NCBI RefSeq assembly: GCF_030811115.1
Contig: NZ_JAUSQK010000001.1
Span: 1,116,001 to 1,180,000, forward strand
Length of the DNA stretch: 64,000 bases
DNA from: Olsenella profusa DSM 13989
GTDB lineage: Bacteria; Actinomycetota; Coriobacteriia; Coriobacteriales; Atopobiaceae
Direction of reading: 5' to 3'
In this document: positions 1 through 64,000 of the stretch, piece after piece
How the letters are laid out: every line of letters begins with the position of its first letter
Position numbering within the stretch: the stretch's first letter is position 1
Made by a program: the position numbers and the translations under genes
Notes under the pieces: model-generated
The model's database searches: none
What the model was told of the DNA's origin: nothing
Seen by the model: only the letters and a program-made list of their open reading frames with translations

Positions 1-1
1 C

Positions 2-1648
<1,647 letters not shown>

Positions 1649-1675
1649 GCCGTACGGCACACGCCTTGCGACGCT

Positions 1676-1709
1676 GGGATCCCGCACACAGGTGCGGGAT
1701 CCCTTTGCA
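1676..1709 (+). terminator. Rho-independent terminator after groL
   Basis: There is a perfect 12-bp stem (GGGATCCCGCAC at 1676-1687 pairing with 1692-1703) with a 4-base loop, followed by a short T-rich stretch. It lies 28 bases after the groL stop codon and fits an intrinsic terminator for groL. Confidence 0.85.
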
Positions 1710-1736
1710 TTATTGTGGCGGTCCTTGGCGCCTGAT

Positions 1737-1921
1737 GGAGCGAAATGGCCCCAAGTGCGTGCTCAGATGGGCCTGTGCGGCACGGTCACAGGGTGGTCGG
1801 CTGGCAAAAGCCCAGGATTGCCTTGGATACGCGTTCGAGGGGCTCCCCAGCCGACTCCTCGACACCCCTTGAGGGGTCCTTTCATGGGGAGCCCAGCGCG
1901 CACTTGGGGCCATTTCGCTCC
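1737..1921. repeat. Long inverted repeat in the groL-deoC gap
   Basis: The arms at 1737-1763 and 1895-1921 are 27 bp each and match with one mismatch (GGAGCGAAATGGCCCCAAG begins the left arm). They enclose about 130 bp that contain smaller self-complementary stretches. The 480-bp gap between groL and deoC has no convincing gene: open frames on both strands show no recognisable protein. The repeat could be a MITE-like remnant or a structured transcript. The function is unknown. Confidence 0.7.
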
Positions 1922-2189
1922 CTTCCGCAGCCTTCTCGCACTGCCTCCCGGTCCCATTCCTCTTGGGGCGGCACATGGACTGGCCGGCCAGGCATATCAG
2001 GGTATCGAAGTTGCCTTCGTTCACAGAGGCGCAGGGGTATCTATGCTTGCCTCCCGTGTCGGCCGCCCTTGCCGCGCGGTACCATTCCGCCATAACGTGG
2101 TGCAGCCGCACATGGGGTCGCGCTAGGATGGGAGGGACATGAGAGGAAGACTCGGCACCTGCCTTGTGGGCAGGGAGAGGGAGAAGCAC

Positions 2190-2831
2190 ATGAATCTTGC
2201 ATCCATTATCGACCATACCAACCTCAAGGCCGATGCCACCAAGACCGACCTCGTCAGGCTCTGCGACGAGGCCAAGCGGTACGGCTTCGCGAGCGTCGCC
2301 ATCAATGGCTGCTGGACCGCCTCTGTGTCAGAGTGGCTGGCGGGTTCCGGTGTGGGCATAACCACTTGCGTCGGCTTCCCCCTGGGTGCGGCGGCCACGG
2401 CAGGCAAGGCAGCCGAGGCGCATCAGGCCGTCATTGACGGCACCACCGAGCTCGACATGGTCATCAATGTGGGCAAGCTGATCGACGGGGACGACAATTA
2501 CGTGGTGAGTGACATTGCCGAGGTCGTGCGCATGGCCGAGGGCCGCCCCGTCAAGGTGATCCTTGAGTGCTGCCTGCTGGATGACGAGCAGATCGTGCGA
2601 GCCTGCGAGGATTGTGTCGAGGCCGGTGCATCCTTCGTCAAGACGAGCACGGGCTTCGGCACGGGCGGTGCCACCGTGCATGATGTGGAGCTCATGCGCA
2701 GGACCGTGGGAGAGCGCTGTAAGGTCAAGGCGGCGGGTGGCATTCACAGCAGGCAGGAGGCCGAGGCCATGGTGAAGGCCGGGGCCGATCGTCTGGGCGT
2801 GAGCGCCTCCATTGCCATCATTGGGGGGTAG
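2190..2831 (+). CDS. deoC: Deoxyribose-phosphate aldolase
   Basis: DeoC cleaves 2-deoxyribose-5-phosphate to acetaldehyde and glyceraldehyde-3-phosphate, the last step of deoxynucleoside catabolism in the cytosol. The 213-residue product has the class I aldolase lysine motifs: VKTSTGFGTGGAT, with the Schiff-base lysine, and the second lysine segment VKAAGGI. The IDHTNL N-terminus is typical. I chose the ATG at 2190, preceded by the purine-rich AGGGAGAGGGAGAAG, over an upstream in-frame ATG at 2139, because the family begins here. It sits near psuGK, deoD, cdd and a pyrimidine phosphorylase, which together feed it deoxyribose-phosphate. Confidence 0.97.
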   Translation: MNLASIIDHTNLKADATKTDLVRLCDEAKRYGFASVAINGCWTASVSEWLAGSGVGITTCVGFPLGAAATAGKAAEAHQAVIDGTTELDMVINVGKLIDGDDNYVVSDIAEVVRMAEGRPVKVILECCLLDDEQIVRACEDCVEAGASFVKTSTGFGTGGATVHDVELMRRTVGERCKVKAAGGIHSRQEAEAMVKAGADRLGVSASIAIIGG

Positions 2832-2880
2832 CTCCGCATTCCCATGCGCGCGTGGATCGCAGGCACGGGCAAGGGTCGGC

Positions 2881-2906
2881 GGGCCGGACGCCAAGGCGTC
2901 CGGCCC
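2881..2906. terminator. Hairpin between convergent deoC and psuG
   Basis: There is a perfect GC-rich palindrome (GGGCCGGACGCC against GGCGTCCGGCCC) in the 100-bp gap between two genes that face each other. It lacks a clear T-run on either side, so it may be a bidirectional terminator or simply an mRNA-end stabilising stem. Confidence 0.5.
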
Positions 2907-2931
2907 CGACGCATTCACATGTCGTAGCCAC

Positions 2932-3867
<936 letters not shown>

Positions 3868-3914
3868 GCGGTGCTCCTTCTCGATATGCCTTGTGGGAGT
3901 GCGGATGGCGTGGC

Positions 3915-5012
3915 TCACTGGGCCGACTGCTCGAGACGCTCCTGCACCAGCTCGGGGCTGAGCAGGGAGTTGATGGTCTCGGGACTCTCTACGCAGGTGG
4001 CGGCCGCAGCATTGCTCAGGCGTCCGATCTCCTCCAGGCTGCGCTTGTCGAGCCACCCCCATACTATTGCGGCCATGAGGCAGTCACCCGCACCGGTGGT
4101 GTTGACGACCTTGGTGGGCAGGGTCGGTATCGACAGTCGCTCATCGTCGCGGGCGCAGTAGAGACCATCCGCGCCACGAGACACGAAGACGCTCTTGAGC
4201 CCCGTCTCCAGGAGACTGCTCACCGCCCGGTCGAGCGAGGCGTCGTCGGTCACCTTGATGCCCGTGAGCGTCTCGAGCTCAAGCACGTTGGGCTTAAGGA
4301 CCGTGAGCTTGCCCAGGCAGCGCTTGACCTTGGGCGCCTTTGCCGTGGACACGGGATCGCAGAAGATGGGGACTCCCGCATGATCCACGATGAACTCGAT
4401 GGAGCTCTGGGGCAGATTGGCATCGATGATGCAGGCTGTGGAGTTGTTGATGAGATGCATGTGCTGCTCGAAGAACGTGGGCGTGAGCCTTTCGAAGATC
4501 TTCATGTCGGAGATGGCCTGCGTCATGCTGCCCGTCTCGTCGGTGACATAGAGGTAGGTGGAGGTGGCGAAGTTGGGTACCGTGAGGGAGTGCGAGATGT
4601 CAATGCGGGCACCTCGACAGGCGGCACGCAGGACACCCGCATACTCATCGGTGCCAAAGGCCGTGATGAGACGAACGTCGATGCCCAAAAGCGATAGGTT
4701 ATGCGCGATGTTGCGACCAGCGCCTCCGGGGGACGTGGTCACGGTGCCGGGATTGGAGTCCCTGGCGACGAGGACGTGCTCTGGCCATCCGCCGATGTCG
4801 ATGTTTGCGCCGCCGATGACCACCACGTAGGGATGGTCACGTACCACATAGCGCCTGCCCAGGATGACGCCCTTGCGCATGAGGTTTGAGATGTGGACGG
4901 CCACCGAGGAGCGCGAGATGCCCGCACGCTCTGCGATTTCGGCCTGTGAGATGGAAGGATCCTCCTCGATCCATGAGAGAATCTGACGTTCCCGCTTGGT
5001 TATTGAGCTCAT
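3915..5012 (-). CDS. psuK: PfkB-family pseudouridine kinase with N-terminal winged HTH
   Basis: The product is about 365 residues. Residues 1-55 form a winged helix-turn-helix (KRERQILSWIEEDPSISQAE, then ISRSSVAVHISNL). The rest is a ribokinase/PfkB kinase with GGANIDIGG near the start and the GAGD motif (NTTGAGDCLMAA) that holds the catalytic aspartate. Its position just ahead of psuG makes pseudouridine the likely substrate, phosphorylated at the 5' position. The fused DNA-binding domain suggests self-regulation; GTTAAACA repeats lie just upstream. The ATG at 5012 follows a GGGGG ribosome-binding stretch; an alternative ATG lies at 5024. Confidence 0.9.
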   Translation of the reverse strand: MSSITKRERQILSWIEEDPSISQAEIAERAGISRSSVAVHISNLMRKGVILGRRYVVRDHPYVVVIGGANIDIGGWPEHVLVARDSNPGTVTTSPGGAGRNIAHNLSLLGIDVRLITAFGTDEYAGVLRAACRGARIDISHSLTVPNFATSTYLYVTDETGSMTQAISDMKIFERLTPTFFEQHMHLINNSTACIIDANLPQSSIEFIVDHAGVPIFCDPVSTAKAPKVKRCLGKLTVLKPNVLELETLTGIKVTDDASLDRAVSSLLETGLKSVFVSRGADGLYCARDDERLSIPTLPTKVVNTTGAGDCLMAAIVWGWLDKRSLEEIGRLSNAAAATCVESPETINSLLSPELVQERLEQSAQ

Positions 5013-5025
5013 GTGCACCCCCATA

Positions 5026-5052
5026 GTTAAACAATCATAAGAACGTTAAACA
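5026..5052 (-). promoter_or_regulatory. Direct-repeat candidate operator upstream of psuK
   Basis: Two copies of TGTTTAAC (minus-strand reading) start 19 bp apart just upstream of psuK, and a TATACT-like -10 lies close by. The gene downstream carries its own winged-HTH domain, so these repeats are plausible autoregulatory binding sites. This is inference from position and repetition only. Confidence 0.45.
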
Positions 5053-5239
5053 AAAGTATACACATTGAATCGGATGCCGGGCGGTCTGTCAAGGCCCCTA
5101 CAGGAAGAACGCACATGAGGCTTCGGTGCAGTATCATTCGCTACGATGGGTTCTGTCGTCCGGGCTGCACGTACCGGATGTCCCAGCCGCTCGTCACCGA
5201 CACGTCACGTCTCACCACCGTCCTCAAGGAGGCCCCGCC

Positions 5240-5965
5240 ATGGCAAACGTTCCCACCCCCCACAACGACGCGATCGAGGGCCAGATCGCCAAGACCGTGC
5301 TCATGCCCGGCGATCCCCTGCGGGCACAGTATGTTGCCGAGCACTACCTCGAGAACGTCACCTGCTTCAACCACGTGCGCAACATGCTGGGCTTTACGGG
5401 CACCTATCAGGGTCGCCCCGTCTCCGTGATGGGCAGTGGCATGGGCATGCCCTCCATCGGTATCTACTCGCATGAGCTCTACAACTTCTATGGCGTAGAC
5501 GCCATCATCCGCATCGGGAGCGCAGGGGGCATCGGCGAGGGGCTTCAGCTGCGCGACCTCGTGATCGCCCAGGGCGCGTGCACCGACTCCAACTACGCGC
5601 ACCTGTTCAAGCTGCCGGGCACCTTTGCCCCCATCGCCAGCTACGACCTGCTGCGGCGTGCCGTGGACAAGGCCCAGGAGCTGGGCGTGCGCACGCAGGT
5701 GGGCAACGTCCTCTCCGAGGACGGCTTCTACGGAGGAGACCCTGAGGACACCGGGCGCTGGGCCGACATGGGCGTGCTTGCGCTCGAGATGGAGTCTGCT
5801 GCGCTCTACATGAATGCCGCCAAGGCCAAGAGGAAGGCGCTCTCACTGCTCTCCATCTCGGACCTCGTGCTCACGGGCGAGTCCTTGCCCGCGAGCGAGC
5901 GGCAGACCAGCTTCACGCAGATGATGGAGGTCGCCCTCTCGTTGGCGCTGCCCGAGGGCGCATAG
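5240..5965 (+). CDS. deoD: Purine-nucleoside phosphorylase (DeoD type)
   Basis: DeoD converts purine (deoxy)nucleosides and phosphate to the free base and (deoxy)ribose-1-phosphate in the cytosol. The 241-residue length is normal for the hexameric bacterial enzyme. It shows MPGDPLRAQYVAE at the N-terminus (phosphate site), GSGMGMPSIGIYSHEL, and the nucleoside-binding VLALEMESAALY. The start at 5240 follows AAGGAGG at optimal spacing; upstream in-frame codons lack homology. It precedes the lipoprotein and ABC uptake genes, which supports a shared salvage role. Confidence 0.97.
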   Translation: MANVPTPHNDAIEGQIAKTVLMPGDPLRAQYVAEHYLENVTCFNHVRNMLGFTGTYQGRPVSVMGSGMGMPSIGIYSHELYNFYGVDAIIRIGSAGGIGEGLQLRDLVIAQGACTDSNYAHLFKLPGTFAPIASYDLLRRAVDKAQELGVRTQVGNVLSEDGFYGGDPEDTGRWADMGVLALEMESAALYMNAAKAKRKALSLLSISDLVLTGESLPASERQTSFTQMMEVALSLALPEGA

Positions 5966-6100
5966 GCAGGCTTGCAGCTCGGTTGCAGTTGCGCCTCGTT
6001 CGCCGACGTCAGGCGGAAAAGTGGCCGATGTTGTCGCATACTGACAGGTGTCTAGCTTGTCAGAAACATCGTAGGCCCACCTTGAGGAAGGAAGACCATC

Positions 6101-7162
6101 ATGCACATGATGAACCGCAGGACCTTCGTCGGCTCAGCGGCAGCGGCTGCCGCCCTTGTCGGCCTTGCTGGCTGCGGTGGCAGCTCCAGCGACTCCGGCA
6201 GCGATAGCTCCGCAACATCCTCCAGCTACAAGATTGAGATGGTCACGGACACGGGTGGCGTCTCCGACCAGTCGTTCAACCAGAGCTCCTGGGAGGGGCT
6301 GCAGCAGCTCCAGCAGGACAAGGGCTGGACGGTCAGCTACCTCGAGTCCAGGCAGGAGTCCGACTACAAGACCAACCTCGACAAGGCCGTCGACGATGGG
6401 GCCAACCTCGTGTGGGGCATCGGCTTCGCCATGGCGGACGCCGTGGAGTCCTGCGCCCAGACCAACCCCGACGTGCAGTTCGCCATCATCGACAACGGGT
6501 ATGACGACCCTTCCGCCAATCTCACGGGCGTCATGTTCCGCGCCCAGGAGCCCTCGTTCCTGGTGGGCTACATCGCCGCTCGTGTGAGCACGTCGGGCAA
6601 GGTGGGCTTCGTCGGTGGCATCAGCTCGAACATCATCTCCCAGTTCGAGTGGGGCTACAAGGCGGGCGTCGCCTATGCCAACAAGAAGGAGGGGCTCAAC
6701 GTGCAGGTGACGTCCCAGTACGCCGAGAGCTTCTCCGATGCCGCCAAGGGCAAGTCCATTGCCCAGAAGATGCTCAGCAATGGCTGCGACGTGGTGTTCC
6801 ATGCCGCCGGTGGCTGTGGCACGGGCGTCATCGAGGCCGCCAAGGAGGCGGGCAAGTACGCCATCGGCGTCGATCGCGACCAGGCCTATCTCGCTCCCGA
6901 CAACGTGCTCACCTCCGCGCTCAAGCTCGTCAACAAGGCCATCATCGAGGTGTCCGAGGGCCTGCAGTCGGGTGAGGACAAGGGTGGTGCCAACGTCGAG
7001 CTGGGCCTCAAGGAGGATGCCGTGGGCATTCCCGAGGATCACCACCTCTTCAGCGACGAGATCTACGACAAGGCCATCTCGTTCGAGGATCTCATCAAGG
7101 ACGGGACCATCACCCCTCCCGCCACGGAGGATGACTACAACACCTTTGCAAGCACGCTGTAG
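6101..7162 (+). CDS. BMP-family nucleoside-binding lipoprotein
   Basis: This is the substrate-binding protein of a nucleoside ABC importer (BmpA/PnrA/Med family). The N-terminus MNRRTFVGSAAAAAALVG carries a twin-arginine pair and the lipobox LAGC, so it is likely exported by Tat and anchored to the outer membrane face. A serine/glycine-rich linker follows. The mature domain has the family features DTGGVSDQSFNQSSWEGL near its start and GIGFAMADA. The start lies after GAGGAAGGAAG; later in-frame ATGs at 6107 and 6110 are possible. It is transcribed with the ABC ATPase and two permeases downstream. Confidence 0.95.
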   Translation: MHMMNRRTFVGSAAAAAALVGLAGCGGSSSDSGSDSSATSSSYKIEMVTDTGGVSDQSFNQSSWEGLQQLQQDKGWTVSYLESRQESDYKTNLDKAVDDGANLVWGIGFAMADAVESCAQTNPDVQFAIIDNGYDDPSANLTGVMFRAQEPSFLVGYIAARVSTSGKVGFVGGISSNIISQFEWGYKAGVAYANKKEGLNVQVTSQYAESFSDAAKGKSIAQKMLSNGCDVVFHAAGGCGTGVIEAAKEAGKYAIGVDRDQAYLAPDNVLTSALKLVNKAIIEVSEGLQSGEDKGGANVELGLKEDAVGIPEDHHLFSDEIYDKAISFEDLIKDGTITPPATEDDYNTFASTL

Positions 7163-7201
7163 TCCCTGGTAGTGCGAGTGCAAACTCCCCACCGAGAGTA
7201 T

Positions 7202-7240
7202 GGGGCGAGACGTTCGGAGCGGTTTCCGGCGCCTCGCCCC
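7202..7240 (+). promoter_or_regulatory. Hairpin between the binding protein and ABC ATPase genes
   Basis: GGGGCGAG at 7202-7209 can pair with CTCGCCCC at 7233-7240. A stem in this position often lets the binding-protein mRNA accumulate above that of the membrane components, by partial termination or 3'-end protection. It could instead be incidental in GC-rich DNA. Confidence 0.45.
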
Positions 7241-7288
7241 CTTTGAGGGCGCACCGCGTCACACCTGCGAGCAGAGGGAAAGAGGGTC

Positions 7289-8818
7289 ATGGAAGTCAGT
7301 CCCGACTACGCCGTGCAGATGCACGGCATCGTCAAGGCATTCGGCACGTTCCGCGCCCTTGATGGGGTTGATCTCGACGTCAGGAAGCGGACCATCCATG
7401 CCATCCTGGGAGAGAACGGCGCGGGAAAGTCCACGCTCATGAACGTCCTGTATGGTCTCTATCAGGCAGACGAGGGTGAGTGCTACCTCAATGGCGAGCG
7501 GGTCGACATCAAGGGGCCGGCAGACGCCATCGCGCACGGCATCGGCATGGTCCACCAGCACTTCATGCTGGTGGAGAACTTCACCGTCACCGAGAACATC
7601 ATGCTGGGCGACGAGGTGGTGAAGGGCCTGGGCGTCCTCGATGTCAGGAAGGCACGCCAGGAGGTCGAGCGCATCATCAGGGAGTACGGCCTCGCCGTCG
7701 ATCCCGACGCCAAGATAGAGGACATCACCGTTGGCATGCAGCAGCGCGTGGAGATCCTCAAGGCCCTCTACCGGGGTGCGGACACGCTCATCCTCGACGA
7801 GCCCACCGCCGTGCTCACCCCGCAGGAGATCGAGCAGCTGGTGCGCATCATGCGCGACCTCGTCGACAAGGGCAAGACGATCATCATCATCACCCACAAG
7901 CTCAAGGAGATCATGGCCTCCGCGGACGCGTGCTCCATCATTCGCCGCGGCGTGTACATGGGCACCGTGGACGTCTCTGAGACCACCGAGGAGGAGCTTG
8001 CCTCCAAGATGGTGGGGCGCCATGTCAGCCTCACGGTTGAGAAGACGCCCGCCAAGCCAGGCGAGCTCGTGCTCTCCATCAGCGACCTGTACGTGAACGA
8101 CGAGCGTGGCATACCGGCCGTCAAGGGGCTCAGCCTGGGCGTGCGCGCCGGCGAGATCGTGGGCATCGCAGGCATCGACGGCAATGGGCAGCAGCAGCTC
8201 GTGGATGCCATCGAGAACCTCGCGAAGGTGGAGTCGGGCACCATCGAGGTCAAGGGCACGAGGATCGAGAACAAGGACCCCCGTACCACCATCGACGCGG
8301 GCGTCTCGACCATTCCGGCCGACCGCCAGCGCTGGGGCCTCGTGCTGCCCTTCACCGTTGCGGAGAACTTGGTGCTCGAGCGCCACGACGAGGACGAGTT
8401 TGGCCGCGGTGCGCGGCTCGACCTCGCCGCGGTGCGGACCTTCGCGCGGGGCCTCATCGAGGAGTACGACATCCGTCCCGCCGGCTGCGAGGACCAGGTG
8501 GCCACCGGCCTCTCGGGCGGCAACCAACAGAAGGTCATCATCGCCCGCGAGGTCTCCAACGAGCCCGATCTGCTCATGGCCTTCCAGCCAACGCGCGGTC
8601 TGGATGTGGGTGCCATCGAGTTCGTGCACAAGGCGCTCATCCGCGAGCGCGACCGCGGCACGGCCATCCTGCTCGTGTCGCTCGAGCTCGACGAGGTCAT
8701 GGACGTCTCGGACACCATCGCCGTCATCCATGACGGCCAGATCGTGGGCACCTTCGAGCAGGGCAGCGTGACCGAGAAGCAGGTTGGCCTGCTCATGGCG
8801 GGGGGTGGTGCCAAGTGA
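7289..8818 (+). CDS. Nucleoside ABC importer ATP-binding protein (two ATPase domains)
   Basis: The 509-residue product has two tandem ABC domains, as in the YufO/NupO and sugar-type importers. The first half has Walker A GENGAGKST and Walker B ILDEPTAVLTP. The second half has a degenerate Walker A (GIAGIDGNGQQQ), the signature LSGGNQQKV and the D-loop segment PTRGLDVGA; the usual Walker B aspartate-glutamate there reads LLMAFQPTRG, a family trait. It drives nucleoside import across the membrane. Its 3' end overlaps the next permease by 4 bp (GTGA), which implies translational coupling. Confidence 0.95.
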   Translation: MEVSPDYAVQMHGIVKAFGTFRALDGVDLDVRKRTIHAILGENGAGKSTLMNVLYGLYQADEGECYLNGERVDIKGPADAIAHGIGMVHQHFMLVENFTVTENIMLGDEVVKGLGVLDVRKARQEVERIIREYGLAVDPDAKIEDITVGMQQRVEILKALYRGADTLILDEPTAVLTPQEIEQLVRIMRDLVDKGKTIIIITHKLKEIMASADACSIIRRGVYMGTVDVSETTEEELASKMVGRHVSLTVEKTPAKPGELVLSISDLYVNDERGIPAVKGLSLGVRAGEIVGIAGIDGNGQQQLVDAIENLAKVESGTIEVKGTRIENKDPRTTIDAGVSTIPADRQRWGLVLPFTVAENLVLERHDEDEFGRGARLDLAAVRTFARGLIEEYDIRPAGCEDQVATGLSGGNQQKVIIAREVSNEPDLLMAFQPTRGLDVGAIEFVHKALIRERDRGTAILLVSLELDEVMDVSDTIAVIHDGQIVGTFEQGSVTEKQVGLLMAGGGAK

Positions 8819-9987
8819 GCAGGCTCATCAAGGTCCTGAGGAGGCCCATCACCGCATCCATCCTCGCCATCGTCGTGGGCTTCATCGTGGCGGCCCTCGT
8901 GCTCGCGGCTGCGGGCTATGCCCCGGGCCCGTCGTTTGCCGCGCTGTTCAACGGCGTGTTCAGCAAGCCCAAGTACATTGCCAACGTGATCATCAAGGCG
9001 ACGCCCCTCATCTTCACGGGTGTCGCCGTGGCCTTCGCCTTCAAGACGGGGCTCTTCAACATCGGCGCCGAGGGCCAGTACATCGCGGGCACCATCTGTG
9101 CCGTCACCGTGGGCGTTCTGGTCGACCTTCCGGCGGTGTTGGAGGTCCCTCTCGTGGTGCTTGCCGGCACGGCGGCGGGGGCCGGCCTGGGCGCCCTCGT
9201 GGGCTGGCTCAAGGCGCGCTTCGGCATCAGCGAGGTCATCACCAGCATCATGTTCAACTGGATCAGCCTCTACGCCTGCAACTTTGCGGCCAACAGCTCC
9301 CTGCTGCACCAGCCCAACTCCACGGGCAGCCTTCCCATCAACCCCTCGGGCTACACGATGATCCTGCCCAACTGGAAGCTTTCCGAGCAGGGCATGACAA
9401 CGCTCAGGAACGTGCCTTGGCTCTATGACATGCTCGTGAGAACCGACATGAACGTGGGCATCCTGGTGGCCATCGCCTGCGCCATCCTCATCGCCTACCT
9501 GCTCACGCGCACCAAGGTGGGCTATGAGATGCGCGCCGTGGGCCTCAACCGCGATGCCGCCCAGTTCGCGGGCATCAACGTGAGCAAGAACATCGTGCTC
9601 TGCATGCTCATCTCCGGTGCGCTCTGCGGGCTCGCCGGTGCCCTCGCCATCACGGGTACCGAGCCGCATGGCATCGCCACGCTCGCGGCCTTCGAGAACA
9701 ACGGCTTCAACGGTCTCTCGGTGGCCTTCATAGCGGGCACCAACCCCATCGGCTGCATTCCCGCCGGCTTCCTGTTCGCAGGGCTCATCTACGGTGGCCA
9801 GAGCGTGCAGCAGGTCATGGGCGCCCCGTCCGACATCATCAACATCATGATCGGCACCATCGTGTTCATGATGGCGCTCGCGCAGGTCGTGCCCATGATT
9901 GCCGACTGGCTCAGGCGCCGCGAGGCCAACAGGGAGCGCGCCGCTGTCACGGGCGGGGCCGACGGCAAGGAGGCGGACCATGCTTAA
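8815..9987 (+). CDS. Nucleoside ABC importer permease 1
   Basis: This 390-residue multi-pass membrane protein belongs to the BPD_transp_2 (YufP/NupP) family. It starts with GTG overlapping the ATPase stop codon. The cytoplasmic coupling segment FAFKTGLFNIGAEGQY and the later EMRAVGLNRDAAQFAGIN are family hallmarks. About eight to ten hydrophobic segments are evident. It pairs with the following permease to form the transport channel. Confidence 0.93.
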   Translation: MSRLIKVLRRPITASILAIVVGFIVAALVLAAAGYAPGPSFAALFNGVFSKPKYIANVIIKATPLIFTGVAVAFAFKTGLFNIGAEGQYIAGTICAVTVGVLVDLPAVLEVPLVVLAGTAAGAGLGALVGWLKARFGISEVITSIMFNWISLYACNFAANSSLLHQPNSTGSLPINPSGYTMILPNWKLSEQGMTTLRNVPWLYDMLVRTDMNVGILVAIACAILIAYLLTRTKVGYEMRAVGLNRDAAQFAGINVSKNIVLCMLISGALCGLAGALAITGTEPHGIATLAAFENNGFNGLSVAFIAGTNPIGCIPAGFLFAGLIYGGQSVQQVMGAPSDIINIMIGTIVFMMALAQVVPMIADWLRRREANRERAAVTGGADGKEADHA

Positions 9988-10900
9988 CGGCATCCTGGTG
10001 CTCGTGGGCATCACGCTCATGTACTCCACCCCACTCGTCTTTGGGGCACTCTCGGGCGTCATATCCGAGCGCTCCGGCGTCGTCAACATCGGCGTCGAGG
10101 GCATGATGATGGTGGGTGCCTTCACGGGTGGCTGCGCCTCCTACTTCTCTGGCAATCCCTGGCTGGGCTTTCTGGCGGCAGGCGTCGCGGGCGGTCTCAT
10201 CGCCACGCTGCATGCCCTGGCATCCGTCACGTTCAATGCCGACCAGACCGTCTCGGGCGTGGCCATCAACCTGCTGGCACCCGGCCTGGCCATCTTCTTC
10301 TGCCGTCGCTTCTTTGACGGCGCGGCCATGACGCCGCCCTATGCGACGCTCCCCAAGCTCTTTGGTGACAACGCCTTTGCAGGCACGCCCTGGGCCAACC
10401 TCAATGTGGACGTTACGGTGCTCCTGGGGCTCATTGCCACGGTCATCCTGTGGTTCGTGCTCTACAAGACCAAGTGGGGGCTGCGCATCCGCTCCGTGGG
10501 CGAGCACCCCGCCGCCGCGGACACGCTGGGTATCAGCGTGACCCGCATCCGCTATGGGTGCGTCATCGTGTCCGGCATCCTCGCCGGCTTGGGCGGGGCC
10601 TGCGTCACGCTGGCCATCGTCTCGCAGTTCCAGCAGACGTCCATCAGCGGCCAGGGCTTCATCGCGCTGGCAGCGGTGATCTTCGGCCAGTGGAAGCCCC
10701 AGGGCGCCTATGGTGCCTGCCTGCTCTTTGGCCTCACGCAGGCGTTGGCCATCGTGCTGGGCGGTGGGATCGTTCCGGTGCCCAGCACGATCTTGGCCAT
10801 GCTGCCCTACGCGATGACCATCATTGTGCTCGTGCTCTTTGTGGGCAAGTCCGTGGCCCCCCGGGCCGACGGCGTCCCCTACATCAAGGGGAGTCGCTAA
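9980..10900 (+). CDS. Nucleoside ABC importer permease 2
   Basis: This 306-residue integral membrane protein is of the YufQ/NupQ type, the partner of the preceding permease. Characteristic segments are ISERSGVVNIGVEGMMM at the N-terminus and WGLRIRSVGEHPAAADTLGI. The ATG at 9980 follows AAGGAGG and overlaps the upstream gene by 8 bp. A longer in-frame start at 9899 would place a hydrophilic extension inside the upstream gene and is unlikely. The cytidine deaminase gene follows after 73 bp. Confidence 0.93.
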   Translation: MLNGILVLVGITLMYSTPLVFGALSGVISERSGVVNIGVEGMMMVGAFTGGCASYFSGNPWLGFLAAGVAGGLIATLHALASVTFNADQTVSGVAINLLAPGLAIFFCRRFFDGAAMTPPYATLPKLFGDNAFAGTPWANLNVDVTVLLGLIATVILWFVLYKTKWGLRIRSVGEHPAAADTLGISVTRIRYGCVIVSGILAGLGGACVTLAIVSQFQQTSISGQGFIALAAVIFGQWKPQGAYGACLLFGLTQALAIVLGGGIVPVPSTILAMLPYAMTIIVLVLFVGKSVAPRADGVPYIKGSR

Positions 10901-10973
10901 GCCCTACAATGCCAGCAAGTCATGTGCACCGCGGCTGGGGTGGGGGCGCATCCGTCATGAGGGGGGTGACAGC

Positions 10974-11420
10974 GTGGCAAGCGATGCCCAACTGGTTCAG
11001 GAGGCACTCAGGGCGCGCGATCATGCCTACGTGCCGTATTCGCGCTTCTCGGTGGGCGCGGCGCTGTTGGACGCCCAGGGGGCCATCTGGCATGGCTGCA
11101 ACATCGAGAACGCGGCCTATACGCCCACCAACTGTGCCGAGCGGACGGCCTTCTTCAAGGCCGTGAGCGAGGGCAGCACCGACTTCGTGGCCATCGCCGT
11201 CGTGGGTGGTGCCGCCGGGCGTCCCGCGACTCGCTGGTGTGCCCCCTGCGGCGTGTGCCGTCAGGTGATGCAGGAGTTCTGCGATCCCGAGACGTTTCGC
11301 GTGATTTTGGGACGCTCGCCGGACGACCTGAGGGTCATGCTCCTGAAGGACATGCTGCCGGACGGTTTTGGCCCCCAGGACCTGCGGCAGGCGTTTGAGG
11401 AGGAGGGGACTGTCTCATGA
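10974..11420 (+). CDS. cdd: Cytidine deaminase
   Basis: Cdd deaminates (deoxy)cytidine to (deoxy)uridine in pyrimidine salvage. The roughly 148-residue product is the small tetrameric type: the zinc-site motif reads CAERTAFF instead of HAE, with PCGVCRQ supplying the other two zinc cysteines, and YVPYSRFSVGAA is the conserved N-terminal stretch. I chose GTG at 10974, preceded by GAGGGGGGTGA; no ATG fits the family length. The stop overlaps the next gene by 4 bp, so uridine made here can pass to the phosphorylase. Confidence 0.95.
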   Translation: MASDAQLVQEALRARDHAYVPYSRFSVGAALLDAQGAIWHGCNIENAAYTPTNCAERTAFFKAVSEGSTDFVAIAVVGGAAGRPATRWCAPCGVCRQVMQEFCDPETFRVILGRSPDDLRVMLLKDMLPDGFGPQDLRQAFEEEGTVS

Positions 11421-12748
11421 GGATGTACGATGTCATAGAGAGGAAGCGCAACGGCGGCGAGCTCTCCGGTGAGGAGATTCGCTTCTTCGTCAAGGGCTAC
11501 GTGGCCGGAGACGTTCCCGACTATCAGGCTTCGGCGCTCTGCATGGCCATCTACTTCCAGGGGATGACGCAGCGCGAGACGGTTGACCTCACGCGCGCCA
11601 TGCTTGCCTCCGGGGACGTCATCGACCTCTCGAGCATCCCCGGCATCAAGGTGGACAAGCATTCCACCGGTGGCGTTGGTGACAAGACCTCGCTGGTGGT
11701 GGCACCCATCGTGGCCTCGTTGGGCGTGAGGGTCGCCAAGATGAGCGGGCGGGGGCTGGGATATACCGGGGGCACGCTGGACAAGCTCGAGAGCATCCTG
11801 GGTCTCTCCGTGAACATCAGCCGCACGCGCTTCGAGCGCATCGTGAGCGAGGTGGGCTGCGCCATCATCGGCCAGACCGGCAACCTCGTACCTGCGGACA
11901 AGAAGCTCTATGCCCTGCGCGACGTTACGGCCACCGTGGACAGCACGCCGCTCATCGCATCCTCCATCATGAGCAAGAAGATCGCGGCGGGATCCGACAG
12001 GATCCTGCTGGACGTCAAATGTGGTTCCGGTGCCTTCATGAAGACCGTGGATGACGCCATCGCCCTCGCCCGTGAGATGGTCGCCATCGGAGAGGGCATG
12101 GGCAGGCCCACCGTTGCCCTCATCACGGACATGGGTCGTCCCCTGGGCACCTGCATCGGCAACGCCCTCGAGGTGGCCGAGGCCGTGGCCACCCTCAAGG
12201 GTGAGGGGCCGCGCGATCTGACGGACATCTGCGTGGAGCTTGCCGCCAACATGCTCTTCCTCGCGGGGCTGGGTACCATAGAGGGCTGTCGTGGCTTCGC
12301 GCGCAACCAGATCGACAATGGTCAGGGCTTCCACAAGCTCAAGGAGATGGTGGCTGCCCAGGGTGGCGATGCGTCCCTTCTGGATGATGCCTTCGGACGG
12401 CTCGCCCGGCCTCGCGCGAGCCGTGAGGTGCGTGCCACCAAAAGCGGCTATCTCTATGCCATGGACACGGAGCGCTGTGGCCTCGCCTCGGTGGCGCTGG
12501 GAGCGGGGCGTGCCACCAAGGATGATACCATCGACCACTCCGCCGGCATCGTGCTCTCTGCAAAGACCGGTGCCGTCGTGGAGGAGGGCGATGTGCTGGC
12601 AACGCTCTATGCCGCCAACGACCGGCTGCTCGACGAGGGTGAGCACGCGTTGCGTGCGGCATTCGACATCCGTGCGGAGCAACCTCGGCCCGTCCCCCTC
12701 TTCCTCGCGCGCGTGACGATCGATGGTGTGGGGCGTGCCGGGGCGTAG
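11417..12748 (+). CDS. Pyrimidine-nucleoside (thymidine) phosphorylase
   Basis: The 443-residue product cleaves uridine, thymidine or deoxyuridine with phosphate. It has the diagnostic VDKHSTGGVGDKTSL and SGRGLGYTGGTLDKLES motifs plus the C-terminal domain typical of the family. The length is usual for both Pdp and DeoA enzymes, so I leave the symbol open. It overlaps cdd by 4 bp and is the last gene of the importer-cdd operon. The sugar-1-phosphate product would enter the deoC branch after isomerisation; no deoB phosphopentomutase is in the window. Confidence 0.95.
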   Translation: MRMYDVIERKRNGGELSGEEIRFFVKGYVAGDVPDYQASALCMAIYFQGMTQRETVDLTRAMLASGDVIDLSSIPGIKVDKHSTGGVGDKTSLVVAPIVASLGVRVAKMSGRGLGYTGGTLDKLESILGLSVNISRTRFERIVSEVGCAIIGQTGNLVPADKKLYALRDVTATVDSTPLIASSIMSKKIAAGSDRILLDVKCGSGAFMKTVDDAIALAREMVAIGEGMGRPTVALITDMGRPLGTCIGNALEVAEAVATLKGEGPRDLTDICVELAANMLFLAGLGTIEGCRGFARNQIDNGQGFHKLKEMVAAQGGDASLLDDAFGRLARPRASREVRATKSGYLYAMDTERCGLASVALGAGRATKDDTIDHSAGIVLSAKTGAVVEEGDVLATLYAANDRLLDEGEHALRAAFDIRAEQPRPVPLFLARVTIDGVGRAGA

Positions 12749-12804
12749 CGCAGGGGCGCGCGTGCTAGAATGGGCGCTCGATTGGACCTGGGGAGAGGAG
12801 GGGC

Positions 12805-14094
12805 ATGGCCGAGCGGCATGACATGATAGATGACCTCATCGACATCCGTGACAACTGGTCGTCCGTCTCTCACCCCTTGGGGAGCATCGGCGACGTCCTC
12901 GATCCCAACCAGGAGCGCTTCGACCCCTCCTCCTACAAGGAGAGGCCCCGCGTCAACTCCATCTTCTGCCTGCAGTGCACGGCCCATTCGCTCGTGAGCG
13001 AGGAGCGGTCCTATGATGCCTGCCACCGGTGCCAGGACATCTGTCCGGTGGATGCCATCGACATCCAGAAGGCCACCGTCCGCGTGGGGGACACCTGCCG
13101 CAAATGCGGCCTCTGCGTGATGACGTGTCCCACAGAGTCGTTCATCGTGCAGAGGGTGATGGCCAACCAGCTCTTCGAGCGGATCGTGCGCGCCGCCGGC
13201 TCACATGAGCAGTGCTATGTCACCTGCACGCGTGCCCTGGGCAGGCTCGGGCGCATGCCCCGCGACAACGAGGTCGTGCTGCCCTGTGTGGGCGATGTAC
13301 CGCGCGAGTTGTGGTTCTCGGTGCTCGCGGATCACGACAACGTGAACGTGTACCTACCGCTGGGCATCTGTGACCGCTGCCGCAACACCACGGGCGAGGA
13401 GGCCTACACCACCGAGATCGCGACGGCGGAGGAGTGGTCGCAGGCTTCCGTCGGCCTCGAGGTGGATGCCAGCGCGCTCAATCACGAGCAGACCCGCGCC
13501 TACAAGCGGGCCCAGCTCATGGCCGACATCGCCCGTGCCGGTCGTACGACCGTGTCGGCGGCAAGCCCCGCGCTCTCGGGCGCACAGGCCATCGCCAAGC
13601 ACATCAGGAACCATGCTGACCAGCTCTACAGGATGCAGCGCCACCTTGAGCAGGCGGTGGGCGACAAGACCTTTGCCAGCCGTCGTCGCATCCTCACGCA
13701 GAAGCGCAAGGCCGTGCTGGGCATGGTGCAGAACCATCCCGCCCTCGCGGGTCGCATGCGCCTCGAGGTCCCCGCCTGTGACGCCACGCGCTGCACCATG
13801 TGCGGGGACTGTGCTAGGGAGTGCCCCACCAACGCCTGCGACCTGGATGCTCATGGGCACTTCTCCGTGCAGGCGGCCTACTGCGTCAACTGTGGGGCAT
13901 GCGTGGTGGTGTGTCCGGAGGACGCGCTCGCCCTGCATCCCTGCGACCCGAGCGAGCTGGTGGTGCGCGACGAGGATGCCGAGCGCAGGAGGCGCGAGGC
14001 CGAGCGGCGGCGGGCGGCCCTTCAGAAGGCTGCGCGCACGGGCAAGAGGCAGGCGCGGCGCGTGCTCGATAGCCTGGAGGGCAGGGCGAGCTAA
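12805..14094 (+). CDS. Multi-[4Fe-4S] ferredoxin-domain protein
   Basis: The 429-residue protein has two ferredoxin-like modules separated by about 230 residues. The N-terminal pair is CHRCQDICP and CRKCGLCVMTCP; the C-terminal pair is CTMCGDCARECP and CVNCGACVVVCP. Further cysteine groups (FCLQCTAHS, GICDRCRNT) lie before and between them. A basic, charged tail (ERRRREAERRRAALQ) ends the protein. It is probably a cytosolic electron carrier or an accessory subunit of an oxidoreductase, but no catalytic partner lies next to it. Role unknown. Confidence 0.85.
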   Translation: MAERHDMIDDLIDIRDNWSSVSHPLGSIGDVLDPNQERFDPSSYKERPRVNSIFCLQCTAHSLVSEERSYDACHRCQDICPVDAIDIQKATVRVGDTCRKCGLCVMTCPTESFIVQRVMANQLFERIVRAAGSHEQCYVTCTRALGRLGRMPRDNEVVLPCVGDVPRELWFSVLADHDNVNVYLPLGICDRCRNTTGEEAYTTEIATAEEWSQASVGLEVDASALNHEQTRAYKRAQLMADIARAGRTTVSAASPALSGAQAIAKHIRNHADQLYRMQRHLEQAVGDKTFASRRRILTQKRKAVLGMVQNHPALAGRMRLEVPACDATRCTMCGDCARECPTNACDLDAHGHFSVQAAYCVNCGACVVVCPEDALALHPCDPSELVVRDEDAERRRREAERRRAALQKAARTGKRQARRVLDSLEGRAS

Positions 14095-14133
14095 CGGGAT
14101 GCGAGACGTCCTTGGACAGACGGAGATGAGAAC

Positions 14134-15198
14134 GTGGCACTTTCCATCGGCATCGTGGGCCTCCCCAACGTGGGCAAGTCGACCCTCTTCACGGCCCTCA
14201 CCAAGAGGGGTGGCCTGGCGGCCAACTATCCCTTTGCGACCATCGATCCCAACGTGGGCATCGTGGACGTGCCGGACGACCGGCTACAGAGGCTGGCCGA
14301 CATCGTGCATCCCGCGCGTATCGTCCCAGCAACCGTCGAGTTCGTGGATATCGCCGGTCTGGTGAGGGGTGCCAACGAGGGGGAGGGCCTGGGCAACCAG
14401 TTCCTCGCCAACATCCGCAGCTGCGATGCCATCTGCGAGGTGGTGCGCTACTTCTCCAATCCCGACGTGGTGCACGTGGATGGGCGCGTCGACCCCGATG
14501 CCGATGCGGACACCATCCAGACCGAGCTCATCCTGGCCGACCTCGGTTCGCTCGAGCGCTCTGTGTCCAAGCTCGAGAGGGATGCTAAGCGTGACAGGGG
14601 ACTCCAGCCGCGCCTTGCCATTGCCAAGCGCCTGCAGGGGTGGCTCAACGAGGGCCATCGTGCGGCCGAGCTGGACATGACGGACGGGGAGCGCGCCGCT
14701 GCGCACGACCTCTTCCTGCTCACCATGAAGCCCCTGCTCTATGTGGCCAACGTGGATGAGGACAAGGTGGCCGGGACTCCCGCGCCGCTGGACGGGCAGG
14801 CGCCGATTCCCATCTGCGCCGAGGTGGAGGCCGAGCTTGCGGACCTCGACGCCGATGAGGCCACGGAGTACCTGGCATCCCTTGGCCTTAGGAGGAGCGG
14901 CCTAGAGACGCTGGCCCAGGCGGCCTATCGCCTGCTGGGGCTGCAGAGCTTCTTTACGGCCGGCCCCAAGGAGGTGCGGGCGTGGACCATACGCATCGGC
15001 GCCAAGGCGCCCGAGGCGGCCGGTACGATCCACTCTGACTTCGAGCGTGGCTTCATCAAGGTGAACACCATCAGCTACGAGGACTACGTCACCCTGGGCG
15101 GCGAGGCCGGCGCTCGTGAGGCGGGCAAGCTGCGCATGGAGGGCAAGGACTACGTGGTCCAGGAGGGTGACGTGATGGAGTTCTTGTTCAACGTGTAG
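14134..15198 (+). CDS. ychF: Redox-regulated ATPase YchF (Obg family)
   Basis: YchF (OLA1) is a ribosome-associated P-loop NTPase that prefers ATP to GTP. The product has G1 [11 protein letters not shown] at the extreme N-terminus, switch [22 protein letters not shown], the atypical G4 NVDED, and the C-terminal TGS-like domain ([15 protein letters not shown], ending DVMEFLFNV). The start is GTG at 14134. The 354-residue length is standard. It is a core gene and intact. It faces the LCP gene across a short gap. Confidence 0.96.
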
Positions 15199-15231
15199 GG
15201 GCGCCCCTGCCCATCCGTGCCGGATTCTCCC

Positions 15232-16665
15232 TCAGTACGTGTCCGTTCCCAAGATGACGATGACGTCGCTTGATGTGTTGTAGGTGCCATCGTTTTCCTC
15301 AGGCGTTATGGTGCCGCCCAGGGTCTCGGCGACGCCGAGGGCGGCCGCATGGCCCTTCTGACCGTTATAGATGATCTTGGTGGTCGTGGACGTCCGTCCC
15401 AAGCTGCCCGGCGTGGCCGTAAAGCCCCTTTGGGTGAGCCGACCTGCCACCGTGGCGGCGGCGCCATTCGTGGTCGTGGCGTTGAGTACCTGTACGGTTC
15501 CCGTATACGTTGCGGTCGTCTCGCTGCCCGAGCTGGTGGACTCCGTGTTCTCGTACTGGGCCGCCTCATCGCTCGATGAGGCGGCGACGCCTGCCGTGGG
15601 ATCCTCGCTGCCATTCTCATAGGGGGGCAGTCCCTGGTCAACACGCTGCATCATGGTCTTCCACGCGGTCGTGTCGCAGATCTCGTACCACGTGTTGTTG
15701 GTGTAGTGCGAGGTCGTGGGCTCCATGCCGCTCATGATGTCCTTGTCGGTGTCCATGCCTTTGAACTGGGCGGCGAGCGAGACGATGGAGCTCACGTCCA
15801 TGTCGGTGTGAACCATCTCGGCCATGGCGGATACGGTGTTGGCCATGGTGGCAGGGTCGCTTGCGAGGACCTTCTGGGCCACGGCGGTGATGACGGCACG
15901 CTGGTTCTTGGCGCGATAGGCATCACCGTCTCCGTAGTTGTCGTAGGCGTGGCGTGCGCGGCAGAGCAGGGTGGCCGTGGCGCCGTCGAGGGTCTGTTCG
16001 CCTGCGGGGAGGTCGAGACCGGTGTAGTTGGGATCCTTGACGGGGACGCCCAGATCGACGGTCACACCGCCCACGGCATCCACCACCTTGGCCATGCCGT
16101 CCATGTCCACTTCGGCATAGTGCGAGATGTTGACGCCCGCAAAGTTCGATATGACCTTCGTGGCGTAGCTGGGCCCACCGAAGGAGTAGGCGGCATTGAT
16201 CTTCTGCGTGCCATACGAGTCCATGGTGACGGCCGTGTCGCGGTGGATGGAGACCAACGTGACCTTCTTGTTCTGCGGGTCGATGCGAACGAGCATGATG
16301 GAGTCCGAGCGATAGGCGCCATCATCCGCGCCGTAGTCGGCGCTGTCCGCGCGCTCCTCGTCCTTGTCCACGCCTAGGAGCAGCATGTAGAAGGGCTGCC
16401 CGCTCTCCGTGGGGGTGAGGGTGCTCTTGAGGTTGTCGTCGATGCCCTCGTTGAGGTTGGAGTTGATGGCGTGGAGCCAGGCAAAGGCGCCCGCGGCAAT
16501 CACGACGACCAGCACGGCAAGTGCGATGGCAGCATTGCGTACGATGCGACCGTGGATTGCCTTGCGGCGCTTGCGCGCATAGTGCGATCCTGACAGGGCG
16601 CTTCGACGCGACAGGGAATGCGCATCATCCATGAGGTGCGTGAAACTCTTTTCGGTGCGTGCCAA
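15232..16665 (-). CDS. LytR-CpsA-Psr (LCP) family cell-wall ligase with LytR_C domain
   Basis: LCP enzymes transfer wall teichoic acid-like or capsule glycopolymers from lipid carriers to peptidoglycan outside the membrane. The protein has a basic N-terminus, one membrane segment (AAIALAVLVVVIAAGAFAW), an LCP catalytic domain with FYMLLLGVDK, DSIMLVRIDP and the arginine-aspartate motif SIHRDTAV, and a C-terminal LytR_C domain (VQVLNATTTNGAAATVAGRL). A serine/threonine-rich linker joins the two. I place the start at TTG 16665, six bases after GGAGGT; upstream in-frame ATGs at 16755 and 16731 lack such a site. Confidence 0.88.
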   Translation of the reverse strand: MARTEKSFTHLMDDAHSLSRRSALSGSHYARKRRKAIHGRIVRNAAIALAVLVVVIAAGAFAWLHAINSNLNEGIDDNLKSTLTPTESGQPFYMLLLGVDKDEERADSADYGADDGAYRSDSIMLVRIDPQNKKVTLVSIHRDTAVTMDSYGTQKINAAYSFGGPSYATKVISNFAGVNISHYAEVDMDGMAKVVDAVGGVTVDLGVPVKDPNYTGLDLPAGEQTLDGATATLLCRARHAYDNYGDGDAYRAKNQRAVITAVAQKVLASDPATMANTVSAMAEMVHTDMDVSSIVSLAAQFKGMDTDKDIMSGMEPTTSHYTNNTWYEICDTTAWKTMMQRVDQGLPPYENGSEDPTAGVAASSSDEAAQYENTESTSSGSETTATYTGTVQVLNATTTNGAAATVAGRLTQRGFTATPGSLGRTSTTTKIIYNGQKGHAAALGVAETLGGTITPEENDGTYNTSSDVIVILGTDTY

Positions 16666-16847
16666 GAGGCTACCTCCGTGAACGCCAAGCTGGCAGAATC
16701 CGAAGCTGCTTATGTCATACCTAACATGCATATGATAGAGGTGTCCGCCCCACACCGCACGAAGTTCATATTGGGGCCCACCTGAGCTGGCATGAAGCTT
16801 GCCGATGCGGCGCCGTCCGTCGACCGTGTCGGCCCGTCTCCCAGGCC

Positions 16848-17010
16848 CATGCCCGTTCGTCCTTGCGTGTGGGTGCCATTCGCTTGCGTGTGGGCGCCCT
16901 TTGATTGCTGTGGGTGCTTTTCTCCCGGGAGGGATCGACAGATCCCCAGTTCAGAGAAAATGACTTTGGGAGAAAGACACCCACACGCAGCGAAGAGCAC
17001 CCACATGAGG
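16848..17010. promoter_or_regulatory. Repeated GTGGGTGC motifs and long hairpin upstream of guaA
   Basis: The gap before guaA holds at least five related motifs in both orientations (for example CGTGTGGGTGCC, CGTGTGGGCGCC, CTGTGGGTGC, and on the other strand CACCCACACGC). The arms at 16910-16926 (GTGGGTGCTTTTCTCCC) and 16968-16984 are nearly perfectly complementary and could form one long stem around a 41-base loop. This may be a regulatory leader or clustered operators for guaA or the divergent LCP gene. No known purine riboswitch core could be recognised. Confidence 0.5.
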
Positions 17011-17186
17011 GAGCATCGCATCCACACGGAGGGGCCGGTCGTCCACAGGAGGTCGAGGGCGGGCATCCCTCCACGCCCGATGAACAAAGCATCTCTCTGT
17101 GTCGCTTCCGCCCTGCAATGGCGGTGCGAAATGGCATGATAGGAGCGATGAATCGTATGCCAGCGCATGACGGAAAGGGACCTTCC

Positions 17187-18779
17187 ATGCAGCAGAACCA
17201 GGGGACTCAGCAGCTTGTTGCCGTGCTCGATTTTGGTGCCCAATACGGGCAACTCATCGCACGACGCGTCCGCGACCTGCATGTGTACTCCGAGATCGTT
17301 CCCTGCGACATTCCTGCCGGGGAGCTTGCCGCCCTGCGCCCCTCGGCCATCATCCTCTCTGGAGGCCCCGCGTCCGTGTATGCCGAGGATGCCCCTACGA
17401 TCGATCCTGGCGTGCTGAGACTGGGCGTTCCCGTCTTTGGCTTCTGCTATGGCCAGCAGATCATGGCCACCGCGCTGGGGGGTGCGGTGGGACACACCGA
17501 CAAGGGCGAGTATGGTCCGGCGACGCTGCGTCGTCGGGGCGTCTCGCGCATCCTGGATGGGACGCCCGAGGAACAGATCGTGTGGATGAGCCACCGCGAT
17601 GCCGTGAGTCAGGTGCCTGAGGGATTTACGATTACGGCGACGACGGACGTGTGCCTCATCGCGGCCATGGAGTGCCCGGAGCGGGGTCTCTATGCCACGC
17701 AGTTCCACCCCGAGGTGCGCCACACCGAGTACGGTCGCACCATGCTCGAGCACTTCCTGTTTGACGTGGCCGGCCTTGCGCCCAGGTGGATCATGGACAG
17801 CATCGTGGAGCAGAAGGTTGCCGAGATCCGCAGGCAGGTGGGGGAGCGGAAGGTCATCCTCGCGCTCTCGGGTGGCGTGGACTCCTCCGTGGTGGCGGCG
17901 TTGGTGCATCGCGCCGTCGGCGACCAGCTCACCTGCGTCTTCGTGAACCACGGGCTGCTCCGCAAGGGCGAGCCCGAGATGGTGGAGGAGGTCTTTCGCG
18001 AGCAGTTCCACGTGCCGCTGGTGCATGTGCATGCGGAGGAGCGCTATGCGCGGCTGCTTGCCGGCGTGAGCGACCCCGAGCAGAAGAGGCGCCTCATCGG
18101 AGGCGAGTTCTGGAAGGTCTTCTTCGAGGAGGCACAGAGGATCGGCGACGTGCAGATGCTGGCACAGGGCACCATCTATCCGGACATCATCGAGAGCGGC
18201 GCGCGCAAGACGGGCGGAAAGGCCTCGACCATAAAGAGCCACCACAACCTGATTCCCTTCCCAGAGGGCGTGCACTTCGACCTCATCGAGCCGCTGGACC
18301 ACTTCTTCAAGGACGAGGTCCGCGAGCTGGGCGTGAGCCTGGGCCTTCCGGACAGGATGGTGTATCGCCAACCCTTCCCGGGGCCGGGCCTGGCCATCCG
18401 CATCATCGGCGGCGTGACGCCCAAGAAGCTGGACATCCTGCGCGAGGCGGACGCCATCGTGCGCGAGGAGCTGGACGCGTACAACGAGCGTCTCTTCGAG
18501 GAGACGGGCGAGCGCAACAGCGAGCACTCCTGCTGGCAGTACTTCGCCGTGCTGCCCGACATCAGGAGCGTGGGCGTGATGGGCGACGAGCGCACGTACG
18601 CGCGGCCGGTCATCGTGCGCGCCGTGGAGTCGAGCGACGCCATGACGGCAGACTGGGCGAAGCTGCCCTACGAGGTGCTCGGGCGCATCAGCGGGCGCAT
18701 CGTGGGCGAGGTCGCGGGCGTCAACCGCGTGGTCTACGACATCACGCCCAAGCCGCCCGCGACGATCGAGTGGGAATAG
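17187..18779 (+). CDS. guaA: GMP synthase (glutamine-hydrolysing)
   Basis: GuaA aminates XMP to GMP using glutamine and ATP. The N-terminal class I amidotransferase domain has the nucleophile motif GFCYGQQ and the histidine-glutamate pair FHPEVRHTEYG. The ATP-pyrophosphatase domain has the P-loop LSGGVDSSVVA, then GTIYPDIIESG, and the C-terminal dimerisation domain ends in ATIEWE. The 530-residue length is normal. The ATG at 17187 follows GGAAAGGGA; an in-frame ATG at 17148 is less likely. The last codons double as an island attachment site: copies recur four times downstream. Confidence 0.97.
   Translation: MQQNQGTQQLVAVLDFGAQYGQLIARRVRDLHVYSEIVPCDIPAGELAALRPSAIILSGGPASVYAEDAPTIDPGVLRLGVPVFGFCYGQQIMATALGGAVGHTDKGEYGPATLRRRGVSRILDGTPEEQIVWMSHRDAVSQVPEGFTITATTDVCLIAAMECPERGLYATQFHPEVRHTEYGRTMLEHFLFDVAGLAPRWIMDSIVEQKVAEIRRQVGERKVILALSGGVDSSVVAALVHRAVGDQLTCVFVNHGLLRKGEPEMVEEVFREQFHVPLVHVHAEERYARLLAGVSDPEQKRRLIGGEFWKVFFEEAQRIGDVQMLAQGTIYPDIIESGARKTGGKASTIKSHHNLIPFPEGVHFDLIEPLDHFFKDEVRELGVSLGLPDRMVYRQPFPGPGLAIRIIGGVTPKKLDILREADAIVREELDAYNERLFEETGERNSEHSCWQYFAVLPDIRSVGVMGDERTYARPVIVRAVESSDAMTADWAKLPYEVLGRISGRIVGEVAGVNRVVYDITPKPPATIEWE
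18759..18779 (+). other. attL-like core at the guaA 3' end
   Basis: The final guaA codons, ending ACGATCGAGTGGGAATAG, recur as near copies at 34,984, 37,992, 39,279 and 50,679, all in the same orientation. The 3' end of guaA is a known integration target of genomic islands in several bacterial groups. This copy keeps the gene intact, as expected for site-specific integration at a gene's end. Confidence 0.8.
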
Positions 18780-19099
18780 TTCAGCACTTTATCGTGAGGT
18801 TGATTTTACGGTGTGCTTGGTTGGCTGTGGTCTACCAGGTGCACCGTTTTTTGCGTTTGTGAACCTGCAAGCCAGTGGAGGGACGGTTGGCTCAATTGGC
18901 TCTGGCGTGTCGAATAAAGACCAGTTCAGGCTATAGAAGTGAGATCAGCGGAATCGCGACTGGTACTCACGGGAGCCTCGAATTGGTCTAGCGAGAGAAC
19001 GGTTGGTACTCAAATGGTACTCATGCAGGTCAAAGCCTCTGCCCGAGCAGTAGAATCGACTCTACTGCAAAACGGATTTGGGAGGGGAGTGAGGCGAGC
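18780..19099 (+). other. Non-coding left arm of the guaA island
   Basis: These 320 bp between guaA and the restriction gene contain no gene. GGTACTCA occurs three times (near 18,963, 19,006 and 19,017), always in the same orientation. Short direct repeats this close to an att core are typical of recombinase arm-type sites. No integrase is present. Confidence 0.45.
19047..19068. promoter_or_regulatory. Palindrome upstream of the restriction gene
   Basis: A perfect inverted repeat, GCAGTAGA and TCTACTGC, is separated by six bases and ends 31 bp before the start codon of the restriction gene. It resembles an operator, possibly for a controller or methyltransferase acting as repressor. No separate controller gene is seen. 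Confidence 0.45.
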
Positions 19100-20206
19100 A
19101 TGAGCATCACAGTGAATCAGGAATTTGTTAGCAAGGGGAATACGCTTCTCAATGATCTTTGGGACGAGGTATTTATGCTCGGCTCGCCCCCAGAGTGCCT
19201 TATTTCAAAGTGCATTGACCACGTGTTGGTATACGACAGGGCAAAGACGTACAAGTACATCCTGCTGACCCAGCTTCTTGGTAAGGCCGTCGATGATAAA
19301 GTCAACATCCTTGCCATGAAAGCGTCGAGCGTACTCCCCGGAGCCTGGGATGCCCGCAATCTCTGCGAGGGGGTCATTACGCGGGGCGGATTCGAGAAGA
19401 ATGTCCTTCTGGGCATTCTTGGCAGAAGCAAGCAGCCGTACAATAGCTCCCCGGCCCAAAAACCCGAGCTTAGCAAGAGCAACCACACGCGACCAAGCGA
19501 CATTGCCCTAAGAGACGAGCTGATTGACGCGCTGTCTACGATTGATTCCTCCGAGGATGCGATTGCGGCTATCCGCTACTACTTGTATGTCTGCAAAGGG
19601 CAGATAGCCCAAATTGTAAAGGAGGAGCCTCTCCCAGAGCTTTCCGGAGACATTGTCTCATGCGCAAGGACCAGGCAATTCTGGAGAGAGCTAGCTCAAA
19701 TTGGAAGAGAGGGCGAGGGATTGGGCCTTGCTGTGGGAACGCTACTCAAGATGGCGCTCGACGAGGTTTTTGTCCCGGTTCTGTATCAGATTAATACTTC
19801 TTGTTCAGGGCATGGCGATCTCGACCTTTACTACGCTACTGAACGGTTTGCCACTCTCGAGATTAAGGACAAGCCCTTCAATCCTCATGAGGTATACGAA
19901 TACGCTAACTCTGCGTTTGACGATGGATGGAGTCGGTTTGCGTTTGTCTACGGCTACAAGGCGGGGGCTCCTGGACAGGTGTTTACCGAGAAGGACTACT
20001 CGGACTTTGCGGACCGAGGGGTAATTGCGGTGTGCTTGTCGTTCGAGTCACTATTGGATTCGACGCTGCTTTCGCTCACGAGCGTACCACTCGATGACCT
20101 TCGCAAATCGCTGATTGCCTACATCGACGATGCCAAGGTCGGCACCGAGACGGCCAATCCAGCGAGACAGCTACTGCGTAACCTAATCAACGAGATTCAC
20201 AAGTGA
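19100..20206 (+). CDS. SacI-like type II restriction endonuclease
   Basis: The 368-residue protein resembles the SacI restriction-enzyme family: the segment KTYKYILLTQLLGKAVDDKV followed by ARNLCEGVI matches the pattern I recall for SacI (RTYTATLVTALLARACDDRV, then LCHGVV), and DLDLYYATERFATLEIKDK fits the PD-(D/E)xK-like core D...ExK. It would cut unmodified DNA at a site protected by the adjacent methyltransferase. The two genes converge and overlap by 24 bp, a common restriction-modification arrangement. Composition is more AT-rich than the core genes, consistent with transfer. Family assignment rests on remembered similarity, not a search. Confidence 0.75.
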   Translation: MSITVNQEFVSKGNTLLNDLWDEVFMLGSPPECLISKCIDHVLVYDRAKTYKYILLTQLLGKAVDDKVNILAMKASSVLPGAWDARNLCEGVITRGGFEKNVLLGILGRSKQPYNSSPAQKPELSKSNHTRPSDIALRDELIDALSTIDSSEDAIAAIRYYLYVCKGQIAQIVKEEPLPELSGDIVSCARTRQFWRELAQIGREGEGLGLAVGTLLKMALDEVFVPVLYQINTSCSGHGDLDLYYATERFATLEIKDKPFNPHEVYEYANSAFDDGWSRFAFVYGYKAGAPGQVFTEKDYSDFADRGVIAVCLSFESLLDSTLLSLTSVPLDDLRKSLIAYIDDAKVGTETANPARQLLRNLINEIHK

Positions 20207-21277
20207 TTCGATTGCTGCTTCGGCCACGGTGCGGGCGAGTTCACAAGGTACGGCATTCCCAATCTGTCGATACCGTTTGTTCCTCTTGCCTGAGAAGCGA
20301 TAGTCGGCAGGGAACGTCTGGAGAGCCGCGGCCTCTGCGATGCTGAGCCTTCTCAGTGTTGGCGGGATGTTCCCCTCAGCCTCCTGTGGGGTAGTTGAAC
20401 CTGCCAAGAGCCTGTCGTGATAGTCAGCAACCCAGTCGAAGCCTAAGGGGTTTTCAAGCAGGGATTGGTCGATGATGGGCGTGTGGTTTCCGCCCATCTG
20501 AGCCGGGAGCGTCTTGGCGACCACATCGAGTCGCATGGGGCGTCCGCGCCCGTTGAAGAGAAGCGAGCCATCATAGGGGCTTCTGCGAAGTATCGGATTC
20601 TTCGCGAGATGAAGCTCTGCAGTGCTCCCCTCACAATTCCCTGGCATGCCGAATCGAGGAAGGAAACTCAGGGCTTCGCGCACCGTCTTTCCCGGGGTCA
20701 GTCTCGCCTCAAGAGACCTTTCCATATGTGATCTTACGGAATCGGAAGATGCACCTCTTATACCGATGAAGAAGAACCTCTCCCGTGCTTGCGGGACGCC
20801 ATAGTTTGCTGCGTTGAGGATAAAGAAGGAATTGCCGTATCCAAGGTCATTTGCTTCGCTGACCAGTCTCTTGCGTACGTCACTCCACTTGGAGAGCGAA
20901 CCGAGAGCCTTCACATTTTCCATAACGAACATCTTCGGCCGGGTCCTACGGATAACGTCCATGAAGACCCAGATGAGACGGCTCCTCTCGTCATCGGGAT
21001 TCATCTTTCCGGCAACGGAGAAGCCTTGACAAGGTGGGCCGCCATAGACGACGTCGACGTTCGAAAACCCCTCAACCTCCTCAAGGAGACCATAGATATC
21101 TCCGGGATGCATTACCGACGGGTCGAGGTAGGAGGGATTGGACGTATAGGCTTGTACGGCATCTTCATCAAGCTCATTTGCAAAAACGGGAATGATACCT
21201 GCAGATGTGAAGCCGATATCCATGCCACCTGCTCCAGAGAAGAGAGAGATGCCGCTGAGACGCGTGCTATTTGGCAT
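20183..21277 (-). CDS. DNA (cytosine-5-)-methyltransferase
   Basis: This is the modification half of the restriction-modification pair. The 364-residue protein has motif I LFSGAGGMDIGF, the catalytic motif IV GGPPCQGFS with its cysteine, motif VI VMENVKAL, motif VIII QARERFFFIG and motifs IX-X ending RQIGNAVP. It methylates C5 of cytosine in a site that is probably the one cut by its convergent neighbour (GAGCTC if truly SacI-like; inference). The ATG at 21277 follows AAGGGAG with good spacing; an upstream in-frame ATG at 21370 would add 31 unrelated residues. Confidence 0.93.
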   Translation of the reverse strand: MPNSTRLSGISLFSGAGGMDIGFTSAGIIPVFANELDEDAVQAYTSNPSYLDPSVMHPGDIYGLLEEVEGFSNVDVVYGGPPCQGFSVAGKMNPDDERSRLIWVFMDVIRRTRPKMFVMENVKALGSLSKWSDVRKRLVSEANDLGYGNSFFILNAANYGVPQARERFFFIGIRGASSDSVRSHMERSLEARLTPGKTVREALSFLPRFGMPGNCEGSTAELHLAKNPILRRSPYDGSLLFNGRGRPMRLDVVAKTLPAQMGGNHTPIIDQSLLENPLGFDWVADYHDRLLAGSTTPQEAEGNIPPTLRRLSIAEAAALQTFPADYRFSGKRNKRYRQIGNAVPCELARTVAEAAIESLVNLVD

Positions 21278-21528
21278 ACGTACTCCCTTCCTGAGCCTGT
21301 AGGCGGAATTCTGAAGATAGGACAATTCTACAAACATGTGCTCCCCGCGTGTGTGGTAATGGTATCCCACCGCGCGGACATCATCGTTTTGCTAGGGGTT
21401 ACGGGGGCTCCCTCGTGCGCGGCGTTTTGAGCGGAGGGAGCCGACCTGTTGGGAGACTCCCTCCATGCCGCGCCGGGGTAGCAAGCGGCGGACGAAAGCA
21501 AGTGTCTATGGGGACGTGTACGGACCAA

Positions 21529-21702
21529 TTAGGCCACTTGCTGTACGGACGCGAAGAGCCGTCTGAACGGCGGGGGGTCCAGTTCCCGGTACGCGAGGTC
21601 GCGCACTGTGTTCTCGCTCACTTGTATGAGCGCTACCACGTCCTGGATGGTTTAGAAGTCCTTGAGAGGAACCTGCAGCTTGGTCTGTTTGGCTGCTGTC
21701 AT
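21529..21702 (-). pseudogene. Broken small HTH protein
   Basis: Reading from an ATG at 21702, the frame gives MTAAKQTKLQVPLKDF, then a TAA at 21652-21654, then TIQDVVALIQVSENTVRDLA, which looks like an excisionase/MerR-type helix-turn-helix, and a stop at 21529. The domain is therefore interrupted by a nonsense codon. It lies just downstream of another HTH gene in the same direction, a layout often seen next to integrases of mobile islands. The remaining bases between 21,278 and 21,860 show nothing else recognisable. Confidence 0.5.
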
Positions 21703-21859
21703 TGCCGAATCACCCCTTCGGTTGCTCGCCTTACGTCCTCCCCGCAATCAGCGCGGGACGGCAGGCGGCGAGGCGAGCGCGAGGGGGCGTCGAGCCCTGG
21801 GGTTGTGGCGATGTGGCGAGTTTCTCTCGCAAGGGGGCGCGCAGCCATGGGATTCCCGA

Positions 21860-22021
21860 TCAGATGTCGTTGCCCATGGCGCGGAGCGTCTCGTCTAGCT
21901 CGTCTTTCCTGACGCGCAGCAGTCTCCCGATCCTTATGGCGGGAATCTTCTGCCGCTCGATGGGCCTGTAGACCGACGTCTTCGATACGTGCAGGTAGTT
22001 GGCGACCTGCGGCGCGTCCAT
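21860..22021 (-). CDS. Excisionase-type helix-turn-helix protein (N-terminus possibly lost)
   Basis: From the ATG at 22021 the product is 53 residues and begins MDAPQVANYLHVSKTSVYRP; the rest (IPAIRIGRLLRVRKDELDET) completes a classic HTH_17 excisionase fold. The open frame continues upstream without an ATG to about 22,135, near the IS boundary at 22,152, so a longer N-terminus may have been lost. Proteins of this family direct the recombinase toward excision. Related but decayed copies are at about 36,371-36,560 and 43,838-44,040. Confidence 0.65.
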   Translation of the reverse strand: MDAPQVANYLHVSKTSVYRPIERQKIPAIRIGRLLRVRKDELDETLRAMGNDI

Positions 22022-22152
22022 GAGGCCGTCGGGCAGGTCGCTCGCCTCGGATGTCGAGGGGGCGGCAGACCCCAGTATCTCCGCCCCGGCATTCTCGCGA
22101 CTTTCGGAACCATTATCCGATATTGTGTTCTGTCAAGATGATTTGAGCAGAG

Positions 22153-23810
22153 GGGGCCGGTACCGCTTTTCCGTACCTTGCTGCTAGGCTGCGAGGCCCA
22201 AGCTCTGCCTGTATTGTAGGGGGCTCATCGAGCCCAGCGAGCGCTTGATCCTCGTCTTGTTGTAACGCTCTATATAGGCGTCTATCCTCTCCTTGAGCTC
22301 ATCCAACGTGACGCCCGCCCAGTCCCTGCCATAGAGCATCTCGACCTTCATGGTGCCGAAAAAGCCCTCCATGCGGGAGTTGTCAGGGCTGCACCCCTTG
22401 CGCGACATGGAGCGCATGATGCCGGCCTTCTCGCAGATGGAGATCCACTCGGGCCAGCGGTAGTGGCAGCCGCAGTCCGAATGGATCACGAGATGGCGGC
22501 GCTCCTCGTCTGTCGTAGTGGCCAAAGCCGCCTTGAGCATGGAGTTGGCCATCTCGGCGTTGGGCGAGGTCGAGGTCGTCCAGCTTACGATGGCGCCGTC
22601 GAAGCAGTCCAAAACCGGGCTCAGATAGAGCTTGCCGGCCGGTATCGAGAGCTGCGTGACGTCGGTGAGCCATAGGAAGTTGGGAAGTCCGGCTTCGAAG
22701 TCCTGGCAGACCTTGTTGCCGGGGTGTTCCGAGACCTCGCCCTTGTAGGAGCTGTAGGCCTTCCCGGGCTTTGCCTTGCCGTGCGCCTCGAGCTTCTCCT
22801 CAGCCATTATTCGCCCTATCCTGCGCTCGCCGATGACATGTCCTCGTGCCTCGAGCTCGTCGTGGATGCGGCGCCTTCCGTAGGCGCCGTCGTTGGCGTT
22901 GAAGACGGCGCAGACCAGCTCCCGCGCCCCGGCGTCCCTGTCCCCGGCGGCGATGGCCGAGAGTTGGTACTGGTGGCTCGATCGGGCCATGTCGAGCGCC
23001 GAGAGAAGCTCGCACAGCCTCCATTTGGGGCGCAGCGACTCAATCAGCAGAGTCTTCTCCCTGTTCGTGAGCTCGTTTGCCGGGTCGGCGCCCGTCCCTT
23101 TTCCCAGGATCTCGAGGGCGCCCTCCAGGATGTCGCGCTTGAGCTCGAGTTGGCGCAGCTCTTTCTCGAGTTCGGCCTTCCTGGCCTCGAGGGCATCTAT
23201 TTCTGTCTGCGTGACGGGAGCCGCTCTGGCGGCTCCGGCGTCGGACGCGCCATTTGAGACGGCGTTGCTTGTGTCGGGCATCGGGGGCTCCTTCTCAGGC
23301 AATAGCTCTCGCTTCCACTTGTAGAGGGTACAACGCGTGGAGCCGACCTCGTCGGCGATCTGTTGCGCGCTTCCGGCTCGTCTGACAAGCGCTGTCACGG
23401 CTTTCTGCTTCTCTTCGAGAGTGAACGTCCTGGGCTCGGCTGTCCGCCTCTCGCCAGGTGCCAGCTCGTCTATCCACTCTCTGAGCTTTTGCGTACTTCC
23501 GGGGTATCCCAGCTCGCGTCTCGTATAGGCGTTGCAGCGGCCGTGCTCCAGATAGTGGTTGACGGCGGCCCGCCTTTGCCCTTCTGAGTAGCGTTCTAGG
23601 TTGCGCCCCCTGAGCGCGCCTCCGTTGTCCTGCCATTCCCGATACCATCCTACAAGCTGTGCCCGGCTTGGATATCCCAACTCGCGTATCGTAGCCGTGG
23701 CTTTAAAACCATACTTGATATAGAGCTCGACCGCTCTTGTCCTCTGCTCAAGGGAGTACACGCCATCCTCCAAACATCATCGTTTGGTACGGATTTCCGG
23801 TACCGGCCCC
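22153..23810 (-). mobile_element. IS3-family element, copy A (1,658 bp)
   Basis: Both ends carry GGGGCCGGTACCG-type terminal inverted repeats, one continuing GAAATCCGTACC and the other CTTTTCCGTACC. The element has the same length as copy B at 31,671-33,328, lies in the opposite orientation, and encodes an identical transposase, so one copy is recent. GAG flanks both sides on the plus strand (22,150-22,152 and 23,811-23,813). It separates the 5' half of gajB from the rest of that gene. Confidence 0.92.
22184..23773 (-). CDS. IS3-family transposase, copy A
   Basis: The 529-residue single-ORF transposase has repeated N-terminal helix-turn-helix segments (residues 1-150, for example ATIRELGYPSRAQLVGWYRE), a helical region, an HTH_21 segment, and an rve/DDE integrase core: WLTDVTQLSIPAGKLYLSPV holds the first aspartate, VIHSDCGCHYR the second, and the segment around NSRMEGFFGTMKVE the glutamate. 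Most IS3 elements use two frames joined by frameshifting; here one frame covers both parts. It is intact and identical to the copy at 31,708. Confidence 0.93.
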   Translation of the reverse strand: MEDGVYSLEQRTRAVELYIKYGFKATATIRELGYPSRAQLVGWYREWQDNGGALRGRNLERYSEGQRRAAVNHYLEHGRCNAYTRRELGYPGSTQKLREWIDELAPGERRTAEPRTFTLEEKQKAVTALVRRAGSAQQIADEVGSTRCTLYKWKRELLPEKEPPMPDTSNAVSNGASDAGAARAAPVTQTEIDALEARKAELEKELRQLELKRDILEGALEILGKGTGADPANELTNREKTLLIESLRPKWRLCELLSALDMARSSHQYQLSAIAAGDRDAGARELVCAVFNANDGAYGRRRIHDELEARGHVIGERRIGRIMAEEKLEAHGKAKPGKAYSSYKGEVSEHPGNKVCQDFEAGLPNFLWLTDVTQLSIPAGKLYLSPVLDCFDGAIVSWTTSTSPNAEMANSMLKAALATTTDEERRHLVIHSDCGCHYRWPEWISICEKAGIMRSMSRKGCSPDNSRMEGFFGTMKVEMLYGRDWAGVTLDELKERIDAYIERYNKTRIKRSLGSMSPLQYRQSLGLAA

Positions 23811-24255
23811 GAGTGAGCTTTGCGGATTTTAAAGCGGCTTCAACTTGTTCTCGCGTTTCCTTATTGCAATTCAGCGTCTGAGCATTCCTTCTAACCCAAT
23901 CAAAGCCGGCAACTTCCCAGGTTTTGTCTATGCCCACAACGCCTCCGTGCGCTTTTATGATTCGTGCGGCCAAACCATGGAAGTTGCATACGGTAACGTG
24001 TTCTCTTAGCGTTTTGGTATCAATGTACTTTCTAAGCCTCTCGCTAATATTGTCTCGAGCTTGATTGGTGAAGGAGACAATAAGCAGCCTTCTCCCGTTC
24101 CCTGAAAAATCGTATCGCTCAAGGAGGCCTTTTGCCCTGTAGGCAAGCGCTTCGGTTTTACCGCACCCAGCAGGCGCGGTAATCACCATGCCATAAGGCT
24201 CGTAATCGAAAATCTCCTGCTGCTCATCAGTAGCTCCGTAAGAATTAGATGGCAT
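23811..24255 (-). pseudogene. gajB: gajB 5' fragment (UvrD-like helicase, Gabija)
   Basis: About 148 codons of a superfamily 1 helicase remain, with Walker A APAGCGKTEAL, motif Ia LLIVSFTNQARDNISERL, and the segment TVCNFHGLAARIIKAHG. The ATG at 24255 overlaps the end of gajA by 11 bp, so the two were translationally coupled. The frame runs into IS copy A after Lys-Leu-Thr. The missing remainder is at 33,329-34,614 on the other strand. Joined across one CTC triplet, the two give one uninterrupted frame of about 575 codons. Confidence 0.85.
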
Positions 24256-25840
24256 TTCGGAGCACCTCGATGACACTGGAAACCCGTTGTGCAGAGGCCT
24301 CATCTAGCAACTTGCAAGCAACAACAGCACTGAGAATTTTATTTTTCTTACGCCTGCAGAACTCTGCAAGTTCATCTTCATTGGGTTTTCCCGAGTCATC
24401 TAAGATGGTGCAGGTATTCAGCATGTTTTGCGTGAACAGGCTCGATTCCCCCAATGCCTTCCATAGGCTATCCGCACCAATAGCTGCTACGTACTCCTCC
24501 TCAAGATCACGCCTTGATACATAAACAAATTTTGACGCTAGGTCTTCTTTATTGGCTCCTAACGCATTGGCCATATCTTCTTCAGCGTCTTCATCAACCA
24601 AGATGCTGATCTGGAGGCAGAACCCGTCTTCTCCAAAGATTTCTAAGACATGCGGCATCTCCCTGCATCCACCGGCTTCGAGGATTTCAATACCGTCTCT
24701 TTCAAGATGACACCCCGTGTTCCCTGCTACCTTTTCGAGCAGCATCCTATCCGATTGCCCCTCGACCGCTATAATCTGTTTCGCCGTCAGAAGCTCAATC
24801 CTGCTGCTTATCCACCACCTTGCAAGAGTCTTCTGATCTTCTTGACCCGCGAGGAAACCTCGCTTCGGCTGCACGGGAGAAAACCCTTCGCGAGTAACCG
24901 CGATGTTGTCGGGTTCGAATTCGCCAGCAACAACCCCAGAATGCGTGGCTATGACAAGCTGCCGCCCCGTACTCTTCAGAATGCGTATCAAGTTTCTCTG
25001 GGCCAATGGGTGCAAGTGGGTTTCCGGCTCATCAATGGCAATCATCCCGCCCGAATTAAGCAGGCCAAAGATGGAAAAGGCGATAAGGGCTTTGGTGCCG
25101 TCAGACTGTTCTGTCGCCTGGCGAGCAGTTCCAGACCTGCCCTCAATCTGAAGCCGGACGTTATTCAACAGATCCCCATTGATTGCGGCTTCGGGGACGA
25201 AGTGAAGCTTGTTTGCCGTAATGCCTCCGTCGAGCACGGGGTCAAGCTGATCTGCAAGGGAACCCAATGCTTCATTGAAGGCATCTGATCCGTCAATCGC
25301 ATCACTGAGAGACTTGATGGCCTCAGCTAATTTCGATTCATCTCCAGAGGCATCCACCTCTTTGAGGTAGTCGTCTACGATGGTCTTCCTACCTGGCTCA
25401 AGTTGAGTGGTTGAAAAATCGGAAGGAATCATGCTCCATCCGATGCTCTCAAGCTGCTCTCGCCTTAAATTATTATCGCCAGCGCCCTTTGGAAAGTATC
25501 GCCTAATCGTGAGATCGTCTTTGTCCAGAGTAGCTTCCATGCGAACAGTCAACGAGTTGTCTAATGCATCGTAATCATCTGGAAAAAACGACAACTCATC
25601 TTCGCTGAGCCCTTCTAGCCTAACTTCAACAGCAAAAGGTTGCTCCTCGTCCTCGAAGTCAGAGTTGTCGATGGAGTAATACAGCTGCTGTGTTGTCTTG
25701 CCAAGCGCCAGATCTATGCACCTTATGATTGAGCTTTTTCCGCTGCCATTTGCTCCTACCAATATCAAGTTGTCTCTGACATCGATGGTGCAGTTGGGAA
25801 TCCTGCTGTGGTTGTTTATGCGGATGGATGTAATTTTCAT
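24245..25840 (-). CDS. gajA: GajA-like OLD-family ATPase-nuclease (Gabija)
   Basis: In Gabija defence, GajA is a DNA-nicking endonuclease whose ATPase domain senses nucleotide depletion. The 531-residue product has Walker A LVGANGSGKSSI near residue 30, Walker B MIAIDEPETHLHPLAQ, the switch histidine region VIATHSGVV, and a C-terminal TOPRIM domain with IIAVEGQSDRMLLEKV and VDEDAEED as metal ligands. A UvrD-type helicase start overlaps its 3' end, the arrangement that defines Gabija. It is intact, but its partner is severed, so function is doubtful. Composition is AT-rich compared with the core. Confidence 0.87.
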   Translation of the reverse strand: MKITSIRINNHSRIPNCTIDVRDNLILVGANGSGKSSIIRCIDLALGKTTQQLYYSIDNSDFEDEEQPFAVEVRLEGLSEDELSFFPDDYDALDNSLTVRMEATLDKDDLTIRRYFPKGAGDNNLRREQLESIGWSMIPSDFSTTQLEPGRKTIVDDYLKEVDASGDESKLAEAIKSLSDAIDGSDAFNEALGSLADQLDPVLDGGITANKLHFVPEAAINGDLLNNVRLQIEGRSGTARQATEQSDGTKALIAFSIFGLLNSGGMIAIDEPETHLHPLAQRNLIRILKSTGRQLVIATHSGVVAGEFEPDNIAVTREGFSPVQPKRGFLAGQEDQKTLARWWISSRIELLTAKQIIAVEGQSDRMLLEKVAGNTGCHLERDGIEILEAGGCREMPHVLEIFGEDGFCLQISILVDEDAEEDMANALGANKEDLASKFVYVSRRDLEEEYVAAIGADSLWKALGESSLFTQNMLNTCTILDDSGKPNEDELAEFCRRKKNKILSAVVACKLLDEASAQRVSSVIEVLRNAI

Positions 25841-25946
25841 TGTTCTGCTGTCCCTTGCACCTACGCAAAGCAGGTGTTGTTAATTAGTTTGTAAGTACAA
25901 ACATTATCGTTCAAAACGATTGCATTGCGTGTCTGAGAGCGGAAAG

Positions 25947-25975
25947 CGGCAGACCCCCGCCGCTCTTTTTTTCAT
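25947..25975 (+). terminator. Hairpin with T-run upstream of gajA
   Basis: AGCGGC and GCCGCT pair around a short loop and are followed by seven T residues on the plus strand. It points away from gajA (which is transcribed on the minus strand), so it would end transcription coming from the left; no such plus-strand gene lies to its left now. This fits a segment that has been moved or inverted. Confidence 0.5.
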
Positions 25976-25984
25976 CAGTCCGCA

Positions 25985-26222
25985 ACCTAGCGAGCTTTAG
26001 CGTGGCCTAACGTCCCGTGTGGCTTTGCGCACGCGCCCCCCAACAGGTATCTCTCTGCTTGTCCCGTCGAAAGGACGAGACTCCTTGGGCCTCGTTGCGA
26101 CCCGAGGGCACCAGATGCAAGACGAGAGGACGGTAGGCCACCCCATGAGAGACGACATCCTCCAGATGCCACGCAACGCGTTCCCGGCGCCCACCGGAAT
26201 ATCGGTGTTGATGTTCACTAAG
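25985..26222 (-). repeat. Dispersed island repeat, copy at 26.0-26.2 kb
   Basis: Read on the minus strand, this roughly 220-bp stretch matches 36,561-36,783 over nearly its full length with scattered changes (both include GTGGCATCTGGAGGATGTCG and GAGGCCCAAGGAGTC). A more decayed relative lies at 48,573-48,715. It holds no convincing gene. The copy here is reversed relative to the other two, which agrees with the proposed inversion of this segment. Confidence 0.7.
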
Positions 26223-26234
26223 AAGTGACGCAAA

Positions 26235-27702
26235 GGGACTGCGGTGGAAATCCTGGACCAAGGCAGGACCGGGAGGAACACGCAGATGTACGGCAAGGAG
26301 CAGAGAAGGAAGGCCATCGAGACCTTCGCCAGGTTCGACCATAGCTACGCGGACACTGTTGCTGAGCTGGGCCATCCCACCACTTCGGCATTGCGCGGGT
26401 GGTGGAAGGAGCACCAGCTCCACGGTGACGAGTTCCTGGAGAAGAGCTGCCGCAAGCCGAAGTGCCCCGACGAGAAGAAGCAGGCGGCTGTTGACTACTA
26501 CCTGGAGCACGGAAAAAGCCTCACACGGACGATAGGGGCCATGGGGCATCCAAGCCGCGAGATGCTCGGCACCTGGATTGACGGGCTCGCGCCCGGCCAG
26601 AGGAAATGCCGCGGGCCGAATCCCAAGAAGGGCGCTCTGCCGATGGAGACGAAGGCGCGGGCCGTGGCGGAGCTCGAGGCACGGGCCGGCAGTGCCGCCG
26701 AGGTTGCCGAGCGCCACGGCGTGTCCCGCGTCGCACCCTATGCCTGGCGGCGAGAGATCCTGGGGCACAATGAGGGGAACCCCGAAGAGAAAGGGGTCCC
26801 CGCGAGCAAGCCCTACGATGATCTGCCGGATGGCATTCGCGAGCTAGAGAGGATGCAGCCCGACCTGAGGGCGCGGGTCAGGAAGCTTCAACTCGAGATA
26901 GACGTGCGCCAGGCGACGCTCGAGATCCTAAAAAAAGAACCGGGCACCGACCCGAACCGGCTGACGAACGCGGAAAGGGCGGCGACAGCCTCGCCGCTGC
27001 GTCCGAAGTGGAGGCTCAAGGACCTGCTGGCGCTGATGCAGATGGCGAAGAGCAGCTATGAATACGCGGCTGCCGCCCTGGTACGACCTGGGAGCGCGGA
27101 GCGCGCCGAGTCGAGGGCCGCCGTCATCAAAGCGTTCGACGACAGCGGCGGCACGCACGGCTACCGCAGGATCGTCGCCCAGACGGGCGCTGGGGGGTGG
27201 ACCGTGCGGACGATCATGGACAAGGAGGGCCTCGTCGCCCGCACCGCAAAGAAGAAGCGCCGCTACAGCTCCTACCAGGGGGAGGCATCCGAGGCGCCGG
27301 ACGACCTGCTGCGCGACGAGCGCGGGAAGCACCACCTCAAGTCCGAGAAGCCGAACGAGCTCTGGGTGACGGACGTCACGGAGTTCCGTATCCCCGCCGG
27401 CAAGCCCTACCTCTCCCCGATAATCGGCTGCTTCGACGGCATGCCGATAAGCTGGACGATATCGACCTCCCCGAACGCCGAGATGGCGAACTCGTCGCTT
27501 ATGGGCGCATGTGCCCAGCTCAGGGAGGGCGAGCATCCCAAGGGGCACAGCGACCGAGGCTGCCACTACCGCTGGCCCGAGTGGATCAAGATATGCGATG
27601 ACCACGGCATCGTGAGGTCGATGCCGAGGGAGGGGTGCAGTCCCGACAACGCGAGGGCGGAAGGGTTCTTCGGAAGGCTGAAGATAGAGTTCTTCTACGG
27701 AT
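26235..27702 (+). mobile_element. Second IS3-family element, cut by IS21
   Basis: The left end near 26,235 (GCGGTGGAAATCCTGGACC) resembles the ends of the 1,658-bp IS3 copies. The right end is missing because an IS21-type end begins at 27,703, inside the transposase gene. The element is related to, but clearly divergent from, copies A and B. Confidence 0.75.
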
Positions 27703-27710
27703 GTGTTTGA
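26286..27710 (+). pseudogene. IS3-family transposase, 3'-truncated
   Basis: The frame starts MYGKEQRRKAIETFARF and keeps the HTH repeats, HTH_21 and most of the rve core (ELWVTDVTEFRIPAGKPYLS, HSDRGCHYR, ARAEGFFGRLKIEFFYG). It then enters IS21 DNA and stops after two foreign residues, losing about 40 C-terminal residues found in copies A and B. An A7 run at about 26,931 (CTAAAAAAAGAA) sits where IS3 elements usually shift frame, although here the reading frame is continuous. Confidence 0.85.
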
Positions 27711-27751
27711 TAGCCTCTCAGTTGCGGGTTTGAGCACCGAAGTCTTTCGGG

Positions 27752-30307
27752 TCTGAGCACGAAAATCTTTCGCATGTGTGCATGGGCACGCCGACCACCC
27801 GTTGATGTGGCCTACCTTTGTCGATGCGTCCGTTTTCGACACGAGGAGGCCAAGAGAGGATGATCGGCGTGGACAAGATCGAGGACATCAGGAGGATGTG
27901 GAGGAGAGGCGTCTCGGTGGCTGACATCGCGCGAGCCGCCGGCGTGTCCGAGCCCACGGTGCGCAAGCACAGGGACATGGAGGACCTGTCGCCGGAGCCG
28001 CCCAGAAGGACGGGGGGCGAGAGCGAGCTGCTCGCGCCCTATGCCGGCACCATCGACAGGTGGCTCGCCGACGACGCCAGGCACTGGAGGAGGCAGCGCC
28101 ACACGGCCGTGCGCGTGTACGTGCGTCTGAGGGACGAGGAGGGCTACGACGGGTCGTACTCGACTGTGCAGAGGTACGTGAGGAGGCGCCGCGGGGAGAT
28201 GGCCCGCGAGGCGGACCAGAGGGACGCCCAGGGCTTCCTGCAGCTGGACTGGCTCGCCGGCGAGTGCCAGGTCGACTTCGGCCAGGCGGACTCCGGGGTG
28301 AGGGGCGCGCTCACGCGCGGCCACTGCCTCGCGGTGAGCTTCCCGCACCCCGACGTGGGCCTCACGCAGGTCTTCTGGGGCGAGGCCGCCGAGTGCGTGC
28401 GCGAGGGGCTCGCGGGCGTCCTCGCGTTCGTGGGCGGCGTGCCCGCGCGCGCGGTGCTCGACAACGCGACGGAGGTCGGCAGGAGGGTGTGCGGGGAGGT
28501 GCGCACCAGCGAGCTCTTCAGGCTGTTCGCCGCCCACTACGGGCTCGACCACGCCCTCGCCGACCCCTACTCGGGCAACGAGAAGGGCAACGTCGAGAAC
28601 GAGGTCGGCTGCCACAGGCGCGACGCCTTCGTCCCGGTCCCGAGCTTCCACGACGTCAGGGCCTTCGACCGGCGCCTGCTCGCGGACTGCCTGGACATGA
28701 GCGACAAGCCCCACTACCGCCTCGGCACCCCCGAGCCCGAGCTGTTCGAGGAGGACAGGGCCGCCCTGCGCGAGCTGCCGCCCGCCGCCTTCTCGTGCGC
28801 GAGGTGGGAGGTCCGCAGGTGCAGCAGGCAGGGCGTGTTCACGATGGGCGGCGTCCACCGCTACTCCGCGGGCCCCGCCTACGCCCGCGGGGAGGCCAAC
28901 GTCGCGCTCGGCGCCTTCGACGTCACGGTGGTCGACCAGGAGACCGGCGAGGTGGTCGCCACCTACGAGCGGGAGTGGGGCGACGCGCCAACCGACTCGT
29001 CGGACCCCATGCTGCAGCTCAAGCTGCTGTCTGAGCACGAAAATCTTTCGCATGTGTGCATGGGCACGCCGACCACCCGTTGATGTGGCCTACCTTTGTC
29101 GATGCGTCCGTTTTCGACACGAGGAGGCCAAGAGAGGATGATCGGCGTGGACAAGATCGAGGACATCAGGAGGATGTGGAGGAGAGGCGTCTCGGTGGCT
29201 GACATCGCGCGAGCCGCCGGCGTGTCCGAGCCCACGGTGCGCAAGCACAGGGACATGGAGGACCTGTCGCCGGAGCCGCCCAGAAGGACGGGGGGCGAGA
29301 GCGAGCTGCTCGCGCCCTATGCCGGCACCATCGACAGGTGGCTCGCCGACGACGCCAGGCACTGGAGGAGGCAGCGCCACACGGCCGTGCGCGTGTACGT
29401 GCGTCTGAGGGACGAGGAGGGCTACGACGGGTCGTACTCGACTGTGCAGAGGTACGTGAGGAGGCGCCGCGGGGAGATGGCCCGCGAGGCGGACCAGAGG
29501 GACGCCCAGGGCTTCCTGCAGCTGGACTGGCTCGCCGGCGAGTGCCAGGTCGACTTCGGCCAGGCGGACTCCGGGGTGAGGGGCGCGCTCACGCGCGGCC
29601 ACTGCCTCGCGGTGAGCTTCCCGCACCCCGACGTGGGCCTCACGCAGGTCTTCTGGGGCGAGGCCGCCGAGTGCGTGCGCGAGGGGCTCGCGGGCGTCCT
29701 CGCGTTCGTGGGCGGCGTGCCCGCGCGCGCGGTGCTCGACAACGCGACGGAGGTCGGCAGGAGGGTGTGCGGGGAGGTGCGCACCAGCGAGCTCTTCAGG
29801 CTGTTCGCCGCCCACTACGGGCTCGACCACGCCCTCGCCGACCCCTACTCGGGCAACGAGAAGGGCAACGTCGAGAACGAGGTCGGCTGCCACAGGCGCG
29901 ACGCCTTCGTCCCGGTCCCGAGCTTCCACGACGTCAGGGCCTTCGACCGGCGCCTGCTCGCGGACTGCCTGGACATGAGCGACAAGCCCCACTACCGCCT
30001 CGGCACCCCCGAGCCCGAGCTGTTCGAGGAGGACAGGGCCGCCCTGCGCGAGCTGCCGCCCGCCGCCTTCTCGTGCGCGAGGTGGGAGGTCCGCAGGTGC
30101 AGCAGGCAGGGCGTGTTCACGATGGGCGGCGTCCACCGCTACTCCGCGGGCCCCGCCTACGCCCGCAGGGAGGCCAACGTCGCGCTCGGCGCCTTCGACG
30201 TCACGGTGGTCGACCAGGAGACCGGCGAGGTGGTCGCCACCTACGAGCGGGAGTGGGGCGACGCGCCAGCCGACTCGTCGGACCCCATGCTGCAGCTCAA
30301 GCTGCTG
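27752..30307 (+). repeat. 1,278-bp tandem duplication inside IS21
   Basis: Bases 27,752-29,029 are repeated at 29,030-30,307 with only a few differences (for example Gly to Arg at one codon, and CAACCGACT versus CAGCCGACT). The unit runs from just inside the left end to a point two-thirds through istA. The first unit joins the second directly at CTGCTG/TCTGAG. The near identity indicates a recent event. Confidence 0.9.
27860..29083 (+). pseudogene. istA: IstA transposase, truncated first copy
   Basis: This copy is nearly identical to the first 390 or so residues of the istA at 29,138: HTH (VSVADIARAAGVSEPTVRKH), then the DDE domain starting QLDWLAGECQVDFGQADSG. It ends in foreign residues because the second duplicated unit begins within it. 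It lacks the C-terminal region and cannot be a full transposase. The start is ATG at 27,860 after GAGGAGGCCAAGAGAGG. Confidence 0.85.
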
Positions 30308-31399
30308 TGCATGAGGCCCGCCGGCTGGCGCGACGGCATCGTGAGGATGTCCCTGCCCGGCGAGCTCGTCGCACACCTGGACGGCGAGGACGCCCCGGGC
30401 CCGGGGCGCGACCTGCGCATCCTCAGGGACGAGGCCGGCGCCCACGGGTTCGCCAGCGCCGTCGAGGCCATGGCCGAGTCCCTGTCCGCGACGGGCGGCA
30501 TAGACGCCGCGACCGTCGGCCTCTCCGCGGCGCGCATCGCCTCGGGGGAGGCGCGCCGCGAGTACGGCGAGGACGTCGACCTCGGGGCCTACGACCGCGC
30601 GTTCGGGCTGGTGGAGGGGGGCGCCGGCGATGCAGCCTGGCAGCAGGCAGAGGTCGGAGGCCGAGGGCCTCCTCCGCGCGTGCGCGCGTGCGCTCTTCAT
30701 ATCTTGCGACTCCATAGACGCGTTCCTCGGCAGGGCCACCCCGGGCCAGCTCGCCGCCTGCACGTCGCTGCTCGAGGACGAGCTGTCGCACAGGGAGCGC
30801 GCCAAGCGCGGGCGGCTCCTCAGGCAGGCGGGGTTCCCCGTCCCCGAGACGCTCGGGGGCTTCGACTGGCCCAACGTCAGGCTCCCAGACGGCTGGGGCG
30901 CCGACGAGATGCGCAGCCTCTCGTTCGTGGACGCAGCGGAGGACCTCGTGTTCTTCGGGAAGACGGGCAGGGGCAAGTCGCATGCCTCGATAGGCCTTGG
31001 CACGGCCGCCGTGGCCGCCGGCACCCCCGTGCGGTCCTACCAGACCGCGCGGCTGGTGCTCGCCCTCGGGAAGGCGAAGCGCGACGGCACGCTCGACAGG
31101 GTTCTCGCGGACGTCGCGAAGGCCCGGCTGGTGATCCTGGGCGAGTTCGGCCACGTGCCCTTCGACGTGGACGGCGCGCGGCCGCCCTGCCAGGTCATAT
31201 CCGACAGCCACGAGTGCCGGAGCATCGTGTTCACCACCAACGTGGAGTTCTCCAGGTGGGGCACGGTCCTCGCGGGCGACGAGCTGGCCGCGGCGATCGT
31301 CGACAGGGTCGCGCGCCACGGCAGGCTCGTGGAGTTCGGCGGGCCCAGCCACAGGCTGGAGAACTCGCTGATGCTCGGGAAGGGAGGCGAGTGACGTGA
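29138..31399 (+). CDS. istA: IstA transposase, second copy, reading through istB
   Basis: The IstA part is about 500 residues: HTH at residues 13-35, an rve/DDE core with VDFGQADSG, ARAVLDNATEV and GNEKGNVENEVG, and a C-terminal Mu-type domain. IstA normally ends close to the istB start; here the frame has no stop at about 30,640 and stays open to 31,399, antiphase to istB. The extra 250 codons are arginine/alanine-rich and look like a shadow of istB, so the true stop may have been lost. The start after GAGGAGGCCAAGAGAGG is well supported. Confidence 0.75.
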   Translation: MIGVDKIEDIRRMWRRGVSVADIARAAGVSEPTVRKHRDMEDLSPEPPRRTGGESELLAPYAGTIDRWLADDARHWRRQRHTAVRVYVRLRDEEGYDGSYSTVQRYVRRRRGEMAREADQRDAQGFLQLDWLAGECQVDFGQADSGVRGALTRGHCLAVSFPHPDVGLTQVFWGEAAECVREGLAGVLAFVGGVPARAVLDNATEVGRRVCGEVRTSELFRLFAAHYGLDHALADPYSGNEKGNVENEVGCHRRDAFVPVPSFHDVRAFDRRLLADCLDMSDKPHYRLGTPEPELFEEDRAALRELPPAAFSCARWEVRRCSRQGVFTMGGVHRYSAGPAYARREANVALGAFDVTVVDQETGEVVATYEREWGDAPADSSDPMLQLKLLCMRPAGWRDGIVRMSLPGELVAHLDGEDAPGPGRDLRILRDEAGAHGFASAVEAMAESLSATGGIDAATVGLSAARIASGEARREYGEDVDLGAYDRAFGLVEGGAGDAAWQQAEVGGRGPPPRVRACALHILRLHRRVPRQGHPGPARRLHVAARGRAVAQGARQARAAPQAGGVPRPRDARGLRLAQRQAPRRLGRRRDAQPLVRGRSGGPRVLREDGQGQVACLDRPWHGRRGRRHPRAVLPDRAAGARPREGEARRHARQGSRGRREGPAGDPGRVRPRALRRGRRAAALPGHIRQPRVPEHRVHHQRGVLQVGHGPRGRRAGRGDRRQGRAPRQARGVRRAQPQAGELADAREGRRVT
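30630..31394 (+). CDS. istB: IstB helper ATPase of IS21
   Basis: IstB is the AAA+ regulator that loads on target DNA and activates IstA. The 254-residue product has Walker A FFGKTGRGKSHASIGLG, the segment RLVLALGKAKRDG, and sensor-like FTTNVEFSRWG. The Walker B position reads LVILGEFGHVPFD, where the family has an aspartate (IIDEFGYVP): glycine replaces the metal-binding aspartate, so ATPase activity may be impaired. The ATG at 30,630 lies within the 3' part of istA. Otherwise the length is normal. Confidence 0.85.
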   Translation: MQPGSRQRSEAEGLLRACARALFISCDSIDAFLGRATPGQLAACTSLLEDELSHRERAKRGRLLRQAGFPVPETLGGFDWPNVRLPDGWGADEMRSLSFVDAAEDLVFFGKTGRGKSHASIGLGTAAVAAGTPVRSYQTARLVLALGKAKRDGTLDRVLADVAKARLVILGEFGHVPFDVDGARPPCQVISDSHECRSIVFTTNVEFSRWGTVLAGDELAAAIVDRVARHGRLVEFGGPSHRLENSLMLGKGGE

Positions 31400-31590
31400 G
31401 GGAGAAGCCCGGGGCGCGCCGCGCCTCGTGCCCCATCTGGGACCTCGACGACTGGGTGCTGGAGCACCACGACGTCGTGACGCTCTGCAGGGGCTTCGAC
31501 TGCCCCGAGTGCGTCGCGGACCCGGAGGAGCTGGGGCCGACCGGGCCCCCTGCGCCGCCGGACCCCGGCGTCCGCGAGGTCCCGTTCTAG
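31396..31590 (+). CDS. Small cysteine-containing passenger ORF of IS21
   Basis: A GTG start directly after istB opens a 64-codon frame with the segments CPIWDLDDWVLEHHD and CRGFDCPECVAD, a possible metal-binding CxxC with a further cysteine upstream. The residue mix is not the arginine/alanine shadow pattern, so it may be real. I do not recognise the family. Confidence 0.4.
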   Translation: MREKPGARRASCPIWDLDDWVLEHHDVVTLCRGFDCPECVADPEELGPTGPPAPPDPGVREVPF

Positions 31591-31670
31591 GAGGTTGCAA
31601 GGGTCGGCGGGTCCGTGCGCAAACCCGCAAAAGTTTCGTGCCCGGACCCGAAACCTTTCGATGCTCAAAC

Positions 31671-33328
31671 GGGGCCGGTACCGGAAATCCGTACCAAACG
31701 ATGATGTTTGGAGGATGGCGTGTACTCCCTTGAGCAGAGGACAAGAGCGGTCGAGCTCTATATCAAGTATGGTTTTAAAGCCACGGCTACGATACGCGAG
31801 TTGGGATATCCAAGCCGGGCACAGCTTGTAGGATGGTATCGGGAATGGCAGGACAACGGAGGCGCGCTCAGGGGGCGCAACCTAGAACGCTACTCAGAAG
31901 GGCAAAGGCGGGCCGCCGTCAACCACTATCTGGAGCACGGCCGCTGCAACGCCTATACGAGACGCGAGCTGGGATACCCCGGAAGTACGCAAAAGCTCAG
32001 AGAGTGGATAGACGAGCTGGCACCTGGCGAGAGGCGGACAGCCGAGCCCAGGACGTTCACTCTCGAAGAGAAGCAGAAAGCCGTGACAGCGCTTGTCAGA
32101 CGAGCCGGAAGCGCGCAACAGATCGCCGACGAGGTCGGCTCCACGCGTTGTACCCTCTACAAGTGGAAGCGAGAGCTATTGCCTGAGAAGGAGCCCCCGA
32201 TGCCCGACACAAGCAACGCCGTCTCAAATGGCGCGTCCGACGCCGGAGCCGCCAGAGCGGCTCCCGTCACGCAGACAGAAATAGATGCCCTCGAGGCCAG
32301 GAAGGCCGAACTCGAGAAAGAGCTGCGCCAACTCGAGCTCAAGCGCGACATCCTGGAGGGCGCCCTCGAGATCCTGGGAAAAGGGACGGGCGCCGACCCG
32401 GCAAACGAGCTCACGAACAGGGAGAAGACTCTGCTGATTGAGTCGCTGCGCCCCAAATGGAGGCTGTGCGAGCTTCTCTCGGCGCTCGACATGGCCCGAT
32501 CGAGCCACCAGTACCAACTCTCGGCCATCGCCGCCGGGGACAGGGACGCCGGGGCGCGGGAGCTGGTCTGCGCCGTCTTCAACGCCAACGACGGCGCCTA
32601 CGGAAGGCGCCGCATCCACGACGAGCTCGAGGCACGAGGACATGTCATCGGCGAGCGCAGGATAGGGCGAATAATGGCTGAGGAGAAGCTCGAGGCGCAC
32701 GGCAAGGCAAAGCCCGGGAAGGCCTACAGCTCCTACAAGGGCGAGGTCTCGGAACACCCCGGCAACAAGGTCTGCCAGGACTTCGAAGCCGGACTTCCCA
32801 ACTTCCTATGGCTCACCGACGTCACGCAGCTCTCGATACCGGCCGGCAAGCTCTATCTGAGCCCGGTTTTGGACTGCTTCGACGGCGCCATCGTAAGCTG
32901 GACGACCTCGACCTCGCCCAACGCCGAGATGGCCAACTCCATGCTCAAGGCGGCTTTGGCCACTACGACAGACGAGGAGCGCCGCCATCTCGTGATCCAT
33001 TCGGACTGCGGCTGCCACTACCGCTGGCCCGAGTGGATCTCCATCTGCGAGAAGGCCGGCATCATGCGCTCCATGTCGCGCAAGGGGTGCAGCCCTGACA
33101 ACTCCCGCATGGAGGGCTTTTTCGGCACCATGAAGGTCGAGATGCTCTATGGCAGGGACTGGGCGGGCGTCACGTTGGATGAGCTCAAGGAGAGGATAGA
33201 CGCCTATATAGAGCGTTACAACAAGACGAGGATCAAGCGCTCGCTGGGCTCGATGAGCCCCCTACAATACAGGCAGAGCTTGGGCCTCGCAGCCTAGCAG
33301 CAAGGTACGGAAAAGCGGTACCGGCCCC
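31671..33328 (+). mobile_element. IS3-family element, copy B (1,658 bp)
   Basis: This copy is the same length as copy A, in the opposite orientation, with the same GGGGCCGGTACCG-type ends. The left flank is AAC (end of the IS21 DNA) and the right flank is CTC, so the two sides do not form a matching target duplication. The right side abuts the 3' half of gajB, whose 5' half abuts copy A. Confidence 0.92.
31708..33297 (+). CDS. IS3-family transposase, copy B
   Basis: The 529-residue product is identical in sequence to the transposase of copy A, with the same HTH segments and rve core (WLTDVTQLSIPAGKLYLSPV, VIHSDCGCHYR, SRMEGFFGTMKVE). Both copies therefore appear functional. The identity over the whole element makes homologous recombination between the two inverted copies likely. 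Confidence 0.93.
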   Translation: MEDGVYSLEQRTRAVELYIKYGFKATATIRELGYPSRAQLVGWYREWQDNGGALRGRNLERYSEGQRRAAVNHYLEHGRCNAYTRRELGYPGSTQKLREWIDELAPGERRTAEPRTFTLEEKQKAVTALVRRAGSAQQIADEVGSTRCTLYKWKRELLPEKEPPMPDTSNAVSNGASDAGAARAAPVTQTEIDALEARKAELEKELRQLELKRDILEGALEILGKGTGADPANELTNREKTLLIESLRPKWRLCELLSALDMARSSHQYQLSAIAAGDRDAGARELVCAVFNANDGAYGRRRIHDELEARGHVIGERRIGRIMAEEKLEAHGKAKPGKAYSSYKGEVSEHPGNKVCQDFEAGLPNFLWLTDVTQLSIPAGKLYLSPVLDCFDGAIVSWTTSTSPNAEMANSMLKAALATTTDEERRHLVIHSDCGCHYRWPEWISICEKAGIMRSMSRKGCSPDNSRMEGFFGTMKVEMLYGRDWAGVTLDELKERIDAYIERYNKTRIKRSLGSMSPLQYRQSLGLAA

Positions 33329-34614
33329 CTCACTTGTCTGATGATGAAGTAATGAGAAGCCTTCAGGAACAGGCAAAGAATGGAGCGGTTGGCCAGCTTG
33401 CGGTGGCCATGGAAAGCAAAAGGGTCGAAGCGCGTGTCGTCACCTATGACGATCAAATACGAACCGCTCTGTGGGTACTGCAGGATGATAAAGTCGCCCG
33501 GCTTTATCAGAACCATTTCTTTGCTGCGCTTGTGGACGAGTTTCAGGACTTGACCCCCCAGCAATTGCGACTGGTCAAAGCCCTGTGTGGAGACAACATT
33601 ACTTTCGCCGGTGACCTCGCGCAGAGCATCTTCTCTTTTGCTGGAGCGGATCCTGACTATACCTATCAAGAGATTTCTAACAGTACGAACAAGCAGATAA
33701 AGCTCTTGAAATCTTTCCGTTCAGCACCTGCCGTCCTTAATGCAGTTAACTCGCTTTCCCAAATGACACACAGTGAGCAACTTGTGGCCGCCTTTCCCAA
33801 TCATTGGGGTAACAGTGGGCTCTCAGCATTTGCCTCCTTTGATAATGAGAGGACTGAAGCAAGTTGGATTGTCAAAATGGCACAGAGGATTTTGCAACTT
33901 TGCCCAAATCAGCGCGTTGGAGTCATCACTAGAGTCGGCTTCAGGATAAAAGGCGTAAAAGATACGCTGGCTGCAAATGGAATCCAGTATACCGACTGGT
34001 CGAGTGGCATATTCAGGCCGGAAATCGCGAGAGCCCTTCGACATACATGCGATGACCTGTTAAGTAGAGCTACAGAGGGTATTAGTTTCAAAAGCAAGCT
34101 AGATATCTACCGATACATAGTTGAAAGAACAACTTTGCTGCAGAGCGGTACGCATGCGGAACTTGAAGATGCCTGCTCCTGGCTATTTGACCAGGTATTG
34201 GAAAGAGACGCTAACCTGTCCCGGGCATCTGAAATAAGGGAAAGCATTTGCGAGATGCGAGGCGATGAGAGCTTTGCGACGCGCAAGGGCATACATTGCT
34301 TAACGGGTCATACTGGCAAAGGACAACAGTTCGATTGGGTGTTCATAGTCGGGCTTGATAAAGGCTCAATTCCCTTTTACAAAGCTTCTACCGATCAAGA
34401 GATTGGAGAAGAGGCACGAGTTCTCTCTGTAATGATTTCACGTGCAAGGATTGGATTTGTTACAACTTCCACGGAAATCAATGCATACGGATACTCTAGG
34501 GAGCCATCATCTTTTCTTTCATTGCTTCAAAGTGCTCCAGGTTTTATCTGTGGGAGCGACTGCATAGTAGATTGGTGCGCCAAAGCAGATTGGCAAGGCA
34601 TATCGAAAATATAG
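33329..34614 (+). pseudogene. gajB: gajB 3' fragment (UvrD-like helicase, Gabija)
   Basis: The fragment runs directly out of IS copy B. It holds Walker B FFAALVDEFQDLTPQQL, motif III FAGDLAQSIFSFAGADP, motif IV LKSFRSAPAVLNAV, motif V HTGKGQQFDWVFIVG and motif VI RVLSVMISRARIG. These are exactly the helicase motifs missing from the 5' fragment at 23,811-24,255. With the CTC triplet counted once, the codons read Lys-Leu-Thr-His-Leu-Ser-Asp, in frame across the junction. A TTG at 33,334 could start a headless product without Walker A. Confidence 0.85.
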
Positions 34615-34667
34615 CGATGCCTACTTGCCAATGCCGCTGTTGAGGAAATATTGCTTCTTCAAAGAGT

Positions 34668-35004
34668 GTAGTCAGTTGTATGCAATAGAAACTCATTTCC
34701 CCAGCTCAAAGCCGTCACTCTTCACTCGGAATTTGTCACTCTTGGGTCGGGGAGCGCCCCACCCCGTTTGCGCCTCATCAGCCCATGTAGTCAGTTGCGC
34801 GCAATCGAACTGTGTTTCCGCAGTTCAGACATATCACTCCTCGGTCGGTCGAAAATACTCTCCTCAAGTGACTACAGAGCATGTGGTCACCACTGACTAC
34901 AGGGTGACTACACGGTTTTCGAGATAGGAGAATGGGGGAAATCCCAGCTCACTCGCCCCGCTGACTACATGGAGATGGGCTATGCAACGATCGAGTGGGA
35001 GTAA
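34668..35004 (+). other. att arm and guaA-like core, site 2
   Basis: This gene-free stretch carries TGACTAC four times (34,869; 34,894; 34,905; 34,962) and its complement GTAGTCA twice (34,668; 34,787). It ends in a core at 34,984-35,004 that still spells Ala-Thr-Ile-Glu-Trp-Glu-stop with different codons (GCAACGATCGAGTGGGAG). This layout resembles a tyrosine-recombinase attachment site with arm-type sites. A closely similar block lies at 37,690-38,012. Confidence 0.75.
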
Positions 35005-35018
35005 AAAATTCGGAAAAA

Positions 35019-35048
35019 TTGACGCTTGCGTCATAGATACCGTATCAT
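35019..35048 (+). promoter_or_regulatory. Candidate promoter for the DUF4143 ATPase gene
   Basis: TTGACG at 35,019 and TATCAT at 35,043 are 18 bp apart, 30 bp before the GTG start of the downstream gene. GACGCTTGCGTC in the spacer is self-complementary and might be a repressor site. Confidence 0.5.
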
Positions 35049-35077
35049 TACCTTGCATGCAGAGGAGATGATTCGGT

Positions 35078-36364
35078 GTGGAGATCAGACGCGACAAGTA
35101 TCTGAACGACCTCGTCGTCCGCAAGGGCAACGGAATGATCAAGATCGTCACGGGCATAAGGCGCTGCGGAAAAACCTATCTGGTGTTTGACTTGTTCGTC
35201 CGCCATCTCATCGAGTCAGGAGTTTCAGAAGACCACATAATCACATTGGCTCTCGACGACAGGGCTAACGCGCGCTACCGAGATGTCGACGCTCTCTATG
35301 ACTATCTCATGGAGAGGATCGGCAACGATCGAGGGGTCTACTACATCCTCCTTGACGAGATACAGTACGCCATCACGGCGAAGGAGCTCAGGAGCAAGGA
35401 CGAGCCCCCCGCGCTCTACGGCGTGCTCAACGGCCTGCTTCATCGTCGTAACGTCGACGTTTACGTGACTGGGAGTAACTCCAAGCTGCTCTCCACGGAC
35501 GTGATGACCGAGTTCAGGGGTAGGGGCGACGAGGTGCGCATCCACCCGCTGACCTTCGCGGAGTTCATGCAGGCGTTCGACGGCGACCGTCAGGAGGGCT
35601 GGGCCGAGTACGTCATGTACGGCGGGCTGCCCCTCGTGCTCTCCATGAGGACTCCTGAGCAGAAGGCCGTCTACCTTGCGAGCCTTTTCGATGAGGCCTA
35701 TCTCTCGGACGTTGTCGAGCGAAACCACCTCACCAAGTCGCAGGAGCTCGAAGATTTAGTGGACGTGCTCGCTTCCTCCATCGGAGCCCTCACGAACCCT
35801 TCGAAGATCGAGGCGACGTTCAGGAGCGAGCTGCGCTCGAAACTCGACGCCGACACCATCAGGCGCTATCTCGGACATCTTGAAGAGGCGTTCCTCGTGA
35901 GCGAGGCGACCCGCTACGACGTGAAGGGGCGCAGGTACATCGGCACGCCCAAGAAGTACTACTTCGAGGACATGGGGCTCCGGAACGCACGGCTGGGGTT
36001 CAGGCAGGTCGAGGAGTCGCACATTATGGAGAACGTCATCTACAACGAGCTGCGCGCCCGGGGGTTCTCTGTGGATGTCGGCGTGGTGGACAGGCGCATG
36101 AAAAACAACGGTCGTGACGAGCGCTGCCGCTACGAGGTGGACTTTGTGGCGAACCTCGGCTATCGCCGTTACTACATCCAGTCTGCGCTGCAGCTCGATA
36201 CCCCTGAGAAGGTCGCGCAGGAAAAGCGTTCGCTCACGCTCATCGACGACAGCTTCAGGAAGATCGTGGTGGTAAACCGCGTCATGCGGCCCTACATGGA
36301 CGACGACGGCATCCTTACCATGGGGCTGTTCGATTTCCTGCTCGACCCAAACAGCCTCGACTGA
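35078..36364 (+). CDS. DUF4143-type AAA ATPase
   Basis: The 428-residue protein belongs to the AAA_14/DUF4143 group: Walker A IVTGIRRCGKTYLVFDL at residues 22-38, Walker B YYILLDEIQYA, the sensor-like VYVTGSNSKLLS, then AYLSDVVERNHL and a C-terminal DUF4143 domain (KYYFEDMGLRNARLGFRQVE) ending in a nuclease-like EVDFVANLG. The biological role of the group is not established; members are common in accessory DNA of gut bacteria. GTG start with GAGGAG ten bases upstream. A broken relative lies at 54,557-55,511. Confidence 0.85.
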   Translation: MEIRRDKYLNDLVVRKGNGMIKIVTGIRRCGKTYLVFDLFVRHLIESGVSEDHIITLALDDRANARYRDVDALYDYLMERIGNDRGVYYILLDEIQYAITAKELRSKDEPPALYGVLNGLLHRRNVDVYVTGSNSKLLSTDVMTEFRGRGDEVRIHPLTFAEFMQAFDGDRQEGWAEYVMYGGLPLVLSMRTPEQKAVYLASLFDEAYLSDVVERNHLTKSQELEDLVDVLASSIGALTNPSKIEATFRSELRSKLDADTIRRYLGHLEEAFLVSEATRYDVKGRRYIGTPKKYYFEDMGLRNARLGFRQVEESHIMENVIYNELRARGFSVDVGVVDRRMKNNGRDERCRYEVDFVANLGYRRYYIQSALQLDTPEKVAQEKRSLTLIDDSFRKIVVVNRVMRPYMDDDGILTMGLFDFLLDPNSLD

Positions 36365-36370
36365 TGGGTG

Positions 36371-36560
36371 CATGCTCTGGCGGGGATCTTCTGCCGCTCG
36401 ATGGGCCTGTAGGCCGACGTCTTCGATACGTGCGGGTAATCGGCGACCTGCGGCACGTCCATGAGGCCGTCGGGCAGGTCGTTCGCTTCCGATGCCGAGG
36501 AGGCGGCAGATCTTTAGCTTCTCCGCCCCGGCATTCTCGCGGCCTTCCGCATCATTATCC
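36371..36560 (-). pseudogene. Remnant of excisionase-like HTH gene
   Basis: The minus strand encodes a piece matching the HTH protein at 21,860-22,021 (including a stretch corresponding to SVYRP and MDVPQVADY) plus its upstream region, with the C-terminal third missing and small changes. It does not form a continuous start-to-stop gene. It lies 7 bp after the DUF4143 gene and joins the repeat at 36,561. Confidence 0.6.
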
Positions 36561-36783
36561 GATGTTCCCGATGGCTCCGGGAACGCGTCGCGTGGCATCT
36601 GGAGGATGTCGCCTTTCATGGGATGGCAAACCGTCCTCTCGCCTTGCATCCGGTGCCTTCGGTTCGCAAGGAGGCCCAAGGAGTCGCGTCCCCTGGACGG
36701 ACAAGCAGGGATGTGCCTGTTGGGAGGCGGGAGGCGTGCGTGCAAAGCCTAGCGGGGCGATAGGCCACGCCAGGGCTCGCTAG
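36561..36783 (+). repeat. Dispersed island repeat, copy at 36.6 kb
   Basis: This stretch aligns with the reverse complement of 25,985-26,222 for about 220 bp (shared GTGGCATCTGGAGGATGTCG, GAGGCCCAAGGAGTC, CTGTTGGGAGGCG-like). Its last 130 bp also resemble 48,573-48,715. Open frames here lack protein character, so I treat it as non-coding. Confidence 0.7.
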
Positions 36784-36823
36784 ATTGAGGTTCGGAAGCG
36801 ATACAACTGCCTACCGCTGTTAT

Positions 36824-37027
36824 TTAGCACGTAATGATGTTGTCTCGGCCACGCTCTACGCCATCGGTGTCATGCCAGTGCGTGGTGATGGTGAATTTCG
36901 AAGGCGAGCCATCGGCGAAGAATACGACCTGGTCGAAGCTCTCGCCGGGTTCCAAGCGCTCGAATGGCTCCTTATCCTGCCTATACGCATAGGGACCCTC
37001 GCTGCACGTGGTAGTCACGTCTGTCAC
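36824..37027 (-). CDS. Hypothetical protein, likely C-terminal part of the preceding frame
   Basis: The 67-codon frame encodes a mostly beta-type sequence with SEGPYAYRQDKEPFERLEPG and FADGSPSKFTITTHWHDTDG. Extending the same frame upstream without a start gives GPSNSLANVGGTVVTDVTTT, which reads like a continuous globular domain. It therefore probably belonged to one protein with the next gene (37,024-37,311) before a frameshift. The ATG overlaps that gene's stop (ATGA), so coupled translation of two proteins is the alternative. Family not recognised. Confidence 0.5.
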   Translation of the reverse strand: MTDVTTTCSEGPYAYRQDKEPFERLEPGESFDQVVFFADGSPSKFTITTHWHDTDGVERGRDNIITC

Positions 37028-37311
37028 AACTGTGCCGCCGACGTTCGCGAGCGAATTCGATGGCCCTTGACGCCAACCAGTACGTGGCGGGCTTCTACCT
37101 TTGAAGATGTTTTCGCAGCCGCTTCCTCCTGCGCCTTCTCCAGCTGCAGTTCTCCTAGCTGCAGCTGGAGTTGCTGGAGCCCCTCGCTTTGCTTCTTATT
37201 CCGTTTTTCAAGCTGGTAGTTTTTAACTGATGCAACCACCGAAGCAATCAGGCTGACAAGAGATATGACGATAGGTGCCCATGTGGCAACAAGCGAAAGG
37301 TCTGCGCTCAT
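37024..37311 (-). CDS. Membrane-anchored coiled-coil protein
   Basis: The 95-residue product starts MSADLSLVATWAPIVISLVS with one hydrophobic helix (residues 8-29) and continues in a glutamine/leucine/glutamate coiled coil (KNKKQSEGLQQLQLQLGELQ). The last 25 residues (GVKGHRIRSRTSAAQL) are basic and unlike the rest, which suggests a frameshift into the wrong frame. It overlaps the upstream zinc-ribbon gene by 4 bp. I do not recognise a family. Confidence 0.6.
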   Translation of the reverse strand: MSADLSLVATWAPIVISLVSLIASVVASVKNYQLEKRNKKQSEGLQQLQLQLGELQLEKAQEEAAAKTSSKVEARHVLVGVKGHRIRSRTSAAQL

Positions 37312-37574
37312 TTAGTCTTCCACCCCTTGAATGCCTTCTTCAGCTCCTTCTCGGCAGCCTCAACGATTTCGTCCTTCATGTCGTCGACGGCGGCGTCGAT
37401 GGACTCGGCATTTGCCTCTATGAGTTCTTTGCGGGTAAAGGTCCTGCCGCAGTGCGCGCAGGTGAATGGCCAGTCATCGGCGTACTCTTCGTTATCCTTG
37501 GGTTGCTCTGACTCAAATTCCGTGCAGCCGCAAGTTGGGCATGTGAGGCCAACTTGAATTGAAAGATCGTCCAC
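37308..37574 (-). CDS. Small zinc-ribbon protein
   Basis: The 88-residue product has paired cysteine knuckles CPTCGC and CAHCGRTF, about 25 residues apart, followed by an acidic helix (AESIDAAVDDMKDEIVEAAE). It is first in a compact minus-strand operon with the membrane coiled-coil gene, overlapping by 4 bp (ATGA). It could be a protein-protein or nucleic-acid adaptor. The function is unknown. Confidence 0.65.
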   Translation of the reverse strand: MDDLSIQVGLTCPTCGCTEFESEQPKDNEEYADDWPFTCAHCGRTFTRKELIEANAESIDAAVDDMKDEIVEAAEKELKKAFKGWKTK

Positions 37575-37689
37575 GGTGTCTCCAATAGTACGTTTGCAAC
37601 GTTGGCTCGATTTTATCGCCAGCGTCGGACGTAGATATTCTCTGCATCATGCAGGGTGTAAGGGAAATCGGTACGTGGCCACTCCATCT

Positions 37690-38012
37690 GCCATGAGATA
37701 CGTTTCCCCAGCTCAGAGCTGTCGCTCTTCACTCGTGAATCGTCACTCTTGGGTCGGTGGGTACCCCACCCCGCCGGAGCCTCTTCCACCCATGTAGTCA
37801 GTTGCGCGCAGCCGAACTGCGTTTCCGCAGCTCAAGCGTATCACTCTTCGGTCGCATGAAGATACTCTCCTCAAGTGACTGCAGAGCGTGTGGTCACCGC
37901 TGACTACAGGGTGACTACGAGGTTTTCGCGATAGGAGAGTAGGGGAAGTCCCATCTCACCTGCCCCACTGACTACTTTAAAGCAGGCTGTGTGACGATCC
38001 AGTGGGAATACA
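37690..38012 (+). other. att arm and guaA-like core, site 3
   Basis: A block closely similar to 34,741-35,004 recurs here, with TTTCCCCAGCTCA, GTAGTCAGTTGCGCGC, several CTGACTAC/GTGACTAC motifs and GATAGGAGA. The core at 37,992-38,012 reads GTGACGATCCAGTGGGAA and no longer has a stop codon, so it is a decayed attachment site. No gene is recognisable between 37,575 and 38,102. Confidence 0.7.
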
Positions 38013-38102
38013 TCGCATTTAGCATTAGCTGGCAGCCGCTAGCATCGAATGTCGTTTCGTATGACCTCGCGTCTCTACTCGTCCTTTAACCAGAAGCACA
38101 TC

Positions 38103-38137
38103 GTTGCAACTGTAGGGTAATAGCCTACAGTCGCAAC
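38103..38137. promoter_or_regulatory. Operator palindrome of the AbiE operon
   Basis: GTTGCAACTGTAGG and CCTACAGTCGCAAC form an inverted repeat (13 of 14 positions match) around seven bases and end immediately before the abiEi ATG. AbiEi antitoxins of type IV systems are known to bind inverted repeats upstream of their own genes and repress them, so this is a strong candidate autoregulatory site. Confidence 0.7.
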
Positions 38138-38794
38138 ATGAGATATTCGAACCACATAGGGGCAATAGCCGAGCTCTCCGAGTCCGAGGGCGTCTTCACC
38201 ACGGCCCAGGCGGCCCGCATGGGCATCCCGCGCGACGCCCTGCACGACGCGGTCGAGTCCGGACGCCTGGGGCGCGTCGTGCGCGGCGCCCACCGCATGG
38301 TGGGGTCCGGCTCCTCCCTCACGGACGAGCTGGCGGCGATATGGAAGCTCACCGCCCCGGCGAGGTTCTCCCACGAGAGGATGCGGGTCTCGGACTGGGA
38401 TGGCATCGCCGTCGGGGGGTCGACCGCCTCCGCCCTCCTCGGGATCGGCGATTTGCGGCTCTCTCCCTACCGGCTCTACGCCCCCAGGAGGGTGAGCACG
38501 AGGAACCCGTCGGCGGGCTTCGCCAGGCGCACGGTGGCGCGCGACGAGGTGACGTTCGAGTCGGGGCTCCCCGTGACGCGTCCCGGGCGCACCGTCCTCG
38601 ATCTCGCCGTAGACGACGAGGACCCCTCGCTCATGGCGGACGTCCTGGGCGATGCCTCGAGGAAGTACCCCGGCTTCGACCACGGGAAGCTCCAGAGGCT
38701 GCTCGAGGGACATTACGGCGAGAAGCGGGGGCGCGAGATTCACCGGAGTCTGATTGAGGATTCCGGGCTTCTCGGGAAGGAGGTGCAATCATGA
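38138..38794 (+). CDS. abiEi: AbiEi-family antitoxin
   Basis: The 218-residue protein has an N-terminal winged-HTH (FTTAQAARMGIPRDALHDAV, then RLGRVVRGAHRM) and the AbiEi core (IAVGGSTASALLGIGDL, then GLPVTRPGRTVLDLA). Type IV antitoxins of this family act as transcriptional repressors and neutralise the nucleotidyltransferase toxin without direct stable binding. Its stop overlaps the toxin start by 4 bp (ATGA). The AbiE system gives abortive phage infection in other hosts. The antitoxin looks intact although the toxin is not. Confidence 0.85.
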   Translation: MRYSNHIGAIAELSESEGVFTTAQAARMGIPRDALHDAVESGRLGRVVRGAHRMVGSGSSLTDELAAIWKLTAPARFSHERMRVSDWDGIAVGGSTASALLGIGDLRLSPYRLYAPRRVSTRNPSAGFARRTVARDEVTFESGLPVTRPGRTVLDLAVDDEDPSLMADVLGDASRKYPGFDHGKLQRLLEGHYGEKRGREIHRSLIEDSGLLGKEVQS

Positions 38795-39198
38795 GGTACA
38801 AGAGCGCGGCCGCGCTCGAGATGGCAGTCAAGGCTGCCGCGGCGGCGTCGCCGATGGAGACCGGACTCGCCGTGTCGTCCTTCTACTTCCACCGGCTTTT
38901 GTGCCGCGTGTTCGTCGGCGGCAACGAGTCGTTCGTGCTCAAGGGCGGCCGGGCGATGCTCGCTCGCACCGTCGATGCCCGCGTGACGCGCGACATCGAC
39001 CTGCTCTCTACCGAAGAGAACCTGGACGAGGCGCTCGAGAAGCTCGTCCGGCTCGCCGAGACCGACCTGGGCGACTTCGTGACGCTTGAGTTCGCGGGGT
39101 CGCATCCGATAAAGGCCGAGGACGAGTACAGGGATGGCCTGTCGGCCAGGTTCGTCCCCGTACTCGGCGCGAAGCGCCTGCAGCAATCCTCCTCGTAG
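38791..39198 (+). pseudogene. abiEii: AbiEii-family toxin, 3'-truncated
   Basis: The 135-codon frame contains the nucleotidyltransferase signature: FVLKGGRAMLARTVDARVTRD followed by IDLLS, with the GG(x)n...DxD pattern. Full AbiEii proteins are roughly twice as long. The frame ends LGAKRLQQSSS exactly where an att-type arm (TGACTACATG) begins, so the C-terminal half was lost by recombination at the island border. A fragment covering the corresponding C-terminal half of a related gene lies at 62,634-62,986. Confidence 0.8.
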
Positions 39199-39299
39199 GT
39201 GACTACATGATTTTCACGATAGGAGAGTAGAGGGAGCCCCAGCTCACGCGCACTGCTGACTACGCGGAAACGGACCCTGCGACGATTGAGTGGGAATAG
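39199..39299 (+). other. att arm and guaA-like core, site 4
   Basis: A shortened arm with two TGACTAC motifs and GATAGGAGA precedes the core at 39,279-39,299, which encodes Ala-Thr-Ile-Glu-Trp-Glu-stop (ACGATTGAGTGGGAATAG). It truncates the AbiEii gene on its left. Confidence 0.75.
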
Positions 39300-39349
39300 G
39301 CCATAGGGCACAAAACCCCAGTTGAACAAGATAGCTCCTCGGCAACGCG

Positions 39350-40345
39350 CTGAACCGCCTCCCATTTCTTGGACATGGAAATAGAAGTCCGAGGAATGGG
39401 AGGCTTTCTCATGCCTGTAGATTTGCGCTTGAAGCACGACCGTTTGCTCGGGGAGCAGGCCGTCGAGACGTTCGAGAGGGGACTCGGCTACAGATCCGCC
39501 ACCAAGAGCCTTGGCGTCCCCGCCGAGGCCGCGAGAAACTGGCTGAAGACGTACCGCGCAATCGGGAGGGACGGGCTTCTCGCCATGGGAGGAAAGCAGG
39601 CCAGATACGACTACGAGACCAAGGTTGCCGCGGCGAGCGCCGTGGTCGACGGTGGGATGAGCAAGCCTGAGGCGCAGGTGGCGTGCCTAAAAAAAATCGA
39701 TAGCCCTGAAGGCGGAGAGGCGCTCCCGAACCGGGAGAAGGCCCTAGCGGTCGCCGAGCTTTCAGGGCTTGGGCACAAGGCGTCCGACCTCCTCGAGGCG
39801 GACGGCCCCTGGCAGAAGATGGGCACCGGCGTCACCGAGTTCAAGCTCTCATTCGGCAAGGCCTACCTCGCGCCGGTCTACGACTTCGGCAGCAAGGAGA
39901 TCGTCGTCCACTCCATATCCCTGCATCCCGACCTCGCGCAGCAGGAGGAGATGCTGGAGATGCTCATGGAGGCGAAGCCCGAGGGCACGGAGCCGATCCT
40001 GCACTCGGACATGGGATGGCGGTACCAGCACGCGGTCTACGTCGGCGCGCTCGCTGGGAACGGCTTCGTCCAGAGCATGTCGCGCAAGGGCAACCGCATC
40101 GACAACGGCGCCACCGAGCAGGTCTTCGGGCACATCGAGGACGAGTTCTTCCGCGGCCAGGACTGGGAGACCTTCGAGAGCCTCAAGGCCGACCTCGACG
40201 CGTACATCATGCATTGGAACACGAAAGGGCGCCAGGCGAAGCTGAAGGGCCTGACCCCGGCGGAATTCCGGGATCAGGCCCTTCGGGAAGCCGCATAGCG
40301 GCTATGATTTAACGCGTCCAAGTTTTGGGGCGCATTCACTCTCGC
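39350..40345 (+). mobile_element. IS3-family element with internal deletion
   Basis: The ends are approximate. TTTCTTGGACA near 39,365 and, on the other strand, CCCCAAAACTTGGACGCG near 40,335 are plausible terminal repeats. A similar end sequence occurs at about 57,235. The element is shorter than a normal IS3 because the middle of the transposase is missing. Confidence 0.65.
39411..40298 (+). pseudogene. IS3-family transposase, internally deleted
   Basis: The N-terminal HTH part (YRSATKSLGVPAEAARNWLK) and the last two-thirds of the rve core (GVTEFKLSFGKAYLAPVYDF, ILHSDMGWRYQH, NGATEQVFGHIEDEFF, ending KLKGLTPAEFR) are joined directly. The HTH_21 region normally between them is gone at about residue 135 (SDLLEADGPWQKMGTG). 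An A8 run near 39,690 marks the usual frameshift site. The open frame is intact but the protein is probably inactive. Confidence 0.8.
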
Positions 40346-40392
40346 TCGCCAGAGGGGTTTCTTAAGCCCGTATAAGCCTTTCTAAAACATCG

Positions 40393-40743
40393 CTACGCCG
40401 AACGCACCTTGCGCAGCCGATCCTTGTAGCTCTCGCCCCACGCCCACATCGCGTCGAGGACCGGCTGTAGCGTTGCGCCCAGCTCGGTCAGCGAGTACTC
40501 CACGCGCGGCGGCACCTCCGCGAACACCTCCCGGTGCACGATGCCCGACTCCTCCATGGCCCTCAGGTTGGACGTCAGCACCTTCTGCGAGATCTTGCCA
40601 ATGGAGCGCTGCAGCTCCTTGAACCGCATGGTGCCGTTCAGGTTCAGGTCGCGAAGTATCAGCACCTGCCACTTGTTTCCTATGAGCATGAGCGTGGTCT
40701 CCACTGGGCATGCTGGCAGGTCCTCGAGCCTCGGTTCCGCCAT
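40393..40743 (-). CDS. HxlR-family transcriptional regulator
   Basis: The roughly 116-residue product has the HxlR winged-HTH: CPVETTLMLIGNKWQVLILR at the N-terminus with the conserved cysteine, then RFKELQRSIGKISQKVLTSN and VEYSLTELGATL. HxlR proteins sense electrophiles or oxidants through that cysteine and usually control an adjacent oxidoreductase. It is divergent from the NAD(P)-binding oxidoreductase at 40,910. The start at 40,743 (MAEPRLEDLPACP) fits the family; a start at 40,785 is possible. Confidence 0.9.
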   Translation of the reverse strand: MAEPRLEDLPACPVETTLMLIGNKWQVLILRDLNLNGTMRFKELQRSIGKISQKVLTSNLRAMEESGIVHREVFAEVPPRVEYSLTELGATLQPVLDAMWAWGESYKDRLRKVRSA

Positions 40744-40777
40744 CTTCGATTCTCCTCCAAATATATTCCAGCAGTTA

Positions 40778-40840
40778 AAAACCAATAGTTACTTTTTAAT
40801 GCCTATAGCACAATATAGTGCCTACTTTCTTAATAATACC
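40778..40840. promoter_or_regulatory. Divergent HxlR/oxidoreductase control region
   Basis: Two similar AT-rich direct repeats (TAGTTACTTTTTAAT and GCCTACTTTCTTAAT) flank GCACAATATAGTGC, a short palindrome. Position and repetition suggest HxlR binding sites overlapping divergent promoters. Confidence 0.45.
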
Positions 40841-40909
40841 AATCAGCATACAGTACGAGCTGTCAGCAAGCAAGGGTGGCAGGAAGCCGTAAGAGGAAAG
40901 GAAACCATC

Positions 40910-41545
40910 ATGACCAAGAAGATCGCAGTCGTCGCAGCCAACGGCAAGGCCGGCCAGCTCATCGTGAAGGAAGCCGTATCGCGCGGCATGAACGTCACCG
41001 CATTCGTGCGCGGCGAGAACAGGATCGCAGCCCAAAAGGTTGTCGTGAAGGACATCATGGACATCGAGGCTGCCGACCTCGCTGGCTTCGACGCGGTCGT
41101 GGATGCCTTTGGAGCGTGGACGCCCGAGACGCTCGACCAGCACTCAACCACGCTCGCGCACCTGTGCGACTGCGTGGCGAACACCGACGTGCGCCTGCTC
41201 GTCGTGGGTGGAGCAGGCTCGCTCTACGTCAACCCCAAGCACACCATGACCGTCTCCGACACGTCCGACTTTCCCGACGCATTCAAGCCGCTGGCCGGCG
41301 CCATGGCCAAGGCCCTGGGCGAGCTTCGCGGGCGCGGCGATGTGAAGTGGACCTACATCTCCCCGGCTGGCGACTTCCAGGCCGAGGGCGAGCGCACCGG
41401 AGAGTACATCCTGGGCGGCGAGGAGCTGACGCTCAACGCAGCCGGCGAGTCGATCATCAGCTATGCGGATTATGCTATCGCCATGGTCGACGAGATCGAG
41501 TCCGGAGACCACATCCAGCAGCGCATCAGCACTGTGCGCAAGTAG
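40910..41545 (+). CDS. NAD(P)-binding oxidoreductase (NmrA/SDR-like)
   Basis: The 211-residue protein begins MTKKIAVVAANGKAGQLIVK, a Rossmann nucleotide-binding motif (GxxGxxG-like), and has VVDAFGAWTPE, LLVVGGAGSLYVNP and WTYISPAGDF, as in the atypical short-chain family of NAD(P)H-dependent epimerase-like reductases. The likely role is reduction of a small electrophile or quinone under HxlR control. It starts the plus-strand operon that continues through the flavin/ferredoxin protein, the sirtuin and the macrodomain gene. Confidence 0.85.
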   Translation: MTKKIAVVAANGKAGQLIVKEAVSRGMNVTAFVRGENRIAAQKVVVKDIMDIEAADLAGFDAVVDAFGAWTPETLDQHSTTLAHLCDCVANTDVRLLVVGGAGSLYVNPKHTMTVSDTSDFPDAFKPLAGAMAKALGELRGRGDVKWTYISPAGDFQAEGERTGEYILGGEELTLNAAGESIISYADYAIAMVDEIESGDHIQQRISTVRK

Positions 41546-41621
41546 CAGCACAGGAAGGCGAATTCGATCGGGGGCGGTGGCATGCTGCCCCCGACGTGGC
41601 ATGGAGGAAAGGGAAGCAAAG

Positions 41622-42320
41622 ATGACCTACTGCGTCGAAAGCGAGATTGCAGCCTTCGAGAAGGGCGAAGGGCTCGACCTGACGGCGACGCCCAATCCCG
41701 AAGATGTCGACGCCGCGTGGTGCCTGCGGTTCCTGCGGGCCATCCGCGACGTCGCGTTCGCCACCGTGGGAACCGATGGGCTGCCGAGCGTGCGTATCAT
41801 CGATGTCATGGCCGTCACGGGCGCCCGCCTGTACTTCCTTGCGCCGCGCGGCAAGGCATTCCACGATGACGTGATGCGCGAGCGATTCGTGGCCATCGTA
41901 GGCCAGACGCCCGACTATCGTACATGCCGTATCCGCGGGCGCGTCGTGCATCCCGAGGGCGAAGCAGCGCAGCATGCGCTCGTCGACGCCATCTTCGATC
42001 TGAACCCCTCGATGAACCTGCTCTACTCGGGCAAGAACCGCTGTATCTGCGACGTGTTCTACGTCGAGGAGGGCGGGGGAGAGTACTTCGACCTGGGCCA
42101 GAATCCCGTCTACCGCAAGCCGTTCAGGATTGGCGGCAAACTGGATGCACGTGGCACGTTCCTCGTTACAGATGCCTGCATCGAGTGCGGGACCTGCGCC
42201 GCTGTCTGTCCGGAGCAGTGCATCGCGCTCGGCAGCCCCTACGATATCGACCAGTCCCATTGCCTGCGCTGCGGCATCTGCCAGGAGGCGTGTCCCGTGC
42301 AGGTGATTGTCAAGCGATAG
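41622..42320 (+). CDS. PNPOx-like flavin protein fused to a 2[4Fe-4S] ferredoxin
   Basis: Residues 1-150 resemble the pyridoxamine-phosphate-oxidase-like split barrel (FATVGTDGLPSVRIIDVMAV), which usually binds FMN. Residues 180-232 form a two-cluster ferredoxin (CIECGTCAAVCPEQCI and CLRCGICQEACPVQ). The protein is likely a cytosolic flavin/iron-sulfur electron carrier. It sits between the NAD(P) reductase and the sirtuin, 10 bp before the latter. I chose ATG 41,622, preceded by GGAAAGGGA; an in-frame ATG at 41,601 is possible. Confidence 0.85.
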   Translation: MTYCVESEIAAFEKGEGLDLTATPNPEDVDAAWCLRFLRAIRDVAFATVGTDGLPSVRIIDVMAVTGARLYFLAPRGKAFHDDVMRERFVAIVGQTPDYRTCRIRGRVVHPEGEAAQHALVDAIFDLNPSMNLLYSGKNRCICDVFYVEEGGGEYFDLGQNPVYRKPFRIGGKLDARGTFLVTDACIECGTCAAVCPEQCIALGSPYDIDQSHCLRCGICQEACPVQVIVKR

Positions 42321-42330
42321 GAGCCGAGGC

Positions 42331-43191
42331 ATGGAAAAGAAAAGCTATGCGCAGACGCTCACCGAGCTCCGCGATGCAATCGATGCCGCCGACGCCATCG
42401 TGGTCGGTGCGGGCGCAGGTCTTTCGATCGCAGCTGGGCTCACGTACTCGGGCGAGCGGTTCGAACGCTACTTCGGCGACTTCATCGAGAAGTACCGCTT
42501 CCGCGACATGTACTCGGCTGGGTTCTTCCCGTTCCAGACCCTCGAGGAGCAGTGGGTCTACTGGAGCCGCCACATCTGGTACGACCGCTACGTCGAGCCG
42601 CCGAAGGACACGTACGCCAAGCTGCTGCAGCTCGTGCAGAGCAAGGACTTCTTCGTCATCACCACGAACGTCGACCACCAGTTCCAACGCGCAGGCTTCC
42701 CTAAGGAACGGTTGTACTACACGCAGGGCGACTACGGCTTGTGGCAATGCAGCGTGCCGTGCCACGACAAGACCTACGACAACTATGAGACCGTGAAGCG
42801 CATGATGGAGGAGCAGCGCGACATGCGCGTGCCGACAGAGCTCGTGCCCCACTGTCCTGTATGTGGCAAGCCCATGGTCATGAATCTGCGGGCCGACAAC
42901 ACGTTTGTGGAGGACGAGGGATGGCGTGCAGCGGCCGAACGCTACCGCGACTTCCTGAAAGCCCACCAGGATGGTAGGGTCCTCTTCCTGGAACTGGGCG
43001 TGGGCGCGAATACCCCTGCCATCATCAAGTACCCGTTCTGGCGCTACACCTATGCAAACCCCGAGGCGACCTATGCCTGCGTGAACTATGGCGAGGTGTA
43101 CATGCATCCCGACATCCGCGACCGCTCAATCCTCATCGACGCCGACATCGACCGGGTTTTAGAAGACATATTGGGAGGGCAAGATGGATAA
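42331..43191 (+). CDS. Class M sirtuin (SirTM-like ADP-ribosyltransferase)
   Basis: The 286-residue protein has the sirtuin NAD-binding motif IVVGAGAGLSIAAGLTYSG, TTNVDHQFQRAGF and a TQGDYG segment, and a CPVCGKP zinc pair. The sequence matches the macrodomain-associated sirtuins (SirTM), which in streptococci and staphylococci mono-ADP-ribosylate a lipoylated GcvH-like protein, reversed by the neighbouring macrodomain protein. Here it overlaps a macrodomain gene by 8 bp, but the usual lipoate ligase and GcvH-L genes are absent, so its target is unknown. Confidence 0.85.
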   Translation: MEKKSYAQTLTELRDAIDAADAIVVGAGAGLSIAAGLTYSGERFERYFGDFIEKYRFRDMYSAGFFPFQTLEEQWVYWSRHIWYDRYVEPPKDTYAKLLQLVQSKDFFVITTNVDHQFQRAGFPKERLYYTQGDYGLWQCSVPCHDKTYDNYETVKRMMEEQRDMRVPTELVPHCPVCGKPMVMNLRADNTFVEDEGWRAAAERYRDFLKAHQDGRVLFLELGVGANTPAIIKYPFWRYTYANPEATYACVNYGEVYMHPDIRDRSILIDADIDRVLEDILGGQDG

Positions 43192-43750
43192 CAACCGCAA
43201 GCGAGAGCTGTTGAAGAGCCTCGTGACCGGCCTCTGCGCCGGGCGCGGCTACGAACAGCCGAAAATGGATGACGTCGGCGAGCTGTGAACCGCGTTCCGC
43301 GCTCTCGTGAACACGCGCCCGCTGAGTCCGGCAAACGACGAGTGGCTTGCGATGCAGGACGAGCTGCTGCAGGGCATGATTGCCGAGGCGGACGTGAGCA
43401 CGGCGGACGACGCGACTCCCTCGTCTGGCGACCCGCGTCTGCGTCTGTGGCGCGGCGACATCACCACGCTTGCGATGGGCGCAATCGTGAACGCCGCGAA
43501 CAGCCAGATGCTCGGCTGCTGGGTGCCAGGCCACCATTGCATCGACAATGCCATCCAGACGTTCGCGGGCGTGCAGCTGCGCTCCGAATGCGCGCGCATC
43601 ATGGAGGAGCAGGGGCACGAGGAGCCTACTGGCACAGCCAAGATCACGGGCGCATACAACCTGCCGTCAGGTCACGTCATCCATACCGTGGGGCCCATCG
43701 CGAACGGCCATCCAGTAGCATCTTTTGGAACCAAGACCACCCGTCAATAG
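43184..43750 (+). pseudogene. Macrodomain ADP-ribosyl hydrolase, nonsense-mutated and truncated
   Basis: From ATG 43,184 the frame runs 34 codons to GDDVGEL-like sequence, then TGA at 43,286-43,288 where relatives carry a tryptophan (TGG to TGA would explain it). The same frame continues TAFRALVNTRP, RLWRGDITTLAMGAIVNAAN, GCWVPGHHCIDNAIQTFAG and SGHVIHTVGPIANG, clear macrodomain motifs, then ends in unrelated residues at 43,750, short of the normal 250-270. Both lesions suggest loss of the enzyme that reverses SirTM modification. Confidence 0.85.
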
Positions 43751-43837
43751 TCGGGAGCTTTTTATTCAATCCCCGTGTATGCCGTCGAACTTATTCTTCC
43801 TAACACACAGGCGGGCTTTTAATTCTAATTGCAGAGA

Positions 43838-44040
43838 TCTGGCGCCTTTCGATGGGTTTGTAGGCCGACAATCGCGAGGCGTGTAGGCACTCGGCAACCT
43901 ACGAGACGCTTGGCAGGGCGTCATCCCAGTCGCATGTAGTCGTATGCATCTTCGGTTGAGGAGGAGCCAGACTCCCATTTCATTGTCTTGACATTCTCGC
44001 AACTCGCGTTTTCATCATCGGATGTCTTGTCTTTTAAGGC
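43838..44040 (-). pseudogene. Decayed excisionase-like HTH remnant
   Basis: This stretch weakly but continuously resembles 36,371-36,560 and 21,915-22,135 (shared CTTTCGATGGGTTTGTAGGCCG-like start, then GACATTCTCGCAACT and TCATCGGATGT). No frame survives. The remaining bases from 43,751 to 44,190 hold nothing else recognisable. Confidence 0.45.
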
Positions 44041-44194
44041 ATTGGCACCGAGCGCGGGGATTCACCGTGGTTGAGATGGTGCAGTCACGAGGCGCTTGTG
44101 GCATGCCGGCAGGAAGACCGGTTGAGATGGCTGTGCCCAACCGAAACAGCGATGAAGGGCTCTCTGGTACCATTAACCACTTAGAATCTGTCTC

Positions 44195-44875
44195 GTGGCA
44201 GTCATGGCCCGGCGGGATCGAGGAGGCATGGGCGGGCGAGCGCACATATCATCGAGGCGGACGGCGAGTGCCGGCTGCCGCTGGAACCACAACTCCGCGT
44301 ACTACCCCGAGCTGGTCTCGGACGCCGCACTGAGGGGCGGAGTTGCCCTCGACGTGGGTTGCGGGGATGGGGCGCTCCTGGAGCTTCTGGCCGGAGTCTG
44401 CAGGCATGTCGTGGGGGTGGAGGCGGACCCCGCCACCGCGCGGACGGCCGCCGGCAGGGTCGCAGGCAGCGGCACCGTCATCTGCGGCGATTTCATGGCT
44501 GCCCAGGATTTTGCCCCGGAGGAATTCGATACCATAACCTGCGTCGCGTGCCTGCACCACATGCCGCTCGAGACGGCGCTCGTTCGGATGGCGGAGCTGC
44601 TGCGGCCCGGCGGCAGGCTGCTCGTCGTCGGACTGTCAGCGAACAAGACCATTGCGGACTGGCTGCTCTCCGCTCTCATGGTCGTCCCCGCGAGGGTGTC
44701 AGGATGGCTCCATCACGAGGGCACCTACCAGGGGATGAGGGTCGCCCGGCCCTGTGAGTCCCTGGACGAGATTCGCGCTGTTGCAGGCGAGCGACTCCCC
44801 GGCGCACTTGTCAGGAGGCGTCTTTACTGGCGCTACTCCCTTGAGTGGACAAAGCCCTTCACTGTGCAGTCCTAG
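44195..44875 (+). CDS. Class I SAM-dependent methyltransferase
   Basis: The core of the protein has NHNSAYYPELVSD, motif I VALDVGCGDGALLELL, the acidic GVEADPAT, FDTITCVACLHHM and LLRPGGRLLVVG. This is a small-molecule or UbiE-type methyltransferase of unknown substrate. The start is uncertain: GTG at 44,195 gives 226 residues, while ATG at 44,228 right after GAGGAGGC gives a shorter form. It stands alone between the excisionase remnant and the IetAS-like pair. Confidence 0.8.
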   Translation: MAVMARRDRGGMGGRAHISSRRTASAGCRWNHNSAYYPELVSDAALRGGVALDVGCGDGALLELLAGVCRHVVGVEADPATARTAAGRVAGSGTVICGDFMAAQDFAPEEFDTITCVACLHHMPLETALVRMAELLRPGGRLLVVGLSANKTIADWLLSALMVVPARVSGWLHHEGTYQGMRVARPCESLDEIRAVAGERLPGALVRRRLYWRYSLEWTKPFTVQS

Positions 44876-45059
44876 CGTCCGTACCCCGCTTCGGACTCTG
44901 CCCTGTGGCAGGGCCCTCTCTTCTTGGGGGAGCCCTCGCGGCGACCTGACTTAACCCGACAAGCTGCCATATGGTTACTTACCATCAACTATCGAAGCGC
45001 CTCTTTCACGCCAGCCTGATGAGCGATAAAATTTGAAAGACATAGATAGGAGGTGTCTC

Positions 45060-46025
45060 TTGGCAACCGGCGAACAGGTGAAGGCTCTCATCAAAGCCCA
45101 CTATGACCAGGATAATGAGCGTTTCAAGACTACGGCATTGCGCATAGCGGCATCCGAGACGCGCATCGGCCATACCACTCTAGGCAGGGAAATCACCGCC
45201 ATGGTCGACGCATCCACTCGTACGAAGGGCAATGTCATCAATCTCGCGAACAAGGACAATCTGTTCCTTGTCTCATTCCCTGGGGTTAGATTGGGCGACT
45301 TGGTAGTCTCGTCGGAAATCACCGAGAAGATCAACCGTATGCTGGCCGAGTATCGCCAAAGGAAGAAGCTCGCCTCGTTCGGCCTGAGCTGCCGCCGCAA
45401 GCTCCTGCTGGAGGGAGAGCCGGGCACTGGCAAGACGATGACGGCGTCGGTGATTGCAGCCGAGCTCGACATGCCTCTGTTCATCGTGCAGACCGACAAG
45501 CTCATCACGAAGTACCTTGGTGAGACCAGCACTCGGCTTCGGCAAATTTTCGATACCATCGCCAGCAACCGTGCCGTCTACCTGTTCGACGAGTTCGACG
45601 CCATCGGGGCCGACCGCAGTAGAGACAACGAGGTTGGCGAGATGCGTCGCATCCTGAACTCCTTCCTGCAGTTCATAGAGACAGATACCTCCGAGAGCAT
45701 CATCATCGCCGCCACGAACAACAGGAAGATTCTCGATCAGGCGCTCTTCCGCCGCTTCGACGACGTCATGCACTACGAGCTTCCCACCGTCAACGAAGTC
45801 AAGCGCATCGTGGCTAATCGCACGGGCGCCTATGACCCGGCGTTCTCCCTCACCGATGGGACGGCCAGCGAGCTCTCGCAACTCTGCCAGGCCGACATCA
45901 CGCGCCTTTGCGAGGATGCGGTGAAAGAATCCCTGCTGACCGATTCTTCGCTGTGCGACGAGCTTTTCCAGCGTCTCTGCGCGGACAGGCTGTCCGTATA
46001 CAACAGCGAGGATAAGGTCGGCTAA
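45060..46025 (+). CDS. ietA: IetA-like AAA+ ATPase
   Basis: The 321-residue protein has a conserved N-terminal helical region, Walker A LLEGEPGTGKTMTASVIAAE, Walker B AVYLFDEFDAIGADR, sensor 1 IIIAATNN and the arginine-finger region ALFRRFDDV. It is followed 5 bp later by a subtilisin-like protease gene, the two-gene layout of the IetAS anti-phage system. The ATPase may remodel or recognise a phage component and control the protease. The start is TTG at 45,060, five bases after AGGAGGTG; an in-frame TTG at 45,033 lacks such a site. Confidence 0.8.
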   Translation: MATGEQVKALIKAHYDQDNERFKTTALRIAASETRIGHTTLGREITAMVDASTRTKGNVINLANKDNLFLVSFPGVRLGDLVVSSEITEKINRMLAEYRQRKKLASFGLSCRRKLLLEGEPGTGKTMTASVIAAELDMPLFIVQTDKLITKYLGETSTRLRQIFDTIASNRAVYLFDEFDAIGADRSRDNEVGEMRRILNSFLQFIETDTSESIIIAATNNRKILDQALFRRFDDVMHYELPTVNEVKRIVANRTGAYDPAFSLTDGTASELSQLCQADITRLCEDAVKESLLTDSSLCDELFQRLCADRLSVYNSEDKVG

Positions 46026-46030
46026 GCAGC

Positions 46031-48538
46031 ATGGAGAGACCGAATCTCATCCTCGCAAATACGTGCCACCAAGAGCCTTATACAGCCCCTCAGAGCGGTC
46101 GGGGTAAACCACCGATTGCGCGCAACCCCACATTGCACGCAGCGAAGCTCAACAAGGAGTTGCAAGACGCATTTGCTGCGGATGATGATAGAAGAGCACA
46201 TGCTGTTGCTGACAGGCATGGAATCTATCTTGAGTTTACAGGCCCTCAAAACGGCGATTTGGCCACAAAGAGCTTGGAGGATGTACGGCAGGGTGTGCGC
46301 CTTCTCAATGTTCGCGAAGAGGACGGCGCCATGCGGGCGACTGTGTTTATCCCATCTGGGAAAGAACACTTTTTTCTTGATAGGGTGAAGGCATATGGCG
46401 ATCCGCACCAGGTCACCAAGAAGGGCAAGCCTCGCCACGAGAAACTGGTGTCTAGCATCGAGGATATCCGTCTGGCCATCGTCGATTCCCTCTGGACAGG
46501 CAGCGATGGCAAGCGTCCAGCAGACCAAAAGCAATGGCTCGAAATCTGGCTCCGGACAGGCAAGGATGAGGATGGCGGATCCTTCGAAGCGTATGCGGCG
46601 CTGCTCGATACGCTCCATATCGAGCACAAGAGTACCTTCATCTTGTTCCCCGAGCGCATGGTCACGCTGGCATATGCTAGCAAGGCCGATCTCGCCAGCC
46701 TCCTGAACAGCTACGATGGCCTTGCCGAGATAAAGGAGGCGCCCCTCGCGTCATCGTTCTTCGCCAACCTCGAGGCATTCGAGCAGCGCGAGTGGATCGA
46801 CGACCTATTGAGCAGAACGTCCTTTGCGTTTGGCAGGGCAAGCATCTGCATCCTCGACACGGGCATCAACAGCGGACATCCGCTCTTGTCCCCAGCCGTC
46901 GATGGAGATGTCGTTCTGGCTTATGACGATGCGCTGGGAACCGAAGACCGAGACAACCACGGTACCAAGCTTGCGGGGCTGGCCCTATATGAAGATCTGA
47001 AGGATAGCTTGTCATCTGCTGATCCGATTGAGGTGACCCACACCGTCGAGTCCGTGAAGATTCTGGACATGAACAGACAAAGCGAGCCTGACTTGTACGG
47101 AGACATCGCCAAGCAGGCGATAGACAGGGCTTTCGTGGCAAAGCCGAAGAGGAACAGGGTCTTCTGCTCCGGAGTTACTGCCAATGAATCCGAAATTACT
47201 GATGGTTTGCCTACCTCTTGGTCTGCCGCGCTTGACGAGGCTATCTCCCACGCGGACGACCCCTCGAGCGAGCATGAGTTCGTGCTTGTTTCCGGTGGGA
47301 ATATTCCATTGTCTATGCTGAATGGAACAGTCTATCCCGAGGCGAACGAGATCCGCTCCGTCCGTAGCCCAGGCCAATCGTGGAATGCGCTGACCGTCGG
47401 GGCATACAGCGAAAACGCTCTGGTCGAAGAGGATGACATACTGGCCACAGGCTACGAACCCGTTGCGATGCCAGGAGAGCTGTGTCCGCTTAGCACGACC
47501 TCCCTGCAGTGGAGGCATTCGATTGCGCCGGTGAAGCCCGAGATCGTCTGCCCCGGTGGAAACATAGTTGGGATGAATAGCGACTATTCAGACTGTCAGG
47601 ATTTATCGTTGCTGACCACTGGCTCTGATGTAGCATCGCGCCCGCTTGACACCGTCAACGCGACGAGCGCGGCAGTTGCCGAGGCTGCCTATATGGCGGC
47701 TGAGCTGGAGAATGCCTATCCAGACCTATGGCCCGAGACGGTAAGGGGCCTGCTAGTGCATTCCGCCCGCTGGTCACGAGCGATGATAGACAGATACTCG
47801 CCCAAGGGGTCGCCCGAGGACACGGCCACGAAGGGGCGCAGGAGGCTGCTTAGGGCTTGCGGCTACGGCATACCGGACTTGAGCCGTGCAATCGAATGCA
47901 GGGAGAGTAGCGTCAACCTCATCATCCAAGAGGTTCTGCATCCGTATGAGGTGAAGGATGGCCGTGAGACGATGAGAGAGATGCACCTCCATGCGCTACC
48001 TTGGCCAAAGGACGTGCTCATTTCGCTTGCCGACGCCGACGCGACGCTCCACGTGACACTTTCCTATTTCATCGAATCAGGGCCGGGGCAGATCGGATGG
48101 AAGGACAAGTATCGCTACGCTTCGCATGGCCTTCGCTTCGATGTGAACAAGCCAGGTGAGAGCAGGGATGAGTTCGAGAAGCGCATCAACGTCAGCGTTC
48201 GCGATGAGGACGAGGGCAAAACATCGAGCGGCTCTGGCGACTGGTTTCTTGGCGTCAACAATCGAAACGTGGGCTCGATTCATTCCGACTACAAGTATGC
48301 ATCCGCAATTGAGCTGAGCGATATCGAGTTTGTTGCCGTGTATCCAGTGATTGGCTGGTGGAGGTCCCGCAAATACCTCGGAAGGATTGACTCCGAGGCG
48401 CGATACTCGCTGATAGTGAGCATCGAGACGCCTGGCATGGAAACTGATCTCTATTCGGAGATTACCCAGGTGATAGAGAGCACGTCGGCAACGGCCGTCC
48501 CTATCACTGTCACCGGCATACAGCAAGCCGATCTCTAG
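46031..48538 (+). CDS. ietS: IetS-like S8 subtilisin-family protease
   Basis: The 835-residue protein has a long N-terminal region (1-270) and an S8 domain with the catalytic triad: aspartate in ICILDTGINSGHPLL, histidine in DNHGTKLAGLA and serine in VNATSAAVAEAAY. A beta-rich C-terminal region of about 250 residues follows. No signal peptide is visible, so it is cytosolic, as expected for a defence protease rather than a secreted enzyme. It is almost fused to the AAA ATPase gene, 5 bp apart. Triad intact, so probably functional. Confidence 0.83.
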   Translation: MERPNLILANTCHQEPYTAPQSGRGKPPIARNPTLHAAKLNKELQDAFAADDDRRAHAVADRHGIYLEFTGPQNGDLATKSLEDVRQGVRLLNVREEDGAMRATVFIPSGKEHFFLDRVKAYGDPHQVTKKGKPRHEKLVSSIEDIRLAIVDSLWTGSDGKRPADQKQWLEIWLRTGKDEDGGSFEAYAALLDTLHIEHKSTFILFPERMVTLAYASKADLASLLNSYDGLAEIKEAPLASSFFANLEAFEQREWIDDLLSRTSFAFGRASICILDTGINSGHPLLSPAVDGDVVLAYDDALGTEDRDNHGTKLAGLALYEDLKDSLSSADPIEVTHTVESVKILDMNRQSEPDLYGDIAKQAIDRAFVAKPKRNRVFCSGVTANESEITDGLPTSWSAALDEAISHADDPSSEHEFVLVSGGNIPLSMLNGTVYPEANEIRSVRSPGQSWNALTVGAYSENALVEEDDILATGYEPVAMPGELCPLSTTSLQWRHSIAPVKPEIVCPGGNIVGMNSDYSDCQDLSLLTTGSDVASRPLDTVNATSAAVAEAAYMAAELENAYPDLWPETVRGLLVHSARWSRAMIDRYSPKGSPEDTATKGRRRLLRACGYGIPDLSRAIECRESSVNLIIQEVLHPYEVKDGRETMREMHLHALPWPKDVLISLADADATLHVTLSYFIESGPGQIGWKDKYRYASHGLRFDVNKPGESRDEFEKRINVSVRDEDEGKTSSGSGDWFLGVNNRNVGSIHSDYKYASAIELSDIEFVAVYPVIGWWRSRKYLGRIDSEARYSLIVSIETPGMETDLYSEITQVIESTSATAVPITVTGIQQADL

Positions 48539-48572
48539 AAATCTTGAACTCAGAACGATATCGTTAAGACGC

Positions 48573-48715
48573 GTTTCCTCGGTTCAGGGTAGACGCCCTC
48601 CATGCGGGTATCCTGTGATTCCAAGGGGCCGCGTCTTTTGGATGGGCGTGCAGAGATGTGCCTGTTGAGGGGGCGCATGCAAAGCTTTGTGTGAACTAGG
48701 CACGTCATGCTATGG
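48573..48715 (+). repeat. Dispersed island repeat, decayed copy at 48.6 kb
   Basis: The stretch resembles the last 130 bp of the repeat at 36,561-36,783 (shared GCGTC..TGGA.GG, GATGTGCCTGTTG, GCAAAGC and a trailing CACG.CA..GCT). The rest of the 48,539-48,930 gap is AT-rich and shows no gene. Confidence 0.5.
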
Positions 48716-48930
48716 CTTGATATGAGCTTGAATTTTAGCGGCACCACAGTGACTGGGAAGCATTCTGCCGCCGCCGTTTCGTGAGTGGACTGGCAACATC
48801 AGTATGACGGTCCGTTTCTTGCTTGCAACGTAGATGCGCGTTTTCAATGCGATAAAAATTTTCCAAGTCATGGGTTGCGTGCGAAGGCAGAATACTCCAT
48901 GCACATCGGAAGGGAAAAGGGACTTGGCGT

Positions 48931-50393
48931 TTGACACGGCCGATAAGATTATTCGCTTCAGAGATGAGTTCTAGGGCAGGGGAAAGCCCTCCGGGGTGGA
49001 GTGGCTTCTATTACGACGAGACGAACAACTTCAGAAGACTTAAGGCCGGGAAGGCTCTAATCGAATCTCCTGGCGGAACTCACATTGCATCAGACAGCCT
49101 CGAGAAGAACTTCGTGATAGGCGGGGTTGCGTTCGCTACCAAGGAAGCCGAGGAGGCAACCAGACGGGCTTTTGCTGACCAGCAGTTCCCGACTTCGCCA
49201 GACAGCCAAAGCGGCAAGCGCGAGACGAAATGCAGGCAGATCTGCATCGGGCACAATGCCATCCAAATCCTAACCAACACCAGAGTTGGGAGAGTGAGTG
49301 ACTTCCTGAGGTTGCTGGACAGGGATGACGTCTACGTTCACGTCAGCACGACTAATGCCTTCCTCTATTACATCGTTTCTGAAATTGTCCAGAAGCTGGC
49401 ATGGATTCTAGGGACAGACGACAAGGGCATCGACTACAGCTCACACTTCCTAGAAGACATACTCTACGACATCGCGAGAGACGACAAGGCATCGCTTGTG
49501 GAAACCCTTAAGTGCTGGGGATATCCGTCCATGGATCATGCCCCAGACATTAGAGAGTTTTGCGATGCCCTCGAAAAGCGCGTGGAGAGTGCTGGGGACT
49601 CGACTCTCTGCGGCTATTCACTTAAACGTGACCCCATGAGACGGTATGGGCTGAGACGTCTGCTTCGTCACGTTGCAATGAAGTGCATTCTTATAGGGAG
49701 CAGCTCTGATGAGCGGCTGAGAATCAGTCCGGGAGATGATTGCATAGTCGACTCCCTCTGCGACTTTTACTGGTCGCCCTGCCTCGTGTGGTACCCCTCC
49801 TCGCACCATGTGTTCGATGAGGAAACGACAGTCAAAGAAAAACTGGAGTCCTTGCTCCCCGAGGGAACGATTATTAATGGTGAGATGCGCAATTCCGCCG
49901 AGGACACGATGATTCAAGCCTTGGACATTTGAGTTGGCCTGTATGTCAAATATGAAGAGCTGCTGGATGACTATGTGGCAAAGATGATTCTGCCGAATTA
50001 CAGAGTGAATCCCAGGCACCTTTCGTCAGAGGATGTGACGGGGGAAATCACTGCGAGGATTGAGGCGGAGAAAGAGCAGCTTGATGTCCTGTATAGGGCA
50101 AGCGGAAACAAAATTGCTCATAACGTTGCCCTGAGGGGCTGCAAAGCAAATTCGAAAGGGAGCTCGACGCCAGCGCACGCGAGCTAAGTCTCCCAAATAC
50201 GGATGAGGCCACTCAGGGTGCTGCTGATGCTATTCTGAGGCGGCTAAGCGAGACGGGCAAGGAAAGCATCCGCTTGATTAGCAGGCTTATCGTCAAATCA
50301 GTCGATGCGGACGAATACATGTACCACATCGAAGATAGCGAGACTGTTTACCAGCTTAGGGTGGGCCTGGTAAAAGCGCTTGCCGCATCTTGA
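48931..50393 (+). pseudogene. DUF3800-like protein gene with nonsense and frameshift lesions
   Basis: From TTG 48,931 the frame encodes WSGFYYDETNNFRRLK near the N-terminus, similar to the acidic start of DUF3800 proteins (putative nucleases), followed by FVIGGVAFATKEAEEATRRA. It meets TGA at 49,930-49,932 inside a QALDI-x-VGLYVKYEELLDDY stretch, then continues in frame to about 50,135, where the loss or gain of one base in AGGGGC shifts to a frame reading LQSKFERELDASARELSLP through YQLRVGLVKALAAS and a stop at 50,393. The original protein was about 485 residues. Confidence 0.7.
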
Positions 50394-50678
50394 GCTCCTA
50401 AGGAATCCGGTACAACAACGATATCCACAGCCAATCGTAATGCCGAGCACTCTTTTGAAAGGCAGTAGGAGACGGGGCTCAGTTGCGAGTTACAAATGGT
50501 CATTTCCGCAGTCCCGGCATTTGCTCCCAGTGGGTTGTGTTTATTCTCGGCTTCGCGTGCTGAAGCGGAACTCAGCACTGAGTTCCAGGTGAGTTCTGGT
50601 TTTGGGACGATTTCGCGGACGTGAAAATAAACATAGCCGATGGTCAGACGGCTCGTTGGGTTTATGCTTCCCTGTTTT

Positions 50679-50699
50679 GCGTCTATCGAGTGGGAATAG
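50679..50699 (+). other. att-like core, distal end (site 5)
   Basis: TCTATCGAGTGGGAATAG repeats the guaA terminus and still spells Ser-Ile-Glu-Trp-Glu-stop. Unlike the other copies it has no TGACTAC arms. It is the last copy I can find and probably marks the right end of the guaA-anchored island series. Confidence 0.65.
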
Positions 50700-51080
50700 A
50701 TAAAAACCTTGTTCAGGGCTTTGTATGAGTACCATTTTCATGCATTTGGCTACCGCCTCTTATACGGTTTTGGACAGGAAGCGCGGGAGTAAATAATCAA
50801 CGAAGTGCTTCGGACCTACTGGCCGGAGCCCTTTTCATATGCCCGATTACCTGCGGTTTTACTCCTCATTGGCGATGCTGCGCGTCCAAAACCATGAAAG
50901 AGTGGCTACGAGAGCACATGAGACATTACGGAAATGCAGTGATGGGGCTTTTGATACAGCCCCTTCCGTTGGGCGCGGCCTGGGCTCCTGCAGCCGTTCC
51001 CACGGCCTTTAGCGTTCCTTTGGACAGCCTGCCCAAACTGGGAGATGAAAGGTTGGACGGCAAAGAAGGAAGGAAACGAC
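50700..51080. other. Gene-free stretch after the island
   Basis: Open frames here have no recognisable protein character, and no repeat, RNA or strong promoter was identified. The preceding 50,394-50,678 is similarly empty. Confidence 0.5.
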
Positions 51081-51280
51081 ATGACGAGATGCGTTCTGGA
51101 AACGCGTGGGTTCGTGAAACGCTTCGGGCGGGGAGGCAGCGCCCAGACGGCGGTGGACCACGTATCGCTGTACGTCGATGAGGGGAAGGTCTACGTGCTG
51201 CTCGGCCCCAACGGCGCGGGCAAGTCGACCACGCTCAAGATGATCGCGGGCATGCTGCATCCCACCAAGGGCCACGGCCT
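51081..51280 (+). pseudogene. ABC transporter ATPase, 5' fragment
   Basis: About 65 codons of a BcrA-type ABC ATPase remain, starting [17 protein letters not shown] and including Walker [21 protein letters not shown]. After LHPTKG the sequence becomes unrelated. No signature motif or Walker B is present. It lies beside a complete TetR/ABC exporter operon but reads as a separate, deleted transporter. Confidence 0.75.
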
Positions 51281-51371
51281 GCATCAGGCCGCGTACGTAA
51301 CCGACGACACGCATGCAGGGCGCGGCTCCAAGCGTGGCGCCGCCGTTGCCCCGCAGTGCGCCCCTCGCCGC

Positions 51372-51950
51372 TCACCCGAGCATCGCCTTAGCCGGGCCGC
51401 GCAGAACGGCGGAGCGCGCCGTCGCGACAAGCTCTTCGAGCGGCATGTCGCGGTCCGACGCGAGCCAGCGCGCGTACATGCCCAAAAGCATGCTCGACGT
51501 CCCGTAGAAGACGAGGGCCTGCCGCTCGGACATCCTCTCGATGCCGACGTGTGCGCAGACCACCCCCATCGCGGCCAGGCGCGCCCGCTCGACGAAGGAT
51601 GGGTCGGCCCCGTTGAGGAGCACGGCGAGGTGACCGAAGTGGTCCCCGAGCGCCTCCTCGATGCACCGCGCGGTTCTTGCGCATCCCCTGCGTCCTCCCG
51701 GCGCGAGGGCTGCGAGCACCTCCGGGAAGAGAACTTCCTCGACCCGCTCGGATATCTCGGCCTCGCATTGGTCGCGCACGTCGTAGACGCTCGAGAAGTG
51801 CGTGTAGAACGTGGACCGCGTGATGCCGGCTCTTCCGCACACCTCGCGCACAGTGATGCGCTCTATAGGGTCGTCCCTCATGATCTCGAACAGACCATCG
51901 GTGATGCGCCGCTTCGTCGCCGCCACGGTCCTGGAATCGCATTCTCCCAC
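51372..51950 (-). CDS. TetR-family regulator
   Basis: The 192-residue protein has the TetR N-terminal HTH ([20 protein letters not shown], then [17 protein letters not shown]) and a helical C-terminal ligand domain. I chose GTG at 51,950, preceded by AGGAGG; the longer upstream reading covers the intergenic operator region and lacks homology. It is divergent from the ABC exporter genes at 52,064-54,026, which it probably represses, with an inducer yet unknown. Confidence 0.88.
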
Positions 51951-52029
51951 GGGTCCTCCTCCCGGAAATCGGACACATCCGCCCGTTCTGTCGCTTGAAC
52001 GGGGGTGGGGCTCCCCGCACAATGAAATC

Positions 52030-52042
52030 GGACACGGTGTCC
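52030..52042. promoter_or_regulatory. Palindromic operator between tetR-like and ABC genes
   Basis: GGACACGGTGTCC is a perfect palindrome around one central base, 21 bp before the ABC ATPase start. The half-site GAAATCGGACAC occurs again near 51,965. A TetR dimer binding here could control both divergent units. Confidence 0.6.
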
Positions 52043-52063
52043 ATTTTACGGAAGGAGGCTGCC

Positions 52064-52813
52064 ATGGGTCAAGAAACGGCACTCGTGCGGGTCGAGTCCG
52101 CATCCAAGAGCTTCGGGAGGAGACGCGTGCTCGACGAGGTGTCGTTGGAGGCGCACTGCGGGCAGGTCGTGGGGCTCATCGGCCCCTCCGGGTGTGGCAA
52201 GACGACGCTCGTCAGCCTCGTCGTCGGGTCGGCGGTCCCGAGCTCGGGCCACGTCTTCCTCGACGGCGAGGAGGCCCCCTATCCGACGATGCGCCCGAAA
52301 CTCGGCTACATGCCCCAGGACGCGGCCCTCTACGAGGGCGTCACCGCCCGCGAGAACCTAGCCTTCTTCGGGGCGCTCCAGGGGCTCTCCCGCACGCAAA
52401 TCCGCATACGTGAGGCGGAGCTGCTGCCGCTCCTTGGTCTGGAGGACGCCCGCGATCAGCTCGTCGGCAGCTTCTCGGGCGGCATGAAGCGCCGCCTCTC
52501 GCTCGCCGTGGCGCTCGTCGCCAAGCCCGACATCCTGGTGATGGATGAGCCCACGGTGGGCCTCGACCCGGTGCGGCGCATCGAGCTCTGGAGCCTCTTC
52601 AGAACGCTCGCCGACGGGGGTGCCGCGCTGCTGGTGACCACCCACGTCATGGACGAGGCCGCCCACTGCGACGTCGTCGCTCTGATGAGGGAGGGCGCTC
52701 TTGTGTCTGTCGGCTCGCCCCGGGTGATTCTCGAGTCGACATCGACGGGAAGCTTGGAGGAGGCCTTCGTCGCCCTCGTGGGGCCGAAGGGGAAGGAGAC
52801 CGACCATGCGTAG
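52064..52813 (+). CDS. ABC exporter ATP-binding protein
   Basis: The 249-residue protein has Walker A IGPSGCGKTTLVSLVVG, the Q-loop YMPQDAALYEG, the signature FSGGMKRRLSLAVALV, Walker B ILVMDEPTVGLDP and the switch VTTHVMDEA. This is the DrrA/CcmA-like class linked with ABC-2 permeases that export drugs or lipids. The ATG at 52,064 follows GGAAGGAGG. The gene overlaps the permease by 8 bp. Confidence 0.92.
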   Translation: MGQETALVRVESASKSFGRRRVLDEVSLEAHCGQVVGLIGPSGCGKTTLVSLVVGSAVPSSGHVFLDGEEAPYPTMRPKLGYMPQDAALYEGVTARENLAFFGALQGLSRTQIRIREAELLPLLGLEDARDQLVGSFSGGMKRRLSLAVALVAKPDILVMDEPTVGLDPVRRIELWSLFRTLADGGAALLVTTHVMDEAAHCDVVALMREGALVSVGSPRVILESTSTGSLEEAFVALVGPKGKETDHA

Positions 52814-54026
52814 CCTGCTCGCGGTTGCCCGCCGCATCATCGCGGAATTCGCCCATGACCGGAGGGTGGTCGCGGTGCTCGTCCTTGCCCCCTGCGTCAC
52901 CTTCCTCCTGTTCTACCTCGTTCTGGGCGTGCCCCCCTACGTGCCCCGGCTCGCACTCGTCAACGTCCCCGACAGCTTCGTCTCCTACCTCAGCAACGAG
53001 AACTGCGCCCTGCAAACCGCCAACGCCCAGGAGGCGCAGCGGCTCCTCGAGGCGGCGGAGGTGGACGCCGTCGTCTCGGCGGGCGACGGCCACGTCCTCG
53101 AAGTGCGCGTCGAGGGCGCGGACGCCTCGCACACCGCCGCCGCGCTATCCATCATCCGCTCCGCCCTTGTCAAGCAGCAGGAATCCGCTCGCGACGAGCT
53201 GCTTTCCCAGGCGGGCGAGTTCGAGGAGCGCATCGACTCCATCGAGTTCGACATCGACGACGAGACGCGCTCACGCCTGCCCGCCGGAGTTCTCGAGGCG
53301 ATAGAGGAGGCGGAATCGCTTGCAAGAGACGTCCCCGACGTGGAAGGCGCCATGCCCTTCACGTCCATCGAGGTCGGCTACCTCCACGGCCGGGCCGACT
53401 GGACCGTCTTCGAGTACTACGGGCCGGTCTTCATCGGGCTGTTCGTGTTCATGTTCGTCTTCATGACCGGCTCCATGAGCCTGCTCGCCGAGCGGACCTG
53501 CGGCACGAGGGAACGGCTGCTCACCACACCCGTGAGGGGCTGGCAGGTCGCTGGCGGCTACACGCTCGGATTCGGCTTGGTGGCCCTGCTGTACACGGCC
53601 GTCACGATCGCCTTCACCGTGTGCGTGGTGGGCTTCCCGAACGAGGGCTCGCCGCTGCTCGTCGCGGCCCTCGCAGTCTCCATGGCGGCGGTGTCGCTCA
53701 CCCTGAGTCTGGCCGTCTCGGGCCTGGCCAGGAGCCCCTTCCAGGTCATCCAGCTGCTGCTCGTGTTCGTCATACCGCAGCTGATGCTTTCGGGCATCTT
53801 TGACCTCTCCCAAGCGCCGGCATGGCTGCGGGCCGTCGCCTCGGCGCTGCCGCTCGGCTACGGGGCCGAAGCCTTGCGCGACGTCATGCTGCGCGGAGCG
53901 GGGCTCGAGGCGGTAGCTGCCCCCCTCGCCATCATGTGGGGCTTCGCCGCCCTCTTCTTCGCCCTGGCGTGCTTGAGCATGAGGCGGCCGCAGGTCAGGC
54001 GAGCCGGGCTCTCCTGGCCCCGATGA
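52806..54026 (+). CDS. ABC-2 type exporter permease
   Basis: The 406-residue protein has one N-terminal membrane segment (VVAVLVLAPCVTFLLFYLVL), a long extracytoplasmic loop of about 170 residues and five more membrane segments in the C-terminal half (FIGLFVFMFVFMTGSMSLLA, then ERTCGTRERLLTTPVRGWQV as the coupling helix). This is the YhgE/ABC-2 topology. It forms the exporter with the preceding ATPase under TetR control. The substrate cannot be inferred. Confidence 0.9.
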   Translation: MRSLLAVARRIIAEFAHDRRVVAVLVLAPCVTFLLFYLVLGVPPYVPRLALVNVPDSFVSYLSNENCALQTANAQEAQRLLEAAEVDAVVSAGDGHVLEVRVEGADASHTAAALSIIRSALVKQQESARDELLSQAGEFEERIDSIEFDIDDETRSRLPAGVLEAIEEAESLARDVPDVEGAMPFTSIEVGYLHGRADWTVFEYYGPVFIGLFVFMFVFMTGSMSLLAERTCGTRERLLTTPVRGWQVAGGYTLGFGLVALLYTAVTIAFTVCVVGFPNEGSPLLVAALAVSMAAVSLTLSLAVSGLARSPFQVIQLLLVFVIPQLMLSGIFDLSQAPAWLRAVASALPLGYGAEALRDVMLRGAGLEAVAAPLAIMWGFAALFFALACLSMRRPQVRRAGLSWPR

Positions 54027-54289
54027 GGAGGCGGATGCGGTCTCGTTCGCCACGAACTGTTTTTCCCGAAACCTCGCCAGACGCGTCATGGGTCTTCCAG
54101 AGTCGACGGGCGGTTGTGCCGGATGGTCGAAAGGCCTGTTCGGACACTGGTGCTTAGGGGGTGTTCCGCTAGGCGGTACGCCCTGGGGGGCACGTCGATG
54201 CTGCTGCAAAATGCCAACACGGGAATCCACCGCGCCCATTACAGTCTGAGCCGCAGACAATCCGTGCGTCTTGATTTTCGCCGTCGTCG

Positions 54290-54556
54290 ATGGGCTATGT
54301 TGGAAGCGATGCGGGTCTCGCTGAAGGACTCGCTGCCGTGCTCGCGTACGACCTCAAGACGCCACTCACGGTGACGCTCGTCAACGCCGACCTGCTCGTC
54401 GAGACCGCCGCCTCGGGCACGCTCGGCGCGGACCAGGCCGCATGCGCCCAGCGCTCAACCTGGTGGGAAGCGTCTGCGACCATGCGCGCGGGGGCCGGGT
54501 GTCGCTCTCGTTCTCCTATGATGCCGGCGTGCGGGTCCTCTCTATCGCCGTCGACG
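54290..54556 (+). pseudogene. Sensor histidine kinase remnant
   Basis: One frame reads LAAVLAYDLKTPLTVTLVNA, a HisKA phospho-acceptor helix in which the usual histidine (AHDLKTPL) reads tyrosine. A second frame slightly downstream reads LNLVGSVCDHARGGRVSLSF and VRVLSIAVDG, a HATPase_c N-box region. The intervening part is deleted and frames are shifted. It is abruptly joined to the broken DUF4143 gene near 54,556. Confidence 0.6.
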
Positions 54557-55511
54557 GCGTATCCCCGGCGTCTCAACTCGTTGTAGACGACGCTCTCTAT
54601 GCCGAAGCCGACGTCATTCTGCCTGAAGTTGATTTGCGCGTTACGAAGCCCAACATCCTCGGGGTAGTACTTCGCCGGGGTCTTCAGGTACGCCTTGCCC
54701 TTGATGTCATATCGGCGCGCTCTCTCGAACAGGAACGCATCCTCCAGGTGCTGAATGTAGGCGTAGACCGTGTCGTCGGTAATCTTGACGTGCTTCTCGG
54801 TCTGCAGGGTGCCCGCGAGACCGCTCGTGCTCACAAGCGAGCCGGTGGTGGAGCAGAGTACGTCGAACAGCGCGGCCATCTTCTCAGGCAGGAGCACGTC
54901 GTTGCGTTCGACAACGTCGCTCAGGTACGTCTGCGCGACCAGGTTCTCAAGGTAGCGCATCTTCGAAGCCTCGTCCGGCTCGTCGAACAAGTGCGGCATG
55001 CCGCCGTAGGCGAGGTGCTCCTGCAGCGCAAAGCGCTTGTGCCCGCATAGGCGGCATAGAACTCGCAGTAGGAAAGCGGATGCACACGCACTTCAGTGCC
55101 GCGGTCCCTGAAGCCTGTCGCGATATCCCTCGAGAGGAGCTTGGAGTTGCTTCCCGTGATGTACACGTCGTAGTTCGTGTGGTTGTTCAGCGATATGACG
55201 ACTCCCTCGAACGCCTCCACCATCTGGATCTCGTCGAGGATGATGTAGTACTGGGTGCCCTCGTCAGGCGCCGCCTTCTCCACGTACTCGCGCAGTGCCT
55301 TCCTCTCACGCAGCTCTTCGAACCTGTCGTCGTCGAGCGCTACGATAACGATCTGATTGTCGCGTGCGCCCTCGCCACGGAGGTAGTCGCAGAACAGGTT
55401 CTTGAGAAGATAGCTCTTGCCGCAGCGGCATACCCCGGTGATTATCTTAGCGTAGGGACTGAGCATCCTCTGCTTCAGTTGCTCCAGATATTCATCCCTC
55501 TCGATTCTCAT
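54557..55511 (-). pseudogene. DUF4143-type AAA ATPase, frameshifted and 3'-truncated
   Basis: The 5' part (MRIERDEYLEQLKQRML, Walker A ITGVCRCGKSYLLKNL, Walker B YYIILDEIQMV, VYITGSNSKLLS) reads well to about 55,045. There a one-base change shifts the frame, and the protein resumes as HLAYGGMPHLFDEPDEASKM through YLSDVVERNDVL and KYYPEDVGLRNAQINFRQND, ending at ELRRRGYAV where it meets the histidine-kinase remnant. The C-terminal nuclease-like part is lost. Related to the intact gene at 35,078. Confidence 0.8.
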
Positions 55512-55721
55512 AATCCCTCGATCTTCGATTCACATGTGCAGTATTTTTCGACTGGTATGCTAAAAGCATCGCACTCTGCCGCATCATTCAGATCAGGGTT
55601 TCGATCGAGTTTCATGTAACGAGGGATACCCACCGTGGTCGGATGAAGTTGTTAATCAACCCGATGGAATGTGTCGGTGAGCATTTTTATAGTGTTTGTC
55701 CATCAGTTGGTACCAGACTAT

Positions 55722-55747
55722 ATACTGGCTATAATTTTAGCCAGTAT
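55722..55747. promoter_or_regulatory. Operator palindrome of phd-doc
   Basis: ATACTGGCTA and TAGCCAGTAT form a perfect 10-bp inverted repeat around TAATTT, ending 15 bp before the antitoxin ATG. Phd antitoxins bind such palindromes overlapping the promoter and repress their own operon, more strongly with Doc bound. Confidence 0.75.
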
Positions 55748-55762
55748 CGAAAGGAGCCGGGT

Positions 55763-55975
55763 ATGGCGGCATTGACGATTGGCCTAGCTGAGGCAAAGAA
55801 CAACTTTTCTCGCGTGACGGCGGAAGTGAACAGGACTGGCAGGTCGGTCACCGTCCTGAAGAATAATAGGCCATGGGTTGTCATCCAGCCTGCGCAGAGG
55901 ACGGCCAACGCTACGGATGTTGCCGTCAACTTCATGGACGAGTACGCGGACGTGTTCGAGGAGCTTGCCAAGTGA
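55763..55975 (+). CDS. phd: Phd/YefM-family antitoxin
   Basis: The 70-residue protein starts MAALTIGLAEAKNNFSRVTA, the typical Phd/YefM DNA-binding N-terminus, with VTVLKNNRPWVVIQP and an acidic C-terminal helix (VNFMDEYADVFEELAK) that would neutralise the toxin. The ATG at 55,763 follows AAAGGAGC; longer upstream reading crosses the operator. The stop overlaps the toxin start by 4 bp (GTGA). Confidence 0.88.
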   Translation: MAALTIGLAEAKNNFSRVTAEVNRTGRSVTVLKNNRPWVVIQPAQRTANATDVAVNFMDEYADVFEELAK

Positions 55976-56355
55976 GCGCTGCGGCGTTCTCCAAAGAAGA
56001 CGTGCTCGCCATTCACTTGGCGACAATCGACCGATTCGGTGGGCTCGAAGGAGTGCGTGACGAGGGGCTCCTCGACTCGGTGCTAGCGCAGCCGTTCCAG
56101 ACCTTCGGCGGCGAGGAACTGTATCCGACCCCCATCGAGAAGGCATGCAGGTATGCGTTCGGGGTTATCTCAGGCCACCCGTTTCTTGACGGCAACAAGA
56201 GGACGGGCGCAGCACTGCTGGGCACCTACCTCATAATGTCCGGCATCGACTTTAGACCCGACCATTCGTCCTTTCTCGAATTCGTGTTGGGCGTTGCGGA
56301 CGGCTCCGTGGATTACGATGCGCTCGTCGACTGGGTTGCAAGCGTAGTGCTTTGA
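55972..56355 (+). CDS. doc: Doc-like Fic-domain toxin
   Basis: The 127-residue protein carries the Fic signature HPFLDGNKRTGAALLGTYL, in the Doc form (HxFxDxNKR). Doc toxins phosphorylate elongation factor EF-Tu and block translation. The N-terminus (FSKEDVLAIHLATIDRFGGL) and YAFGVISGHPF are family-typical. It starts with GTG at 55,972 overlapping the antitoxin stop. The module looks complete and is likely functional. Confidence 0.9.
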   Translation: MSAAAFSKEDVLAIHLATIDRFGGLEGVRDEGLLDSVLAQPFQTFGGEELYPTPIEKACRYAFGVISGHPFLDGNKRTGAALLGTYLIMSGIDFRPDHSSFLEFVLGVADGSVDYDALVDWVASVVL

Positions 56356-57070
56356 TCCCCTGTTCACTTCGAGTGGACTCAACCCTGCCGTTCCCGCGGT
56401 CGCCATTCCCGCCGTTTTCACCCAAGCCACCCTGATCAGCGGGAGCCAGGAAGAATTCGGGCGGCGCGGCGTCATGCAGCCGGGGCTCGAAGAGAAATTC
56501 CCCCCCCTACCCTGCGGCCACGTTCGTTACGGGACTCGTCTGGTCGTCTGACACCTTCCCTTCTGGTTCACGTCTGGTGAATCGCATCTGAGCCTCTCCT
56601 TTGCACTCTTCGCCCTGCAGGCAGTGCTTCTCTCGTTTCGGATGGCGGGCATGCGCCGGCGCGAATCGTCGGTGCTCCATTGCATAATCCTCCACGGAGC
56701 CGTCAACACCGCGATGTCCGTCTCTGCCGTTCAGTTGGGTGCTCCGCTCGTCATCTCCTTCGCCGCCGTCACCGTCCTTTCAATCCGGCTTGGTATGACG
56801 GGCAATTGCGTAAAGCAGTGCTGTAGGCTTAGGAATACATCTAAATTTGCAGAGCGTGGAAGATGAAGAACATTGACGTCATATACATGAACCAAGTCTT
56901 ATCGCTTACGAGATTCGAGGATGACGGCAAGATTGTGCCTACGGGCCAAAAATCGGCTCTTCGCTGTTTCTAGTGGGTAGCGAGCGGCCGAGCCCGAGGG
57001 ACATCATCGTCTTGAGGTGTCCTACGTTCCCGAATCCCCTCCTCGCCCTCTTGACGGGCTGGATCACGGA
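56356..57070. other. Stretch with doubtful gene remnants
   Basis: There is no intact gene. At 56,580-56,866 one plus-strand frame has hydrophobic segments around HCIILHGAVNTAMS, reminiscent of the last motif of CPBP membrane proteases, but without start or earlier motifs. At about 56,960-57,065 the minus strand reads PVKRARRGFGNVGHLKTMM, which may be the tail of an ISL3-type transposase. Both calls are weak. Confidence 0.3.
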
Positions 57071-57185
57071 TGTGTTTGATAGCCTCCCGTTTGCGGGTTC
57101 GGGCGTCGGAAGGTTTCGGGTCCGAGCACGAAAGACTTTCGGGTTCGGGCAAGGGCGCGCCGACCATCCGCGGTCGGCCCGACAA
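57071..57185 (+). repeat. IS21-family left-end remnant
   Basis: TGTGTTTGATAGCCTC and the following staggered repeats (GAGCACGAAAGACTTTCGGG, then GCGCGCCGACCATCCG) match the left end of the IS21 element at 27,703-27,810 with scattered substitutions. No istA follows, so only the end survives. Confidence 0.7.
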
Positions 57186-57374
57186 TGTTGTCGCCTCGGT
57201 CTGCGACGCGGGGAGGGCCGGAGGGGAGTGAACTGCGTCCCAAAACTTGGACGCTTCCAATGCAGGGCTAATGGACTGGGTAGGATAGTCATGCGGGGGC
57301 TCGGTCCCGTCGGCAAAGGCGCGACCAGGGAGGAGAGTGGGGGCCCTTCAAAGGCCAGCGCCCTCTTCGCGGGC

Positions 57375-58260
57375 GAGCGGCTGTGAGGGGGCCGAGTTCG
57401 GTTTCATCGCCGCCCGCCTCGGCGAGCGCAAGGCGGCTACGGTGTGCCGGGCGCCCGGCGCCGCCAGGTGGGGCCACTACCAGTGGGCCAGCAGGCCCGA
57501 CGGCGCGCACGACCTGCGCGACCTCGGGCTGGCCAGGCTGGTCGGCGGCGAGCACGGGGCCAGCATGGGCATCTGCGGCGCGCCGAAGGCGTCCATGCGG
57601 CCGGAGACGTCCGGCGTGGCCACCTCGCGCAGGCGCGTCGCCCGCATCATGCGCGAGCACGGCTGGCGCGGCGTCACCAGGAGCCGCGCCAGGAGGGCCT
57701 CGGGGGAAAGGCGCGCGGCGGGGCGGACTCGCACGACGACCTGGCCAGGCGCGACTCCGGCGCGACGGGCCCGAACGAGGCGTGGTTCGCCGGCATCACC
57801 CACGCGCGCACGCACCAGGGCCGGCCCTGCCTCGCCGTCGTCATGGATGTGTGGCCCAGGATGGTGGTGGGGTGGTCGATGGGCCCGAGGATCACCGCGG
57901 AGCCCGCCGACGACGCCCCCAGGATGGCCATCGCCCGCGGGCGGCCGGGCAGGGGCTGCACCATTCGGGCCACGGCGCGCAGCACGCTGGCCTGCTCCTC
58001 GGCAAGGCCATGCGCGGCAACGGCATCAGGCCGCCCATGGGGCCCGTATCCTCGCCGTGGGACAACGCCGTGACCGAGTCGCCGGCGGGCGTCATCAGGT
58101 CCGAGTGCGTGCACGCGGGGACGCTCGAGAGCCGCGAGCAGGCAGCGCTCGCGCTCTTCGAGCACATCGAGCGTCTCCACGACAGGATCGGGACTCACTC
58201 GGCCCTCGGCTGGGTCAGCCCCGCCGAATTCGAGAGGATTCACGATGGGAAAAGCCGTCC
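57375..58260 (+). pseudogene. IS3-family transposase remnant with multiple frameshifts
   Basis: Pieces of OrfB occur in three frames: YQWASRPDGAHDLRDLGLAR and RRRVARIMREHGWRGVTR (HTH_21), then NEAWFAGITHARTHQGRPCL with VVMDVWPRMVVGWSM (rve core start), then NAVTESPAGVIRSECVHAG and HSALGWVSPAEFERIH (core end). An IS-end-like sequence (CCCAAAACTTGGACGC) lies at about 57,235. The gene is beyond repair. The 57,186-57,374 stretch shows nothing else. Confidence 0.75.
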
Positions 58261-58402
58261 GAAGGCGGCATGGGACCTGTCAACGCAAACGGGGCAGATT
58301 CAGAATCAAGGCGCCAGCCCAGCAGCACAAGGTCGATGTCCGCGGGCGGAAGCGAAGGGACAGGTGGGAACCCCCGCCCTATAGCGTTCCCCTCGGCGCG
58401 CG

Positions 58403-58840
58403 TCACTCGCCATCAGGGAACAAAGCCCGGTTCACAAGCTCGATCCTCCGCTCGAAGATCTCGGCCGGGATCAGGGCGAACCCCTCGTCGTCCTTGCTCA
58501 GCAGGACGAGCCTCTGACCCGCGCAGAGGCCGAAGCTGTCTCGCGCAGCCTTCGGGATGACGATCTGGCCGCGCTCGTTCATGGTGACGATACCCCATAT
58601 GTCCTTGCCCCTCGGTGCGGGGAGCAGCACGCGTCCGTCGTCCATCTCCTCGGTCCTCAGCAGGGCGTCAACCGTGGTGTCGTACACGTGCGCGAGCCGC
58701 GCGCACTTCTCGACGTCGGGGATGGTGGCGCCGCTCTCCCACTTGGCGTACGCCTGGCGGGAGATGCCGACCCTCTCTGCGACGTCTTCCTGCGAGAAGC
58801 CGTGGATGCTTCGCAGCATGAGCAGGTTGTCCTTGAGCAT
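58403..58840 (-). CDS. XRE HTH regulator fused to an AbrB-like swapped-hairpin domain
   Basis: The 145-residue protein has an N-terminal Cro/CI HTH (MLRSIHGFSQEDVAERVGIS, then RQAYAKWESGATIPDVE) and a C-terminal SpoVT/AbrB-type segment (GIVTMNERGQIVIPKAARDS). It is the last gene of a minus-strand operon after an ABC ATPase and an ABC-2 permease, 9 bp after the latter. It probably regulates that transporter. Confidence 0.88.
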   Translation of the reverse strand: MLKDNLLMLRSIHGFSQEDVAERVGISRQAYAKWESGATIPDVEKCARLAHVYDTTVDALLRTEEMDDGRVLLPAPRGKDIWGIVTMNERGQIVIPKAARDSFGLCAGQRLVLLSKDDEGFALIPAEIFERRIELVNRALFPDGE

Positions 58841-58849
58841 GTCCGCCCC

Positions 58850-59503
58850 CTACAGGTCCGTCCTCTCGAAGCTTGTCGCGGCGCTTCTCAGCGCGATCCC
58901 GGTAAGGGCGATATAGCACGCCACGCCCGTCGCGAGCAAGCCGAGCTGCAGGGGCAGGTGAGAGAAGCCAAAGGCGTTCAGTGTCTCCAGCCCGGAGACG
59001 TGGTGCAGGGCCTCGGCGGCCGCAATCGCCACGAACGCGACGACGATGAAGGCCACGAAGGGCTTGCCGAGCTTATACGAGGTCCTGAAGAAGCCCGCGA
59101 CGAAGATGAGGTTGAACAGCCCAAACAGCACAAACGCCACGCCGAGTGCGAAGGGGTTCGCGTTCATGAGCGCGTTTTGCAGGTACACCGGCGTGTCCGC
59201 GAGCACCGTCATACGAACCACCATCGCAATCGTCATTACGAGCAGCGTGCACATCTCGATGACGCACGAGAAGCAGACCTTGCCCTTAGCAACGTCCTGC
59301 TTGGACACGGGAAGGAGCGCTGAGAACACCAGGTCGTTTACCTCACGGGCATTCTGGAAGCTCTGGAAGATGCCGAGGCACGAGAAGAACACGCCGCACA
59401 GAATCGGGTACCCGGGGAGGAGGAACATTAAGCCGAACGCGATGAAGGCGTACGAGAGCACCGAGGCGGAGAGCCTCATCTCCTTGACCAGCAGGTTACG
59501 CAT
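58850..59503 (-). CDS. ABC-2 family membrane protein
   Basis: The roughly 217-residue product has six hydrophobic segments (for example VLSYAFIAFGLMFLLPGYP and FALGVAFVLFGLFNLIFVAG) and the N-terminal MRNLLVKEMRLSAS typical of ABC-2 permeases. The ATG at 59,503 overlaps the 3' end of the ATPase gene; GTG at 59,512 is an alternative. It forms an exporter with the upstream ATPase. Confidence 0.82.
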   Translation of the reverse strand: MRNLLVKEMRLSASVLSYAFIAFGLMFLLPGYPILCGVFFSCLGIFQSFQNAREVNDLVFSALLPVSKQDVAKGKVCFSCVIEMCTLLVMTIAMVVRMTVLADTPVYLQNALMNANPFALGVAFVLFGLFNLIFVAGFFRTSYKLGKPFVAFIVVAFVAIAAAEALHHVSGLETLNAFGFSHLPLQLGLLATGVACYIALTGIALRSAATSFERTDL

Positions 59504-60218
59504 CCTGCTCACCCCTCTCCAGACGCAGGAACGCCTCTTCGAGCGTCTCGCCTCGCTCTTGGCAGCGTTCCGCGAACTCCTCCTTGGGACAGGCAGCTAC
59601 GATCTTTCCCTTGGATACGTACACGATGTCATCGGCGCACCGTTCGATGTCGGAGATGATGTGCGTGGAGAAGAAGATGGCCACGCCCGCCTGCCTGATC
59701 CGGTCGAAGAGCCCCAGGAGCTCGTCGCGGGAGAACGGGTCGAGCCCGCTGGTCGGCTCGTCCAGGATGAGGGCCTCCGCGCCGTGGGAGAGGGCGAACA
59801 GAAGGTTGCACTTCACCTTCATGCCATCGGAGAGCTCGCGCGGTGCCTTGTCCTCGTCGACCGCGAACATGCGCAGGTAGCCCTCGTAGGCCGCGTCGTC
59901 CCAGGTATCGTAGAAGAGCTTCATGACATTCTTGATGTCGCGGATCCTCTTGCGCGGGTACCAGCTGACGGTGCCCGTGGAGTAGCCTATGCGCTTCTTG
60001 ATTCGCGCCTCGTTGCCCGCGAGCGGCAGTCCGAAGTAGTCGATTTCGCCGCGATCGGGATGGACCAGGTTCAGCATCGACTTGATGGCCGTCGTCTTGC
60101 CCGCGCCGTTGCGGCCGATGAAGCCGGCGATCCGTCCCCCGGCAAGCGAGAACGAGACCGCGTCGAGTGTGAAGCCGGGATACGTCTTGGTCAGGTCCCG
60201 GACGGTAACGATGTCCAT
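59496..60218 (-). CDS. ABC transporter ATP-binding protein
   Basis: The 240-residue protein has Walker A FIGRNGAGKTTAIKSML, a variant signature LSDGMKVKCNLLFAL (LSDGM instead of LSGGQ), Walker B LILDEPTSGLDPFS and the switch STHIISDIE. This matches the YtrB/EcsA-like exporters that accompany XRE or GntR regulators. The start at 60,218 follows GAGGAGC. It heads the operon; the 352-bp gap to the next gene contains only promoter-type sequence and the RelB-type operator. Confidence 0.9.
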   Translation of the reverse strand: MDIVTVRDLTKTYPGFTLDAVSFSLAGGRIAGFIGRNGAGKTTAIKSMLNLVHPDRGEIDYFGLPLAGNEARIKKRIGYSTGTVSWYPRKRIRDIKNVMKLFYDTWDDAAYEGYLRMFAVDEDKAPRELSDGMKVKCNLLFALSHGAEALILDEPTSGLDPFSRDELLGLFDRIRQAGVAIFFSTHIISDIERCADDIVYVSKGKIVAACPKEEFAERCQERGETLEEAFLRLERGEQDA

Positions 60219-60523
60219 GCTCCTCCTCAGAAAGATTTGATTTGTATGAACACCGTAGCGTTCGGTTGCACCCGCTTCTACCAACCGCACTTGGCGAATA
60301 TCGGCAATTTCCGTTAGCTTTGGTTGCGTCACCCCCACATCCAGACAGCCGTGCAGCGCTTCGGCCACCACTGGATGTCGCGGCGTTCTGGTCAACGGAA
60401 AGAGTATGCGGAAGACGTTTACCGATCGTCGGTTTAGTAAGGTAAGACAATTAGGGTTTTTATCTGGACCCATAGGGCCTTGAGTTTCGCACAATACTTT
60501 TAGAGGCGCAGCGCTTGATAGAA

Positions 60524-60540
60524 GTACCCACTCTGGGTAC
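60524..60540. promoter_or_regulatory. Operator upstream of the RelB-type antitoxin
   Basis: GTACCCA and TGGGTAC form a perfect inverted repeat around CTC, followed five bases later by another GGGTAC half-site. It lies 30 bp before the antitoxin ATG and is a likely autoregulatory site. Confidence 0.6.
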
Positions 60541-60570
60541 ATTATGGGTACAGTTATTTAGGAGGAAATC

Positions 60571-60849
60571 ATGGCGACAGCGACCAGACCGCGCAAGGCG
60601 GAGATAAAGACCAGGACGACCGACCAGGTGAAGGAAGACGCCACGAACGTCTACTCACGCTGGGGCCTGAGCCTTTCCGATGCCATAAACATGTTTCTCA
60701 TCAAGTCCATCGAGGTGGGCGGCCTGCCGTTCAATCTCCGTGTCGAGAAGCCGTCCTACGAGGCGCTTTCCGCCAAGGCATACCATGTTGAGCTGAATCC
60801 TGACGGCATCGCCGTCCTGCCAGCCGAGTGGGACGACGATGACGAGTAG
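60571..60849 (+). CDS. RelB/DinJ-family antitoxin
   Basis: The 92-residue protein has the ribbon-helix-helix N-terminus of RelB/DinJ antitoxins (AEIKTRTTDQVKEDATNVYS, then WGLSLSDAINMFLIKSIEVG) and an acidic tail (AEWDDDDE). The ATG follows TAGGAGGAAATC. It overlaps the toxin gene by 11 bp. Pairing of a RelB-type antitoxin with a PemK-like toxin is a mixed but known arrangement. Confidence 0.85.
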   Translation: MATATRPRKAEIKTRTTDQVKEDATNVYSRWGLSLSDAINMFLIKSIEVGGLPFNLRVEKPSYEALSAKAYHVELNPDGIAVLPAEWDDDDE

Positions 60850-61183
60850 CGGAGTTCCTCGGCCTTGGGAGCTATGGCACGCCCGAGTCGATTTCTCCGA
60901 GGGCAGGGGTTACAAGTACCGGCCAGTGATCGTCGTGGGCGTTGCGGAGGATGGCTCCATCGTCATGATGGTCACGTCCGCCACGAACAGGCTGCATTTG
61001 GAGCACGACCATTTCATCAGCGGATGGCAGGCTGCAGGGCTCGAGAAGCCCCCCATCGCCAGAGCGGACAGGATCGCCCAGATTCCTGCCGACTACCTGA
61101 GTACTGCAGGGCGCATCGGTCGCCTCGACGGTGCCGACATCCAGGCGATAACCAGGATCCTTTCCGAAATAGCTGAGAGCTGA
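60839..61183 (+). CDS. PemK/MazF-like endoribonuclease toxin
   Basis: The 114-residue protein resembles PemK-like toxins: GVPRPWELWHARVDFSEGRG at the N-terminus, YRPVIVVGVAEDG, MMVTSATNRL and a C-terminal RIAQIPADYLSTAGRIGRLD. Such toxins cleave mRNA and arrest growth. It follows its antitoxin with an 11-bp overlap and appears intact. Confidence 0.8.
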   Translation: MTSSGVPRPWELWHARVDFSEGRGYKYRPVIVVGVAEDGSIVMMVTSATNRLHLEHDHFISGWQAAGLEKPPIARADRIAQIPADYLSTAGRIGRLDGADIQAITRILSEIAES

Positions 61184-61334
61184 ATAATCGCCGGCGGCAG
61201 TGGCGACGGTGGATCTCCGATGGAGGCGGCGTTTCAAGAGACAAGAGGGGAGCCCGACGTTGTATTCGAAAGCATGGTGCAACTTCCCTCGACGGAGGGA
61301 GAGAGGCCGGGATATAGGAAAAGAGCTGTCCGAG

Positions 61335-61883
61335 ATGACGCTGGAGGAGCTCTGGGAGCTGTTCCCCATATTTCTCGTCGAGCATAACGACGAATGGGAC
61401 TCGCGCTACGACGAGATGGAGGCCCGGCTGCGGCATGTTCTGTCCGAGTGTCCCGTAAAGAGGATCAGCCACGTGGGAAGCACGGCGATTCCCAGGATAT
61501 GGGCAAAGGACATCGTTGACATTCTCGTCGAAGTCTCAGGCGAGGCGGATTTGGAAGCCGTCGCACACGCCATCGAGGGCGGTGGGTTTCTACGAATGTC
61601 CGAAGGTAGGGACAAGATGTCCTTCAACTGCGGCTATACCGAGGATGGGTTTGCGGAGAAGGTCTTCCACGTGCACCTCCGGCGCAGCGGCGACAACGAC
61701 GAGCTGTACTTCAGGGATTATCTGAGGGAGCATCCGCAGATCGCCCGAGAGTACGAAGCGCTGAAGCTGGACCTGTGGAGGCGATTCGAGTACGACCGCG
61801 ACGGCTACACCGAGGCGAAGACGGAGTTCGTCAGAAAATGGACCGACGAGGCGAAGGAGGATTACGAGGGGCGCTACTCCTGA
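61335..61883 (+). CDS. GrpB-family (UPF0157) nucleotidyltransferase-like protein
   Basis: The product has the GrpB features ISHVGSTAIPRIWAKDIVDI, KMSFNCGYTEDGFAEKVFHV and EYEALKLDLWRRFE, a nucleotidyltransferase-fold family of uncertain function, sometimes fused to CoaE. Relatives begin with a lysine-leucine stretch that is present here just upstream (KELSEMTLEELWELFPI), so translation may start earlier, possibly at an ATA near 61,311 behind GGAGGGAGAG; ATG 61,335 is the conservative choice. Confidence 0.8.
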   Translation: MTLEELWELFPIFLVEHNDEWDSRYDEMEARLRHVLSECPVKRISHVGSTAIPRIWAKDIVDILVEVSGEADLEAVAHAIEGGGFLRMSEGRDKMSFNCGYTEDGFAEKVFHVHLRRSGDNDELYFRDYLREHPQIAREYEALKLDLWRRFEYDRDGYTEAKTEFVRKWTDEAKEDYEGRYS

Positions 61884-61970
61884 CCCCGGCTTCGCGTAGG
61901 CGAATCTGTGATTCGCCCCCAGCTCCGCGTGCTACAATCGCCCGAGCAGACGATCCGGCGGGAGGCTGGC

Positions 61971-62516
61971 ATGACGTTCGAGACCGAGAGGCTCCTCCTC
62001 AGGCCATGGGACGAGAGGGACGCGGAGGATCTGTACTAGTACGCGAGCCATCCCGACGTGGGCCCCATCGCAGGCTGGCCCGTCCACACGAGCGTGGAGG
62101 ACAGCTGGGAGGTCATACGTAACGTGCTCTCCGTGCCGGAGAGCTACGCCGTGGTCCTCAAGGAGGCGGGACGCCCGGTCGGCAGCATCGGGCTCATGGT
62201 CGGTGGGGCGAGCAACATCGGCATCCCGGACACCGAGGGAGAGATTGGCTACTGGATCGGCGTCCCGCACTGGGGGCAGGGGCTCATCCCTGAGGCCACG
62301 CGCGAGATCATGCGCCACGGCTTCGAGGATCTTGGGCTCGAGAGGATGTGGTGCGGATACTTCGACGGCAACGATAAGTCGAGACGCGTGCAGGAGAAGT
62401 GCGGCTTCCGCTACCACCACACGGCGGAGAACGTCCCCTGCCAGATTGACGGTCTCCGCAGGACAGAGTACGTCACCTGCATCACGAGGGACGAATGGAG
62501 TGCCTCCCGGTCGTAG
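61971..62516 (+). pseudogene. GNAT acetyltransferase with in-frame amber codon
   Basis: From ATG 61,971 the frame reads MTFETERLLLRPWDERDAED, then TAG at 62,037-62,039, then YASHPDVGPIAGWPVHTSVE through GEIGYWIGVPHWGQGLIPEA and RVQEKCGFRYHHT, all typical of RimJ/RimL-type acetyltransferases. The single stop codon is the only lesion visible. A GTG re-start further in would lack the first strand. Confidence 0.8.
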
Positions 62517-62633
62517 GTGCGCAGTACGTAAGCTGACCTCCGGCGAGGTCGAGAGATACCTGTCGGAGCGCTCGTTTCCGGTGGGCGCGTACGGCGCCCT
62601 ACATCTGATGTGCTTGATAGTAGCGTTCACCTG

Positions 62634-62986
62634 ATGTCCCACCCGCTTGAAACCGTACTCGCAGAGAAGCTCGAGACCGTCGTCTCCCGTGGCGTGACCA
62701 CCACACGTCCGCGCGACTTCTACGACGTACACTTCTATGGCGGACCAAGGGCGACACCTGCGGCGTGCCGACATTGCGTGAGGCGCTAAAGGCTGCATGC
62801 ACTAAGCGAGGCCGCGCAGAGAGGATGGAACGTTGGCGGGCGGTTCTCGATGAGGTCGCGGCCGCCCAGACGATGCTTGCGCTCTGGGGCAAACATGTGA
62901 AGAAGAACCCTTACGCATTCGGCATAGAGCTGGCACGCTGCTGCGTGAGTGTTTGCCCGCATAGGCAGTGGCATTATTCGGCTTGA
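62634..62986 (+). pseudogene. AbiEii-type toxin, C-terminal remnant
   Basis: The plus strand reads HPLETVLAEKLETVVSRGVT and TRPRDFYDVH, typical of the middle of AbiEii nucleotidyltransferase toxins. A frame change near 62,735 then gives VPTLREALKAACTKRGRAER and LALWGKHVKKNPYAFGIE. No N-terminal part or antitoxin is nearby. It corresponds to the half missing from the truncated toxin at 38,791-39,198. Confidence 0.7.
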
Positions 62987-63545
62987 GCAACGCCGATATC
63001 CTGTCTGGGCGGGGGCGATCCGGTCCATGATGGCGTCGGCGCGAACGCCGCTGCCCGGTCTTGCGTGCCAGCCCTCCTACTGGAGCTGCGTGCGGGAGAT
63101 CGTCGACCCCCCTGGACCGTCGCTCCATGATCTCCGGGATGAACGCGCGGAAGCCCTCGTCTGGCTCCTCGAGGGGCCGCTCGTCCATCACGGGAAGCCG
63201 GAGGTTCGCCAGCCTGCGGTCGGTGCCGCCCTTCGCCAACGCCGCGCGGCGCGCTTCTCCGAGGTCGGGGACGCGCGCGTGGTGAGCCCTCATCCCACTT
63301 CGGCGGCCCTCCCCGGCGGGCGTGCCCCGCCGGCCGCCATCCGCACCCTCCCCTCGCAGGTCATGCCCATGCGCACCGCATCGTCCCGGGACCCGAGAGC
63401 CGCGAGGGAGTCCACCGCGCCCATGTCGCGAAGCTCTCCCCTCGCCCCTGCGCTGACGTTCGTCCGCGGCCCTCCGCAGCAGTCGGCGCCGCGGACGCAG
63501 CCGGTCGTGGCGCCGCCCACCGCTCCCGCCTTACCCTGGTCGGTC
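62987..63545. other. No recognisable gene
   Basis: Several long frames exist on both strands because of high GC content, but none has recognisable domains, and residue use is arginine/proline/alanine heavy. One minus-strand frame (RLANLRLPVMDERPLEEPDE) could be a transposase remnant; I cannot assign it. Confidence 0.4.
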
Positions 63546-64000
63546 TCGGGCATCGGTGGGTTGGGTGTTCCGCTCTTCGCTGATGCTGACCTTACCGGAG
63601 GCAAGGTCAAGGCCTTCTTCGACCGTGTGAAGGTGTGGGACCTCTACGACGTTGCGAATCTCAAGCGCGTGCTCGACGGAAGAGGCGCTGCCGAGTGCGC
63701 CGTCGCCCACAAGGCGATTCTCTTCTATGCGTCGCTTTCGGCGGCGTTCCTGCATGGGTTCGAGGATCGCCTCGGACGCTTTGTCGACAGGGGACGCGAG
63801 CTCGAGGAGCAGCTCCTGCCCATGCTCAGGAGGGACGAGAAAGTGCCTACCCTCGATGGGCTGATCGGCACCGCGTACGAGTTCGTTTCCGCCTACGTCT
63901 TGCCGCGGACGGATGCCGAGGAAGAGTATCTCGGGCGGCTCTCGTAGGGAGCGTTCGATCCAAGCCTGCTCCTCGAAGACGAGGCGATGGCGCGTGCGGC
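63546..64000 (+). pseudogene. AbiEii-like (DUF1814) nucleotidyltransferase, C-terminal part with amber codon
   Basis: The frame reads LTGGKVKAFFDRVKVWDLYD followed by VANLKRVLDG, as in the second half of DUF1814/AbiEii proteins, and continues to TAG at 63,945-63,947. Beyond the stop the same frame carries on GAFDPSLLLEDEAMARA to the window edge, so the stop interrupts the gene. The N-terminal part is missing. Confidence 0.65.

What the first reader, a model, noticed from the sequence alone, without database searches (positions are those of the whole stretch)
22153..34614. Gabija-like helicase gene split and separated by IS insertion plus inversion
gajA is intact, but gajB is in two parts: motifs I and Ia at 23,811-24,255 (minus strand) and motifs II-VI at 33,329-34,614 (plus strand). 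Each part abuts one copy of an inverted pair of identical 1,658-bp IS3 elements. Reverting the inversion and removing one IS with one CTC triplet gives Lys-Leu-Thr-His-Leu-Ser-Asp in frame and a protein of about 575 residues. This reconstructs a step-by-step inactivation: IS insertion (3-bp duplication CTC), then recombination between IS copies.
Basis: partly seen in the sequence, partly recalled or inferred. Interest (0 to 1): 0.85.

Follow-up and report, generated by a model that had tools for sequence, protein, structure and literature searches.

The report
Jumping gene broke a phage-defence gene
In this bacterium (Olsenella profusa) a mobile DNA element landed in one of the two genes of the Gabija anti-phage system, and recombination between copies of that element then flipped half the system around; another strain of the species still has the whole gene, so the damage can be read step by step, but it is an ordinary kind of gene loss.

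Summary
The window is from Olsenella profusa. It holds an intact gajA and a gajB split into a 5' part (23,811-24,255, minus) and a 3' part (33,329-34,614, plus), each abutting one of two identical, inverted 1,658-bp IS3-family elements. Strain F0195 of the same species has gajB uninterrupted: 575 codons, reading Lys-Leu-Thr-His-Leu-Ser-Asp at the join, and it differs from the joined flanks (one CTC removed) at 2 of 1,728 bases. Both fragments hit one GajB model, at positions 2-144 and 148-564. Gabija is therefore predicted to be inactive here. Reversing the inversion would not restore it, because the IS would remain in the gene.

The partner IS copy has no matching target duplication. F0195 shows its outer flank is a truncated terminus of a different IS21-family element. 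At least three insertions, one deletion (or equivalent exchange) and one inversion are needed.

Found on the way: the IS (13 copies here; none found in F0195) inserts almost always exactly 29 nt inside IS21-family termini. This also holds for relatives in two other genera. gajB carries only the inner half of that site (GCTCA-NNN), so it looks like an off-target hit.

The parts
24245..25840 (-). gajA, intact, 531 aa (ABC/AAA ATPase + OLD-type TOPRIM)
   Evidence: PADLOC PDLC00075 864 bits; Pfam AAA_21, AAA_15, OLD-like_TOPRIM; Walker A 29-36, DEPE 270, VEGQSD 359, LVDED 414 present
23811..24255 (-). gajB 5' part: 148 codons, helicase motifs I and Ia; overlaps the end of gajA; runs on into the IS to make a 201-residue product
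   Evidence: PDLC00121 positions 2-144, 254 bits; product length; 100% identical protein in F0195
33329..34614 (+). gajB 3' part: helicase motifs II-VI to the stop
   Evidence: PDLC00121 positions 148-564, 639 bits; motifs; 100% identical protein in F0195
22153..23810 (-). IS copy A (IS3 family, single 529-aa transposase frame), abuts the gajB 5' part
   Evidence: identical to copy B; NCBIfam transpos_IS3 352 bits, cut-off 160
31671..33328 (+). IS copy B, abuts the gajB 3' part
   Evidence: 13 near-identical copies in the genome
23811..23813 (-). CTC, one half of the target duplication of the gajB insertion
   Evidence: flanks; single CTC in the empty site of F0195
33329..33331 (+). CTC, other half of the target duplication of the gajB insertion
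23811..31670 (.). interval inverted relative to F0195 (gajB 5' part, gajA, IS3-like relic, IS21 element)
   Evidence: F0195 is colinear: L012 205-4093 = window 27701-23811 and L012 4091-7491 = window 33329-36729
22124..22152 (+). 29-bp stub of a truncated IS21-family terminus next to IS copy A; F0195 continues here into a longer IS21-family element
   Evidence: tip motif at 22124; F0195 C69 reads ...TTTGAGCAGAG then TGGGCAGCAG... with an istB-like frame beyond
31646..31670 (+). inner half of an IS21-family terminus cut by an IS insertion with AAC duplication (tip side lost)
   Evidence: 25 bp identical to the inner flank of IS copies L001 and L003, whose other flank is AAC + IS21 tip
27702..31670 (+). 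IS21-family element inserted in the IS3-like relic; carries an internal tandem duplication
   Evidence: tip TGTGTTTGATAGCC at 27702; istA/istB; F0195 relic continues across 27701
26244..27701 (+). relic of a different IS3-family transposase (41% identical), adjacent to gajA also in F0195
35078..36364 (+). AAA_14/DUF4143 gene downstream of gajB, same neighbour in F0195
   Evidence: Pfam; L012 colinearity

Best explanation
A working two-gene Gabija system (gajA-gajB, overlapping frames) was inactivated in this O. profusa lineage when an IS3-family element of 1,658 bp inserted in gajB at GCTCA-CTC and duplicated CTC. The gene is cut between helicase motifs Ia and II, so no product has both the ATP-binding motif (Walker A) and motif II, and Gabija should be off because GajA and GajB are each needed in vivo. 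The element normally inserts at one fixed point 29 nt inside IS21-family termini; gajB carries only the inner half of that site and looks like an off-target. Two other copies sat in neighbouring IS21-family termini. Recombination between those two in direct orientation (deletion) and between one of them and the gajB copy in inverted orientation (inversion) produced the present order. Shown: the split, the identical ISs, the intact allele and empty site in F0195, colinearity of F0195, the site preference. Inferred: order of events, deletion as the mechanism, loss of function.
For: Intact same-species allele with the exact predicted join, 2 of 1,728 nt different. Both fragments are complementary parts of one GajB profile, and no second gajB exists in the genome. 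F0195 is colinear across gajA-gajB-AAA_14, so the window is the derived, inverted form. 13 near-identical IS copies here, none found in F0195. After undoing the inversion the gajB insertion has CTC/CTC and the partner AAC/CTC. The F0195 sequence at the partner's outer flank has CTC at an IS21 terminus, and the other half matches intact AAC insertions elsewhere in the genome. The IS3-like relic 3' end and the IS21-family body next to the stub, both present in F0195, are missing from this locus, as a deletion predicts. Fixed site 29 nt from the IS21 tip. GajA and GajB each essential in vivo: PMC10781630, PMC10681800.
Against: The two IS copies are identical and 1.66 kb long, so the inversion, though not the insertion, could be an assembly choice; no reads were available. 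F0195 is a draft in 70 contigs, and whether its contigs C69 and C71 are neighbours is unknown, so the deletion step could instead be a longer-range exchange. Loss of defence was not measured. The duplication CTC is unlike the A/T-rich duplications of most other copies.
Confidence: 0.9

Rival explanations
1. Only the IS insertion in gajB is real; the inversion is an assembly error at two identical inverted repeats.
For: The two possible pairings of flanks differ only by the orientation of the 7.9-kb interval between identical 1,658-bp copies, a classic short-read ambiguity.
Against: The genome is one closed 2.6-Mb contig with 13 near-identical copies, which is hard to reach without long reads. 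Ten of 13 copies carry matching 3-bp flanks, so the assembly has not shuffled flanks widely.
Confidence: 0.12
2. One-step inversion: a donor IS copy moved into gajB within the same molecule in a replicative way, making insertion, duplication of the IS and inversion in one event.
For: It gives exactly the observed flanks from a donor with AAC/CTC: the CTC repeats end up one at each copy, facing opposite ways (derivation).
Against: IS3-family elements move through circular copy-out/paste-in intermediates (PMC3299598, abstract listed), not by replicative co-integration. Many identical copies make ordinary recombination sufficient, and other copies with two IS21 tips and unmatched repeats show such recombination happens.
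Confidence: 0.08
3. A reversible switch: inversion between the IS copies turns Gabija on and off.
For: Inverted identical repeats flank the interval, so it could flip back.
Against: Flipping back restores only gajB-IS-gajB, still interrupted by 1,658 bp with stop codons in frame; an intact gene also needs precise loss of the IS and one CTC.
Confidence: 0.01
4. The two gajB parts still work as a split protein with GajA.
For: Both parts are identical in protein sequence to F0195, GajA is intact and its two changes fall at variable positions, so no decay is visible yet.
Against: The cut lies inside the first helicase domain between motif Ia and II, the 5' product gains about 53 foreign residues, and the 3' part has no natural start region. 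Absence of decay is expected because the IS copies are identical and the event recent.
Confidence: 0.03

Closest known systems
Gabija (GajA OLD-family nuclease + GajB UvrD-like SF1 helicase)
   Same: Gene order, overlapping frames, domain content and best PADLOC models; intact allele in strain F0195
   Different: gajB is interrupted and split to opposite strands in this strain
IS inactivation of immunity genes, e.g. natural IS insertions in cas genes (PMC10359306)
   Same: A defence gene is knocked out by an IS and passed on
   Different: Here a Gabija helicase gene, an IS3-family element, and a following inversion and deletion between IS copies
IS5075/IS4321 in Tn21-family termini with accidental insertion in ureC (PMC8269217)
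   Same: An element that normally sits in the terminal repeats of another mobile element hits a host gene that resembles the target
   Different: IS5075 belongs to the IS1111/IS110 group and targets Tn21-family termini; this one is IS3 family with a 3-bp duplication and targets IS21-family termini; the gajB site matches only five inner bases
Elements with set targets such as REP sequences (PMC1525189, abstract only)
   Same: An IS with a defined, repeated target
   Different: Target here is 29 nt inside IS21-family termini; I found no description of this in the papers searched

Membership tests
Gabija | GajA: ABC/AAA ATPase domain plus OLD-type TOPRIM | tested here: met
   Pfam AAA_21, OLD-like_TOPRIM; PDLC00075 864 bits over the whole protein
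Gabija | GajB: UvrD-like SF1 helicase encoded next to gajA | tested here: met
   UvrD-helicase and UvrD_C; PDLC00121 matched by both parts; intact and adjacent in F0195. In the window strain it is not one gene
Gabija | Functional GajA-GajB complex giving phage resistance | not testable with these tools
   Predicted absent here because both proteins are required in vivo (PMC10781630)
IS3 family | IS3-type transposase above the curated cut-off | tested here: met
   NF033516 352 bits against cut-off 160
IS3 family | Terminal inverted repeats and a short (3-5 bp) target duplication | tested here: met
   Ends GGGGCCGGTACCG.../...CGGTACCGGCCCC; 3-bp flanks match in 10 of 13 copies
IS3 family | Two overlapping frames joined by programmed frameshift (usual, not universal) | tested here: not met
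   Single open frame of 529 aa. Usual in IS3 members but not required by the NCBIfam model, whose transposase test is met; so I file it as IS3 family by transposase, an atypical one in this respect
IS21 family (neighbouring elements) | istA transposase with istB helper ATPase | tested here: met
   NF033546 210 bits, cut-off 160; IstB 179 bits, just below its cut-off of 200

The most novel reading that the evidence does not exclude
The IS belongs to a branch of the IS3 family that is site-specific for IS21-family termini (insertion 26-29 nt from the tip). It uses other insertion sequences as safe harbours, stacks copies there and so drives deletions of IS21 bodies and local inversions; the Gabija hit is an off-target of that specificity.
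Probability: 0.65. Interest if true: 0.5.

Novelty: new member of a known kind. Interest (0 to 1): 0.38.

Why it matters
It gives a natural same-species pair (intact gajAB in F0195, broken in the window strain) in which each step of the loss can be read from flanking bases. IS inactivation of immunity genes is known for CRISPR-Cas, so this is a further, well resolved case for Gabija. The fixed insertion point of the IS inside IS21-family termini is the more reusable result. It makes a testable claim about target choice in the IS3 family and explains why this genome carries recombining stacks of mobile elements.

Tried and rejected
Reading copy A's CTC/CTC flanks as its own target duplication: rejected, because F0195 shows its two flanks come from different loci. 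Reading the event as a simple inversion between two intact insertions: rejected, because copy B's left flank is AAC plus an IS21 inner end, which matches neither partner. Signs of decay in gajA: two amino-acid changes against F0195 (R377C, G408C) lie at variable columns in 13 homologues, so none. A second gajB that could complement: none; the other hits are long UvrD/Rep- or AddA-like frames. Structure prediction was not run: sequence identity with F0195 and the profiles already settle the family. Literature searches for an IS3-family element targeting IS21 ends found nothing on point; that is not proof of novelty, since subscription papers and ISfinder were not searched.

Full report
What was checked. 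The two IS copies are at 22153-23810 (minus) and 31671-33328 (plus), 1,658 bp, identical. gajA is an intact 531-aa frame. The gajB 5' part (23811-24255, minus) carries motifs I and Ia, and the 3' part (33329-34614, plus) carries motifs II-VI. PADLOC assigns GajA to PDLC00075 (864 bits) and both gajB parts to the same model PDLC00121, at positions 2-144 and 148-564 of 565. That two fragments 9 kb apart on opposite strands tile one profile without overlap, each ending at the same kind of IS, is far beyond chance.

A scan of 84,980 genomes found the same species, Olsenella profusa F0195 (L012, NZ_AWEZ01000071.1; also G039:C71), with a 100% match to the 3' part. There gajB is one frame, 575 aa from the ATG that overlaps gajA. 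The join reads AAGCTCACTCACTTGTCTG, i.e. Lys-Leu-Thr-His-Leu-Ser, as predicted. The flanks of the window, joined in a script with one CTC dropped, differ from F0195 at 2 of 1,728 nt, neither changing the protein. F0195 is colinear from the IS3-like relic through gajA and gajB to the AAA_14/DUF4143 gene, so the window strain is the inverted, derived form. The nearest other relative, Bifidobacterium apri, also has an uninterrupted gajB with the matching stretch Lys-Leu-Ser-His-Leu-Ser-Asp at the join.

History. In the orientation of the IS, copy A now reads gajB-5'-CTC|IS|CTC-tgctcaaatcatc and copy B reads gatgctcaAAC|IS|CTC-gajB-3'. Inversion by recombination between inverted copies exchanges the left flanks. 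Undone, the gajB insertion is CTC|IS|CTC, a proper 3-bp duplication, and the partner is AAC|IS|CTC, which is not. The partner's two halves can each be traced. Its CTC side is the 29-bp terminus of an IS21-family element that in F0195 continues past GAG/CTC into TGGGCAGCAG and an istB-like frame. Its AAC side is the inner end of another IS21-family element and is identical over 25 bp to two other IS copies whose far side is AAC plus an IS21 tip. So two insertions in IS21-family termini were joined by loss of what lay between them. The 3' end of the IS3-like relic, present in F0195, is gone from this locus; the only long match in the genome is a different copy, 84% identical. Least history: three insertions, one deletion (or equivalent exchange), one inversion. 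The order is not fixed by the data.

Why gajB. The IS has 13 near-identical copies in the closed genome and none was found in F0195 (a draft, so absence is likely rather than certain). Ten of the 13 have an IS21-type tip (TGTGTTY...) exactly 29 nt from an IS end, and copy B has the inner half of such a site. With the gap left free between 2 and 31, a pattern search of 140 genomes of the family gave 21 tip-to-IS junctions in seven genomes of three genera. Eighteen were at 29 nt, three at 30 nt, and none appeared in the reversed control pattern. In most sites the bases just inside are TGAGC (GCTCA on the other strand) next to the 3-bp duplication. gajB has GCTCA-CTC at the same offset; a GCTCA or TGAGC anywhere within 14 nt occurs at about 6% of random positions in the window. 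So gajB looks like an imperfect off-target. This parallels IS5075, whose normal target is Tn21-family termini and which hits ureC because of its similarity (PMC8269217).

Function. GajA and GajB are each essential for defence in vivo although GajA alone cuts DNA in vitro (PMC10781630; PMC10681800). Here the 5' part yields at most a 201-residue product with Walker A but no motif II, and the 3' part lacks Walker A. No second gajB exists in the genome. Gabija is therefore predicted inactive. gajA shows no decay, as expected for a recent event. The locus is not a switch: reversing the inversion leaves the IS in the gene.

Limits. No reads were available, so the inversion (not the gene break) could be an assembly choice. 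F0195 contigs C69 and C71 are not shown to be neighbours. Loss of defence and the target rule are inferences from sequence.

Verdict. The finding is correct and well resolved, but of an ordinary kind: IS inactivation of a defence gene plus IS-mediated rearrangement. The site-specific habit of the IS is the part most likely to interest a specialist.

Noticed in passing
window 22153-23810, 31671-33328; L001-L011; L089, L090: The 1,658-bp IS and its 73-78% identical relatives insert exactly 29 (rarely 30) nt from the tip of IS21-family termini, with a 3-bp duplication, in at least three genera.
   Followed up: yes
L005, L009 and L090 (G116:C9:67969-69667): IS copies with an IS21-type tip on both sides facing outwards; in L005 and L009 the 3-bp flanks are unmatched. 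They look like remnants of an IS21 element whose body was lost by recombination between IS copies in its two termini; they might still be movable by IS21 transposase.
   Followed up: partly
window 27751-29028 and 29029-30306: The IS21-family element next to gajA carries a 1,278-bp tandem duplication of its istA region; the second copy alone matches four other full copies in the genome.
   Followed up: partly
window 19100-21370: Type II restriction enzyme-like gene (PDLC03473) beside a C5 cytosine methyltransferase gene, near the broken Gabija: a small defence island; the region 16000-22157 is 99.8% identical in F0195.
   Followed up: no
window 36730-46000: The stretch to the right of the Gabija locus has no close match in F0195 (only 68-82% pieces beyond about 36780), so it is strain-variable; homology to the F0195 Gabija contig stops at 36729 next to a repeated ~140-bp sequence also found at 26064-26205.
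   Followed up: partly
window 34696-34992 and 37703-37999: A 297-bp direct repeat, 82% identical, downstream of gajB; nature unknown.
   Followed up: no

Follow-up and report, generated by a model that had tools for sequence, protein, structure and literature searches.

The Olsenella profusa DSM 13989 window, the whole stretch of 64,000 nucleotides that was analyzed, carries what is most probably an IetAS defense module. A methyltransferase gene and a DUF3800-like gene beside it would form separate modules, and those of the island would have been joined at a recurrent element termed here R1 (Table 1). Judged from sequence, the AAA ATPase/subtilase pair is IetAS, an intact but divergent member of the family, and its two neighbors look like unrelated passengers, separate modules sharing the island. 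The neighborhood has apparently been assembled at a repeat that also adjoins other defense genes in related bacteria.

Table 1. Coordinates of the features in the window
Feature	Positions	Strand	Evidence or remark
R1 copy preceding gajA (Gabija system)	25972..26213	-	GajA 24245-25840, minus strand
R1 copy with decayed HTH_17 frame	36541..36797	+	Exchange point versus G169 at 36716-36728
Macro-domain gene truncated at the left block edge	43307..43713	+	Context, not part of the system
Block common to the window and G352 (Atopobiaceae MAG)	43715..50698		94% identical, colinear; genome comparison
HTH_17 gene remnant, decayed, divergent to the methyltransferase	43821..44022	-	tblastn; broken frames
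SAM methyltransferase (class I, Methyltransf_11), putative passenger	44228..44875	+	Open frame from GTG 44195; PF08241 1.7e-17
ietA, AAA ATPase, 321 aa	45060..46025	+	PADLOC IetA 6.4e-67; PF00004 1.1e-28; motifs invariant
ietS, S8 subtilase, 835 aa, without leader	46031..48538	+	PADLOC IetS 8e-29; PF00082 2.3e-49; catalytic residues invariant; subtilase fold
R1 core, between ietS and the DUF3800-like gene	48605..48732	+	Divergent control region of HTH_17 gene; gene missing here
DUF3800-like pseudogene (PADLOC candidate PDC-S51)	48925..50393	+	PDC-S51 profile; broken frames
Dispersed repeat at the right block edge	50503..50698		Further copies in the same genome and in relatives

The ATPase/Subtilase Pair

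The two genes follow each other on the same strand, ietA before ietS, with a gap of 5 bp. Translation of IetA starts from a TTG at 45060, 3' of an AGGAGG-type site, and its stop codon occupies 46023-46025; IetS starts from the ATG at 46031, and its stop ends at 48538. The same starts and gap had been given in a preliminary description of this DNA, which had also recognized the pair as the reported IetAS system, with all catalytic motifs visible and no signal peptide. These assignments hold up on closer analysis. The alignment to the PADLOC IetA model extends over residues 14-315 of 330 and profile positions 5-318 of 374. The Walker A (GEPGTGKT), Walker B (LFDEFDA) and FRRFD motifs display no variation across seven aligned IetA proteins, and the IetS residues D276, H310, N424 and S546 display none across seven, and likewise across 17, aligned IetS proteins. 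Hydrophobic leaders are missing from both proteins, the best 12-residue Kyte-Doolittle mean within the first 46 residues being 0.33 for IetA and 0.08 for IetS. Fold comparison of IetS likewise points at a subtilase (Z 23.3, 375 residues, rmsd 3.3). With a dN/dS of 0.08-0.13, IetA and IetS are, by this estimate, evolving under purifying selection.

The cut-offs of the NCBIfam equivalog models IteA and IteS, which are narrow and take in close orthologues only, are missed: the scores are 190.7 bits where 510 are required and 31.5 bits where 900 are required, respectively. Since these cut-offs stand for the characterized pair, we file the pair in the window as a family member rather than an equivalog, and IetAS function is extrapolated across considerable divergence. 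The likeness to IetAS lies in the adjoining ietA and ietS genes, the combination of an AAA ATPase with an S8 protease, the catalytic residues and the location in a variable region. In contrast, the pair scores far under the equivalog cut-offs and shares at most 39% with its nearest plasmid-borne relatives. It adds to the known system what appears to be a divergent, cytoplasmic branch from gut-type Actinomycetota.

IetA is located immediately 5' of IetS in 78 of the 92 IetS loci. The combination of an AAA ATPase and a protease also follows the logic of FtsH and of proteasome ATPases, which match IetA more weakly, and the pair could be an ordinary house-keeping couple with no role in defense. 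However, the top profiles are IetA and IetS. Moreover, the occurrence of IetAS is patchy (13 of 396 class genomes, three of the 13 weak), the same-species genome G169 has none, and Gabija and AbiE-like genes lie near the pair. A house-keeping role is hence improbable.

The defense system ietAS was reportedly first described by Gao and colleagues in 2020. As a defense module, the pair may operate through IetA restraining or feeding IetS, a subtilase of the cytoplasm. The trigger would be a product of phage replication, upon which IetS might cleave host or phage proteins and halt phage production, with the cell itself as the probable cost. The mechanism is referred to in a 2023 article as still awaiting description (PMC9958689), and phage replication proteins are named as the trigger in an introductory passage of another (PMC10732053).

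Neighboring Genes and Block Edges

The gene upstream of ietA had been described as a SAM methyltransferase, in agreement with its Pfam match. Its likelier start is ATG 44228 rather than GTG 44195, and the gene looks intact because its 5' end is common to genome G126. Relatives are present in 8 of the 396 class genomes, mostly without IetS, and close copies exist with no IetAS alongside. The divergent HTH_17 remnant was detected in two pieces with the intact HTH protein of G264 as tblastn query (E 6e-6).

The DUF3800-like gene is, by its frames, dead in the window and open in G352, which bears out the decay noted in the preliminary description. The window copy is interrupted close to its 5' end by an in-frame TAG and a change of frame, and further on by a TGA at 49930 and another frame change near 50134, whereas the G352 homologue is a single open frame of 520 aa. 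A 333-aa piece of the window gene matches the PADLOC PDC-S51 profile at 3.9e-33, and the G352 homologue is 24-28% identical to annotated plasmid DUF3800 proteins. The G352 homologue has matches in 39 plasmid records; of the 20 listed and checked by name, 19 are DUF3800, hypothetical or unannotated. In contrast to these likenesses, neither the window protein nor the G352 homologue matches Pfam DUF3800 (PF12686) at the gathering score, and the window copy is a pseudogene. The structure model of the protein is too poor for fold use (mean pLDDT 34), and no relative was found in viral contigs. For DUF3800, an RNase H-like fold is reported (PMC10910872). The gene is dead here, whereas IetA and IetS are conserved.

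The preliminary description had suggested that the flanking genes might be additional components of the system. The four genes would then cooperate, the methyltransferase perhaps labeling self and the DUF3800 protein serving as a nuclease, and such a system would account for the same gene order in two genera (window and G352) and for both neighbors lying on the strand of the pair. However, relatives of both neighbors flank IetAS at only 2 of 92 IetS loci, which represent one block in two genomes, and homologous pairs occur without them. Among loci flanked on each side by 3 kb or more of sequence, the count is 2 of 49. The nearest IetAS relatives, the pairs of G220 and G227 that are 86% identical to that of the window, have neither neighbor, and the DUF3800-like gene is broken in the window. 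A four-gene system is extremely unlikely, and the idea of additional components was rejected on the neighbor counts. The neighborhood comparison in this way removes a tempting but, in our judgment, wrong hypothesis.

The extent of the segment follows from the comparison with G352, in which the common block is found in another flanking context, and not from att repeats. An att-bounded segment, as previously proposed, finds no support at these edges: the longest exact direct match between them is 9 nt, and 200 shuffles gave 8.6 nt on average and 13 nt at most. Att sites in the form of a direct repeat were consequently rejected as showing no excess over chance, and the window contains no tRNA, at the edges or elsewhere. 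The pairing of R1 with the right-edge repeat was found to be inconsistent and was likewise rejected.

The Recurrent Element R1

R1 recurs across Coriobacteriia. On profile evidence, it constitutes the divergent control region belonging to an HTH_17 gene that is small and in many copies decayed. The opposite-strand HTH_17 protein matches PF12728 at 1.2e-15 to 1.7e-9 in the four intact copies scanned, and in most other copies the gene is broken or absent. Elsewhere, R1 precedes Gabija, Dodola, an ApeA-like gene and IetAS. In the window, IetA is preceded by the methyltransferase and not by R1, and homology to the R1-bearing IetA loci begins only at 45017. R1 DNA has no match in plasmids and phages; the HTH protein has no relative in viral contigs and only partial matches (at most 59% of the query) on six plasmids. 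No description of an element like R1 was found in the open-licence literature. Some copies allow small hairpins to be drawn, as might be expected of a structured leader RNA of the defense genes or of the HTH gene. Such an RNA is, however, very unlikely, as there is no Rfam match and consensus folding is weak for either strand (-5.7 kcal/mol across 343 columns, -1.6 across 206).

The strongest indication of R1 as a junction comes from two genome comparisons, in both of which one side of R1 is kept and the other is exchanged, with the switch located within R1. Over 1600 nt that end within R1, the window genome and G169 show 5 mismatches; beyond that point they have nothing in common. Genome G349 combines the upstream side of one G126 copy (a) with the downstream side of another (b). 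The comparison of G391 with the window genome also fits, with a common upstream DUF4143 ATPase (94% over 1481 nt) and nothing common downstream; it was left uncounted because identity falls gradually, and only the two clearer cases were counted. Exchange within R1 would replace one flank while retaining the other, which would explain why these genes are neighbors here and why close relatives have other neighbors.

The genes that follow R1 tell less. We counted 31 R1 places, leaving out one further weak place in G353. The first same-strand gene is PADLOC-supported at 11 of them, a PHP-AAA gene with weaker support at two and an unknown protein at four; the remaining 14 have nothing nearby on the same strand, a gene in opposite orientation, or no data. 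Among the 24 places outside the seed of the first model, the corresponding numbers are 6, 2, 3 and 13, and for the 10 places first found with the longer model they are 1, 1, 0 and 8. PADLOC alone is promiscuous: of 20 long ORFs taken arbitrarily from these genomes, 6 match some model at 1e-10, a UvrD-type helicase among them. As a statistical claim, R1 preceding defense genes is not proven. The claim for R1 thus rests on the exchange evidence and not on the count.

HTH_17 is a domain of many excisionases, and there is about an even chance that R1 is a mere relic, the excisionase end of an integrative-element family whose defense cargo is incidental and joined by chance homology, with no regulation involved. 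In line with this, the HTH gene is broken in most copies, and in G264 and G009 a small HTH protein comes next, succeeded by an IstB/DnaA-type ATPase (G264) or, by its sequence start, a look-alike (G009), an order expected of mobile elements. Nevertheless, a single tblastn integrase query located an integrase beside R1 only at locus L023, with a fragment at L024, and loci that have lost the HTH gene still carry the core ahead of IetA and the DUF3800-like gene. With its diverse defense genes beside one conserved sequence, R1 resembles defense islands and the defense cargo of mobile elements, such as Tn7-like cargo (PMC8649781). It differs from these in that the shared part is an HTH_17 control region with internal exchange points, and no transposase or integrase could be tied to R1 (one integrase query).

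More tentatively, R1 might be a shared control and exchange element of Coriobacteriia anti-phage genes, a possibility that we hold with low confidence. The operator region of an HTH_17 protein would then stand before the unrelated IetAS, Gabija, Dodola, ApeA-like, AAA_15, PHP-AAA and DUF3800-like genes and place them under a single regulator, which would work in trans wherever the HTH gene nearby has been lost, and R1 would be the junction at which whole modules are swapped. Should R1 prove to be a genuine control element, direct tests of the co-regulation of unrelated defense systems and of their exchange as modules become feasible. It would also offer a handle for finding unannotated defense genes, for example those of the 384-aa, 340-aa and 390-aa proteins that follow R1 and have no Pfam or PADLOC match.

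The IetAS pair

The preliminary description took the adjacent AAA ATPase and subtilase genes of the block (window 43715-50698), separated by 5 bp, as a pair of the IetAS anti-phage system, and the matches to the PADLOC IetA and IetS models and to Pfam bear this out. The catalytic motifs and the lack of a signal peptide noted there also held: the Walker A, Walker B and FRRFD motifs do not vary among seven aligned IetA sequences, D276, H310, N424 and S546 are invariant in alignments of both 7 and 17 IetS sequences, and a leader scan found no hydrophobic leader in either protein. The predicted structure of IetS (mean pLDDT 69) gives its best structural alignments with secreted subtilases (Z 23.3, rmsd 3.3, 375 residues). 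The dN/dS values of IetA and IetS are 0.12 and 0.13 against the Atopobiaceae MAG G352, and 0.08 and 0.12 against genome G220. The pair is IetAS, a system of known kind, and a divergent member of it, as the NCBIfam equivalog models are reached at only 190.7 of 510 bits and 31.5 of 900 bits, below their cut-offs. Judging from the family and a passage of PMC10732053, the two proteins would act as a protease under ATPase control, reacting to phage replication and halting the infection.

Features of the block, and copies of its right-edge repeat in extracted loci
Feature	Position	Strand	Evidence or location
Decayed HTH_17 remnant	43821-44022		left of methyltransferase
ietA, AAA ATPase	45060-46025, TTG start at 45060	+	PADLOC IetA 6.4e-67; Pfam AAA 1.1e-28
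ietS, S8 subtilase	46031-48538	+	PADLOC IetS 8e-29; Pfam Peptidase_S8 2.3e-49
R1 conserved piece	48605-48732		between IetS and DUF3800-like gene
Right-edge repeat copies	L164:3480-3636; L143; L155; L157; L154		

Neighbouring genes and distribution

The proposal that the methyltransferase and the DUF3800-like gene are additional components was not borne out by a search for recurrent partners in 92 pooled IetS loci (84 from named genomes and viral contigs, 7 others, and the window; duplicates L023 and L028 omitted). IetA lies directly upstream of IetS in 78 of these, the other 14 including cut contigs and broken frames. A relative of either neighbour occurs near IetS in only two loci, the window and L043, both representing one block; restricting the set to loci flanked by 3 kb or more on each side gives 2 of 49. 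Across the 396 class genomes, the DUF3800-like protein is found in 3 and the methyltransferase in 8 (cut-off 1e-25), and in G301 the methyltransferase and IetS lie on separate contigs. Because of these neighbour counts and their separate distribution, neither gene is considered part of the IetAS system.

By its sequence, the DUF3800-like gene is a pseudogene in the window, in agreement with its earlier description as decayed: it carries stops and frame changes, whereas the G352 counterpart is one open frame of 520 aa. In the middle part that survives, 18 changes are silent and 20 alter the amino acid (dN/dS 0.30). The protein matches the PADLOC candidate PDC-S51 (3.9e-33) and annotated DUF3800 proteins on plasmids; the Pfam DUF3800 model does not match it. 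The methyltransferase looks intact, with a dN/dS of 0.27 against G352; its 5' residues are scrambled relative to G352, yet letter-for-letter the same in G126 over the compared part.

IetS matches occur in 13 of the 396 class genomes, three of them weak. The same-species genome G169 lacks an IetS match; it nevertheless carries the stretch right of the block (50959-53000) at 99%. The best 80 of 572 IetS relatives were kept from named genomes; viral contigs hold 4 relatives, phages 2, and plasmids 465 records, each of these plasmid records below 60% identity.

Block edges

The block is 94% identical to and colinear with G352, in unrelated surrounding context. Its left edge interrupts a macro-domain gene, the 3' remainder of which was not found next to the block in the window genome. 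The reading of the segment as att-bounded stays unconfirmed, since no direct repeat joins the two edges above chance. Left of the block, 42307-43713 holds a frame of SIR2 type by eye followed by the macro-domain gene (PF01661 1.3e-18), cut at 43713; intact relatives of this pair are present in other genomes. The right edge (50503-50698) is a dispersed repeat of ~200 nt with palindromic parts and several copies in the window genome and relatives.

Module exchange at R1

The R1 model, built from seven seeds, detects 21 places, spread over 14 of the 140 family genomes; with a longer model, R2, the number is 32, in 21 of the 396 class genomes, among them members of two other families of the order. 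Full copies of R1 contain the start of a 105-aa HTH_17-domain protein on the opposite strand. At 1e-20 this gene turns up in 9 of the 140 family genomes; it is open in G227, G264, G078 and G082, and broken in most other copies. Ahead of IetA (G220, G227, G202), and likewise ahead of the DUF3800-like gene, only the R1 core remains. A further R1-type HTH_17 gene lies at window 21863-22123 (-), 86% identical to residues 19-105 of the intact G264 protein and adjoined by a transposase-like frame (22184-23773).

Two cases show that modules change partners at R1. The window genome and G169 belong to one species; as far as CCTGTTGGGAGGC inside R1 (36716-36728), 5 of 1600 positions are mismatched between them, and past R1 they have nothing in common; GGGAGGC is doubled in the window genome. 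Likewise, G349 matches the copy a side of G126 (AbiE) upstream of R1 (80% over 1508 nt) and the copy b side downstream (87% over 703 nt), and is missing the AAA_15 module that lies between the two copies in G126. Either general recombination between repeats or a dedicated recombinase could produce such exchange, and module exchange at R1 best explains the company that IetAS keeps.

Genes beside R1

At 31 R1 places, the first same-strand gene after the repeat is IetA at three (one a relic), the DUF3800-like gene at two, GajA of Gabija at two in one species (G169: GajA 9e-261, GajB 7e-276), DolA of Dodola at two (G078: DolA 1.4e-67, DolB 1.4e-121), an ApeA-like PDC-S58 protein at one, an AAA_15 protein at one with a 103-aa frame intervening and, with weaker support, a PHP-AAA protein at two. 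Proteins of no assigned family come first at four places, and the remaining 14 have no close gene, an opposite-strand gene or no data. The genes on the upstream side of the repeat include AbiE (G126, G349) and a DUF4143 ATPase that matches PDC-S01. These genes suggest that R1 is linked with defence, and the better part of the evidence comes from Gabija, Dodola and IetAS, which are complete systems of two genes; as 6 of 20 arbitrary long ORFs also match some PADLOC model, single matches are common and the link is suggested rather than proven. R1 may be a shared operator that places several defence systems under the control of a single HTH_17 protein.

Directly after R1 at L198:8789-9943, L200:5704-7004, L208:359-1381 and L206:5880-7052 lie 384-, 340- and 390-aa proteins that match neither Pfam nor PADLOC and are candidate unassigned defence genes. 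Proteins with ATPase regions, from different families of the order, also directly follow R1 at L202:7071-9575 (834 aa) and L241:6769-9321 (850 aa; PHP domain PF02811 9.6e-5, below cut-off). Not every R1 leads the next gene, as in four copies (window 36665-36797, L205, L201 element 7262-7501, L244) the following sequence, 75-90% similar among them, heads towards a short opposite-strand gene, zinc-ribbon-like by eye.

Gabija in the window (23650-25840 (-) and 33334-34614 (+); GajA 9e-261) looks broken, with GajB in two pieces ~9 kb apart on opposite strands, one adjoined by a transposase-like frame; the same-species G169 has the whole system.
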